In this document: positions 1 to 32,915 of the stretch, one piece after another | How positions within the stretch are numbered: position 1 is the stretch's first letter | Layout of the letters: each line of letters opens with the position of its first letter | Origin: Bacillota bacterium | GTDB taxonomy: Bacteria > Bacillota > Sulfobacillia > Sulfobacillales > Sulfobacillaceae | Direction of reading: 5' to 3' | NCBI GenBank assembly: GCA_021841025.1 | Contig: JAKBWA010000098.1 | Coordinates: forward strand, 1 to 32,915 | DNA length: 32,915 nt | Position numbers and translations under genes: made by a program | The notes under the pieces: model-generated | Database searches by the model: none | Told to the model about the DNA's origin: nothing | What the model saw: only the letters and a program-made list of their open reading frames with translations

Positions 1-2
1 TA

Positions 3-149
3 ATCGAGTGGATTTGTCACTTGGTACGTGATGAGCGGAAAGGCGGCGGTTCATATTATGAAAGGCGGGAAACCTTGGCAGGGTCATGGCCTAATGTGCC
101 GCGACGAAGACTGGGCAGGGGTTGGGGAGATTTTGAGGAAGGTAAATAA
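3..149 (+). CDS. Possible 3' end of an unrecognised gene entering from the left
   Basis: This frame is open from the window edge to a TAA at 147-149 and would encode the last 48 residues of a protein, ending in a basic, Trp-rich tail (SWPNVPRRRLGRGWGDFEEGK minus its final K is the visible end). I do not recognise a family. An overlapping frame (31-360) is also open, with an ATG at 31 but no convincing ribosome binding site, so which frame is coding cannot be settled here. An inverted repeat (ggcggctt / aagccgcc, about 174-218) lies just downstream but has no T-run. Confidence is low. Confidence 0.25.
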   Translation: MEWICHLVRDERKGGGSYYERRETLAGSWPNVPRRRLGRGWGDFEEGK

Positions 150-393
150 TCATAGGGGACGACAAAGATTGCTAAGGCGGCTTGATTCGCCATTGATCGG
201 TCTGATGACAAAAGCCGCCCTGGACTTGCGACACCGGCTCTATTTGCTCCAAACTAAACTGGCATTCCGACGCGCGTTTATGAAAGTGGATGCGGCTGCG
301 GTAAGAAACCTAGGCCATTTTCCAAACTCCCAAGTGATTTCAGTGAGAATCCGAACATAAAACCCGTGCTTTAGTCCGTAAATTTTGCAGCAT
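150..393. other. Edge region without a supported gene
   Basis: This stretch lies between the possible gene end at 149 and the GT2-GtrA stop at 394. One plus-strand frame stays open to 360, but it lacks a ribosome binding site and any motif I recognise. An 8-bp inverted repeat (ggcggctt with aagccgcc) spans roughly 174-218. No clear terminator for the minus-strand GT2-GtrA gene is visible. Confidence 0.3.
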
Positions 394-1584
394 TTAGAGT
401 TCTTGCCCCAAGATTGTCGGAATATTGGCTGTGTGAACGGCAGGAGAAACGGCAGTTAAGGGTTCGCTGTGTTTGGCCAGAACACGGTATCCGCTATAGG
501 TGAGGACTGATGCCAGCACAATGCCCGCGATTTTGCCGACGAGTCCTCCTTCGGTTCCAAACATATGAGTCATCCAGCCCGTAACACTCACTTGAACAGC
601 CACGCCAATACCTGTGACAAGATAGAAACCAAAACGAGACAACTGTTTGCCGAAAGTATAGCGAGAGTGCAAATTATAGCCGACCAAACTTGCGCCGACC
701 CATGCCACCAGTGATTCAAAACCCGATTGCAGCCCATTGAAATAGGGTGGCCATAACTGAATCAAGCCCCAATAGATGGCCAGATCCACCAAAGTATTAA
801 TCAAGCCAGTAAGCCCAAAGCGCAGAAGCTGACGCGCTTCTCGAGAGGAATGGCGGTGTGATACAGCCAAAGTGAGAAGGGAGGGGGCGCATGCCAGCAT
901 AGTCCATAAACTGGCGCGTCTTTTGCGCACGCTCTTTTGCATAACCGGGACTTCAATGACATCAAGAGGCTGTTCAATCACCCGCAAGAGGGCTTCCACA
1001 TCGTAAAGCCATCCTTCTTGCGCACACTGGGTGAGGACACTGCGCGCGAATGGTCCCGGAAACATTTTGACTCCGGCTTGAGTGTCTTTAATAGGAAGAT
1101 GCAGCACGAATGCCGCGAGTTTGTGGGCGATATGGGACGACAAACGCTCTATGTGGGGCCGATTGTCGGCGACCCGCGAAGCAATGGCACAGGAGTGTTT
1201 GGATTCAAGGACTAATGCGGCCATAATGGGCAAGGCGTTAACCGGATACTCTAAGTCAGCATCAATGAATCCCACGGCCTCACCCTGGCTGTGGCTAAAT
1301 CCGGTTCGAAGGGCGTAGCCCTTTCCGTGATTCTTTTTTAACGCAATGACTTTAACCGAAGGGTAGCGAGTGCTGGCCTTGAGAGCCTCATCATAGGTGC
1401 CGTCAGTAGATCCGTCATCGACAACAATGATTTCAACATCCATATTTATGTGTTCGAATTCTCTGGTGATAGACGCTATGGCCTGGGCGATGTGTTGTTT
1501 CTCATTGTGGGCGGGGATTACCACAGAAACGATCAGGTTTGTGTGGGGATGCATCTTGGGATATTTCTCGGCAATTTCTTGCAT
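394..1584 (-). CDS. GT2 glycosyltransferase fused to a GtrA-like membrane domain
   Basis: The protein (396 aa) has two modules. The first (about residues 15-240) is a GT-A fold family 2 glycosyltransferase of the dolichyl/undecaprenyl-phosphate sugar synthase type, with SVVIPAHNE near the start, the VDDGSTDGT nucleotide-binding turn and a FIDADLEYP metal-binding segment. The second (about 245-370) is a four-helix GtrA-like domain that starts LLRFGLTGLINTLVDLAIY. Such fusions usually load a sugar onto a polyprenyl phosphate and help move it across the membrane. The donor and acceptor are not known here. The chosen ATG has a GAGGGAGG box about 13 nt upstream, a long spacing; an in-frame ATG at residue 11 is possible. 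It is the last gene of the minus-strand surface-polysaccharide block, 484 nt from the previous gene, with terminator-like hairpins in the leader. Confidence 0.85.
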   Translation of the reverse strand: MQEIAEKYPKMHPHTNLIVSVVIPAHNEKQHIAQAIASITREFEHINMDVEIIVVDDGSTDGTYDEALKASTRYPSVKVIALKKNHGKGYALRTGFSHSQGEAVGFIDADLEYPVNALPIMAALVLESKHSCAIASRVADNRPHIERLSSHIAHKLAAFVLHLPIKDTQAGVKMFPGPFARSVLTQCAQEGWLYDVEALLRVIEQPLDVIEVPVMQKSVRKRRASLWTMLACAPSLLTLAVSHRHSSREARQLLRFGLTGLINTLVDLAIYWGLIQLWPPYFNGLQSGFESLVAWVGASLVGYNLHSRYTFGKQLSRFGFYLVTGIGVAVQVSVTGWMTHMFGTEGGLVGKIAGIVLASVLTYSGYRVLAKHSEPLTAVSPAVHTANIPTILGQEL

Positions 1585-1626
1585 GGCAGAACCATGGCCT
1601 CCCTCAATTCATGTTAAATTCATCCT

Positions 1627-1655
1627 AAAAAAGAAGGCTCGGACATACAGTCCGA
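1627..1655 (-). terminator. Terminator-like hairpin in the leader of the GT2-GtrA gene
   Basis: On the minus strand a 6-bp stem (tcggac / gtccga, plus-strand positions 1639-1644 and 1650-1655, 5-nt loop) is followed by gcc and then a T-rich run (ttctttttt). It sits only about 40 nt upstream of the start codon, so it looks more like a leader attenuator than the end of a transcript. The stem is short, so this is a moderate call. Confidence 0.45.
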
Positions 1656-1832
1656 TCACCGGTCCCAATTTGTGTCTCACAGGCGTCTAAAAGCGCTTCA
1701 CTGACGACACTTCTCGGGGAACCTGACATTTTTTGCCAACCGATTCTTTATACGAATCGTACTGCTATGGGCGGTATTCTTGGCCGTTTTGAACGTCACG
1801 GGAGAGTATGTACCGGTGTAAATAAGTAGGCC

Positions 1833-1872
1833 AGAACAAAAGGCAATGAAAGAAGGGGCCTTCTGTCATTGC
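1833..1872 (-). terminator. Second hairpin after the glycoside hydrolase gene
   Basis: The outer stem is gcaatga / tcattgc (1843-1849 with 1866-1872) and the inner stem agaagg / ccttct. On the minus strand it is followed by ccttttgtt. It probably backs up the hairpin at 1997-2031 in ending the riboswitch-led transcript. Confidence 0.5.
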
Positions 1873-1996
1873 TCAGCATTAACGGGAGAACAAAACGGCT
1901 ATTCGCACAAGTCTAGTTATATTGAAGCGAGGAGCTCTTGATAAACGCGAGGGGTGGTGTAGTGTGCTTGAAAACATAAGAGGTTCATATACAGAA

Positions 1997-2031
1997 GGCC
2001 TGGCACCAGCAATGGGATCCGGTGCCAGGCC
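1997..2031 (-). terminator. Hairpin downstream of the glycoside hydrolase gene
   Basis: A perfect 11-bp stem (ggcctggcacc at 1997-2007 with ggtgccaggcc at 2021-2031) lies 38 nt past the stop at 2069. On the minus strand it is followed by ttctgtatat, which is only moderately T-rich, so termination may be partial. Confidence 0.5.
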
Positions 2032-2068
2032 GTGGGTAAAAAACTTCATTCACTAGGCTGTTTATATC

Positions 2069-4378
2069 CTATGGAGTTCCTGCGATTGTGATGGACAAGG
2101 GGAGACTTTTCAACCCACTGCCATTCGTTATGGTTACCGTAGCTTTTCCGGAATTTAGATTGGGTTCAAAGCGGTTATCAATGGCTTCTTTGTTGGTGGG
2201 AATCATAAAAGACACTTGAGAGTTTGACCAATGCAGAATTTTAATCGGATAATAATCCCCCGGCGCGCCGTAATTAACCGTGCCTTGACTGACTTCCACA
2301 TAGCCCTTGCGTTGTTGCGAGCCGAAGCCCGAGCCGCTGAGAGTGACAACTTGGCCAGGGGTAACCGGTAAGGCCGTTTGTATTGCGGCTGGCAAGTGTG
2401 GCGGAGATGTAATACTCAACGACAGTGGCGCTGTGCTTTGTTGGGTTGCTGTGACAATTTGGAGTGATGCGGGACCTGGTGTGAGGGCAGGGCCCGAAGT
2501 GCCGTCAGGAATCTGTACCTGGACTTGAGTATTGGTCCAATGAACAATATGGACTTTGTAAACGTCAGATGGAGATCCATAATTGACGCCGTTTTTACTG
2601 ATGAGAACATAACCGGCACCCTCTTGGCTGCCGAAATGAGATCCCGAGATCGTGACGATTTGTCCGGGATAGACGTGGGCCGAAGGGGTGATAGACGCCG
2701 TAAGATGAGCGGTTGACACGATCGTTACGGGGATGGTGGAAGAAACCACACGGTGAGCGGTTTCGACGAGGATTTGGGCTGTTCCGGGGCTAAGAGCCGG
2801 TCCCGAACTGCCGCCGGGAATGACAAACTGGATTTGATGAGGGGTCCAGGATTTTATTGACACCCTATAAGCATCTCCGGGCCCTCCATAATTGGTTCCG
2901 TTTTGGCTGATGATTACATGGGAGTGGGCTCCTTCATGGCCGAAACCCGTTCCCGATAGGGTGAGGGTTTCACCGGCGAAACCCTTCAAGGGTTTTTGAA
3001 TCTGCGGCACATTGGCTTGATATGTTGATGAGCTTCCCTTCATATCCATTGTGATCTGAAGATCAGATCCTGCCACAGACTGATTGTGATACACCTGCAT
3101 CGAGGCGGGAAGGATTTGGCCGGATCCGTGAGAGAGGGGTAAGGTCTCGGCCTTTGTGCTGGTATTGATGGCAAAGATGTGTGATCCTTGCGCTGAGGTG
3201 ACTTGCCCCACGATCATTTGGGACGTAGCCCATACAGACAAATGGCTTGCGGGGCCAATAGCTTGCATGAATTGGGATAACGCCACGGCCGAGGGATAAA
3301 AAGCGTTCATAGCCAACTCGGGGCTTTGGCCGTCTCCGGCTAAAGCAAAGAGTCCATAGGGTTTAGAAGAATTTGTGGCCACAGGCCATGATGAACTGGC
3401 CACATGGGCTTGCCCGTCATAGCTCCAAATGAAGAGTTTGCTGGCCCCCAAAGCCCGCCAAAGCATGGCGCTTTCAACCATCGCGGCTCCATAGACCGGT
3501 TGAGTGGATTGGGGCCCGGGTTGTCCATAGGGATTGAATTCGGTGACCCAGGTTTGAATGTTTGCGGCATAATGGGGGGAGACATTGGCGGTGATTTCTG
3601 TCTGAACAAACTGCATAGCCTGAGCAATTTCGTTGGGCAAGCTGGCCAACAGTGCTTGATTGCTCAGCGTGTGTTGATTGGGATAATCATGAATGCTGAC
3701 AAAATTGATGTAAGGTCCGTCTTCACGCAGAACGGTCTGATCCCACTGGAGACTGTTAGGGCCCTGGCCGAGGGTAAACGAGACGCCAACTTTCATGGCC
3801 GGGTCAATACGGTGAATCGCTTGGGCAATCAAAGCCGACTGATGGGCATAGTACTGCGGAGAAAAAGACGGATTGAGATTGGCATAGTGATCCCATGCCC
3901 CGTACTCTTCGCTGCCGATCACAATGGCGGAAATGGGCAGGTGATGGGTGACAATGTACTGGGTGAGTTGGGCGGCATCCCCAGGCGTTCCGCCGCCGGT
4001 AAAGGTAGGGTTTTCGTCATAATTAAAGATAAATAATCCTTGATTGGCGGTAGACTGTAAGATATTCCCCCAGTCTTGCAAAGAAACCGGAGCCTTACCG
4101 CCTGAGCGAAACGAATTGGAAGTCCAGCTCCATTCATTGGCATTGGGAAATTGTTGCATGCCCAGGCCTAATTGTCTTAATGCCGGAAGAGTGGAGGGGG
4201 CATTGAGTTGATTGTCATAGGAAAAGACATTAATACCGTAATCATATCGGCTGATTGGGGCTGTGAGAGGCGAGTTGATGGGCGTTGTGGACGCACTAGC
4301 CATCGTTTGAGCACTCATCGCAATAGGCAATAATGCCGCGCCTAAACAAACAGCCAGAGTTTTCGTGAGAACGTGCAT
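2069..4378 (-). CDS. Secreted glycoside-hydrolase-like protein with three IPT/TIG-like repeats
   Basis: This is a 769-aa exported protein. Residues 1-29 form a signal peptide. Residues about 40-320 look like a (beta/alpha)8 catalytic domain of GH-A clan type: IVIGSEEYG (Glu157/158) fits the acid/base strand and WVTEFNPYG (Glu280) the nucleophile strand. Three C-terminal repeats of about 100 residues (459-554, 562-656, 664-766) share a GSGFG-type turn, an NYGxPxDxY segment, a W-T/S-N-x-Q-V/I core and a GPALxPG loop, as in IPT/TIG immunoglobulin-like modules. The substrate is unknown; cleavage or binding of the locus's own exopolysaccharide is an inference. The start at 4378 is chosen because AAGGGGG lies 10 nt upstream and the signal peptide begins there; an upstream in-frame ATG would put the terminator hairpin inside the coding region. 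A c-di-GMP-I riboswitch and terminator precede it. Confidence 0.8.
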   Translation of the reverse strand: MHVLTKTLAVCLGAALLPIAMSAQTMASASTTPINSPLTAPISRYDYGINVFSYDNQLNAPSTLPALRQLGLGMQQFPNANEWSWTSNSFRSGGKAPVSLQDWGNILQSTANQGLFIFNYDENPTFTGGGTPGDAAQLTQYIVTHHLPISAIVIGSEEYGAWDHYANLNPSFSPQYYAHQSALIAQAIHRIDPAMKVGVSFTLGQGPNSLQWDQTVLREDGPYINFVSIHDYPNQHTLSNQALLASLPNEIAQAMQFVQTEITANVSPHYAANIQTWVTEFNPYGQPGPQSTQPVYGAAMVESAMLWRALGASKLFIWSYDGQAHVASSSWPVATNSSKPYGLFALAGDGQSPELAMNAFYPSAVALSQFMQAIGPASHLSVWATSQMIVGQVTSAQGSHIFAINTSTKAETLPLSHGSGQILPASMQVYHNQSVAGSDLQITMDMKGSSSTYQANVPQIQKPLKGFAGETLTLSGTGFGHEGAHSHVIISQNGTNYGGPGDAYRVSIKSWTPHQIQFVIPGGSSGPALSPGTAQILVETAHRVVSSTIPVTIVSTAHLTASITPSAHVYPGQIVTISGSHFGSQEGAGYVLISKNGVNYGSPSDVYKVHIVHWTNTQVQVQIPDGTSGPALTPGPASLQIVTATQQSTAPLSLSITSPPHLPAAIQTALPVTPGQVVTLSGSGFGSQQRKGYVEVSQGTVNYGAPGDYYPIKILHWSNSQVSFMIPTNKEAIDNRFEPNLNSGKATVTITNGSGLKSLPLSITIAGTP

Positions 4379-4410
4379 AGAGACAATTCCCCCTTGTGAG
4401 GAGAATGTTG

Positions 4411-4452
4411 AAAAAAGGACAGCCTCCCGAAAAGGGGGAAACTGTCCTTTTT
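4411..4452 (-). terminator. Intrinsic terminator between the riboswitch and the glycoside hydrolase
   Basis: On the minus strand aaaaaggacag (4452-4442) pairs with ctgtccttttt (4422-4412), with a smaller G/C-rich inner stem, and the 3' arm ends in six T. It lies 8 nt after the riboswitch and about 33 nt before the start codon, exactly where the expression platform of a transcriptional riboswitch belongs. Confidence 0.8.
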
Positions 4453-4460
4453 GTCCCATC

Positions 4461-4555
4461 CCATTTCGGCAACTGGCTGGCATTCGTCTTGTCCACGAGA
4501 AGCCCCTTTAGTTTTGCGTCTCCAGCTTTCGCTAGGTTTGCCTTTTTCGATATGG
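4461..4555 (-). promoter_or_regulatory. c-di-GMP-I (GEMM) riboswitch
   Basis: On the minus strand the aptamer core is present in order. GGCAAACC (4542-4535) is followed by a P2 stem CUAGC-GAAA-GCUGG with the GAAA tetraloop, then GACGCAAA (4520-4513), then a CUAAA segment that fits the tetraloop-receptor side of P3, and finally UGCCAGCCAGUUGCC (4482-4468), which matches the conserved 3' strand. The outer ends CCAUAUC (4554-4548) and GAAAUGG (4467-4461) pair with one mismatch to close P1. This class binds cyclic di-GMP. The output is probably transcriptional, through the adjoining terminator. Whether ligand turns the gene on or off cannot be read reliably by eye. Confidence 0.9.
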
Positions 4556-4645
4556 TGCCCTTATGTTCAACTTCTCATCTCGGTTATTAATACGGTGTAG
4601 TGCAATGATGGCGTGAAGTGAGAAGGTAATTCTGCTGATATATTT

Positions 4646-4674
4646 ACGATAATGGGCAAGTTCTGGTGCGTCAA
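4646..4674 (-). promoter_or_regulatory. Candidate promoter of the riboswitch transcript
   Basis: On the minus strand TTGACG (4674-4669) and TATCGT (4651-4646) are separated by 17 nt and lie about 90 nt upstream of the riboswitch. The -10 matches consensus at only four positions, so the call is tentative. Confidence 0.35.
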
Positions 4675-4737
4675 ATCTTAGACGTTAAATTATGGGGAAT
4701 ATTTTCGGATTACCGCCGAATCCGCTCAAAACTATGC

Positions 4738-6402
4738 TTAGGGAGCTGAAGGTAAAATGGCATACAGCCGATAATCATTGCCTCCCGGAAAAGATTTAAT
4801 AAGGTGGGTCCATGGTTCGTGTCCGGCCCACAACCCGGGCCATGCCCGGGTGACGGCGTCGAGCTGAGCTACGTTAGCGGGCCTCGGAACAAGAAAGGCC
4901 GCGATGCGTCCTTTGGGATTATGAAGAATCGATGCAAATTTATAATCCGATGTTATGGTGAACTGATTAAGGTGCTTGGCGCGTATAATGATGGGCCAAT
5001 CAATAAAGGTATCCGCCAAAATGCTGAGGTGGGGATGGTTATTGATGTATTGTACAAGCGGTTGACCGGCATAAAAGGGATTGTTGCCCGTATACTTTAA
5101 ATTCTGGCCTTGAAAGGCCGCATCGAGAATTGAACCGTCAGGATGGCCTAGATAAGAGACTTGAAGAGTTCTTAGTGTGACAACACTGCCGGAAACAAAG
5201 ACGACACTAACGAGAAGACCGGTCCAGAACACTCGGGTTTTGGACCAAGATGGCCACCCGGAGCAAATTTTCTGGACAGCAAACGAGCCCAAGAGAATAC
5301 CGTTCGGAATAAATTCGAGAAAATATCGATCCCATTGCCCCAAATGCCCTTCGTAACAGAAGAACAGTTCCAGCAATTCCGCTCCTATGGTTCCCAAGAT
5401 GAGAATAATCCCTCGTGCGTCGCGCCTTTTGCCGAAAGAGAACCACAGCGTGATTAAGAAGGCAGGATAAATCGGCCAATAAAACAGGCCGAAGCGCACA
5501 ACGTAAAGCACAGCTCCCAAGATATGATGATCGGCCTGAGACATAGCTGGGGTCATATAGGCTCCCGTAGCCGTTTGAGCTAAATTCCCATAACTGGAAG
5601 TGAGAAAATATAGGGGGTTTTTCATGATAATCCAGTTGAAATAAATCCAAATTCCTCCCGCAAACACGATCGGTGCTCCTAACAGGATTGCGGATCCTTG
5701 TATATGAGACAATGATTTTTTGCCCCATTGTCCCAGAACTAAGGCGATAATGACCAGAAGGCCGAAAGCCACAGCCTCATAGCGCATTCCCAGGCCTGCC
5801 CCCAACCAAAAACCTGCAACAACCAAACGGCGCAGAGAACCCGTTTGGAGATAGTCGAAGAGTCCGCTATAAGTTCCCAGCATACAGGCCACCCACATGA
5901 TGTCGCTCATGCCGTTGGCTCCATAGAGGACAATAAGCGGATTCAAGGAAAAGCACAATGTCAGGACCACACGCCACCATTTGGGCAGCGATATATTTTT
6001 GAGAATATGAGCGAGATGATAAGTTGCTATTGATCCTAGCGCTGCTGATACCACTGCTCCCGCCAGACCTTTAGTCACAACAGACGGAAACCAAGGGTGC
6101 AGCGCGACAAACGGAAGCTCCAACAGGCTTGGCAATGGATTCCAAATGAATCCGATGGCGCCCAAATGCGGGTTGCGGCTAAACAACACGTAGTAGGCGT
6201 TGGCTACCCGCGATACGGCATCTCCTGCATAATAGTGCATGTCGAATACGAGATATGCCGCAAAAGCGCAATTCACGATAAATGCCGATAGGGAAATCAC
6301 AGCTTCTAGGCTTATGCGATGCATCTTTTTTGTATTGTGCCGGGATTCACGTTTTAATGATTGAGCATTCTCAATAGGACGATCAAGTATGGCACTACTC
6401 AT
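4738..6402 (-). CDS. Polytopic GT39/ArnT-like glycosyltransferase
   Basis: This 554-aa integral membrane protein has roughly ten hydrophobic helices. After the first helix it has an extracytoplasmic loop with GDAVSR, where GT39/GT83 (protein mannosyltransferase and ArnT) proteins carry their catalytic acidic residues, and GMRYEA further on. Proteins of this fold use polyprenyl-phosphate sugars on the outer face of the membrane, which fits the GT2-GtrA gene of the same locus as donor maker; that pairing is inference. The start at 6402 is chosen because AGGAGAA lies 5 nt upstream, and ATGAGTAG makes it overlap the stop of the upstream two-TM gene, implying translational coupling. A weak hairpin (cggatt / aatccg, 4706-4724) follows the stop. 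Acceptor and sugar are unknown. Confidence 0.7.
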   Translation of the reverse strand: MSSAILDRPIENAQSLKRESRHNTKKMHRISLEAVISLSAFIVNCAFAAYLVFDMHYYAGDAVSRVANAYYVLFSRNPHLGAIGFIWNPLPSLLELPFVALHPWFPSVVTKGLAGAVVSAALGSIATYHLAHILKNISLPKWWRVVLTLCFSLNPLIVLYGANGMSDIMWVACMLGTYSGLFDYLQTGSLRRLVVAGFWLGAGLGMRYEAVAFGLLVIIALVLGQWGKKSLSHIQGSAILLGAPIVFAGGIWIYFNWIIMKNPLYFLTSSYGNLAQTATGAYMTPAMSQADHHILGAVLYVVRFGLFYWPIYPAFLITLWFSFGKRRDARGIILILGTIGAELLELFFCYEGHLGQWDRYFLEFIPNGILLGSFAVQKICSGWPSWSKTRVFWTGLLVSVVFVSGSVVTLRTLQVSYLGHPDGSILDAAFQGQNLKYTGNNPFYAGQPLVQYINNHPHLSILADTFIDWPIIIRAKHLNQFTITSDYKFASILHNPKGRIAAFLVPRPANVAQLDAVTRAWPGLWAGHEPWTHLIKSFPGGNDYRLYAILPSAP

Positions 6403-6619
6403 AGGTTTTCTCCTGGGTAACGACGTGGGGAACAGTGGACGAAAGCGGCGCTGCTTTATCGCGTTTTTTATGTGAGGACAGTACTCCATAAACCACCCCT
6501 GTGCCGATAAAGAAGACTAAGGGGGCCAAGTCGATAATCCAAAAAATTCCCAACATTAATATCAAACTGGTTGCTATCATAAAGAGCGCGCCTATAATTA
6601 TGGCGTAGGGTCGAAGCAA
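6395..6619 (-). CDS. Small two-TM membrane protein, possible glycosyltransferase partner
   Basis: This 74-aa protein has two hydrophobic helices (about residues 4-24 and 28-48) joined by a very short loop, then a basic, charged tail of about 25 residues. The TTG start is supported by AAAGGAG 8 nt upstream, and the stop overlaps the ATG of the next gene. I do not recognise a named family. Its size, topology and position just after a processive GT2 gene recall PgaD, the small two-TM partner of PgaC in poly-N-acetylglucosamine synthases. That analogy rests on layout, not on sequence match. Confidence 0.65.
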   Translation of the reverse strand: MLRPYAIIIGALFMIATSLILMLGIFWIIDLAPLVFFIGTGVVYGVLSSHKKRDKAAPLSSTVPHVVTQEKTYE

Positions 6620-6677
6620 AGGACTTTTCTCCTTTCCATTGAATGGTGTTTTGGGTTCGTTTTAAGCTTAGGCCAGG

Positions 6678-8870
6678 CTATCCATTAGATTGCAGAAATC
6701 CGGATGGCGATTGAACTTTCTTCCAGTCGACCAGGCCATGATCGGTCTTTTCCCAGTGCGAGGGTCTGGTTATAAGCTGAATGAGAGCTTTCCATGAGGC
6801 CAAAGACATCATGCTCCAGTAGATCGGGGTGAGAATGGTGTATGGCACCAAGTCCCATCGCCCGCGTTTGGCAGCGCCGACACTGTTGAGGTAAGTGAAG
6901 GCAAAATTGCCGATTAGGAGATTCATCATCCCCAGATAATAAATGCCGGGCGGGAATAGATGGGGGATAAGGCCCCAATGAGTCATAAACCATAACGAGG
7001 TGATAAACCAGTACAAAGGATTGAGGATGAACATGAGTGGAGTCCCTAAAATGGCCAGCTGAAATCCCCAGAACCCCTTGCGCCCCAGTTGCCGGCGCAA
7101 CTGGAGAGGATGGCGCATATGAACAAGCCAGGTTTGCAAGTAGCCCTTAATCCACCGGGAACGCTGTCTGATCCAATTGACAAATTCCGAATTGGCTTCT
7201 TCATAGGTTAGGGAATCGATGACAGCCGTCCGGTAGCCGACTTTGTGCAAGCGAATTCCCAGATCGGCGTCTTCGGTCACGTTGTACGGATCCCATGCTC
7301 CGATTTCTTTCAGGACGCGGGCGCGGAAATGATTCGACGTGCCTCCTAACGGAATGGGCATGTCGGCCGCATGAAGAGCCGGCAAAAGCAAGTCAAACCA
7401 CGCGCCGTATTCTGCTGTAAACCACCGGGTTAGGAGATTTTGATTCGCATTAAAATAGGACAACTTGGCTTGAACACAAGCCAGGCGACTGTCCGCTCCG
7501 CGAAAAGCTAATAGTGCCTTTTTAAGCTGAGAGGGTTCGGGAAGGTCTTCAGCATCATAGATTGTGATAAATTCTCCTCGCGCCCGCTGCAAGCCAAAAT
7601 TGCAGGCCTTGGGTTTCGTCCGCGGCTCAGCCACCGGAACTATGACGATTTCGACAAAATGGGGAAGATTGGCTTGATGGGCAGCAGCTAGTGTTGTTTC
7701 ATCGTCTTCTTCCAACAAGAGTTTGACATCTAGGCGATCACGAGGATAGTCGAGTTGCTGCAAGGCATGGGACATGATCGGCAAAACCGACGCTTCATCC
7801 CGAGCCGGTATCAAAATGGTGTAAATGGGGAGATCTGAATCTTTAAGCTTTCGTAACTCTTCGGCCGTGAATTGGACATCATTTTGGGATTGGGTGCCTT
7901 TGTGGATAATCCAAAGCCGGTGCGCCACTAAAATCGCGTACGCGAACACCACCATACTGCTTATCACCGACAGAGTGACTTGAGCATGCCATATGAGCAT
8001 GAGGGTCACAAGGATACTCGTCGCTCCAAGGGCGAGAAACTGGCCACGAGTCACGGTCCTCGTGGCAGAATTCTCTGGGCTGATGTCGAGAAGATGGGAC
8101 TTGGCGCGTTTAAGGTCTTGTTCCTGGTAATGTCGGGCCAGTTGCCAGGCAATGTCTCTTTGCCCGGTTAATGTGACGGTGATCTGTCTGTCGGTTTTGG
8201 ACGCTAAGGACATCGGCCCTTTGTTGTCAAAAGGATTCACCATTGCCACTATGATTTCCTTTGACGTGGAAGAAACGGGCACCATGCCGTATCGTCTCCA
8301 TTCTTCTTCGCTCAAAAGAGAGAAGACGGCATCAAGGCTTTGGGAATCTTGCTCTCTTGGCTCAAGGAGATCGGTTAAAGGAATGCCGGTTTGCTCACTT
8401 ATAATGGTTGCCACTTGCCAGGAATTCAGCGCATGGATTGCTACGCAGGCTTGCCCGATAGTCCCTCCCTGTTTTTGTTGAATGGTGAGAGCCTGGTCTA
8501 GGAGTTGAGGATTGAGGGCATATTTTTTGATAGCAATTTCTCCAAAGCGTGACGGGTTTTCACCCGGGGTGCCGTAAATTTTCCACTGGGCCATGAGTAA
8601 ATCACTCAACTCGGTGCGGTAGATGCGTACCGGACCTAAAGGGTCTAAGAGTGCCCACGCGGCTGGAGACAAAGGTGCGGAGGCAGCCACCCATAAACAG
8701 CCGCCTTTGCGGCAAAAAGGAAGGATGCCCATGTCCCGGGCCTGGTCGGGGCTGATAAGGAAGGCGGCGGACGGATCAATGTCGTGGCCGGGAATTGCTG
8801 CGTGATGACTACCGCTAATTAAGGCAACAGGAGGGACTTGATTCCAAAGTTCGATGGGATTGACACTCAC
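6678..8870 (-). CDS. Processive GT2 glycosyltransferase with N-terminal MshEN-type c-di-GMP module
   Basis: This 730-aa protein resembles XagB-type exopolysaccharide synthases. Residues about 108-170 match the two tandem motifs of the MshEN (GspE N-terminal) domain: RFGEIAIKKYALNPQLLDQA, then GGTIGQACVAIHALNSWQV and EQTGIPLTDL. In MshE such motifs bind c-di-GMP. Helices near 278-320 anchor the protein. The cytoplasmic GT-A domain follows (350-575) with TILIPARDE, LLLEEDD, IYDAEDLPEP, TEDADLG and QRSRW, which correspond to the D, DxD, TED and QxxRW motifs of cellulose and PNAG synthases. More helices close the protein. The GTG start has GTGAGG about 8 nt upstream. It lies between the exosortase and the two-TM gene. 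Likely role: polymerising and extruding a surface polysaccharide under c-di-GMP control. The monomer is unknown. Confidence 0.85.
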   Translation of the reverse strand: MSVNPIELWNQVPPVALISGSHHAAIPGHDIDPSAAFLISPDQARDMGILPFCRKGGCLWVAASAPLSPAAWALLDPLGPVRIYRTELSDLLMAQWKIYGTPGENPSRFGEIAIKKYALNPQLLDQALTIQQKQGGTIGQACVAIHALNSWQVATIISEQTGIPLTDLLEPREQDSQSLDAVFSLLSEEEWRRYGMVPVSSTSKEIIVAMVNPFDNKGPMSLASKTDRQITVTLTGQRDIAWQLARHYQEQDLKRAKSHLLDISPENSATRTVTRGQFLALGATSILVTLMLIWHAQVTLSVISSMVVFAYAILVAHRLWIIHKGTQSQNDVQFTAEELRKLKDSDLPIYTILIPARDEASVLPIMSHALQQLDYPRDRLDVKLLLEEDDETTLAAAHQANLPHFVEIVIVPVAEPRTKPKACNFGLQRARGEFITIYDAEDLPEPSQLKKALLAFRGADSRLACVQAKLSYFNANQNLLTRWFTAEYGAWFDLLLPALHAADMPIPLGGTSNHFRARVLKEIGAWDPYNVTEDADLGIRLHKVGYRTAVIDSLTYEEANSEFVNWIRQRSRWIKGYLQTWLVHMRHPLQLRRQLGRKGFWGFQLAILGTPLMFILNPLYWFITSLWFMTHWGLIPHLFPPGIYYLGMMNLLIGNFAFTYLNSVGAAKRGRWDLVPYTILTPIYWSMMSLASWKALIQLITRPSHWEKTDHGLVDWKKVQSPSGFLQSNG

Positions 8871-9003
8871 AGAGATGGCCTCACTTTGTTAATTTATTTT
8901 GATCTGGGATCATCAAGATGCAATACGCGTTTGGTAACTTTTTACAGAGCGCATATTCCCGAGAAGAAAGATTGAATCCCAATAAACTCTTATATCCTGG
9001 TGC

Positions 9004-10629
9004 TTAGTTTGGTTTTGGGTTTTTGAGGCTCTGGCGAAAAATTTTTCCAGCCATCGCAATCAAGGTGGCACGGGTTTTCAAAAGCGTGGGATTCCAATGT
9101 CCCTGAGAAGCTGGCGCTACCATAGACTGAACCACAGACAACGGTTGCAGGGGACGGGAATGATCAAAGCCTGGAGGCAGAGACGGAGCATTATGGGGAA
9201 AGGCCGCGATTGACCAACGCATGTAGCGTTCCTGTCCATGAACCATGACAGCGTTATTCCATTCCACATCGACGTAAGTTGAACGTGGCCCTCCGACATG
9301 GTTGGGGGGAAGTTGTACGCTGTAAGCCGTGGCAATGACCCCGGGTACCAGTTGGAATGACTGCACAGCTTGTAGAGAATCGCCATGGTACAGCAAACAG
9401 GCGTGAAATCCGTATGTTGCCAGTTTGGAAGCAAAAGGCGTACTCCACATCTCCACCAGTGCCTGGCCCCCGCCTTTCTGCAAGGAATACATATCAGCCT
9501 GAGTGGCAGAACCCAGACCCAAAATAGAGGATTCATTGGCATAATAGACCGGATTTTGAACAAATCCTGTTAAACGCGGCAGAAAAGTGCGCGGATTAAA
9601 AACCGGAACGGTGGAAGGATTGCCGAATGATCCTTTGGGCAGGGAGAAGAGCGGCCACGAGAGTATAAAGATCAAGGCTGCGAAAATTGCGGCACTTCCC
9701 ATGCGTCCCCACCCGGGTTTCTTAACGCGCGATGCGGCAAGAGGAGGAACACTCAGTCCGAACGGCCGGGACAAAAGCATGAGAGATGCGACCAACATCG
9801 CGAATAGTAAAAAGCCCAGGACAGGGTGAATATCAGCAAACGTAAACTTGGGGCCGATAGTGTGGACAGAGAGCACAATGACGGCCAGACGGACCCAGTT
9901 AATAATGAGGGAGCCCAAAAGGGCAATGAGGCTGATCCCAATTTTATTGATCACCCGCCCTTTGAAGGCAAACCATAAGACGGGAATCACAATGGCAGAA
10001 CCTAAGAGGCTATCTGCGCCGCTACAGGCTTGAGCCACCACGACTAACACCGGATAGTGGTGATAGGATACCAAGAATGTGCCAAAGGGCAGCGAGGGCG
10101 CGAGCCATTTCACGTGATGAGCAAGAAGCATCAAAGATTCTACGGCCCAACGAACCAGAACATTTTGGGTGGCGTTGGCAATCGCGGCAAAAATGGGAGG
10201 CCAAACTAAGAACAGATACGTTAGGGGGGCCAAAACGGCTCTGGTGGCGGGCAAACCCCAAAAGAGCCAAGTCATGGCCAAGATCCAAAATGGCCACAAT
10301 AACAATCCGCCGTGGTCATGGACGAAAAGGGTCGGCCATCTTTCCGGAGCTAAAACCAGTGCGGCCCCAATCATGATCGCCAGCATAGCGCCTAGAATCA
10401 GATTGAGTTCTCCGTCCTCCGGCTCACTGGAATTGTTGGCCAGGATGTTCCATAGAGCCCATCCCAGAGCAATTATTGGGATCCAAATTAAATCGGCAAT
10501 CGGCGTGTCAGCCAATAAATTGTTCCATAACGGATTGGCATAAGCCAATAATGGAATTACTGAGACAATAATCCATAATAGCCAATATGCCGATAACCGG
10601 TTGACATGGTGTCGTTCAACATTAGTCAC
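9004..10629 (-). CDS. Exosortase with a C-terminal extracytoplasmic domain
   Basis: This 541-aa polytopic protein belongs to the exosortase/archaeosortase family. The catalytic triad is visible: Cys202 in QACSGADS, Arg247 in INWVRLAV and His268 in DIHPVLGF, each next to a membrane helix as in the family. After the last helix (about 315-330) some 200 residues follow that are rich in aromatic and polar residues; this is the position that EpsI-like domains occupy in fused exosortases, but I cannot confirm homology. The GTG start at 10629 is chosen for GGGGGAGG 7 nt upstream. Exosortases cleave PEP-CTERM tails and are usually found with exopolysaccharide genes; the next gene upstream encodes a candidate substrate and the next downstream a polysaccharide synthase. 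Finding one in an apparently monoderm genome is uncommon. Confidence 0.85.
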   Translation of the reverse strand: MTNVERHHVNRLSAYWLLWIIVSVIPLLAYANPLWNNLLADTPIADLIWIPIIALGWALWNILANNSSEPEDGELNLILGAMLAIMIGAALVLAPERWPTLFVHDHGGLLLWPFWILAMTWLFWGLPATRAVLAPLTYLFLVWPPIFAAIANATQNVLVRWAVESLMLLAHHVKWLAPSLPFGTFLVSYHHYPVLVVVAQACSGADSLLGSAIVIPVLWFAFKGRVINKIGISLIALLGSLIINWVRLAVIVLSVHTIGPKFTFADIHPVLGFLLFAMLVASLMLLSRPFGLSVPPLAASRVKKPGWGRMGSAAIFAALIFILSWPLFSLPKGSFGNPSTVPVFNPRTFLPRLTGFVQNPVYYANESSILGLGSATQADMYSLQKGGGQALVEMWSTPFASKLATYGFHACLLYHGDSLQAVQSFQLVPGVIATAYSVQLPPNHVGGPRSTYVDVEWNNAVMVHGQERYMRWSIAAFPHNAPSLPPGFDHSRPLQPLSVVQSMVAPASQGHWNPTLLKTRATLIAMAGKIFRQSLKNPKPN

Positions 10630-10875
10630 ATCAAGTCCTCCCCCGAAAACTCGTTGCCTAACACTCGAGCCCATGCTATGGCACGAGAGGATACTTTGAC
10701 AGTCCCTCCCACGGTCTCAAACTCAGTATCATGGCAGGGCACAGAGGATCCCTGGAGTGACTTTAGTTGTAGATTCGAGCGCCCACACAACATGGGAAAA
10801 AGAGAGAACGATTCCGAGTCACAAGAAATGAAAATCACCTGAGTAAAGGTCTTGGAATAGTAGGGGCAGGGAAAA
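10630..10875. other. Leader region ahead of the exosortase gene
   Basis: About 245 nt separate the exosortase start from the terminator of the PEP-CTERM-like gene. A minus-strand frame of 70 codons (10626-10838) ends with a TGA that overlaps the exosortase GTG, but it has no ribosome binding site and no recognisable content. I see no riboswitch core and no strong promoter. Confidence 0.4.
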
Positions 10876-10902
10876 TAAAAAAACCCGCGATGATCTCGCG
10901 GG
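10876..10902 (-). terminator. Strong intrinsic terminator of the PEP-CTERM-like gene
   Basis: On the minus strand CCCGCGA pairs with TCGCGGG around a 5-nt loop (10902-10884), followed directly by seven T and then ATTTT. It lies 17 nt after the stop at 10920 and should largely separate that transcript from the exosortase gene. Confidence 0.9.
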
Positions 10903-10919
10903 AGGGGATGATATAAGAA

Positions 10920-11441
10920 TTAGGCGCGAATTGATCGGCGCTTTATGGATATACCTAAAGGGATCAATGATAAAAGCGGTAATCCTGCAGCCCAGGGGAC
11001 TTCAGGCAATTGACCGGTGGCAAAGGCCGACTCGGTCATTTTAATCAGAACATTTGACCAGGTGTACCCTTTAGGCAATGTGATAGTGGCGGTGTATTGT
11101 CCAGTTTTCGTGACCTGGCCGGAGCTCTTTGAGAGCAGTTGGACTTGGCTGGGATTATCTTTGGGTGCGAAATACACGGACACATATTGTCCTTTCGTTA
11201 ATCCACTCCAAGTCCACGTCGCTGTTCCTGTTGTTGAGCTGGTTTCAGTAATGGTAATCGTTCCACTACCATTAACATTGGCCACAATGGACGAGTGTAG
11301 CAGGCCTAGCGCTGGGGCTGGTGCAGATATTGTCTTTTGGGTCGCTGGGGTTGTAGCCATGGAAGATCCACTCGCGCCTAAAAGCAGCGTGCTGGCAATT
11401 CCCACGGATCCCATGACGCGCCAAATTGCAGTCAATTTCAT
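10920..11441 (-). CDS. Small secreted protein with PEP-CTERM-like sorting tail
   Basis: This 173-aa protein has a signal peptide (residues 1-30), a Ser/Thr/Gly-rich beta-type middle with no Cys (about 50-140), and a tripartite C-terminus: PEVPW at 146-150, a hydrophobic helix (151-166) and a basic end, KRRSIRA. That is the layout of PEP-CTERM proteins, the substrates of exosortases, and the exosortase gene is next. PEVPW is not the most common form of the motif (usually a VPEP-like core). A sortase-type signal is less likely, because the LPEVP segment lacks the Gly of LPXTG. The ATG has AAAGGAA about 8 nt upstream. Likely role: a small abundant surface or matrix protein processed at Glu147-Val148 or nearby; this is inference. 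Confidence 0.75.
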   Translation of the reverse strand: MKLTAIWRVMGSVGIASTLLLGASGSSMATTPATQKTISAPAPALGLLHSSIVANVNGSGTITITETSSTTGTATWTWSGLTKGQYVSVYFAPKDNPSQVQLLSKSSGQVTKTGQYTATITLPKGYTWSNVLIKMTESAFATGQLPEVPWAAGLPLLSLIPLGISIKRRSIRA

Positions 11442-11513
11442 CAGAACCGTTCCTTTCCTTTCATCAATTTATTCACTGTGCACTGATCACCTGCGTCCTG
11501 TGGTGACAAACAT

Positions 11514-11542
11514 AATATAGAGAGTGTTTATGGGTCTGGCAG
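11514..11542 (-). promoter_or_regulatory. Candidate sigma-A promoter of the PEP-CTERM-like gene
   Basis: On the minus strand CTGCCA (11542-11537) and TATATT (11519-11514) are separated by 17 nt. The -10 matches consensus at five of six positions and the -35 at four. The untranslated leader would be about 65 nt long and includes a small hairpin, tcacc-N10-ggtga. Confidence 0.45.
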
Positions 11543-11608
11543 TCCCGGAGTTGGTCTCAAATGATGTCTCGAATTGGATGAAATCTTGCTCAAGTACTCT
11601 TGAAAACA

Positions 11609-11628
11609 GAGACTTTAGCTGAGACTTT
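11609..11628 (+). repeat. Direct repeat upstream of the GGDEF-EAL promoter
   Basis: GAGACTTT occurs twice (11609-11616 and 11621-11628), 12 nt apart start to start. The pair sits where the -35 region of the extended -10 promoter at 11645 would lie. The arrangement suits a dimeric activator, but the spacing is not exactly one helical turn. Confidence 0.35.
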
Positions 11629-11644
11629 CTAGGCGTTTGGATTT

Positions 11645-11653
11645 TGCTATACT
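11645..11653 (+). promoter_or_regulatory. Candidate extended -10 promoter of the GGDEF-EAL gene
   Basis: TGCTATACT is a TGn-extended -10 element with five of six matches to TATAAT. No good -35 is present, as is common for extended -10 promoters. The leader to the start at 11717 would be about 57 nt. Confidence 0.45.
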
Positions 11654-11716
11654 CCTTGAGAAAATATTGGGTAAAATTCCGGAAATGATCCGATGAAGTG
11701 GGAAGGATGTTACGAT

Positions 11717-13471
11717 ATGTATTCGTTTGTATCAGGGGCGTTGGGGCACAAAGAGGATAATAGCCAGGGGCTTTGTCCGTGGTCAGAGAAAGATATCTCA
11801 CAGATGGCCGATTTACCTTGGCAGGCTATTACGGATCGTGCTTTGGCCTTATGCGCCGCCGAGACCAAACGCAGTAACTCCAGAGAAAATGCGGGAAAAC
11901 AGTTGGCAAATCTTCGTGAACAGACTTTAGTGGCATTACGAGAAGTGTGCGAAAGGCTTCGAAACGCTCCGGCATCCCCGGACTGGCGATTACCCTCGCG
12001 AACGGACGCACTGACTTCTTATACTAAAGCCCGTCGATCCATTGATGAAGGACTCCAGGGATATTGGTTGATACTGTCGGCGACTATTGATGAATTATTC
12101 GCCTCGCAAAAACCTGCTTCTGTGATTCAAGAGTATCTGAAAACCTTGTTTAAACGGGTGTTGCTGGAGGTTTATCTAACGGGTTCCCATCACCTTTCTG
12201 ATTTTATGTTTCGTGATGTTGTCACTTTTAGCGCCAACCGTTTGGCCACGCAATTACGACTGGAGGCGCTTTTAGCACAAAAAAGCCCCTTTGTGTTGAT
12301 TTCTGCTGATTTAAACGGTTTCAAAGCTGTCAATGACACCTATGGGCATGCTGCTGGGGACAGTGTTCTGAATGTGGTGGCGCAAAGATGGCAGAGGTTA
12401 TTGCGACCCTCTGATTGGATGGGCCGGTGGGGAGGCGATGAATTCGTATTGATTTTGTCCAATCCCTTAAGCGCTAAAGCCGTTGTGGATTTTGGGAACC
12501 GCATTCGCCAAGCTTGTGAAGAACCGATCGCGTTGGCAGAGATTGACCGGGTTACCGTGTCTTCTTCCTATGGATATGCCCGCTATCCCGAAGAAGGTGA
12601 GGACATCGAACAAATCCTGGCGGTAGCCGATCAGAGACTTTATTTAGCCAAACAATTCTTGGCAGGGGGTGTTGATTCAAGCCGGGTCGATATTAGTGAG
12701 AGCACTAAATGGTCGGAGCGTATCCAAACGGCCCTAAAGACCAACCGTATTGATGTGTACTACCAACCAATTTTGCATAATGATGTGAATGTGCCATTCC
12801 AATGGGAAGCCCTGGTCCGATACCGGGACATAAACGGACAAATGCATTATCCCTCCGAATTTTTACCCGTTCTTCCGCCGGATGTTGTTCAGCAAATGGA
12901 TCAAGCCGTTATTGGCCGTGTGTTTGAAGATGTAAACCGCTGGCGTTCACGAAATCACCGTTTTAGGGTGGCCGTCAATGTTCATCCTTCCGATCTGGCC
13001 GCAACCCAGTGGAAAACACATTTAACCCGCTTGCATGATGAATTTCCTTTAGTGCTGCCCCAAGATATTACCTTCGAGGTGCGAGAATCTCTGACTGACA
13101 AGGGAGGATACCACATCATGGAATCGCTTCGCCATTTGCAGCACCAGGGATATCAAATTGCTCTGGATGATTTTGGTACGGGCACTACTCCTTTGCATGG
13201 ACTGCACAAGATGCCCATAAATTCCGTTAAAATCGATTTCACGCTGACAAGACAATGGGGGTCCGACGCAGGTCGGCGACTCATTCGGTCTGTCATTGGG
13301 TTGGCGACGTCCATGGGGTTGTCTGTCATTGCCGAAGGCATAGAGAGTCAGACACAACAAGACCTCTTAAGTCAATGGGGCTGCCAGGCCGGGCAAGGCT
13401 GGCTTTACACCGAGGCTATACCCTCTGCGGAAGTAGAAGGATGGACATTCCCCAGCCATGTCGTCAAGTGA
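11717..13471 (+). CDS. GGDEF-EAL protein (diguanylate cyclase / c-di-GMP phosphodiesterase)
   Basis: This 584-aa cytoplasmic protein has three parts. Residues 1-185 are mostly helical and match no domain I recognise. The GGDEF domain (190-320) has SADLNGFKAVND, an intact GGDEF at 239-243 and an inhibitory I-site RPSD at 230-233, exactly five residues before it. The EAL domain (335-575) keeps the catalytic set: Glu364 of EALVRY, Asn421 of VNVHPSDL, Glu454 of FEVRES, Asp484-Asp485 of DDFGTG, Lys505, Glu540 of AEGIES and Gln560 of GQGW. Both activities may therefore be possible, with product inhibition of the cyclase. The start at 11717 is chosen for GGAAGG 10 nt upstream; an ATG 24 nt earlier has no such site. 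The gene is divergent from the exosortase/polysaccharide block and is an obvious candidate to set its c-di-GMP level. Confidence 0.92.
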   Translation: MYSFVSGALGHKEDNSQGLCPWSEKDISQMADLPWQAITDRALALCAAETKRSNSRENAGKQLANLREQTLVALREVCERLRNAPASPDWRLPSRTDALTSYTKARRSIDEGLQGYWLILSATIDELFASQKPASVIQEYLKTLFKRVLLEVYLTGSHHLSDFMFRDVVTFSANRLATQLRLEALLAQKSPFVLISADLNGFKAVNDTYGHAAGDSVLNVVAQRWQRLLRPSDWMGRWGGDEFVLILSNPLSAKAVVDFGNRIRQACEEPIALAEIDRVTVSSSYGYARYPEEGEDIEQILAVADQRLYLAKQFLAGGVDSSRVDISESTKWSERIQTALKTNRIDVYYQPILHNDVNVPFQWEALVRYRDINGQMHYPSEFLPVLPPDVVQQMDQAVIGRVFEDVNRWRSRNHRFRVAVNVHPSDLAATQWKTHLTRLHDEFPLVLPQDITFEVRESLTDKGGYHIMESLRHLQHQGYQIALDDFGTGTTPLHGLHKMPINSVKIDFTLTRQWGSDAGRRLIRSVIGLATSMGLSVIAEGIESQTQQDLLSQWGCQAGQGWLYTEAIPSAEVEGWTFPSHVVK

Positions 13472-13558
13472 TGATCCAGACCCTATGACAACGAAGAAAA
13501 AGTCATAAGAATAAAGTCTTTCCGGACCCGTTAACCCTTAGGATCTTTTGCACAATGG

Positions 13559-14299
13559 TTACGGAATAACAAGTTTTATGCCCGCGATAGCCAAAACAAC
13601 GAGAACCATATATTGAAAAGGTTTGGGTTTGATGCGGAAGTGAAGAACATTACCTGTGACAAGACCTATTCCTGTAGCGGGAAGAAGCCAAGCAGCAGTT
13701 AAGACAGTGCGCATGCTAAGAAACCCTAGGAGGAAATATAGAACTCCTCTCACCACAGCATCGGTAGCCGCAATAAATTGGAAAGATGCACGAAATTCTC
13801 GTTTGTTCAAGTGCCGCATTTGCAGATAGGCGACGATAGAGGGCCCGCCTCCTCCATAAAGGCTCCCGATGATGCCGCCCAAAAATCCTAATGGCGCACC
13901 CCAAGTTTTAGAAACCATTGGCAGCCGATCGGGTTTGATCACAGCAGCATACAGCACGTACAGCAAAATAAAGATACCCAAAATAACCGTAAGGCTTTGG
14001 GCGGGCAATGTCTTAAGAATCCAAGCCCCTACGATTAGTCCCAGAATTGTAAAGATCCACAGCCAAGGCATTTCTAACCAGGCGATTTGTTTAAAGTCGT
14101 AGGATCCTAATGCCAATGCGGCAAGAGCACCCAATAGAAAGACGACGGGCACAGCCTCTTTAATTGGCAAGAAAAATATTAGCAAGGATACAGAGATTAG
14201 TCCTGATCCAAAACCAATCATTCCACGAATGGCAAATGCCAATAGCATTATGACGCAGCTTATTACATAGGAAGTCAACGAGAAATATCCAAAATGCAT
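13559..14299 (-). CDS. TauE/SafE-family anion exporter
   Basis: This 246-aa membrane protein has about seven to eight helices in two similar halves. The first half has IGFGSGLISVSLLIFFLP and the second GGIIGSLYGGGGPSIVAYLQ, the Gly/Pro-rich signatures of the TauE/SafE (formerly DUF81) family. Members move sulfite, sulfoacetate or other small organosulfur or carboxylate anions. The substrate cannot be told from sequence; in a sulfur-oxidising organism sulfite or thiosulfate would make sense, which is inference. The ATG at 14299 follows AGAAGGTG at 6-nt spacing; the in-frame GTG 9 nt upstream has no room for a ribosome binding site. It has its own promoter with a palindrome at the start site and is convergent with the GGDEF-EAL gene. 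Confidence 0.85.
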   Translation of the reverse strand: MHFGYFSLTSYVISCVIMLLAFAIRGMIGFGSGLISVSLLIFFLPIKEAVPVVFLLGALAALALGSYDFKQIAWLEMPWLWIFTILGLIVGAWILKTLPAQSLTVILGIFILLYVLYAAVIKPDRLPMVSKTWGAPLGFLGGIIGSLYGGGGPSIVAYLQMRHLNKREFRASFQFIAATDAVVRGVLYFLLGFLSMRTVLTAAWLLPATGIGLVTGNVLHFRIKPKPFQYMVLVVLAIAGIKLVIP

Positions 14300-14333
14300 T
14301 GCTGTCACCTTCTCATCTCAAATCACCAGTTCC

Positions 14334-14346
14334 AATTACTGTAATT
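14334..14346. promoter_or_regulatory. Operator-like palindrome at the TauE/SafE transcription start
   Basis: AATTAC-T-GTAATT is a perfect inverted repeat overlapping the 3' edge of the -10 element and the expected +1 of the promoter at 14344-14372. A repressor bound there would block initiation. I cannot name the regulator family. Confidence 0.5.
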
Positions 14347-14372
14347 TTATGCGAGCAGAGAAAGTCTGACAA
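14344..14372 (-). promoter_or_regulatory. Sigma-A promoter of the TauE/SafE gene
   Basis: On the minus strand TTGTCA (14372-14367) and TAAAAT (14349-14344) are separated by exactly 17 nt; each matches consensus at five of six positions. The leader would be about 35-40 nt. Confidence 0.7.
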
Positions 14373-14901
14373 TGAGTTTTTGGAGAGGGCTGCCAGTCTG
14401 TTGGGCGTGGGTTGCTCCCGCAGGCCGTAAACAGGTGAGTGGGCGAAGGAATGGGCCCGGGGAGTATTGAGCGATGGATCACGACACGCCTAAGTCCCTA
14501 CATGCGGGTCTGTCGTCCAATATTTCGGCTCACAACTCTTAGTTACTCTTAACAGCCACGATAATAAACACACCGGCGAAGGTCGGTACTTCCCACCACT
14601 TCAGCCGCAATGACTTCTATTCGTTGAATGTTTCAGATTCCCAGCGAGAAGCACCCTGCCGCCATGGTACGTTTCACTTTCGGTGATCACTCTGGAAGGG
14701 ATGTTTGTGCCGTGTGTGCCGCCTTATGGCGCCATAAGGCACACTCAGGCGGTGGCAGCTTCGTGGAATCCTCGATGCTTCGCTCTCGAGCCCGTCTGCG
14801 TCTAATTCATAGGGATTAGGCTGATCGTTTTCGAATAAAGTTCAAAGATGAGACATTGTCAATACCGAGACCGGTTCGCACTTTTTCTTGCTAGAGTGCT
14901 G
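14373..14901. other. 529-nt gap without a supported gene
   Basis: Short frames in this stretch (for example 14628-14819 on the plus strand) lack ribosome binding sites and recognisable content. The only clear structure is a perfect 20-bp palindrome at 14721-14740. The neighbouring permease carries a tail that normally precedes a kinase domain, so I looked for a kinase remnant on the minus strand here and saw none. Confidence 0.55.
14721..14740. repeat. Perfect 20-bp palindrome
   Basis: gccttatggc is followed directly by its reverse complement gccataaggc, with gtgtgcc and acac flanks that allow further pairing. No T-run follows on either strand, so it does not look like a simple terminator. 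It could be a protein-binding site or a repeat-element relic. Confidence 0.5.
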
Positions 14902-16560
14902 TCATATGTCTTCTTCGCGTTCCATCACGGTGTTTTCGCCAAGCTGAGTTTCAATCTGAAGTCCTGGAGCCTTGCATAGGTCATGACAATTGGCTTCAAG
15001 ACTGCAACACAAGGAACAAATCGTGCCTTGGTGATGCGGACAATGCATCATGTCGCGGGTTTCGAAAGAAAAATCGCAGACCTTGCAGTTTAATTCCCCA
15101 GAAAGCTGGACGATTTCAGGGCTGGTCCGGGCAATATAATAGCGGCCCCGGGTAATAATGGCAATCATGGGTGAAAGCACAAAGGCTAAAATGAGAGACA
15201 AAAAGGAAGAAAAGGCGGCAAGAGTGGCGCCAAATAGGCCAAAATAGGCGGTAATAGAGACAATAGACGCGATAATCATCGCGCCGAAGCCCACGGGATT
15301 GAAATGATATAAATGTCCCCTCCTGAACTCGATGTAGCTGGGGCTAAGTTTAAGAATGGGTTTATTTATCACCAGATCGGCAACCAGGGCTCCAATCCAA
15401 GCCACTGCAACATTGGAATAGAAACCCAAAACCGCACTGAGAAAGTTAAACACGCCCAGTTCCATCAAAGTCAAGGCGATACCTACATTTAAAATCAACC
15501 ATACCACCCGGCCGGGATGAGCGTGAAAGATGCGGGAAAAGAAATTGGACCACGACAAAGATCCTGAATAGGCATTGGTCACATTGATCTTAACCTGGGA
15601 GATTAAGACAAAGAACGTGCCGATCGTTAAGGCCATGGCGACACTGGGTATCCATAGATGCAGGGCATGTAGATACATTTGAATGGGTTGGTCCGCTTTG
15701 ACGGGGCCCACCAGAGGTGATGCGAAAGAAGCGAGAACTGAACCGCCGATTTGTTTGGCGGCACCGAGAATAACCCATCCCGGCCCTGCGAGAAGCACCG
15801 CGCGCCACCATGCCCGCTTGTTATGTTCTGTCAAATCGGGCATGAAGCGGAGATAGTCGACTTGTTCGCCGATTTGGGCAATTAAAGACAACGTCACACC
15901 TGCAGCGGCCCCAAAGAACAAGGCATTAAAGGTTCCTTGTCCGTGGCTTCCCAAAAAATGTGTCCAGTGTGTAAATATCTGGGGTTGTTTAGTGGCGATA
16001 ACAATGAGAGGCAACACCAAAAGGGCAAGCCACAGGGGCTGGGTCCAGACCTGCAATTTGGACAAGAATGTCATTCCATATATGACTAAAGGGATAATAG
16101 ACACCGAAGCCACGACATAGCTCAAGGCTAAAGGAATGCCAAAGTAGACCGTAAGTGCCTGGGACATCACCGATCCTTCCAAGGAAAAATAAATAATGGT
16201 GAAGGAGGCATAGATCAACGAGGTCAGCGTGGATCCGTAATAGCCAAAACCAGCTCCACGGGTAAGCAAATCCATGTCGATATTGTAGCGGGCCGCATAA
16301 TAGGCAATGGGGATGCCCGTCAAGAAGATGATAGCGGCTACGACGAGAATGGCGGGTAAGGCATTGGAAAAGCCATAACTTAGCGTAATGGAACCGCCAA
16401 TAGCAAAGTCAGCGAGATAGGCAATGCCGCCTAAAGCCGAGCTGGCTACGGCAAACTCACTCCAACGCCGGAATGATTTTGGGGCATAACGCAATGCATA
16501 ATCTTCCATGACAGGGTTGTTGACAAAGGAATTAAACTGCCTTTTGGAAAGTTTTTTCAC
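14902..16560 (-). CDS. NCS1-family permease with cysteine-rich C-terminal tail
   Basis: This 552-aa protein has about twelve membrane helices and the look of nucleobase:cation symporter 1 (cytosine/purine/hydantoin) permeases: an N-terminal NPVMEDYALRYAPKSFRRW segment leading into the first helix, then IPIAYYAARYNIDMDLLTRG. The last 64 residues form a soluble, Cys-rich module with eight cysteines (492, 495, 507, 515, 518, 519, 525, 529), including CPHHQGTICSLCCSLEANC. From memory, a closely similar CPxxxGxICSLCC module links NCS1-like permease domains to histidine kinase or cyclase domains in larger sensor proteins. Here the protein ends soon after, with no enzyme domain. The GTG at 16560 is chosen for TAGGGGGT about 7 nt upstream. 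Substrate unknown; it lies downstream of panB-panE but 183 nt away. Confidence 0.8.
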   Translation of the reverse strand: MKKLSKRQFNSFVNNPVMEDYALRYAPKSFRRWSEFAVASSALGGIAYLADFAIGGSITLSYGFSNALPAILVVAAIIFLTGIPIAYYAARYNIDMDLLTRGAGFGYYGSTLTSLIYASFTIIYFSLEGSVMSQALTVYFGIPLALSYVVASVSIIPLVIYGMTFLSKLQVWTQPLWLALLVLPLIVIATKQPQIFTHWTHFLGSHGQGTFNALFFGAAAGVTLSLIAQIGEQVDYLRFMPDLTEHNKRAWWRAVLLAGPGWVILGAAKQIGGSVLASFASPLVGPVKADQPIQMYLHALHLWIPSVAMALTIGTFFVLISQVKINVTNAYSGSLSWSNFFSRIFHAHPGRVVWLILNVGIALTLMELGVFNFLSAVLGFYSNVAVAWIGALVADLVINKPILKLSPSYIEFRRGHLYHFNPVGFGAMIIASIVSITAYFGLFGATLAAFSSFLSLILAFVLSPMIAIITRGRYYIARTSPEIVQLSGELNCKVCDFSFETRDMMHCPHHQGTICSLCCSLEANCHDLCKAPGLQIETQLGENTVMEREEDI

Positions 16561-16743
16561 GAGAAGACCCCCTACCGAGAAAGATTCCACACAATCTTTG
16601 TGGATCTGTTTAAGAATAGCGGACTTCACGAAAAATTTTTTGTGCCGCCATGACAAGAAATAGCGGGGAAGATGCATCATCCCCCAAGTGGGTGGCATCT
16701 TCTCAAGCGATCTAGACAGAATCCGAAATTTGACGGAGTAGGG

Positions 16744-17637
16744 TCAAGAACTCTCTATAGCGTGGATCAAGTAGGTTAAGGCCTCATGGGTTGGCGCTTG
16801 GAGCCCCCGTGTATGGGCCTTGTGGATGATATAGCCATTAATCGCGTCGATTTCAGTCATACGGTGGCGCTTGGTGTCTTGCAGCATTGATGAGGTATTG
16901 GAAGCAGTCTTTTGACAAAGCTGCAGGACTCGGGAAGCCAAATCGGACGGAAGAGCCACCCCCAAAGCCTGGGCGACGTCGCGTGCTTCTTGGAGCAACG
17001 GTTGGGACAAAGTCCACAAAGGAATTTGAGGCAGCTCTCCATTGGTCACATTCGCCAAGGCAGTGAGGGGATTAATAATGCTATTTTGAATGAGTTTTAC
17101 CCAGCGTTCTTGGTGAAGTGCGGCGTGAGAAAGAAATTTCCACGAATCGGACAAGCCTAATTCTTGCAGTTGCTGCTGCCAAAATGGCACCAGCGGATGG
17201 GGAATCAGCGGTACCACGCAGCGTCCAACAGCCATGACTCGTACCTGTGGCAATCCTGTTTCTTCATCATTGAAGAGGCTGATAGCATCTGTTGTGGTTC
17301 CCACCATTAATTGTTCCGGCGATAAGGGGGGGATCAGAGCTTCTTCCTGGCCCATCCCGTTCATCAAGGAAATGACGAGAAGATGCGAGTCGGCCTTTTG
17401 AAGAAATGTTTGGACGATCGGCATAGCGGGCCATTTGACGACTAAAATGACAAGATCGAACATGGAGGGATGAGCTTTTTCCCAAGGAAGGAACCGGGGA
17501 GTAATGATGGTTCTTGTCTGGCCTTGACTTAGCACATAGGATCCGCCTTGACGTCCTACCATTACAGGGTTAAGGCTTGCAAATAATTTAGCGTAATAAC
17601 GACCCATAGCCCCTGTGCCCAAAATACCCACTCGCAT
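16744..17637 (-). CDS. panE: 2-dehydropantoate 2-reductase
   Basis: This 297-aa protein reduces 2-dehydropantoate (ketopantoate) to pantoate with NADPH, the second step of the pantoate branch of pantothenate and CoA synthesis. It starts with the Rossmann motif GILGTGAMGRYYA. LMNGMGQEE fits the family NGxG motif, RWVKLIQNSIINPLTALANV carries the conserved Lys/Asn-Pro region, and a C-terminal SSMLQDTKRHRMTEIDAING matches the SSMxxDxxxGRxTEID signature. The start has GGAGGAA 6 nt upstream. It lies 23 nt after panB, so the two are almost certainly one operon. panC and panD are not in the window. Confidence 0.93.
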   Translation of the reverse strand: MRVGILGTGAMGRYYAKLFASLNPVMVGRQGGSYVLSQGQTRTIITPRFLPWEKAHPSMFDLVILVVKWPAMPIVQTFLQKADSHLLVISLMNGMGQEEALIPPLSPEQLMVGTTTDAISLFNDEETGLPQVRVMAVGRCVVPLIPHPLVPFWQQQLQELGLSDSWKFLSHAALHQERWVKLIQNSIINPLTALANVTNGELPQIPLWTLSQPLLQEARDVAQALGVALPSDLASRVLQLCQKTASNTSSMLQDTKRHRMTEIDAINGYIIHKAHTRGLQAPTHEALTYLIHAIESS

Positions 17638-17660
17638 CGCTACTTCCTCCGTGCCTTGCT

Positions 17661-18491
17661 TTAGTTTTTATACTCGGTCAAAAAATGCTCCCATTCCCGA
17701 TCGGAGATATGATAGGTTTCGGCATCATTGGGAAAAGATTTATGCAAAACCGCGTTACGATAATCCTGGAGACCGTGAATCATATCGTCCCGAATATGGG
17801 CAAACGGGCGGGCAAACTTAGGCAGGTTCGGGCTTAACCCCAGACAGTCATGAAATACTAAAACTTGTCCATCCACATGTGATCCAGCCCCAATGCCGAT
17901 AGTCGGCACATCCACGTGGTCAGTAACGAACGCGGCGACGCGATCAGGGATTCCTTCCAAAACAATGGCGCTGACACCATGATCGCTCAGTTCGCGTGCG
18001 TCTTGGATTAAACGTTCGATGGCAACAAGCGTCTTGGCCTGAACCTTATAGCCTCCCATCGTGTGGATGCTTTGAGGAGTGAGTCCCAAATGGCCCACGA
18101 CAGGTATTTTCTCCTTAATAAGGGCATCGACCACGGGGATGATATCGTGCCCGCCTTCCAGTTTAACTCCATTCGCCAGCGTCTTTTGCATAACGCGAGC
18201 CCCATTCCTTAAAGCGGTAGGGACATCGGCATAGGTGGAAAAAGGAAAATCGACAATCATCATGGTATGGGGCGCTCCGCGTCTGGCCATGGCCGCATGA
18301 TGTATCATGTCCTGGAGGGTGACCGGAATTGTGGTGTCATAACCCATGGTTGTCATGCCTAAGGAGTCGCCAACCAATATGACATCGATGCCACTTTCTT
18401 CCGCTACTTGGGCCTGAACAACATCATAGGCCGTAATCCATACGGATGGTCTTTGTCCTTTAAGAGCGCGCAATTCGGGTGCAGTTATCAT
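17661..18491 (-). CDS. panB: 3-methyl-2-oxobutanoate hydroxymethyltransferase
   Basis: This 276-aa protein transfers a hydroxymethyl group from 5,10-methylenetetrahydrofolate to 2-oxoisovalerate, giving ketopantoate. Family motifs are clear: ITAYD near the start, ILVGDSLGMTTMGYDTTIPV, VVDFPF, VKLEGG, HLGLTPQS and IGIGAG, with the metal-binding and catalytic acids (VGDS, VDFP, LEGIP) in place. The length is typical. The ATG at 18491 follows GGAGG at good spacing; an ATG 15 nt upstream overlaps that site. It is the first gene of a panB-panE pair. Its substrate is also an intermediate of valine metabolism; no link with the divergent acyl-CoA operon is visible beyond position. Confidence 0.95.
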   Translation of the reverse strand: MITAPELRALKGQRPSVWITAYDVVQAQVAEESGIDVILVGDSLGMTTMGYDTTIPVTLQDMIHHAAMARRGAPHTMMIVDFPFSTYADVPTALRNGARVMQKTLANGVKLEGGHDIIPVVDALIKEKIPVVGHLGLTPQSIHTMGGYKVQAKTLVAIERLIQDARELSDHGVSAIVLEGIPDRVAAFVTDHVDVPTIGIGAGSHVDGQVLVFHDCLGLSPNLPKFARPFAHIRDDMIHGLQDYRNAVLHKSFPNDAETYHISDREWEHFLTEYKN

Positions 18492-18658
18492 TAGGGAATC
18501 CTCCATACTTTTGCTGAATTATGTGGTTTTTAGGTGAAGCAAAGCTATGCCTGTTTGTTGACTGTCTGACAATTTTCTAGATTGCTTTCAATTATAGTCG
18601 TTGCGGACAGATTCGCGGTAGAATGAACTTGAAATTGAGCTAAAAAGGGGAAATCCAT

Positions 18659-19798
18659 TTGAACTGGGATTTAACGGCCGATGAACAGCTGATTCGAGAT
18701 ACAGTCCGGGAGTTTGCCCGGGAACGCGTGGAACCGGAAGCTGGGAAGCGAGACGAAACAGGAGAGTTTCCCTGGGATATTATGAGAGAGATGGGAAGCT
18801 TGGGTTTTTACGGTCTGTTGTTTTCGGAACAGTGGGGAGGATCAGGCGGCAGCACACTCAGTTATGCTTTAGCGGTTGAAGAAATTGGGCGAGTAGACGC
18901 CTCTTTAGGATTAGGATTTGCGGCGCACGTCTCCTTAGGATGCTCTCCGGTATATTTGTTTGGCACTGATAAACAAAAGGAGCAATACCTCTTAGGGGCC
19001 ATACGGGGGGATTATTTAGCGGCTTTTGGCCTCACCGAGCCAGAGGCGGGATCGGATGCCGGTGGGACGAAGACGTTTGCCCAGAAGGATCAAGATGGTT
19101 ACCATATTTCGGGCACTAAGATTTTTATCACCAATGCCAAACACGCCGGCTATATTGTGGCTACGGCTCGAACCGACCGCAACGAACGGCACATCTCTTC
19201 CTTTATTATTCCTCAGGGCACCCAAGGACTTCAGGTGAGGGCAAACTATAAGAAGATGGGAATGCGGTCCAGTGAAACCTGCGAGGTCTTCATGGACAAT
19301 GTGACTGTGCCCAAAGAAAATGTTCTGGGCGAAACGGGAAAAGGATTTCACCAATTTCTCGACATCCTGGATGGGGGACGCATCAGTATTGGCGCTTTAG
19401 GTGTGGGAGTGGCGCAAGCCTGTCTTGACGCCTCACTCAGTTACAGCCGTCAGCGCAAGCAGTTTGGGAAAACCTTAAATCATTTTCAGGCTATCCAGTT
19501 TAAGCTGGCCGACATGGCTATGGAAGTGGAATTAGCGCGGTCGATGGTTCTTAAAGCGGCGTGGCTGAAGGATCAGCATCGCCCTTTTGCCAAAGAAGCA
19601 GCCATGGCTAAATTATTTGCATCCGAAGCGGCTATGCGTGCGGCATCACAAGCTGTGCAAATTCATGGAGGTGCGGGGTATATGCATGATTTTCCCGTAG
19701 AACGCTTTATGCGGGATGCTAAACTACTGGAAATCGGGGAAGGCACTTCTGAAATCCAGCGAATGGTTATCGCCCGCCAACTGGAGTCTAAAGATTAA
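18659..19798 (+). CDS. Acyl-CoA dehydrogenase (short/branched-chain type)
   Basis: This 379-aa FAD enzyme introduces an alpha-beta double bond into an acyl-CoA and passes electrons to electron transfer flavoprotein. Landmarks are [35 protein letters not shown] and the C-terminal [16 protein letters not shown] and [17 protein letters not shown]. The Glu at position 361 in GEGT is where SCAD, MCAD and short/branched-chain enzymes carry their catalytic base; canonical isovaleryl-CoA dehydrogenases lack an acid there and use one on another helix. The TTG start has AGGGGA 7 nt upstream. It opens an operon of leucine-catabolism type, so isovaleryl-CoA or another branched acyl-CoA is the likely substrate, but the catalytic residue argues for caution. 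Confidence 0.9.
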
Positions 19799-19804
19799 CG
19801 ACCT

Positions 19805-20494
19805 ATGACGACGAGGGACAAATTGGAATTTTTCTCAAGACGGGTTCTGCTCGAAATAAATGAAGAGGCTTTAAAGTATTGGGGACGAAATCAGTATTAT
19901 TCTTTCCTTCCTCAATGTGTGCACGATATCGTTTTAGGCTGGATTCAGGGCTGTATATTTTCCATTGACCGGCCCGGTCCGTGCCTGCCTGAACTCTTCA
20001 AACCCAAGAAGGCGGCAGAGGTTCCAGATACGTTTGGGGGACGCTGGGCTTTGATGACGCGCACTTTCGGACAGCATCTTTGGTTATTTTCCCATCGGGC
20101 ATTTTCTGCTGCCATTAGAGCCCAAGAAGCATGGAATATAGGGAGAATTATCGGCGGCCCGTTTTCTGTGCGGTGGATTAATAGCTTTGAGCCGTTAAGT
20201 TCAGAACATCTTTCATCACGGACCTTTACTTATGGCCCTTCTCCCGTTGCGGGATTTTTAGCTTACCGGAGCGGGGAGCAGACGATATTGTGGCACCCCT
20301 TGATCTTGGGACCGGCCGGTTTGTGGGATGACGGGCATATTCGCCCCTCTGTAGGGTTGGAGGTCAGAGAAGACGGTAACAACAGCTGGTCGTGGCGGGG
20401 AGAAGCCGTCACGGACGGCTTCTGGAGAGCTGGCCGCTTCTACCCGCTTTTGACTCCGGGTGGCTGGTTCTCGCAAAAAAATATACAGAACTAA
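19805..20494 (+). CDS. Hypothetical protein in the acyl-CoA operon
   Basis: I do not recognise this 229-aa protein. It begins 6 nt after the dehydrogenase stop and ends 15 nt before the biotin carrier, so it is co-transcribed. It is rich in Trp, Phe and Gly, has no signal peptide or clear membrane helix, and has no biotin-carboxylase ATP-grasp motifs, so it does not replace the missing subunit. The second half (SSRTFTYGPSPVAGFLAYRS, then LILGPAGLWDDGHIRP) has a beta-rich look. The ATG has no strong ribosome binding site, so translation may depend on coupling to the upstream gene. Confidence 0.65.
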   Translation: MTTRDKLEFFSRRVLLEINEEALKYWGRNQYYSFLPQCVHDIVLGWIQGCIFSIDRPGPCLPELFKPKKAAEVPDTFGGRWALMTRTFGQHLWLFSHRAFSAAIRAQEAWNIGRIIGGPFSVRWINSFEPLSSEHLSSRTFTYGPSPVAGFLAYRSGEQTILWHPLILGPAGLWDDGHIRPSVGLEVREDGNNSWSWRGEAVTDGFWRAGRFYPLLTPGGWFSQKNIQN

Positions 20495-20509
20495 AGGAGA
20501 ATCCACTAT

Positions 20510-20728
20510 ATGACGAGTATTGTTGCAAGTTTGGCTGGTACAGTGTTTAAGATTTTGGTGTCTTCGGGCGATACAATCACTCCGGGGCAAGAGGTGGTGC
20601 GCTTAGAATCAATGAAAATGGAAATTCCGATAGAATCCGAGATTGGGGGCGTTGTGAAAGAGGTCGTTGTGAAGGAAGGCGATTTTGTCGATGAAAGTGC
20701 CCCGCTCATTATTTTGGAAGATCAGTGA
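20510..20728 (+). CDS. Biotin carboxyl carrier protein (free-standing)
   Basis: This 72-aa protein is a bare biotinyl/lipoyl domain. Lys in ESMKMEIPI is the biotinylation site, and the GDFVDESAPL hairpin completes the fold. AAAGGAG lies about 10 nt before the ATG. It would carry CO2 between a biotin carboxylase and the carboxyltransferase encoded next. Free carriers of this size occur with acyl-CoA carboxylases such as methylcrotonyl-CoA and propionyl-CoA carboxylase in Firmicutes. About 150 nt without a recognisable gene separate it from the carboxyltransferase. Confidence 0.9.
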   Translation: MTSIVASLAGTVFKILVSSGDTITPGQEVVRLESMKMEIPIESEIGGVVKEVVVKEGDFVDESAPLIILEDQ

Positions 20729-20880
20729 AAAAACCCCAAACAAAGGACTCCTTGAACAGAACAAATCCTTAAGCGAAAGCTGGAAGAGGAAAAAAATCGC
20801 TCATTTGTTACACTAAGATTCTCAAGCGTAACCACTTTTGAACTGAGAGTCATCTTAATTTTCGAAAGGCGGACGATATT

Positions 20881-22401
20881 GTGACACCGGATGAATTGGC
20901 CCAAATGCGTAAAAAGGCTTTGGCGGGTGGGCCGCCAAAGTATCACGAGCGGTTGAAAGCCGCACAAAAGTTGTCCGTTAGGCAGCGTTTGGAACTGTTG
21001 TTGGATCCAGACACTGTTGAGGACGGATTGTTTGCCAACGCCCTTGCCAACGATGAGTTGGCGGCGGACGGCGTGGTTACGGTAACCGGAGCCATTGATG
21101 GCAGACCTGTCGTGGTTATGGCTAATGATCCTACGGTGAAGGCGGGATCATGGGGGGCCAGAACCGTTGAAAAGATTCTCCGGATACAAGAAAAAGCGAT
21201 GGACATGAATTGTCCTATTTTTTACCTGGTCGATTCGGCCGGCGCCAGAATCACCGATCAGGTTGAGATGTTTCCCGGCCGCCGGGGAGCCGGAAGAATC
21301 TTTTACAACCAGGTGAAACTTTCCGGCAGGGTGCCTCAAATTTGTGTTTTATTTGGCCCTTCTGCAGCCGGAGGAGCCTATATTCCCGCCTTCACTGATC
21401 TTGTCATTATGGTAGATGGCAATGCCTCTATGTATCTTGGTTCTCCCCGTATGGCGGAGATGGTCATTGGGGAAAAAGTAACACTGGAGGAAATGGGCGG
21501 TGCCCGAATGCATTGCACGGTAAGCGGAAGCGGAGATTTATTGGCAACAGATGAAGAACAGGCAATAATATGGGCTAAGCAATATTTAGGGTATTTTCCA
21601 AGCCATTATTCCAAAAATCCGCCCATAGCTCCTGCAAAACAGCCTATGGCTGTAAATTGGGAAAGCCTCATTCCTTCTAACCAAAACGTTCCGTTTGACA
21701 TGCATAAGGTTATTTTAGGCTTGGTGGATGAGGGAAGCTGGTTTCCTATCAAACCGCTATTTGCCCAGGAAATTATCGTGGGATTCGCCCGCATGGACGG
21801 AGAGCCTGTAGCAATAGTAGCAAATCAATCCAAAATTAAGGGGGGAGTGCTGTTTATCGATTCGGCGGACAAAGCGGCACGGTTTATTAATCTGGCTGAC
21901 GCGTTCAATATCCCGTTGCTGTTTTTAGCCGATGTGCCCGGTTTTATGATTGGAACCAAAGTGGAGCGTCAAGGTATCATTCGCCATGGAGCCAAGCTGA
22001 TTGCGGCAGTTTCGGAGGCAACCGTTCCCAAAATTAGTGTCATTGTGCGCAAAGCCTATGGGGCGGGATTGTATGCAATGGCGGGTCCGGCTTTCGGATC
22101 TGATGCCGTGTTGGCTTTGCCGCCAGCGCAAATTGCGGTTATGGGTCCGGAAGCTGCGGTGAACGCAGTGTACTATAACAAAATTCAGGAACTTGAGAGC
22201 GACAAACGGCAGGCTTTCATCCAAGAACGCCAGGAATCCTATCGCCAAGACATTGACATTATGCGTTTGGCTTCGGAACTGATCGTGGACGACATTGTGG
22301 ATCCGCACCATCTGCGCGACGAAATTGTGCGCAGGTTTCGCTTTTATCACAATAAATCCCGGGAGTTCAGCACCCGCCGGCATCCGGTGACGCCGGTTTA
22401 A
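20881..22401 (+). CDS. Acyl-CoA carboxylase, carboxyltransferase beta subunit
   Basis: This 506-aa protein has the two crotonase-fold halves of acyl-CoA carboxylase beta subunits. Visible motifs include MANDPTVKAGSWG, YLVDSAGARITDQ, FGPSAAGGAYIPAFTD, IVANQSKIKGGVLFIDSADK and FLADVPGFMIGTKVERQGII, with the Gly-Gly and Ala-Gly oxyanion segments (SAAGGAY and KAYGAGLYAMAG). It moves carboxyl from biotin to an acyl-CoA; methylcrotonyl-CoA is likely from the HMG-CoA-lyase-like and crotonase genes downstream, but propionyl-, geranyl- or acetyl-CoA cannot be excluded. The GTG start has AAAGGCGG upstream. No biotin carboxylase gene is nearby. Confidence 0.92.
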   Translation: MTPDELAQMRKKALAGGPPKYHERLKAAQKLSVRQRLELLLDPDTVEDGLFANALANDELAADGVVTVTGAIDGRPVVVMANDPTVKAGSWGARTVEKILRIQEKAMDMNCPIFYLVDSAGARITDQVEMFPGRRGAGRIFYNQVKLSGRVPQICVLFGPSAAGGAYIPAFTDLVIMVDGNASMYLGSPRMAEMVIGEKVTLEEMGGARMHCTVSGSGDLLATDEEQAIIWAKQYLGYFPSHYSKNPPIAPAKQPMAVNWESLIPSNQNVPFDMHKVILGLVDEGSWFPIKPLFAQEIIVGFARMDGEPVAIVANQSKIKGGVLFIDSADKAARFINLADAFNIPLLFLADVPGFMIGTKVERQGIIRHGAKLIAAVSEATVPKISVIVRKAYGAGLYAMAGPAFGSDAVLALPPAQIAVMGPEAAVNAVYYNKIQELESDKRQAFIQERQESYRQDIDIMRLASELIVDDIVDPHHLRDEIVRRFRFYHNKSREFSTRRHPVTPV

Positions 22402-22468
22402 GTCTCGGGTTTCAAGATGCTCTTTTCTCGCACTATACATCATTTTTTAATGAAAGGAGTTGGTGGCA

Positions 22469-23398
22469 ATGGGATGGGAATGGCAGGAACCGCCTTTCGT
22501 ATGGTTTCGGGATGTGTCTCCCCGGGACGGGTTGCAGGCAGAGCATATTGTGCTAGCAACGGAAGACAAGGTGCAATTGGTGAATAGATTGGCCGGGGCA
22601 GGCGTACCGCGTATTGAGGTGACGTCATTTGTCAGCCCTAAGTGGCTTCCACAGATGGCCGATGCAGAGGACGTGATGGCGTCTATTGATCGTAAACCGG
22701 GTGTTGTTTACTCCGTTTTGGTTCCTAATCCAAAAGGGGCAGAACGTGCCATTGCAACGAAACCGGATGAAATGACAGTGTTCGTGTCTGCCAGTGAAAC
22801 ACATAATCAAAAAAATGTTCATCGGTCGATTGCCGAATCTCTTAAGGGATTTCATGATATATGGGCCATGGCGAAGCCTTGCGGAATTGCTGTGTCCGCA
22901 GTGATTGTGACGGCATTTGGCTGTCCCTACGAAGGCGCCGTTCCTCTTGATGCAGTTCTGAATCTAGCATGGCGTCTGCAAGATTTGGGTATTCGTGAAA
23001 TAGCTTTGGGAGACACGGTAGGGGTTGCTCATCCCAAGCAGGTTGCCAAGATGGTTCGGGCATTTCGGGAAAAACTTCCCGATGTTCAACTGGCTTTGCA
23101 TTTTCACGATACCCGAGGTACGGCGCTGACCAATTTACTGGCAGCCGTCGGCAGCGGAGCATCTCGGTTTGAAACAGCATTAGGCGGCATTGGCGGTTCG
23201 CCATTCTCGCCGGGGGCGGGAGGGAACTTGTCCACAGAGGACAGTGTTTATTGCCTTACGGAGATGGAGATTCAAACTGGAATTGATTGTGATCAGCTGT
23301 TGGCTGCTACCCGGTTCCTGGTGGAAAAGTTAGGACATGATGTTCCCTCCAAAGTTTTTCATGCCGGAGGAAAAATGGTGCCGGTTAATGCTCAGTGA
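22469..23398 (+). CDS. Hydroxymethylglutaryl-CoA lyase-like protein
   Basis: This 309-aa TIM-barrel protein is of the HMGL/DRE-TIM family, expected to cleave HMG-CoA to acetyl-CoA and acetoacetate. Metal and substrate motifs are present: RDVSPRDGLQ at the N-terminus, VSAVIVTAFGCPYEG, and HFHDTRGTALTN with the metal-binding His pair. The glycine-rich active-site loop reads GGIGGSPFSPGAGGNLSTED; in characterised HMG-CoA lyases the Ser at residue 244 is Cys (GGCP), a residue important for catalysis. So this may be a divergent lyase or act on a related acyl-CoA. The ATG at 22469 lies 9 nt after AAAGGAG; GTG at 22463 and TTG at 22460 are in frame but too close to that site. Confidence 0.82.
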   Translation: MGWEWQEPPFVWFRDVSPRDGLQAEHIVLATEDKVQLVNRLAGAGVPRIEVTSFVSPKWLPQMADAEDVMASIDRKPGVVYSVLVPNPKGAERAIATKPDEMTVFVSASETHNQKNVHRSIAESLKGFHDIWAMAKPCGIAVSAVIVTAFGCPYEGAVPLDAVLNLAWRLQDLGIREIALGDTVGVAHPKQVAKMVRAFREKLPDVQLALHFHDTRGTALTNLLAAVGSGASRFETALGGIGGSPFSPGAGGNLSTEDSVYCLTEMEIQTGIDCDQLLAATRFLVEKLGHDVPSKVFHAGGKMVPVNAQ

Positions 23399-23446
23399 AG
23401 AAAAACTGCCGGAAGGACTCGTTTTGTGGAAAGGTTTGGTCGCTAG

Positions 23447-24220
23447 ATGAATATTCGGATTGAACATAGCGCAATTAGTCAGTTGACGTTGAATCGTCCC
23501 CAGGTTCGCAATGCGCTCAATCAGGAAACCATTCATGAATTGATCGAGGCATTTTCGGAATTGGGACATGACCCTCAAGTGCGAGTAATTATTTTGCGTG
23601 CGGAGGGAGAAAAAGCGTTTTGTGCTGGGGCCGATTTGGGTGAAGTGGCCACTTTGGGAACAGTGGAGTCCGTTCGCGGGTATTTTTCGTTAATGGGGAG
23701 ATTGATCGAAACCATTCATCAATTGCCGACTCCCGTTATAGCCGCCACCTTCGGATATACACTGGCGGGAGGAATGGGACTGGCCGCAGCTTGCGATTTT
23801 GTGGTGGCGGCGGAGGATGGACATTTTGGTTTGCCCGAAGTAAAAATCGGTTTATTTCCGATGGTCGTTATGGCCCCTATAACGCGTCTTATTGGCCCTC
23901 GCCGAACGCTGGAATTGGCCTTGACTGGACGATTAGTGACATCGCAAGAAATGGATCAGTGGGGTTTTTGTAATGCGGTCGTGCCCTTTGGCAAAGTACA
24001 GAGCCAAGCTATGGAGTTGGCTGAATTAATTAGTCTGGGCAGCCCCTTTGTTGCCCGCATGGGCAAAGAGGCATGGAGTCAAGCCCAGGACATGGAATAC
24101 CATAAGGCTATAGAATATCTACAAAATATGGTCTCGCTTATCGCGCTGTCTGACGATTCCCATGAAGGCATCAAAGCATTTCAGGAAAAGCGTGTTCCCA
24201 TTTGGCCTTCGGCTCGCTGA
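23447..24220 (+). CDS. Enoyl-CoA hydratase/isomerase (crotonase family)
   Basis: This 257-aa protein has crotonase signatures: LNRPQVRNALN, EKAFCAGADLGEV with the first oxyanion-hole NH, TLAGGMGLAAACDFVVA with the second, and FGLPEVKIGLFPMVVMAP, where the Glu of LPEV lies in the usual catalytic region. From context it may hydrate 3-methylglutaconyl-CoA, the step between the carboxylase and HMG-CoA lyase, but sequence alone does not fix the substrate. The ATG at 23447 has no strong ribosome binding site right before it (GGAAAGGTTTGG lies 12-20 nt upstream). It is the last gene of the operon, closed by the terminator at 24252. Confidence 0.85.
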   Translation: MNIRIEHSAISQLTLNRPQVRNALNQETIHELIEAFSELGHDPQVRVIILRAEGEKAFCAGADLGEVATLGTVESVRGYFSLMGRLIETIHQLPTPVIAATFGYTLAGGMGLAAACDFVVAAEDGHFGLPEVKIGLFPMVVMAPITRLIGPRRTLELALTGRLVTSQEMDQWGFCNAVVPFGKVQSQAMELAELISLGSPFVARMGKEAWSQAQDMEYHKAIEYLQNMVSLIALSDDSHEGIKAFQEKRVPIWPSAR

Positions 24221-24251
24221 GCCAATTAGAAGAACCGTTGTTTTCCCATAG

Positions 24252-24284
24252 CCTGGAACTTTTCACGTAAAGTTCCAGGTTTTT
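24252..24284 (+). terminator. Strong intrinsic terminator of the acyl-CoA operon
   Basis: cctggaacttt (24252-24262) pairs perfectly with aaagttccagg (24269-24279) over a 6-nt loop and is followed by five T. It begins 31 nt after the crotonase stop and ends just before the -35 of the SOS promoter. Confidence 0.92.
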
Positions 24285-24288
24285 GCGA

Positions 24289-24317
24289 TTGATAAAAAGG
24301 CAGGAGGAGGATATAAT
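24289..24317 (+). promoter_or_regulatory. Sigma-A promoter of the SOS mutagenesis cassette
   Basis: TTGATA (24289-24294) and a perfect TATAAT (24312-24317) are separated by exactly 17 nt. This is the best promoter in the window. Its strength fits a gene set held off by a repressor whose site lies 7 nt downstream. Confidence 0.88.
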
Positions 24318-24324
24318 AACACCA

Positions 24325-24338
24325 CGAACAAATGTTTG
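24325..24338. promoter_or_regulatory. LexA (DinR) box
   Basis: CGAACAAATGTTTG matches the Gram-positive SOS consensus CGAACRNRYGTTYG at every position. It covers the expected transcription start of the promoter at 24289-24317, so LexA binding should block initiation until DNA damage triggers LexA self-cleavage. Confidence 0.9.
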
Positions 24339-24423
24339 TGCAATAGAAAAGGGGAGATTCTTCCCCGGATGGTTCTCCTGAACTTAAATTCTTTCAGATT
24401 GTTTATCAGGAGTGAAGAAAGAC

Positions 24424-25533
24424 GTGGTTATTTACTGGCAACTAGGACATATAATCCGGTCTGACCGCCTAATTCCAGAACCTTATATCGTTGTCAAAGA
24501 TCGCAAGGTCTTTGACGTGGATAGCCAAGGATGGGATCGAGGAATTCGATCTGGTATGGCAGTGGAAGACATTAAGTGGCAATATCCTAAAGCACGGTGG
24601 ATTCCTTGGCGTCCCCAAGATTATCAGAAAACCTTTGATGGTTTAGCTGTGTGGTTGGAACAACACATGTCATCTTACCGAATAGAGGAGGTAGGACGCG
24701 GATATTGGCAGCAGCCAGATATGGACTGCGGCGAGTGGAAGCAAATTATTAAAGAAATTATTCCGCGCAGAGCATTACGGATACGAATGGGCATATCGGA
24801 GAATCCTCTGCTTTCCCAGTGGGTTTCTACTTATGGGGAGCAATATCCCGAGTGGGTAGAGTGCTGGCAGGATAGCGCACAGATGGCTTATGTCCTTGCT
24901 CATGAAAACACCGATATAATATGGAAAGAATTGCCTTTAACATGGCTTAATCATTTATCCGGCCGCACAGTGCAGGAATGGAAAAAACGGGGGTGGGAAC
25001 GAGTCGGTGATGTTCCTTATTGCCGTCAAATCATAGACGATCAGGAAAAACGGTTATCGGGGATGTTGCAAAAATCTGATAAACCGGTTCGTGTCGTAAG
25101 AAGTTTTGAAGATCCACTTCAGCAAGGAATTTATGATCTTGTCCGTCTTTTGGCCACAGAAGTCGGTGAAATTTTGCAGAAAAACCAGCAAGGAAGCCGG
25201 TATTTGCGAATTATTTGGCAAGGCGATAAAGAAACCGTGGTTCGTGAACGTAAATGGCCTTTGCCAACTCGCGGCGTTCGGCAAATTGTGACGCGTTTTT
25301 TGTCACTAATCTTGACGATGCCGTCCATCAGTCTTGTGCAAATAACCTTAGAAGCTCATCAACCAGAGATCCTCGCTATGAGCCAGCTCATGTGGTGGGG
25401 ATCTGATCCAAGCGCCCAGCTCAATGACATGGCGTCCGGTTCATTAGCTATTTCTCGGCGTGCACAATTGCTGCAATATTGGGACCCCTGGCGCCGTCAA
25501 ACTGACCGGAGAACTCGAAAGCAAGAATCCTAA
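24424..25533 (+). CDS. imuB: ImuB-like Y-family DNA polymerase homologue (catalytically degenerate)
   Basis: This protein of about 369 aa aligns by pattern with ImuB/DinB-like proteins. AVEDIKWQYPKARW fits the finger segment, RIRMGISENPLLSQWVS the palm segment, LPLTWL to KKRGWERVGDV the thumb helix-hairpin, and VRSFEDPLQQGIYDLVRLL the little finger. The first strand (VIYWQLGHI) lacks the metal-binding Asp of active Y-family enzymes, as expected for ImuB, which bridges the error-prone polymerase DnaE2 to the beta clamp. It is shorter than many ImuB proteins (about 450-550 aa). The GTG at 24424 is preferred because AGGAG lies 11 nt upstream; a GTG at 24412 overlaps that site. A LexA box controls it. 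Confidence 0.8.
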   Translation: MVIYWQLGHIIRSDRLIPEPYIVVKDRKVFDVDSQGWDRGIRSGMAVEDIKWQYPKARWIPWRPQDYQKTFDGLAVWLEQHMSSYRIEEVGRGYWQQPDMDCGEWKQIIKEIIPRRALRIRMGISENPLLSQWVSTYGEQYPEWVECWQDSAQMAYVLAHENTDIIWKELPLTWLNHLSGRTVQEWKKRGWERVGDVPYCRQIIDDQEKRLSGMLQKSDKPVRVVRSFEDPLQQGIYDLVRLLATEVGEILQKNQQGSRYLRIIWQGDKETVVRERKWPLPTRGVRQIVTRFLSLILTMPSISLVQITLEAHQPEILAMSQLMWWGSDPSAQLNDMASGSLAISRRAQLLQYWDPWRRQTDRRTRKQES

Positions 25534-25569
25534 AGAATCTGATTGGGACTTCCTAAGGGGAGGTTTCTG

Positions 25570-25767
25570 TTGGAACAAAATATGCAGCTTGGTCGCACAT
25601 AGAAGAATTGCACAACCGGCAGAACGCCAAGAATACCAGCGGGTGGGTACTGCACCAAAGACATCCATGACGCATACACCGTGTCTTCTGGAAACAAATC
25701 CGTTTGCGAGAATTGTGCAGCTCGCTTAGAGGCCGCAGAGAATTTCTGGCCAGGAGGCGTTAAATCG
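25570..25767 (+). pseudogene. Possible amber-interrupted zinc-ribbon reading frame
   Basis: A TTG at 25570 sits 6 nt after a strong ribosome binding site (GGGGAGG), but the frame meets TAG at 25600-25602. Past that stop the same frame stays open and runs into the next gene, and reads like a zinc ribbon: NCTTGRTPRIPAGGYCTKD, then a His, then SVCENCAARLE (four Cys in two pairs). This suggests a small zinc-binding protein, or an N-terminal zinc-ribbon extension of the downstream protein, broken by a stop codon. A sequencing error or chance cannot be excluded. Confidence 0.3.
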
Positions 25768-26031
25768 ATGGACGAGACATATTTTAGATTAGGCGATCGC
25801 TTCCGATCTGTAAAAGTTGAGCTGAGAGATAAAGTGCCTTACCGATTTCGTTGGCGTGGAACCCTGTATAACATTATTCGCATTATTGATTACTGGCGGG
25901 ATGTTTCGGAATGGTGGAGAGGTGATCCGGAACTTTGGTTTTGGCGAGTATTAACGAATACTCAAGGGGTCTATGAACTGGTATGTGATCCTCAGAGCAA
26001 TCAATGGTGGATTTATCGTGTTTACGATTAG
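25768..26031 (+). CDS. Small protein of the SOS cassette, DUF6504-like
   Basis: This 87-aa protein is rich in Trp and Arg: PYRFRWRGTLYNIIRIIDYW, then SEWWRGDPELWFWRVLTN and a last strand YELVCDPQSNQWWIYRVYD. The pattern recalls DUF6504, small beta-rich domains that, from memory, are found near imuB and dnaE2 in other bacteria. The function is unknown. GGAGG lies about 10 nt before the ATG. The upstream frame is open and zinc-ribbon-like, so the native protein may once have been longer. Its place between imuB and dnaE2 implies SOS co-expression and perhaps a role in the mutasome. Confidence 0.7.
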   Translation: MDETYFRLGDRFRSVKVELRDKVPYRFRWRGTLYNIIRIIDYWRDVSEWWRGDPELWFWRVLTNTQGVYELVCDPQSNQWWIYRVYD

Positions 26032-26052
26032 AAAGAAAGGTGGCTGATATTG

Positions 26053-26223
26053 ATGGGAAAGATAATTGTTTTTCCAACGTCTTCACCTTCTGCTCCAACC
26101 CGTTCGTCTCTTATTTCTTTTGGCCGTTATGTATTCCGTATTCGCAAAAATTCTCCGTTAGATTATCTGTGTGTTCATGTACAGCCTCTGGTCAAAAAAC
26201 TCCAAAGCACCTTATTGTCGTAG
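26053..26223 (+). CDS. 56-aa hypothetical protein in the SOS cassette
   Basis: I do not recognise this small protein. It has a Ser/Pro/Thr-rich start (MGKIIVFPTSSPSAPTRSSL), a basic middle (FGRYVFRIRKN) and a C-terminal amphipathic segment. GAAAGGTGG lies about 9 nt before the ATG and the gene starts 21 nt after the previous stop, which supports translation. A short conserved peptide carrying a clamp- or polymerase-binding motif would make sense here, but I see no canonical beta-clamp motif. Confidence 0.5.
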   Translation: MGKIIVFPTSSPSAPTRSSLISFGRYVFRIRKNSPLDYLCVHVQPLVKKLQSTLLS

Positions 26224-26354
26224 ATCTATTCGGAATCGAAGAACTCCTTTCGGTTTGCTGTCGGAGAGCCAGATAAGAGAAAGTGCAACGAACGGAGTTC
26301 AAAAAGCCCCTCTTGACCAACCTTGCTTATCCTGAATTTGAGACGGGAGTTTAT

Positions 26355-29300
26355 GTGTATAAAATGGCAACATTAAGGAAAATGAGGGAAGTCGGAGCAC
26401 ATTTGCATGTGCATTCTGCTTTTTCATTTTTAGAAGGGGCGTCGTTACCGCGAGATATCATCAGGCAGGCTGCGACAGTGGGGATTTCCACAGTGGCTTT
26501 GACCGATGTGCATAGAGTATCAGGAATTGTAACGTTTCTCAGTGAGGCGAGACAACTTGGCATTCGAGCCATAGTAGGGACTGAGATAGATTTAGAAAAT
26601 TTGGGACGCCTTGTCGTGTTGGTGCCTAACACCGCTAGTTATGGAAATTTGGTATCGTTGTTGTCAGAAGCCCATTTAAAATCGCCACGATTAAAACCCC
26701 GGGTCACATGGGAAATGTTAGAGCGTTGGGGGGCTGGACTTGTAGGCCTAACCGGAGATCGGATGGGTGTTATAGGGCAAGCCTGGTTTCAACACCGAAA
26801 AAATCAGATACCCTCAATTCTGGATCGGCTGGCACAAATTTTTGGACGGCATAATCTCTTTATTGAAATGGCCGCAAATTATCTGCCAGGAGACGGTGCA
26901 TTTTTCCGTGCGTTAACAGATTTGTCTAAATGGAAAAATATATCAACTATGGCTGCTTCAGCGGCTTATTATGCGGCAAAGCAAGATTTTGGGACCTTTG
27001 ATTTATTGACGTGCATTCGGATTGGCCAAAAGATAGAAGAAATTGATCCGGCAAGGCATCTAAATGCGGAAAATTATATCAAACCATGGCCAGCCATGGA
27101 AACGGCGTTAAGCCGATGGCCCGAGGCGTTGCAAAACACCTTGCAATTAGCGGAGCGTTTGGAGTCACCGAATATTTTAAACCAGCGTCATGCCCCGCAT
27201 TTTACTTTGCCTCCTCATGTCAGTGCCGAGGCGTACCTTAGAGAATTAGTAAAAAAAGGTGCAAAATGGCGTTATGGGGAGCGAATAAAGAAAGTTTGGC
27301 CGCGTATTCAGCATGAACTTCAAATAATTGAAGCTTCCGGATTCACCGAATATTTTTTGGTAGTCTGGGATGTGGCGCGTTATGCCCAATCACAGCAAAT
27401 TCGGTTTGCAGGACGGGGTTCGGCGGCTGATTCCGTTGTGGCCTACTGTTTGGGGATCACAGGCGTGGATGCTTTTTCCCGAAATCTGTTGTTTGAGCGG
27501 TTTATGAGTCCAGAACGGAAGGAAATGCCGGATATCGATATAGATTTTGATACCCGTTACCGAGATAAGGTTATTGCTTATGTGCAAAAACGTTATGGAG
27601 CAGATCATGTCGCCCGGGTTGCGACTTATCAAACCTTTCGCCAACGTTCGGCTTTACGGGAAGTGGGCAAGGTGTTGGGGTTTCCGGCTAAAGAATTAGA
27701 TCGCCTGGCCAAATCGCTTCCGGAAAGCTCGTTTGAGTCTGTTTTGGCAAGATGGCAAGAGATACCCGAACTTCGGCAATATCCCGAGGCTCAGAAACTC
27801 AAAATGGTTTTGCAATGGGCATCCAAAATTGAAAGACTGCCTCGGCATATTGGCACTCATTTAGGCGGAGTGGTGATTAGTGAACATCCTTTATCTCAAA
27901 TTAGTCCGCTGGAAATATCGCAAAAAGGAACACAAATTATTCAATTTGATAAGCGCGACGTGGAGGCATTAGGGTTATTAAAATTGGATTTATTGGGGTT
28001 AAGAACTTTTACCGCTGTGGATATTACAGCTCAAGCGCTTGCAGAAGATAGCCCGGATTTTTCTTATGATGCTATTCCATTGCATGATACGGCGACATAT
28101 GAACAACTTCAAAAAGGAGATGCCATTGGCGTTTTTCAATTGGAAAGTCCTGCTCAGCGTGCGTTAGCATTAAGGTTGCAGCCAGATCATTGGGAGGACA
28201 TTGTAGCGAGTTTGGCGCTCATTCGTCCTGGGCCAATTAAGGGGAACATGGTGGATCCGTTTATTGCCCGGCGAAAGGGACAAGAACCTGTTAGCTATCT
28301 GCATCCGGCATTGGAACCAATTCTGTCAAGGACTTACGGTGTCGTACTTTTTCAGGAACAGGTAATCGCTATCGCCAGTACTTTGGCGGGATTTACCCCA
28401 GGGGAAGCCGACGGATTAAGGCGAGTGATGACTCATGCGCGATCTGTGGAAGATATGCAAGAAATCGGAAACATGTTTAAAGACAAAGCCCAGGCGCGCG
28501 GAGTGTCAAGAGAAGTGGCTGATGCTGTATTTCAACAAATTGTCGGTTATGCTAGTTACGGATTTAACGAAGCCCATGCGGCGGCTTTTGCCGAAACCGC
28601 CTATCGAACGGCTTATTTGTTAACACATCACCCTACAGAATATTTTATGGGATTGCTCAATGCCGAACCGCTAGGATACTATCCGGTGGATGTGCTTGTG
28701 GTGGAAGCCAGACGCCGTGGCGTTACAATTCTTCCTATAAGTATTAACCACAGTGATGTCGGAGTGAAAAAGGAGGGAAAGCAAACTCTAAGGATGGGCT
28801 TGGGATTCATTAAGCATCTTGGTTCAGAGTTGGCTAATCACATGGTTCACAACCGTCCCAAAGAAGGGTTTCACTCGCCTAGGCAATTGCAAGAACTGGG
28901 ATTGAATGTGACACAAATAATGACGACGATTCACCTTGGGGCTTGGGATGATCTCAATATTTCCCGTGAAACTCTAACAGAAGAATTGATGTTGCCCCAG
29001 GGCCTTTATTTAGCAGCTCGTCCCGAGTCTTCACATTCTATTTCGGCAAAACTGCAAAATGTATGGGACTATCAGTATTGCGGGTTTGGTCAGCATCAGC
29101 AATGGCTAGCTCCCTGGCGGCAATATCTTCAGAGTCAAGGATTAGCGTCGGTATCAGAGTTGCAACAGATGAAGACTGGACGTTTTGCCCGTTGTGCAGG
29201 ATTATTAATTCGCCCTCACCGTCCGCCGACGCGCAGCGGGAAGATCGTGGTGTTTTTCTCGTTGTTGGATGAAACAGGGGTATTGGAGGCTCGTTTATCA

Positions 29301-29459
29301 TCTCAAGGCTATCAACAATTTGGGCATTTATTATTTGGCCCGGCAACAGGAGTCATTATGGTCGGAGGACGGATGGAAAACCGGGGGATGGATGTGCGCG
29401 TTATTGCCCCGTGGCTTCTTTCGGATATGCCAAGAGGGACTCACGGATTGATGACATAG
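26355..29459 (+). CDS. dnaE2: Error-prone DNA polymerase III alpha subunit DnaE2
   Basis: This protein of about 1034 aa is a C-family polymerase of DnaE2 length, shorter than the replicative DnaE. The PHP domain opens with HLHVHSAFSFLEGAS and ALTDVH. Palm motifs include FAGRGSAADSVVAYCLGI and PDIDIDFDTRYRDK with the catalytic Asp pair, and RLPRHIGTHLGGVVIS, VFQLES and YGFNEAHAAAFAE follow. A C-terminal OB-type region has SGKIVVFFSLLDETGVLE. DnaE2 works with ImuB in SOS-induced translesion synthesis. The start is uncertain: GTG at 26355 has CGGGAG 5 nt upstream; ATG at 26364 and 26382 and GTG at 26283 are in-frame alternatives, and family alignments favour a start close to the HLHVH motif. It is downstream in the LexA-controlled cassette. 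Confidence 0.9.
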   Translation: MYKMATLRKMREVGAHLHVHSAFSFLEGASLPRDIIRQAATVGISTVALTDVHRVSGIVTFLSEARQLGIRAIVGTEIDLENLGRLVVLVPNTASYGNLVSLLSEAHLKSPRLKPRVTWEMLERWGAGLVGLTGDRMGVIGQAWFQHRKNQIPSILDRLAQIFGRHNLFIEMAANYLPGDGAFFRALTDLSKWKNISTMAASAAYYAAKQDFGTFDLLTCIRIGQKIEEIDPARHLNAENYIKPWPAMETALSRWPEALQNTLQLAERLESPNILNQRHAPHFTLPPHVSAEAYLRELVKKGAKWRYGERIKKVWPRIQHELQIIEASGFTEYFLVVWDVARYAQSQQIRFAGRGSAADSVVAYCLGITGVDAFSRNLLFERFMSPERKEMPDIDIDFDTRYRDKVIAYVQKRYGADHVARVATYQTFRQRSALREVGKVLGFPAKELDRLAKSLPESSFESVLARWQEIPELRQYPEAQKLKMVLQWASKIERLPRHIGTHLGGVVISEHPLSQISPLEISQKGTQIIQFDKRDVEALGLLKLDLLGLRTFTAVDITAQALAEDSPDFSYDAIPLHDTATYEQLQKGDAIGVFQLESPAQRALALRLQPDHWEDIVASLALIRPGPIKGNMVDPFIARRKGQEPVSYLHPALEPILSRTYGVVLFQEQVIAIASTLAGFTPGEADGLRRVMTHARSVEDMQEIGNMFKDKAQARGVSREVADAVFQQIVGYASYGFNEAHAAAFAETAYRTAYLLTHHPTEYFMGLLNAEPLGYYPVDVLVVEARRRGVTILPISINHSDVGVKKEGKQTLRMGLGFIKHLGSELANHMVHNRPKEGFHSPRQLQELGLNVTQIMTTIHLGAWDDLNISRETLTEELMLPQGLYLAARPESSHSISAKLQNVWDYQYCGFGQHQQWLAPWRQYLQSQGLASVSELQQMKTGRFARCAGLLIRPHRPPTRSGKIVVFFSLLDETGVLEARLSSQGYQQFGHLLFGPATGVIMVGGRMENRGMDVRVIAPWLLSDMPRGTHGLMT

Positions 29460-29475
29460 GAAGGGGATAAATGAT

Positions 29476-30030
29476 TTGGATACCGGAGCAAAATTCGACT
29501 GGACAGAACCGGTTTATAATTTTAGGCGGCGAGGGACTTTTATTATTTCCACGTCAGATGGCCAAAAAAGTCATATGCATAACGGATGTTGGATTAGCCC
29601 GATGTCCCATAAGCCGCCTCGAATGGGGATTGCCATGGCCAAAGAAATGGAAGGAGCATCTATTGTCCAAAAAGGACGAAGAATAGGCTTGTCACTCCTA
29701 GCAGAGGATCAAAAGGACCTTCTTATTCGTTTTCTGCAAGGGGCTCATACGCCGGACCAACTCGGATCTCATGAAATTGTTTATGGAGAAACCACAGGAG
29801 TGCCATTATGGGCCAATGCCCTCGCCCATTTCGAATGCTGGCTGGACGACTTATTGGACCTGGGCGACTTTTACTGGCTGATTGGCCAGACCGTCACAGC
29901 TCAGATTAACCGGGAAGTTCCGGACTTGCTAGTTAATGATATTGGCTCCATAAATCGGGTTAAAATGCCCTTTCGCGGCTATGTTGACGAACGCCCGCTG
30001 CCATCTTATCCAAAGACTCCACTATCTTGA
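29476..30030 (+). CDS. Flavin reductase-like (FMN-binding split barrel) protein
   Basis: This 184-aa protein has the pattern of the flavin-reductase-like domain: GTFIISTSDG near the N-terminus, NGCWISPMSHKPPRMGIAMA (the conserved S-x-x-S-x-x-PP region), then GRRIGLSLLAEDQKDLLIRF and a later FECWLDDLLDLGDFYWLIGQ strand pair. Such proteins bind FMN and reduce it with NAD(P)H or serve as oxidoreductases of unknown substrate. The TTG start at 29476 has AAGGGGA about 9 nt upstream; an ATG at 29471 is in a different frame. It begins 16 nt after dnaE2, so it may be SOS-induced by position, which would be unusual for this family. Confidence 0.75.
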   Translation: MDTGAKFDWTEPVYNFRRRGTFIISTSDGQKSHMHNGCWISPMSHKPPRMGIAMAKEMEGASIVQKGRRIGLSLLAEDQKDLLIRFLQGAHTPDQLGSHEIVYGETTGVPLWANALAHFECWLDDLLDLGDFYWLIGQTVTAQINREVPDLLVNDIGSINRVKMPFRGYVDERPLPSYPKTPLS

Positions 30031-30352
30031 ATCAAGTCAAATCTAAGAGATTAACAGTGCACTGCAACCGATGAAAGGCTGTTGTGGTGCCATATAGTGC
30101 ACATTGACTGCGGGAGGTCTTTAACTCTAGTAACATGCAGCCCTACAGCATGAGCCAAGATGGGGAGGGAGAAAAAGGGGAGCTAATAAGCGCTTATGGC
30201 TTTGAGGCTCCAGTTCTTATCTCTAATTAACTTGGAGAAACTCAATCTCTAAAATTTTTCAAAAATTTTAGAGGATTTTAAGATAACACCTCGAATATTA
30301 CACAATATACCAATTTGTCAAATGATATGAACTACATAAATTGGAGAAAATA
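30031..30352. other. 322-nt leader region before the diguanylate cyclase
   Basis: No gene is supported. It holds a nested inverted-repeat structure at about 30057-30102 (outer arms gtgcact and agtgcac, inner caac and gttg), and the perfect 13-bp palindrome at 30247-30273. The sequence after 30230 is strongly A+T-rich. I looked for the c-di-GMP-I riboswitch core and did not find it, and no promoter is clear enough to call. Confidence 0.5.
30247..30273. repeat. Perfect 13-bp inverted repeat upstream of the diguanylate cyclase
   Basis: ctctaaaattttt and its exact reverse complement aaaaattttagag are separated by a single C. In RNA it could form a terminator-like hairpin with a T-rich 3' side only in part; as DNA it is a candidate operator. 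It ends 79 nt before the start codon at 30353. Confidence 0.6.
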
Positions 30353-32329
30353 ATGAGTGCCTATTTAGCAGGGGACCGTCACGATGTCAATGATGTAATT
30401 TGGGCAATACGTACTTTGGAATGGACAATTGGGGCCATTTTCGCAGTATTTATACCGTTTCGCTGGATTATATGGGCGGTGGCCGCTCTTTACTGGAGCA
30501 TTTCTCTATGGATTAAGAAACATCCCAATCCGCCATATGCCCAAAGACTCTTGCGGTTGAATCAAACCATGATTCTTGTGGATATCGTTCTTCTCTCTTT
30601 AGTGGTGAGCGTTACCGGCGAACTTCATAGTCAGGTTTTCATTCTTTATTCCGTCGAACTTCTTTTTCTGGCGATATATTCGTCTATCTTTTGGTCACTA
30701 TGGGGAATTGCGGCTATCTGGGTGAGTTATGGGCTAGCCTGTGGGGATTGGATGAATCCGGAATTGTGGTGGCGGGAATTTATTTTGGGATTTATTGGCG
30801 TTTCTGCAACTCTGTTAGGAGTGTCCTTACGCCATACCATTAGAAAATTCCAACAAAACAGCTTACACCTGGAACAGGTGATGGCTTTAAAGACCTTGCA
30901 GGAATCCGTGCTCAAGCTATCAAGCCTTTCAGACTCGATAGCCGCAATTTTGCAAACAGGTATTCGTTTGCTGGATACGGACGGTGGCTATGTGTGCCAG
31001 CAAACACCGACAGGCAGGCACGTGATTAGTCAAATCGGGTTCGACGTCAGCAAAGAGCGGAGTTTTTGGGAACGTTACGAATCATTGACGTTGGATCGGG
31101 GAGTGATAACCTATTATCCCCATTTAGAAAATCATGCTCATCGTCAAACATCCTTTGGACTACCGGATCCCAAGACGCGGGAACTGATCTTGATCCCTCT
31201 GCGAGACCAAGAGGCGATTATCGGCATTATGGGATTTACGAGGAGCCAGAAAAAACCACCCTTGAGTGATCGTCGAGTTATTTTGGAAGGTCTGGCCGAA
31301 ATGGTAGTCAATCAAATACGTTTCGAAAAGGCTCAGATCAGTGCATTAAAACGGGGGAGGCTGTTGGCAGTTCTGGAACGGGTTGGACGAATCGTGAACT
31401 GTAATCTTGAAATGAGCACACTTTTGCGGTCTTTGCACCAGGCTTCAGCAGAAGAATTAGAAATTGATTCCTTTTTTGTAGCACTAAGTGTTCCCGATGA
31501 CCCTTCGAAAATTCTTATGCAATATTTATTTGATGATGGGAAAGAATATGCTCCGGAAATCATGGATGTCGGAGCGGGCGCGCCTACGGAACATGTGCTG
31601 ACAACACAAGAGCCTCTATTGCTTAATGGCAGCATGGATTCATCGCAACCAACCGGTTCGTTCCGGATTCCCAAGAGTGCCATTATTGTCCCTTTGATTC
31701 GAGAAGGACAAGTCATTGGCGCCATGTCTGTGCAGTCGTATCGCATTTCTTATGATGAAGACCATATGGAGTTCGTATTGTCTGTGGCTTCACAAGCGGC
31801 TATCGCCATTAAGAATGCGCAATTATATCAACAGACGGAGTCTATCGCCTTGACCGATTACTTGACACATTTGGGTAATTCACGTCAATTTTCCGTCATG
31901 TTGCAAGAGGCTGTAGACTATGCGTCAAGTACCGGATCGTCATTGTCTTTGCTTTTGATCGATTCAGACAGCCTGAAGAAGATCAATGATCACTATGGAC
32001 ACATCGCGGGCGATGCTCACTTGCAATTTGTAGCCAATGTTATTCGCCGTAATGTCCGGAGCATGGATACAGCTTGCCGGTATGCGGGTGACGAATTTGT
32101 CGTGATTTTACCCGGAGCCCATCTTGATGAGGCGGTGACGGTAGGAGAACGCATCCGGCGTGAAATGGACGGAAAATTTGCTTGGAATGATTCGATGATC
32201 GGCACCACTGTCAGCGTTGGAGCAGCGGAATTTTTCGTTCCCATGACGACGGAGGAATTATTCACAGCAGCTGACCGTGCGATGTACAGTGCTAAACGAG
32301 GAGGGAAAAATCGTGTGGCTGTGTCCTGA
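30353..32329 (+). CDS. Membrane GAF-GAF-GGDEF diguanylate cyclase
   Basis: This 658-aa protein starts with about five to six hydrophobic helices (residues 15-165), followed by a short coiled linker, a GAF-like domain (about 190-325), a second GAF domain (about 345-490, with AIIVPLIREGQVIGAMSVQS) and a GGDEF domain (495-658). The active-site motif is AGDEF (578-582), a variant found in working cyclases, and IDSDSLKKINDHYGH supplies the metal and substrate residues. An inhibitory I-site RSMD (569-572) lies exactly five residues upstream. It should make c-di-GMP from two GTP in response to signals read by the membrane or GAF domains. The ATG at 30353 follows TTGGAGAA; the TTG inside that site is not the start. 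It could feed the riboswitch and MshEN glycosyltransferase at the other end of the window. Confidence 0.9.
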   Translation: MSAYLAGDRHDVNDVIWAIRTLEWTIGAIFAVFIPFRWIIWAVAALYWSISLWIKKHPNPPYAQRLLRLNQTMILVDIVLLSLVVSVTGELHSQVFILYSVELLFLAIYSSIFWSLWGIAAIWVSYGLACGDWMNPELWWREFILGFIGVSATLLGVSLRHTIRKFQQNSLHLEQVMALKTLQESVLKLSSLSDSIAAILQTGIRLLDTDGGYVCQQTPTGRHVISQIGFDVSKERSFWERYESLTLDRGVITYYPHLENHAHRQTSFGLPDPKTRELILIPLRDQEAIIGIMGFTRSQKKPPLSDRRVILEGLAEMVVNQIRFEKAQISALKRGRLLAVLERVGRIVNCNLEMSTLLRSLHQASAEELEIDSFFVALSVPDDPSKILMQYLFDDGKEYAPEIMDVGAGAPTEHVLTTQEPLLLNGSMDSSQPTGSFRIPKSAIIVPLIREGQVIGAMSVQSYRISYDEDHMEFVLSVASQAAIAIKNAQLYQQTESIALTDYLTHLGNSRQFSVMLQEAVDYASSTGSSLSLLLIDSDSLKKINDHYGHIAGDAHLQFVANVIRRNVRSMDTACRYAGDEFVVILPGAHLDEAVTVGERIRREMDGKFAWNDSMIGTTVSVGAAEFFVPMTTEELFTAADRAMYSAKRGGKNRVAVS

Positions 32330-32805
32330 GAATGGGTCTTCCCACAAAAAGAAAAGTGCTTGAACGCTTTTTCCACCCCCTAATAAAACATGACACCCGC
32401 GGCCTCTGTTTGATAGGGTAAATGCTCAATGGAAGCGCTAGATCGTCGAACGCGATGGGTCCATGGCGGTGCTGCAGGATGCGCTGCGAAAAAAAGGTGG
32501 CATCCGTCGTCGCACGATGTCAAGGGGCCGTGCGGCGGACATTTTCCGCCATCCTGGGGCGTACGAGCTTATAGTCGCACAACCTTTGCACCTGGTCCAG
32601 AATCTGGGATCGCGGGGTTGTGGCGCGCGGAGATTGGCGGGGAGGTCTCGCACGACGGCTTGACGTTCGACTAACCATCACAGACTCCTCCGGGATTTGA
32701 TGTCTCGCCTTTCGAGCTGCCATCACAGCACTCCCTTTTGAGGACATTTTTCTGTGAGGCAGCGAAGGCATTTCGAGTACTTTTTTTATGAGTCAAATCG
32801 GAATA
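32330..32805. other. G+C-rich stretch without a confident gene
   Basis: From about 32430 to 32660 the sequence is clearly richer in G+C than its surroundings. It contains short overlapping frames on both strands that are rich in Arg, Pro and Ser, typical of G+C-rich non-coding DNA or a decayed insertion. A small perfect hairpin (ggcgga-N5-tccgcc) is near 32534-32550. I could not identify a transposase motif or terminal repeats. Confidence 0.4.
32520..32678 (-). CDS. Possible small basic protein
   Basis: A 52-codon frame starts at an ATG (32678) with an excellent ribosome binding site, GGAGGAG at 6-nt spacing. The product is very basic (begins MVSRTSSRRARPPRQSPRA, later QILDQVQRLCDYKLVRP). 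It matches no family I know. The frame stays open upstream to 32771, where a second ATG with GGGAG also exists. The ribosome binding site argues for it and the compositional bias against it. Confidence 0.25.
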   Translation of the reverse strand: MVSRTSSRRARPPRQSPRATTPRSQILDQVQRLCDYKLVRPRMAENVRRTAP

Positions 32806-32834
32806 TTGACTAGCAATAACGGGGATGATAAAAT
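32806..32834 (+). promoter_or_regulatory. Sigma-A promoter near the right edge (first of two)
   Basis: TTGACT (32806-32811) and TAAAAT (32829-32834) are separated by exactly 17 nt, and each matches consensus at five of six positions. It points out of the window. Confidence 0.7.
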
Positions 32835-32874
32835 GTTGTGTGTTGCGACGCTATGGAACGGGCTAAAGAAGGTC

Positions 32875-32903
32875 TTGACCACTGGCCATGAGGTCATTAT
32901 AAT
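32875..32903 (+). promoter_or_regulatory. Sigma-A promoter at the right edge (second of two)
   Basis: TTGACC (32875-32880) and a perfect TATAAT (32898-32903) are 17 nt apart. TGACC and GGTCA half-sites flank an 11-nt centre inside the promoter (32876-32896), a possible operator. The gene it drives lies beyond the window. Confidence 0.75.
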
Positions 32904-32915
32904 AAATGAGCGCGG

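Follow-up and report, generated by a model that had tools for sequence, protein, structure and literature searches.

A gene block in a Sulfobacillus-like genome, at positions 394–13471 of the window (the whole 32,915-nucleotide stretch of DNA that was analysed), raises the question of whether its surface-polysaccharide, exosortase and c-di-GMP elements form one system and, if so, what c-di-GMP controls there. The original prediction described a new matrix-building system in an apparently monoderm organism. Each part that it named is present, as profile matches, catalytic residues and folds attest, and the linkage of three kinds of c-di-GMP element (riboswitch, MshEN and GGDEF-EAL) at the locus held up. 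The probable role of the cluster is to produce a sugar polymer for the cell surface, decorate it and trim it, and to sort an accompanying protein by means of a new kind of tail signal. We found no gene-level account in the literature of pyrite attachment and EPS building in Sulfobacillus; the locus is a concrete gene set for mineral attachment and EPS in these bacteria and could explain how they stick to minerals.

Table 1. Features of the locus, with positions in the window.
Feature	Position	Strand	Evidence
GT2 + GtrA/DPMS protein	394..1584	-	PF00535 112.8 bits, PF04138 46.7 bits
Secreted GH-TIG: clan GH-A (GH51/GH79/GH39-like) domain + IPT/TIG domains	2069..4378	-	TIG 43.7 bits; profile and fold matches
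Hairpin pairing UUCUCC with Shine-Dalgarno (SD)-like GGGGGAA	4388..4405	-	UUCUC invariant in 10 aligned leaders
Terminator-like hairpin after aptamer (expression platform)	4412..4452	-	-25.1 kcal/mol, z -5.8, ends in U6
c-di-GMP-I riboswitch aptamer	4465..4552	-	RF01051 71.9 bits (gathering 35), E 2e-12, full length
PMT_2/GT39-like polyprenyl-phosphate-sugar-dependent membrane glycosyltransferase	4738..6489	-	PF13231 35.9 bits, cut-off 26.1
MshEN-GT2: N-terminal c-di-GMP-receptor-type module fused to cellulose-synthase-like processive GT2	6678..8870	-	PF05157, PF13641, PF13632
Tandem MshEN motif, 53 residues (108-160)	8391..8549	-	Alignment of 15
Exosortase, EpsH family, 556 aa, extra C-terminal domain with invariant Cys426	9004..10674	-	PF09721, TIGR04178
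Intrinsic-terminator-like hairpin 3' of substrate gene	10884..10902	-	CCCGCGAGATCATCGCGGG then TTTTTTT
Substrate of the exosortase: N-terminus resembling a signal peptide, small beta-sandwich domain, sorting signal at the C-terminus	10920..11441	-	11 homologues and predicted structure
LPEVP-CTERM sorting signal (LPEVPWAAGLPLLSLIPLGISIKRRSIRA)	10923..11009	-	Invariant L-P-E-V-P-x-A..P..P..R in homologues
Divergent GGDEF-EAL protein (start perhaps 11717)	11693..13471	+	PF00990 113.7 bits, PF00563 166.1 bits

Conservation and linkage of the locus

The cluster is a system rather than a chance neighbourhood, in that both its genes and their linkage are found repeatedly within the family. All 17 genomes with the long exosortase (of 34 family genomes) also carry the MshEN-GT2, and the two genes mostly lie less than 10 kb apart. 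The same core recurs in distant MAGs (L071, L075, L079, L080 and L212), accompanied by an LPEVP protein, a PMT_2 enzyme or both. A riboswitch was found upstream of the GH-TIG gene in 19 of 19 full-length genes with upstream sequence in the family genomes, a pairing that holds even when the GH-TIG gene is inverted or far from the locus. Of 13 genomes, each having 5–19 GGDEF genes, 12 have one of these within approximately 4 kb of the gene for the exosortase or for GH-TIG. When gene order was compared in relatives, the genes were not scattered at random. Unrelated envelope genes that happen to adjoin in one lineage could produce the large gaps between genes, the shuffling of gene order between genera, and the separation of exosortase from GT2 by approximately 190 kb in two complete genomes of the genus. 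Against this, the parts co-occur in the same genome even when split, the riboswitch linkage holds in 19 of 19 cases and the GGDEF linkage in 12 of 13, and the core is found again in the distant MAGs; we regard a chance neighbourhood as highly improbable. The sequence itself shows the parts and the conservation of their linkage, as well as the sorting signal and the catalytic residues that do not vary; on balance we favour the view that this locus encodes a conserved surface-assembly system, wired to c-di-GMP, in monoderm acidophiles.

The intergenic gaps of 130–490 bp at the locus, together with the terminator-like site, are evidence against a single operon, and the hairpin after the substrate gene suggests that this gene is probably transcribed alone. 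Promoter and terminator scans were overall at chance (15 of each found, versus 14.4 and 13.4 expected), so we place little weight on individual sites. The envelope looks monoderm, as the original prediction supposed: Omp85 was found in 0 of 34 family genomes compared to 7 of 14 control genomes, in agreement with such an envelope.

Surface enzymes and the sorted protein

The exosortase assignment was confirmed by matches to PF09721 (52.8 bits, cut-off 25.7) and TIGR04178 (40.2 bits, cut-off 23), and by the catalytic Cys-Arg-His set, with C217, R262 and H283 invariant in 17 of 17 homologues. A search by sequence found no solved relatives of the exosortase. Its C-terminal domain was suspected to be EpsI from the invariant Cys and the domain position; it gave no Pfam match and we do not assign it. 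In the substrate, the C-terminus (LPEVPWAAGLPLL...KRR) is the most conserved part among 11 homologues. The predicted structure combines a beta-sandwich (pLDDT approximately 90) with a C-terminal TM helix, and the substrates are Ser/Thr-rich on comparison of homologues. Only generic matches to the beta-sandwich were obtained (FnIII-like and others, Z ≤ 7.1), and no function was read from them.

Among the 11 homologues the sorting signal takes the form LPEVPWAA-TM-RR: a Pro-rich motif, a TM helix and a basic end. The same tail occurs on approximately 40 proteins with diverse N-termini, a count that comes from a profile search only and may be an undercount. None of 10 signal-bearing members convincingly matched an NCBIfam or Pfam CTERM model (best E 0.09), and the signal is apparently undescribed so far. 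The substrate had been predicted to be PEP-CTERM-like; its tripartite tail agrees with that description, but the signal itself is LPEVPWAA-TM-RR, which the curated models do not match. The locus thus adds a signal missing from current sorting-signal models. One genome (G030) contains an LPEVP protein with no exosortase detected.

Like the PEP-CTERM/EpsH system (Haft et al. 2006, PMC1569441), the locus has an EpsH-family exosortase with Cys-Arg-His, a C-terminal signal in three parts (a motif, a TM helix and an Arg-rich end) and linkage to exopolysaccharide genes. It differs in that the tail is LPEVPWAA and not V-P-E-P, with no NCBIfam PEP-CTERM model matched, in that the family is monoderm and without Omp85, and in that the locus includes a c-di-GMP-receptor GT2 and a riboswitch. 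The XrtG/XrtP pairs of Gram-positives (NCBIfam TIGR03110/TIGR03111, NF053846) likewise set an exosortase-family protein beside a GT2 and gave weak profile matches, but the locus proteins fall far under all of these family cut-offs, and the MshEN fusion and sorting signal set the present locus apart. The locus places exosortases in a monoderm context; in a comparison of three bioleaching species, a PEP-CTERM exosortase system was reported only in Leptospirillum and not in S. thermosulfidooxidans (PMC5418355).

The GH-TIG protein was expected to be GH-like. Its score against GH39 (PF01229) is 13.9 bits, under the cut-off of 26, yet similarity to GH51, GH79 and GH39 at both profile and fold level places it in a clan GH-A barrel, and the two catalytic glutamates, E157 and E280, are invariant in 9 of 9 sequences. 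Hydrolase activity is predicted from this fold and the two glutamates. The longest GH-TIG open reading frame starts at 4483, and the riboswitch match begins inside it; the true start is most likely the ATG at 4378, 3' of the aptamer. The GtrA/DPMS GT2 is likely to make a polyprenyl-phosphate sugar.

Elements that make or sense c-di-GMP

Examined residue by residue, the GGDEF-EAL protein of the window retains the GGDEF motif, the RxxD I-site, and the metal ligands, Lys and catalytic Glu of the EAL domain. The GGDEF motif and I-site are present in 6 of 6 orthologues; E548 is replaced by Gln in 2 of 5, and a GGDEF protein stands in place of GGDEF-EAL in most other species. With the EAL domain decayed in some orthologues and a GGDEF protein the usual form in other species, the conserved local activity is, as judged from sequence, synthesis by a cyclase rather than turnover. 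The predicted local turnover through two intact active sites is thus accurate for the window protein, but its EAL half does not stay intact as an active enzyme in every orthologue.

The MshEN-GT2 matches PF05157 at 58.5 bits (cut-off 23.1) and the GT2 families PF13641/PF13632 at 88–91 bits, and its relatives in the PDB are PilF/PilB/MshE and BcsA. The processive motifs DxD, TED and QxxRW are kept in 15 of 15 homologues. With the c-di-GMP contacts of VcMshEN as a guide (PMC5013675), Q131, G139 and Q160 (VcMshEN Q32, G40 and Q61) are invariant in 15 of 15 and G110 (G11) is kept in 14; three of the four polar contacts are therefore invariant, and invariant positions are rare in this domain. The hydrophobic positions of the two RLGxx...LxxxLxxQ motifs are also kept. 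The equivalents of R38 and of both turn glycines (G18/G47) are absent, and the NCBIfam c-di-GMP motif model scores 25 bits against a cut-off of 38. The predicted protein sensor is thus supported by the family match and polar contacts, but the module is partly degenerate; we consider it fairly probable that it binds c-di-GMP. The protein falls far short of the NfrB family model (NF008411, 34 bits, cut-off 1170). The NfrB-NfrA/DgcJ system of E. coli (PMC8669469) likewise has a processive GT2 fused to MshEN and served by a local diguanylate cyclase, but MshEN is C-terminal in NfrB and N-terminal here, the partner there is the outer-membrane protein NfrA and here an exosortase, and a riboswitch-controlled hydrolase is added at this locus.

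Sensing of c-di-GMP at the RNA level had been proposed for the block; the aptamer is present, but it serves only the hydrolase gene (with or without the GtrA gene). It is the sole c-di-GMP-I riboswitch of this species, and no further one was found in genomes G001, G011, G012, G017, G018, G019, G021 and G026. A second exosortase/riboswitch match in the assembly, on contig C106, was considered as a paralogous copy and rejected; it is 99.87% identical to S. benefaciens AMDSBA1 over 19.7 kb and covers the same chromosomal region, most likely representing contamination of the assembly.

We think it reasonably likely that the riboswitch is an OFF switch. The aptamer, the terminator-like hairpin and the SD hairpin occupy separate stretches of the leader. 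Immediately 3' of the aptamer, an invariant GGGA has complements in both the invariant UUCUC anti-SD and the UCCC hairpin arm, and in C. difficile the class I riboswitches that were tested uniformly worked as OFF switches (PMC6200980). Covariation between the linker and the hairpin arm, as a test for an antiterminator, was not significant (p = 0.17; P1 p = 0.10). Folding with the aptamer locked gave the same SD pairing, the SD being sequestered with or without the linker. A permutation result for the linker/SD region (p = 0.0002) was discarded as evidence of polarity because the hairpin's own stem dominates it.

A candidate mechanism and its alternatives

In the mechanism that we propose, the divergent GGDEF(-EAL) protein would supply a local pool of c-di-GMP that binds the N-terminal MshEN and activates the processive GT2, which would then polymerise and extrude a polysaccharide. 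The GtrA-DPMS GT2 would supply a polyprenyl-phosphate sugar with which PMT_2, acting outside the membrane, would modify either the polymer or the sorted protein. The exosortase would recognise and cut the LPEVPWAA-TM-RR tails, with LPEVP proteins passing to the cell surface or matrix. The secreted GH-TIG would cleave the GT2 polymer, and c-di-GMP bound to the riboswitch on its mRNA would most likely turn it off. Given an OFF switch, the effect of c-di-GMP would be to stimulate the synthase and to shut down the hydrolase, such that synthesis would be on and trimming off at high c-di-GMP, with synthesis off and the release enzyme on at low c-di-GMP. In this way, one second messenger may drive the making of a surface polymer and its removal in opposite directions, through a protein and an RNA sensor. 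It is quite likely that the locus yields a surface polymer plus a sorted protein; the whole reciprocal scheme we hold only tentatively. Of the predicted matrix-building system, the pairing of polymer synthase and exosortase-sorted protein stands as the best reading, but regulation of the whole block does not.

Were the riboswitch an ON switch, c-di-GMP would raise both synthase activity and the hydrolase, which would act in polymer maturation rather than release. PslG within the Psl cluster is a precedent for a hydrolase of the maturation type. The tandem arrangement in genomes G017 and G018, where GH-TIG is followed on its own strand by the MshEN-GT2 gene, both behind the riboswitch, fits this reading, since an OFF switch would reduce both enzymes if the genes are co-transcribed. 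Glycoside hydrolase genes are common in EPS clusters (PMC9075953), and one class I riboswitch gene of C. difficile showed raised transcript with c-di-GMP (PMC6200980). The leaders, however, hold no element that we could find by which binding would open the hairpins, the ligand-bound aptamer is compatible with both of them, and the C. difficile switches tested speak for OFF; we regard an ON switch as the less likely option. The locus could instead serve protein glycosylation and sorting, with GtrA-DPMS and PMT_2 O-glycosylating the LPEVP proteins and the MshEN-GT2 making a short glycan donor in place of a matrix polymer. A polyprenyl-phosphate-sugar synthase and a PMT_2 transferase are the classical O-mannosylation pair, and the substrates are rich in Ser/Thr. 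This alternative is unlikely given the full processive motif set and BcsA-like profile of the GT2 and the stable association of a secreted GH-A hydrolase. It does bear on the prediction that the GT39-like protein decorates the polymer: its identity as PMT_2 stands, but the pair may glycosylate the sorted protein instead.

The reading of a surface polymer plus a sorted protein extends known systems, namely PEP-CTERM/EpsH, NfrB and the riboswitch logic of C. difficile. We also considered a more speculative version, a distinct LPEVP-CTERM exosortase class in monoderms, in which protein sorting would be mechanistically coupled to the c-di-GMP-activated synthase: the exosortase would join cleaved LPEVP proteins to the nascent polymer and the riboswitch-controlled hydrolase would release the complex when c-di-GMP falls; this is doubtful. 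The reciprocal scheme resembles that of C. difficile, in which adhesins are switched on by c-di-GMP and an adhesin-shedding protease is switched off. There, in the control of adhesins and PPEP-1/ZmpI (PMC6200980, PMC11477304), again in a monoderm, a class I riboswitch likewise precedes a secreted enzyme that trims the surface, alongside c-di-GMP-promoted surface components. At the present locus, by contrast, the trimming enzyme belongs to the glycoside hydrolases, sorting falls to an exosortase and not a sortase, and the synthesis side is under a protein sensor and not a class II riboswitch.

Composition and conservation of the locus

The original prediction, of an exosortase/polysaccharide locus wired to c-di-GMP at three levels, was right on the parts, their coordinates and their combination, and we infer that its guess of a matrix system was right as well. 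The domain calls were all reproduced, most above curated cut-offs, with the exception of GH39: the secreted GH-TIG protein fell below the cut-off for PF01229, but profile and fold place it in clan GH-A near GH51, GH79 and GH39. Two of its Glu residues (E157 and E280) are invariant in relatives down to 29% identity. The parts of the locus are known; their arrangement is new, conserved and testable, and the sorting signal appears to be undescribed.

Genes and RNA element of the locus, with order of transcription
Feature	Position	Strand	Placement
Exported protein, 173 aa (exosortase substrate)	10920-11441	-	first
Exosortase	9004-10674	-	second
MshEN-GT2 fusion	6678-8870	-	third
PMT_2/GT39-like membrane glycosyltransferase	4738-6489	-	fourth
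c-di-GMP-I riboswitch and expression platform	4552-4465	-	between PMT_2/GT39-like and GH-TIG genes
GH-TIG protein, secreted	2069-4378	-	after riboswitch
GT2-GtrA/DPMS protein	394-1584	-	last
GGDEF-EAL protein	11693-13471	+	divergent from substrate gene, first of the minus-strand set

Outside the locus, an ORF of 598 aa (14902-16698, minus strand) lies between the TauE and ApbA genes; it is 86–88% identical in relatives and has no match in Pfam or NCBIfam.

In related genomes these genes were not scattered at random. The MshEN-GT2 fusion was present in all 17 Sulfobacillaceae genomes with the long (556-aa, EpsH-family) exosortase, mostly within 10 kb of it; in two complete genomes of the same genus (G017 and G018) the two genes are ~190 kb apart and both retained. 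Among 398 phylum-wide genomes, this exosortase occurred only in family members and in one genome from another family of the same class. The core of exosortase and MshEN-GT2 recurs in that genome and in several MAGs beyond the sampled species, most of these loci adding an LPEVP protein or a PMT_2 enzyme. A second, short type of exosortase (about 330 aa, CSGSDS motif) is found in family genus g10 (L048-L051), in a different conserved neighbourhood with large ORFs and without MshEN-GT2.

The window is one contig, C116, from a genome of 118 contigs and 3.39 Mb. Named relatives of its exosortase come from S. benefaciens AMDSBA1 (79%), S. thermotolerans Kr1 (55%) and S. harzensis, and others from many acid-mine MAGs. 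Contig C106 of the same assembly (L028, L052, L219) carries a second exosortase and riboswitch, duplicating a chromosomal region already covered by the window. It is 99.87% identical to S. benefaciens, and contig C92 (L215) is likewise 99.8% identical to strain AMDSBA1 (G013), whereas C115 and C117 show a similarity to it of only about 70–80%. For this reason C106 and C92, at 99.8–99.9% identity to AMDSBA1, were rejected as native contigs and are likely cross-species contamination, and the window locus was treated as the species' own and sole copy. The S. benefaciens-like C106 also holds a HEARO RNA (RF02033, 121 bits; L052:7476-7701) adjoining a 378-aa ORF.

A proposed exosortase sorting signal

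At its C-terminus the substrate carries LPEVPWAAGLPLLSLIPLGISIKRRSIRA. Across 11 substrate homologues L-P-E-V-P, the next Ala, two Pro and one Arg are invariant, and the N-terminal parts diverge. Searching with just the tail recovered further proteins in 17 of 17 genomes with the long exosortase versus 2 of 6 without it (Fisher p about 0.002, calculated by hand), and the tail occurs on about 40 distinct proteins whose N-terminal parts vary. Exosortase signals are recognised by such a pattern, a conserved tail on diverse proteins that tracks the exosortase. We propose that the LPEVPWAA-TM-RR tail is an exosortase sorting signal, with the working name LPEVP-CTERM. No model in NCBIfam or Pfam matched it; it is not a standard PEP-CTERM signal, the original prediction having called the substrate PEP-CTERM-like. 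In one of the two exceptional genomes (G031), the tail gene is at a contig end, just where the exosortase would follow. The other (G030) encodes an LPEVP-tailed protein (L213:8097-8837), and no exosortase was detectable in this 97% complete genome; the protein may be an orphan substrate, its exosortase may have been missed, or a different sorting enzyme may act on it.

The predicted monoderm context held: Omp85 was found in none of the 34 family genomes versus 7 of 14 controls, consistent with a monoderm envelope. The exosortase step can be modelled on the PEP-CTERM/EpsH paradigm (PMC1569441), and what becomes of the sorted protein where there is no outer membrane is the point of greatest interest.

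Probable riboswitch control of GH-TIG

Full-length GH-TIG genes numbered 20, and a c-di-GMP-I riboswitch is directly upstream in all 19 with testable upstream sequence, the gene left out starting 77 bases from a contig end. One of the 19 is the copy of the S. benefaciens gene on the contaminating contig C106, which leaves 18 distinct cases. Given roughly 57 riboswitches over some 119 Mb, chance placement is negligible. The GH-TIG gene may face either way, and its distance to the exosortase may be 40 or 190 kb, with the riboswitch still upstream; thus the riboswitch moves with this gene and not with the locus, and does not wire the entire block as had been supposed. The family's other c-di-GMP-I riboswitches (L143-L172) precede EAL/GGDEF genes and LuxR-like regulators, and some stand ahead of a histidine-kinase-like ORF that has another conserved gene behind it (G029-G032, G007, G008). 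Together they make up a broader, uncharacterised c-di-GMP regulon in the family.

Two hairpins come after the window's strong aptamer, neither overlapping it: one is terminator-like (-25 kcal/mol, z -5.8, U6), the other covers the SD of the GH-TIG leader. Leaders of relatives retain the terminator-like hairpin, and because the U-tract is often missing, control there may be translational. Ten aligned leaders share two invariant elements, GGGA directly behind the aptamer and UUCUC ahead of the SD; GGGA was not seen at this place in the family's other riboswitches. Pairing of GGGA with UUCUC would free the SD, pairing with the UCCC arm of the terminator-like hairpin being the alternative; closure of aptamer P1 would remove GGGA, so that the OFF structures remain. 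Covariation for this pairing model was not significant, and equilibrium folding did not separate the two leader states. Class I riboswitches of C. difficile acted as OFF switches (PMC6200980), and we favor, with some reserve, the same polarity for the GH-TIG riboswitch. In that organism a secreted protease is shut down by a class I riboswitch, and the adhesins that it sheds are promoted by c-di-GMP (PMC6200980, PMC11477304). This pairing is one of the two closest functional parallels to the way the locus probably works, the other being NfrB.

Probable protein-level sensing and local c-di-GMP synthesis

Polar contacts of VcMshEN to c-di-GMP are made by Q32, Q61 and the G11/G40 dipeptides (PMC5013675). 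Of the equivalent residues, Q131, Q160 and G139 are unchanged in all 15 sequences compared and G110 in 14 of them; the R38 equivalent is Thr in the window protein, and both turn Gly are missing. On these residues, binding of c-di-GMP by the module is likely, not assured. NfrB, the other of the closest functional parallels, is an MshEN-GT2 protein activated by a cyclase in contact with it (PMC8669469). The predicted decoration of the polymer was too strong a claim, as the target may instead be protein.

The window GGDEF-EAL protein has the full catalytic residue set in both domains. All six orthologues compared keep GGDEF and the RxxD I-site, whereas two have Gln in place of the EAL Glu (E548), so that the conserved local function is, judging from these residues, mainly c-di-GMP synthesis with product control and not the turnover that had been predicted. 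In 12 of 13 genomes, each with 5–19 GGDEF genes, one such gene is within ~4 kb of the exosortase or the riboswitch-GH-TIG gene. This association has probably re-formed more than once, because the linked proteins differ in architecture (GGDEF-EAL or GGDEF alone). A second GGDEF protein of the window (GAF-GGDEF, 662 aa; 30341-32329, plus strand) is encoded 17 kb away, adjoining DnaE and flavin reductase genes, a position retained in S. benefaciens.

Follow-up and report, generated by a model that had tools for sequence, protein, structure and literature searches.

Introduction

Two described GEMM-I riboswitches serve as comparisons for the RNA analysed here. In Cd1, which precedes the flagellar operon of C. 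difficile, the strand that stabilises the aptamer also builds an antiterminator, whilst aptamer and terminator can coexist, and the riboswitch is an OFF switch (PMC9262584). The pilM riboswitch is an ON switch in which a strand of the aptamer forms part of the terminator, so that the two structures are mutually exclusive (PMC9262584).

Here we describe a c-di-GMP-I riboswitch in a stretch of 32,915 nucleotides (the window), contig C116 in the 3.39-Mb draft genome of a Sulfobacillus-type acidophile. As in Cd1, the leader is predicted to make an antiterminator from the aptamer-stabilising strand, and its terminator is compatible with the aptamer; it differs from Cd1 in its target gene and in that the antiterminator strand finds its partner in the apex of the terminator hairpin. 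The RNA is an additional member of a well-known class, and it matches the class model RF01051 over its full length, but its target, in Sulfobacillus-type bacteria, is a clan-A glycosidase that carries TIG domains and is predicted to be secreted. The sister family c-di-GMP-I-GGC (RF03167) belongs to the same clan, and the window copy scores as RF01051 instead. What is new is the conservation of a predicted OFF anatomy, the conserved association of the RNA with a single family of glycosidases and its setting amongst polysaccharide genes; text searches of open-licence papers returned no paper on this riboswitch–glycosidase pair. We consider it probable that the RNA is a c-di-GMP-I OFF switch for a clan-A glycosidase, which would be made at low c-di-GMP and would trim or release the organism's own matrix.

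Results

A c-di-GMP-I aptamer upstream of the glycosidase gene

4552-4465, minus strand: c-di-GMP-I (GEMM-I) aptamer, covariance-model match to RF01051
4555-4548, minus strand: 5′ strand of the P1 helix, CCATATCG, forming 7 of 8 possible pairs with CGAAATGG at 4468-4461
4378-2069, minus strand: glycosidase with TIG domains, 769 aa, signal-peptide-like N terminus, identified by Pfam TIG and fold matches

The Rfam model RF01051 matches 4552-4465 of the minus strand over its full length (model positions 1-87) with 71.9 bits and an E-value of 2e-12, about twice the gathering score of 35 bits, and a scan of the whole window with Rfam gave nothing else above threshold. The first-pass annotation had proposed a c-di-GMP-I riboswitch at this site, to be checked with Infernal and RF01051, and the claim passes that check clearly. 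Every motif it had named on the minus strand is present and in order, with GGCAAACC at 4542-4535, GACGCAAA at 4520-4513 and GCCAGCCAGTTGCC at 4481-4468, and the conserved core comprises GGCAAA, a GNRA-capped P2, GACGCAAA and a GCC 3′ strand. The closing stem P1 was likewise correctly placed, and is a short, interrupted helix of −1 to −8 kcal/mol.

The G that precedes the GC of GGCAAA occupies position 11 of the model in the RF01051 alignment, which we take to be position 20 of GEMM-I. A G20A change leads to cGAMP binding in GEMM-I, and the G observed here fits c-di-GMP as the likely ligand rather than cGAMP.

The gene starts at ATG 4378, with GGGGG at 4393-4389 upstream as the Shine-Dalgarno sequence. 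ATG 4483, the mechanical start of the open reading frame, was rejected as the start of the gene as it lies inside the aptamer. A promoter scan gave hits about as frequently as in shuffled sequences, and no promoter was assigned.

The riboswitch is kept before one glycosidase family

We searched 61 genomes for homologues of the glycosidase, the best of which matched with E-values of 1e-58 or better; these came from Sulfobacillus and Bacillota bins, including the complete chromosome of S. thermotolerans Kr1. Twenty leaders were extracted, including those of the window and of a second contig of the draft, C106. The riboswitch class lies upstream of the glycosidase in 19 further homologues from related genomes, although these homologues are related to one another and their counts are not independent. 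A homologue from a different family of the same class also has the riboswitch upstream. In three nearly closed genomes, of one to three contigs each, the sole c-di-GMP-I match precedes the glycosidase gene. For three leaders the best match was the sister family RF03167 rather than RF01051. One long homologue (G036) had no riboswitch upstream in a search to an E-value of 1, and another (G023) was found without one, but at the edge of a contig. That the riboswitch is kept before the same gene across genera and families supports control of this gene better than a single locus could.

A predicted clan-A glycosidase with TIG domains

Pfam detects only TIG domains in the glycosidase, and no glycoside hydrolase family model in Pfam or NCBIfam matches it. 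A profile search gave a weak match to GH51 chains (E = 4e-6), and E157 aligned with the acid/base glutamate of Araf51 in a profile search. The AlphaFold2 model has a mean pLDDT of 82, and a fold search recovered GH51, GH79 and GH39 structures matching residues 34-433 at Z scores of 24-27, the top match being the GH51 structure 1pz3 (Z 27.1, rmsd 3.0, 352 residues aligned). Neither E157 nor E280 varies among 21 homologues, and in the TIM barrel that characterises clan GH-A they would supply the two catalytic glutamates at strands 4 and 7. The fold prediction, together with these glutamates, places residues 34-433 among the clan-A-type glycosidases, with TIG domains following towards the C terminus. 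The window protein shares this fold with the GH51 α-L-arabinofuranosidases 1pz3 and Araf51 (5o7z), and also with GH79 and GH39 enzymes, but is only 13-16% identical to the GH51 arabinofuranosidases and differs in its TIG domains. The label of glycoside hydrolase with TIG, assigned at first pass, was therefore right on the strength of the Pfam TIG match, the clan-A fold prediction and the two glutamates. By eye, the N terminus resembles a signal peptide, suggesting a secreted enzyme.

The glycosidase gene lies among polysaccharide genes

394-1584, minus strand: GT2-GtrA glycosyltransferase (Pfam), recurring near the glycosidase
4738-6489, minus strand: PMT_2-type membrane glycosyltransferase (Pfam), the glycosidase's most constant neighbour
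6678-8870, minus strand: MshEN-GT2 polysaccharide synthase-like protein with QxxRW (PF05157 and PF13632)
9004-10674, minus strand: exosortase-like membrane protein (PF09721), recurring in relatives
11693-13471, plus strand: GGDEF-EAL protein
30341-32329, plus strand: second GGDEF protein

In most relatives the glycosidase gene is found a few kilobases from the MshEN-GT2 and PMT_2 genes, whilst gene order and strand vary. This recurrent proximity despite reshuffling argues that the glycosidase belongs with polysaccharide production. In six genomes the orientation of the gene with respect to the synthase is reversed, and here too the riboswitch is found on the glycosidase; following the gene through these inversions argues that the riboswitch controls the glycosidase.

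The same surroundings bear on what the enzyme cuts. It is possible, although we do not favour it, that the RNA is an OFF switch for a glycosidase that forages on foreign polysaccharides rather than acting on the organism's own matrix, and the presence of arabinofuranosidases, glucuronidases and heparanases amongst the nearest solved folds would suit such an enzyme. Against a forager speaks the position of the gene, which in most relatives has stayed close to the MshEN-GT2, PMT_2 and exosortase genes through the rearrangements. An OFF switch acting on an own-matrix glycosidase is the reading we prefer, and the most likely substrate would be the product of the polysaccharide synthase genes nearby, a matrix that the enzyme would trim or release.

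The assembly encodes at least nine confident GGDEF domains, two of them within the window. In E. coli NfrB, the MshEN domain is a c-di-GMP-binding domain that activates the transferase (PMC8669469). NfrB shares MshEN, GT2 and QxxRW with the neighbouring gene at 6678-8870, although MshEN is N-terminal in the window protein and C-terminal in NfrB. The c-di-GMP motif of MshEN consists of two copies of RLG..LxxxLxxQ (PMC5013675); in the window protein RFG and TIG replace RLG, and the NCBIfam motif score is 25 bits against a cut-off of 38. Amongst relatives the arginine of the motif is mostly lost, with glycine and glutamine kept. The window protein may or may not bind c-di-GMP, and control of the synthase by c-di-GMP appears doubtful; dual control through MshEN was weakened as a main claim by this degenerate motif.

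Terminator, antiterminator and the direction of switching

4452-4411, minus strand: intrinsic terminator, a 17-bp hairpin and T tract, −25.0 kcal/mol, arms 4452-4436 and about 4428-4411
4469-4460, minus strand: aptamer 3′ strand, which is the P1 3′ strand, CCGAAATGGG, common to the antiterminator
4436-4427, minus strand: antiterminator 3′ strand, CCCTTTTCGG, in the terminator apex, forming 9 of 10 pairs with 4469-4460

The terminator begins 8 nt past P1 and ends before ATG 4378, as the first-pass annotation had it. The folding offers an alternative pairing, between CCGAAAUGGG (4469-4460) and CCCUUUUCGG (4436-4427) within the terminator hairpin. Before completion of the terminator, 8.3 of the 10 bases of the window's aptamer tail are expected to pair downstream, compared with 1.8 in shuffles. 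At this stage, with the 3′ arm still to be transcribed, the antiterminator is more stable than P1 by 3.1 kcal/mol, and once the arm is present it is worse by about 10 kcal/mol; this reversal is as expected of a kinetically trapped antiterminator.

We folded 15 leaders before and after the terminator 3′ arm. Truncated transcripts mostly adopted the antiterminator and complete ones mostly the terminator, and across leaders the antiterminator helix joins CCGAA-nn-GGG of the aptamer 3′ strand to CCC-n-UUCGG in the terminator apex. The mean expected number of tail bases paired downstream is 6.5 of 10, compared with 2.3 if the downstream sequence is shuffled. The antiterminator recurs in 12 of the 15, each with roughly 6 or more of its 10 tail bases predicted to pair downstream, and nine leaders individually reach p<0.05 in the shuffle test, whilst the computed folding of the other three gave no antiterminator.

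No nucleotide is common to P1 (4468-4461) and the terminator (4452-4411), so that the bound aptamer and the terminator can coexist. Part of the strand shared with the antiterminator is the CC just after UUG of the aptamer, the site of a ligand-contacting C in the Vc2 structure; ligand binding and the antiterminator should therefore exclude each other. Since the antiterminator is made from the aptamer 3′ strand and the terminator is compatible with the aptamer, the OFF direction is predicted, and c-di-GMP should terminate transcription. With c-di-GMP bound, the 3′ strand of the aptamer (4469-4460) would stay tied up in P1 and the ligand pocket; the terminator would then form and the gene would go unread. 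In the absence of ligand, the same strand would pair with the emerging terminator apex at 4436-4427, and the 5′ arm thus enclosed would be kept from the 3′ arm, allowing the polymerase to read through, so that the glycosidase would be made at low c-di-GMP. The shortness and interruption of P1, the three leaders that fold with no antiterminator and the G036 homologue lacking a riboswitch count against this reading.

We think it unlikely that the switch runs in the opposite sense, with the ligand preventing the terminator and the glycosidase being made at high c-di-GMP, where it would help matrix synthesis or maturation. PslG and BcsZ, synthase-partner glycosidases of other exopolysaccharide systems, give such a role a precedent. 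The existence of GEMM-I switches of the ON type is shown by pilM (PMC9262584). Unlike pilM, however, P1 and the terminator are separate in this leader, and the shared strand makes the antiterminator, which argues for the OFF direction.

A hairpin over the Shine-Dalgarno sequence

4406-4386, minus strand: hairpin covering the Shine-Dalgarno GGGGG at 4393-4389, −8.0 kcal/mol, shuffle p 0.01

This hairpin lies between the T tract and the start codon. The outer pairs of such hairpins are changed between leaders, for example AUUC/GAAU versus GUGC/GCAC. Comparable hairpins overlap the Shine-Dalgarno sequence in 11 of the 15 leaders (8 of these with shuffle p<0.05) and could be taken to mean that control is chiefly translational, the terminator being secondary, but this is very improbable given a strong, conserved terminator and a computed Shine-Dalgarno accessibility in the window that is equal in the terminator and antiterminator states (0.28 versus 0.29). 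Coupling of the terminator state to release of the Shine-Dalgarno sequence was rejected on the same calculation, which showed no change.

Discussion

Taken as a whole, the predicted OFF anatomy, the link to a single glycosidase family and the surrounding polysaccharide genes suggest that the matrix is trimmed or released as c-di-GMP levels drop. From the conserved anatomy, c-di-GMP, a signal that promotes biofilms, is predicted to turn the glycosidase off, and own-matrix trimming or release at low c-di-GMP is the most likely role of the enzyme. This would tie c-di-GMP to a defined, predicted secreted enzyme in mineral-leaching acidophiles, for which attachment to ore matters in practice. The predicted OFF sign and the specific bases involved make the switch testable by mutation.

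More speculatively, one messenger might act with opposite signs within one cluster: c-di-GMP would support the MshEN-type synthase whilst the riboswitch stops the matrix glycosidase, a fall in c-di-GMP would reverse both, and the Shine-Dalgarno hairpin would add a second layer of control.

The OFF reading suggests that in several Sulfobacillus genomes, each with a single c-di-GMP-I match, the sole riboswitch of this class would serve matrix release. The window species, too, probably has one. A second RF01051 match in the same draft, on C106, precedes a 34% identical paralogue of the glycosidase; C106 is probably a stray contig, because it is about 100% identical over 16 kb to G006, the genome of another species, whereas another contig of the draft is 70-78% identical to G006. 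The possibility of two riboswitches per genome was accordingly rejected, and C106, as a probable contaminant, was left uncounted. An open reading frame of 598 aa at 14902-16698 on the minus strand of the window, with no Pfam or NCBIfam match at an E-value of 0.01, has an 88% identical copy on C106.

Follow-up and report, generated by a model that had tools for sequence, protein, structure and literature searches.

An exosortase and its putative C-terminal sorting signal, PEVP-CTERM, in the Sulfobacillus order

The 32,915 nucleotides analysed here, referred to as the window, make up contig C116 of a draft genome (3.39 Mb, 118 contigs, about 97% complete). On its minus strand, a cargo gene, an exosortase gene, an MshEN glycosyltransferase, a PMT_2 glycosyltransferase, a c-di-GMP-I riboswitch and a TIG-domain gene follow each other in the order of transcription (Table 1). 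The N-terminal part of the TIG protein resembles, by eye, a glycoside hydrolase, and a second diguanylate cyclase (GGDEF) gene is found in the window at 30341-32329. A search of a plasmid collection gave no match. Among named relatives, the same exosortase occurs in Sulfobacillus and in Bacillota MAGs. As an Omp85 gene was found in none of 42 genomes of the Sulfobacillus order, by a search that was positive in 7 of 14 control genomes, the host cells are, judged by gene content, almost certainly monoderm, and the 'Gram-positive-like' character that a preceding sequence-only reading had given to the genome holds.

Table 1. Features of the exosortase locus, in positions of the window
Feature	Position	Strand	Basis
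Secreted multi-TIG-domain protein behind the riboswitch, ATG 4378, no PEVP tail	2069..4378	-	PF01833 43.7 bits; signal peptide MHVLTKTLAVCLGAALLPIAMS
c-di-GMP-I riboswitch	4465..4552	-	RF01051 71.9 bits, cut-off 35
PMT_2-type membrane glycosyltransferase	4738..6489	-	PF13231 35.9 bits, cut-off 26.1; conserved in neighbourhood
Family-2 glycosyltransferase with N-terminal MshEN (c-di-GMP-binding type), next after exosortase	6678..8870	-	PF13632, PF13641, PF05157 above cut-off
Exosortase gene	9004..10629 (GTG start; longer ORF to ATG 10674, 556 aa)	-	PF09721, TIGR04178, start signals
Soluble C-terminal domain, about residues 355-556, predicted outside the membrane	9004..9612	-	AlphaFold2 model
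Catalytic His, H283 (ATG form) = H268 (GTG form), in DIHPVLG	9826..9828	-	Invariant, 17 aligned relatives
Catalytic Arg, R262 = R247, in NWVRL	9889..9891	-	Invariant, 17 aligned relatives
Catalytic Cys, C217 = C202, in QACSGADS	10024..10026	-	Invariant, 17 aligned relatives
Intrinsic terminator-like hairpin between cargo and exosortase, CCCGCGAGATCATCGCGGG-TTTTTTTATT	10884..10902	-	Also in L126, L127
Cargo protein, 173 aa: signal peptide, Ig/FN3-like beta-sandwich, PEVP tail	10920..11441	-	Translation, model, conserved family
Putative sorting tail TGQLPEVPWAAGLPLLSLIPLGISIKRRSIRA	10923..11018	-	Tail-profile match E 1.4e-15
Cargo signal peptide, about residues 1-29, MKLTAIWRVMGSVGIASTLLLGASGSSMA	11355..11441	-	Translation
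GGDEF-EAL protein, divergent from the cargo gene	11693..13471	+	PF00990, PF00563 above cut-off; homologues in many relatives' loci

The exosortase exceeds the cut-offs of both superfamily profiles, PF09721 of Pfam (52.8 bits, cut-off 25.7) and TIGR04178 (40.2 bits, cut-off 23), and PF09721 matches all 17 relatives scanned. Because GTG 10629 has a good Shine-Dalgarno sequence (GGGGGAGGACTTGAT-GTG; GGGGGAGG), numbering from this codon is probably right, and the invariant triad then consists of the very residues named beforehand, Cys202, Arg247 and His268. In an AlphaFold2 model (mean pLDDT 80.5), a helical membrane part extends to about residue 344, and the catalytic Cys sits at the beginning of a helix that follows a beta-hairpin. 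With the membrane helices positioned by this model and their sidedness taken from the positive-inside rule, the charged loops suggest an outward-facing position for both the triad and the soluble C-terminal domain. This domain, modelled with strands at 371-491 and a helix at 529-550, has no Pfam or NCBIfam match, and its resemblance to the best fold neighbours, Mog1, PsbP and DcrB (Z up to 8.5), is weak to middling; EpsI (TIGR02914 / DUF3485) is not supported by sequence as a candidate for it, with no profile match at E <= 1 among 17 members. Foldseek with the exosortase model returned nothing at E <= 0.001, and a sequence search against solved structures gave no match. While above the superfamily cut-offs, the window's enzyme stays far below the respective cut-off of each named subfamily model compared (XrtA, XrtV, XrtG, XrtD, XrtW and archaeosortase C).

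The translation of the neighbouring gene ends exactly as had been read, in PEVPW, 16 hydrophobic residues and KRR. Its model comprises a signal helix (4-22), strands (51-137) and a C-terminal helix (149-172), with a pLDDT of about 90 over the core, and PEVP lies in a loose linker directly ahead of the C-terminal helix. The fold is Ig/FN3-like (Z up to 7.5), a likeness too weak for a family name, and Foldseek with the cargo model found nothing at E <= 0.001. Compared with locus L009, 4 of the 32 tail codons carry amino acid-changing and 13 carry silent differences, with 33 changing and 34 silent among the 111 codons of the body. The sequence-only reading had made its proposal depend on conservation of the tail in orthologues, and this is what we find in relatives: the amino acids are kept and the codon changes are mainly silent. 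As a terminator-like hairpin lies 3' of the cargo gene, the cargo may be produced at higher levels than the exosortase.

How far does this tail extend beyond a single protein? Since the degenerate DNA pattern PE-x-P-x-A is unspecific, giving 42 matches vs 15 when reversed, we used a tail profile instead, which was built from 17 tails and searched over the 42 genomes. The tail is present in 25 of these at E < 1e-5, mostly at sites outside the profile's input. A common end of 30 residues, G-Q-L-P-E-V-P-[WY]-A-A-x-L-P, is found on 78 proteins of the order, this being the number of distinct tail proteins analysed out of those fetched. The core residues P, E and P each occur in 76-78 of the 78; A at +5 and P at +9 recur in 75 each, G at -3 in 66 and Q at -2 in 63, while +4 is occupied by W in 38 tails, by Y in 25 and by L, V or F in most others. 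The last 14 residues have a net charge of at least +2 in 76 tails, and by a simple hydrophobicity score 66 of the proteins have a signal-peptide-like start. The motif is thus distinct, as had been proposed, but it is this longer stretch, and not PEVPW alone, that constitutes its fixed part. After removal of tail and signal peptide, 71 cargo bodies fall into 27 clusters without detectable similarity between them, which argues for a portable signal, and not for the ancestry of one protein; judged by sequence, the tail serves as a sorting signal. Of ten cargos sampled, none could be given a convincing function from Pfam, as is likewise the case for PEP-CTERM proteins elsewhere (PMC12188702). Nor is the enzyme 'dedicated' to its neighbour, as had been supposed, given that most genomes with the enzyme have 2-7 tail proteins; a cultured relative, Sulfobacillus thermotolerans Kr1, has five tail matches.

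The window's own genome, G000, contains four tail-profile matches at E <= 1e-12, scores that are partly given by construction because all four are rows of the profile, and the next best match is no better than 0.26; two of the four had first been detected via weak similarity (E 0.009 and 0.036). Tail counts within this genome are uncertain, because it is a draft and has contigs in common with Sulfobacillus benefaciens AMDSBA1: the whole 35 kb of contig C106 (1-35484) and 17.5 kb of C92 (1123-18653) are 99.7-99.9% identical to AMDSBA1 contigs. The two genomes are classed as different species despite these near-identical contigs, with bin contamination or a shared assembly as the probable reason; loci L174, L175 and L180 lie on the stretches in question. 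The native cargos would be that of the window and, probably, one on contig C26. A second exosortase copy on C106, 79% identical, was considered as a sign of two systems and rejected, since the near-identity of C106 and C92 points to shared or misbinned contigs. In L180 (G000:C92:9006-9104) and L209 (G001:C95:111554-111652), the tail matches lie in short frames, one with an internal TGA; these are possible pseudogenes or frameshifted cargos.

The exosortase gene is present in 24 of the 42 genomes, on which its own profile and PF09721 agree. Tails occur in 22 of these 24 genomes vs 3 of the 18 without the enzyme (p = 9e-7, an optimistic value because the test takes related genomes as independent), and the pattern persists within family f1, which contains genera with and without the enzyme. 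In most loci, no more than 1.8 kb separates the exosortase gene from a tail gene, which usually directly precedes it. Two genomes of one genus, G027 and G028, have an exosortase and no recognisable PEVP tail. In both, an opposite-strand gene adjacent to the exosortase (L136:5419-6837(-), L137:5417-6079(-)) ends in ...VPHAGGSSLRILAGIILVGFVMWFWYRSRSLTSSR, with a helix and a basic end without PEVP, and may be unrelated or else a cargo whose signal has changed. Tails without a detected exosortase occur in three genomes. The tail gene of one, G024, is of the enzyme-adjacent type, with 366 bp left to the contig end at the expected exosortase position; in the others, G017 (L186, contig C81) and G023 (L187 and L188), either the exosortase gene sits in a gap of the assembly or the tails are without a partner enzyme.

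Besides the long enzymes, which pair with PE[V/L/F/A]P tails, there are short exosortases without the C-terminal domain, which form a clade with 100/100 support; the four that we examined, from a small group, pair with PETPYA or PQTPYA tails. On present sequences, this pairing supports a distinct recognition code. The idea that the enzyme has its own recognition signal is supported by adjacency, by co-occurrence, by unrelated cargos with a common tail and by a separate clade with a different motif. Genome G045 provides a natural test of two codes, as it has both a long exosortase, paired with a PEVPW tail (L225), and a short one, paired with PQTPYA (L224), each beside its own tail gene. A short exosortase with a PETPYA tail is also seen at L148, on a contig labelled Alphaproteobacteria, which is probably a misbinned Bacillota contig.

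What can be concluded about the function of this locus? Very probably, it encodes a working exosortase sorting system of a monoderm acidophile, with a C-terminal signal of its own, which we call PEVP-CTERM, and with cargo that is fixed on the surface. Speaking for this are the enzyme family and its triad, the architecture of the cargo, the conservation of the tail on unrelated cargos, the co-occurrence, the gene neighbourhood and the c-di-GMP elements. For cleavage, acyl intermediate, acceptor and the regulation of sorting, we infer the following course. The cargo would be exported via its signal peptide and stall in the membrane via its C-terminal helix and basic end. The exosortase, with its triad predicted at the outer face, would recognise GQLPEVP[WY]A and cut nearby through a Cys-acyl intermediate, which we assume because of the triad and of the model proposed for archaeosortase A (PMC7157517). 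The new C-terminus would be handed to an acceptor, by which the cargo is kept on the surface. Since the glycosyltransferase neighbours are conserved, with an MshEN glycosyltransferase beside or near the exosortase in most loci that have enough flank, these enzymes probably make the acceptor, as a free or a lipid-linked glycan; alternatively, a lipid amine could serve, as has been suggested for archaeosortase A. The synthesis of the surface glycan, and hence the display of cargo, would probably be tuned by c-di-GMP, as the MshEN domain, the riboswitch and the GGDEF-EAL gene suggest. A c-di-GMP-I or c-di-GMP-I-GGC riboswitch is also found near the TIG gene in four relatives.

Exosortases have mostly been studied in bacteria that possess an outer membrane. 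The system described here has one membrane, a clear tag, several dissimilar cargos, glycosyltransferases next door and, in the window's species, no competing sortase, and would thus make the search for the acceptor simpler. It would also bring under a common label dozens of surface proteins of Sulfobacillus that lack known domains and may matter for biofilms on ores in acid. Only tentatively, as a possibility that falls short of being probable, do we combine all elements into one scenario. In it, an unnamed exosortase subfamily, seen only in the Sulfobacillus order, anchors many cargos in cells with one membrane, in some species sortase-less; its two clades would use two codes, PEVP[WY]A for the long and P[EQ]TPYA for the short enzymes, and the cargo would be joined to the glycan of the c-di-GMP-activated glycosyltransferase. 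If so, c-di-GMP would set how much protein is displayed.

Surface fixation has to be weighed against release. It is conceivable, if rather unlikely, that the exosortase acts as a peptidase and not as a transpeptidase, only trimming the cargo and releasing it to the medium as a matrix protein, so that the last step alone would differ. Present evidence singles out no acceptor, and biofilm, motility and extracellular polysaccharide have been connected with a cyanobacterial exosortase (PMC12188702), which would agree with release; by analogy, however, archaeosortase A leaves its substrates lipid-anchored (PMC7157517), and the neighbouring glycosyltransferases suggest that an acceptor exists. Far less credible is that the exosortase neighbour is incidental and that the tail either simply anchors the protein in the membrane or is read, like LPXTG, by a class sortase. 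LPEVP does loosely resemble LPxTG, the tail of one relative reaches 14.1 bits with the LPXTG model (below the cut-off of 15.9), and sortases are present in 26 of the 42 genomes of the order. Yet none was found in the window's genome, which together with six others makes seven tail-bearing genomes without sortase, and the tail, so strongly linked to the exosortase, is not significantly associated with sortase (p = 0.12). On these grounds we rejected a sortase origin of the tail, and a plain anchor would need no fixed E, V, P and +9 proline across 27 unrelated cargos.

Exosortase sorting thus remains our preferred reading, and the question becomes whether it needs a separate name. Exosortase systems are best known from bacteria with two membranes, and the sequence-only reading pointed out the present one in a Gram-positive-like genome. 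Its Gram-positive host is confirmed, and in 2006 Haft and colleagues did not find PEP-CTERM proteins in Firmicutes (PMC1569441); such a pair is not unprecedented, though, since an XrtG/Firmicu-CTERM pair accompanied by two glycosyltransferases is on record for Lactobacillaceae (PMC12854382). Could the system be a divergent XrtG/Firmicu-CTERM, already known and in no need of a name? The Gram-positive host, the Cys/Arg/His core and the gene order CTERM - Xrt - glycosyltransferases, seen in the window and its relatives, are shared, and the window's glycosyltransferase gives weak matches to XrtG- and XrtP-associated models. We nevertheless regard this as improbable, as the enzyme reaches 25 bits with the XrtG model TIGR03110, whose cut-off is 102.75, and is better fitted by the XrtA and XrtV models, and as Firmicu-CTERM membership was rejected with TIGR04145 over its cut-off in none of the 42 genomes. 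Moreover, the present system has several unrelated cargos per genome and an extra, large soluble enzyme domain, neither of which XrtG is known to have.

In the part of the literature covered, we found no description of a PEVP/exosortase system for Sulfobacillus, and a paper naming both exosortase and Sulfobacillus attributes the exosortase system to Leptospirillum only. Among the known systems, PEP-CTERM/exosortase A (EpsH) shares the signal peptide, the short P-E-(x)-P motif, the helix and the basic end, and the proteobacterial enzyme likewise lies in a polysaccharide gene cluster and serves many dissimilar cargos (PMC1569441). It differs in that PEVP is here preceded by GQL and followed by [WY]AAxLP in a cell without an outer membrane, that the XrtA model gives 30.6 of 208 bits, and that PEP-CTERM models match neither the whole cargo nor its tail; of all other CTERM models, none reaches its cut-off on the tails. 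The PEF-CTERM of methanogens has a PE-F-P-type motif, then a helix with proline, in a one-membrane cell. These features of archaeosortase C/PEF-CTERM recur here, but the ArtC model gives 16.6 of 100 bits, and PEF-CTERM membership was rejected with TIGR03024 over its cut-off in none of the 42 genomes. The adjacent glycosyltransferase resembles the c-di-GMP-activated NfrB type in joining a family-2 enzyme to MshEN, unlike which it has MshEN at the N-terminus and lies beside an exosortase. Because the XrtG, Firmicu-CTERM, PEF-CTERM and other CTERM models failed and several cargos are served, we file the system as an exosortase of an unnamed subfamily with an as yet unmodelled CTERM signal. While the principle of Gram-positive exosortase/CTERM pairs is already known, its many-cargo variant is new.
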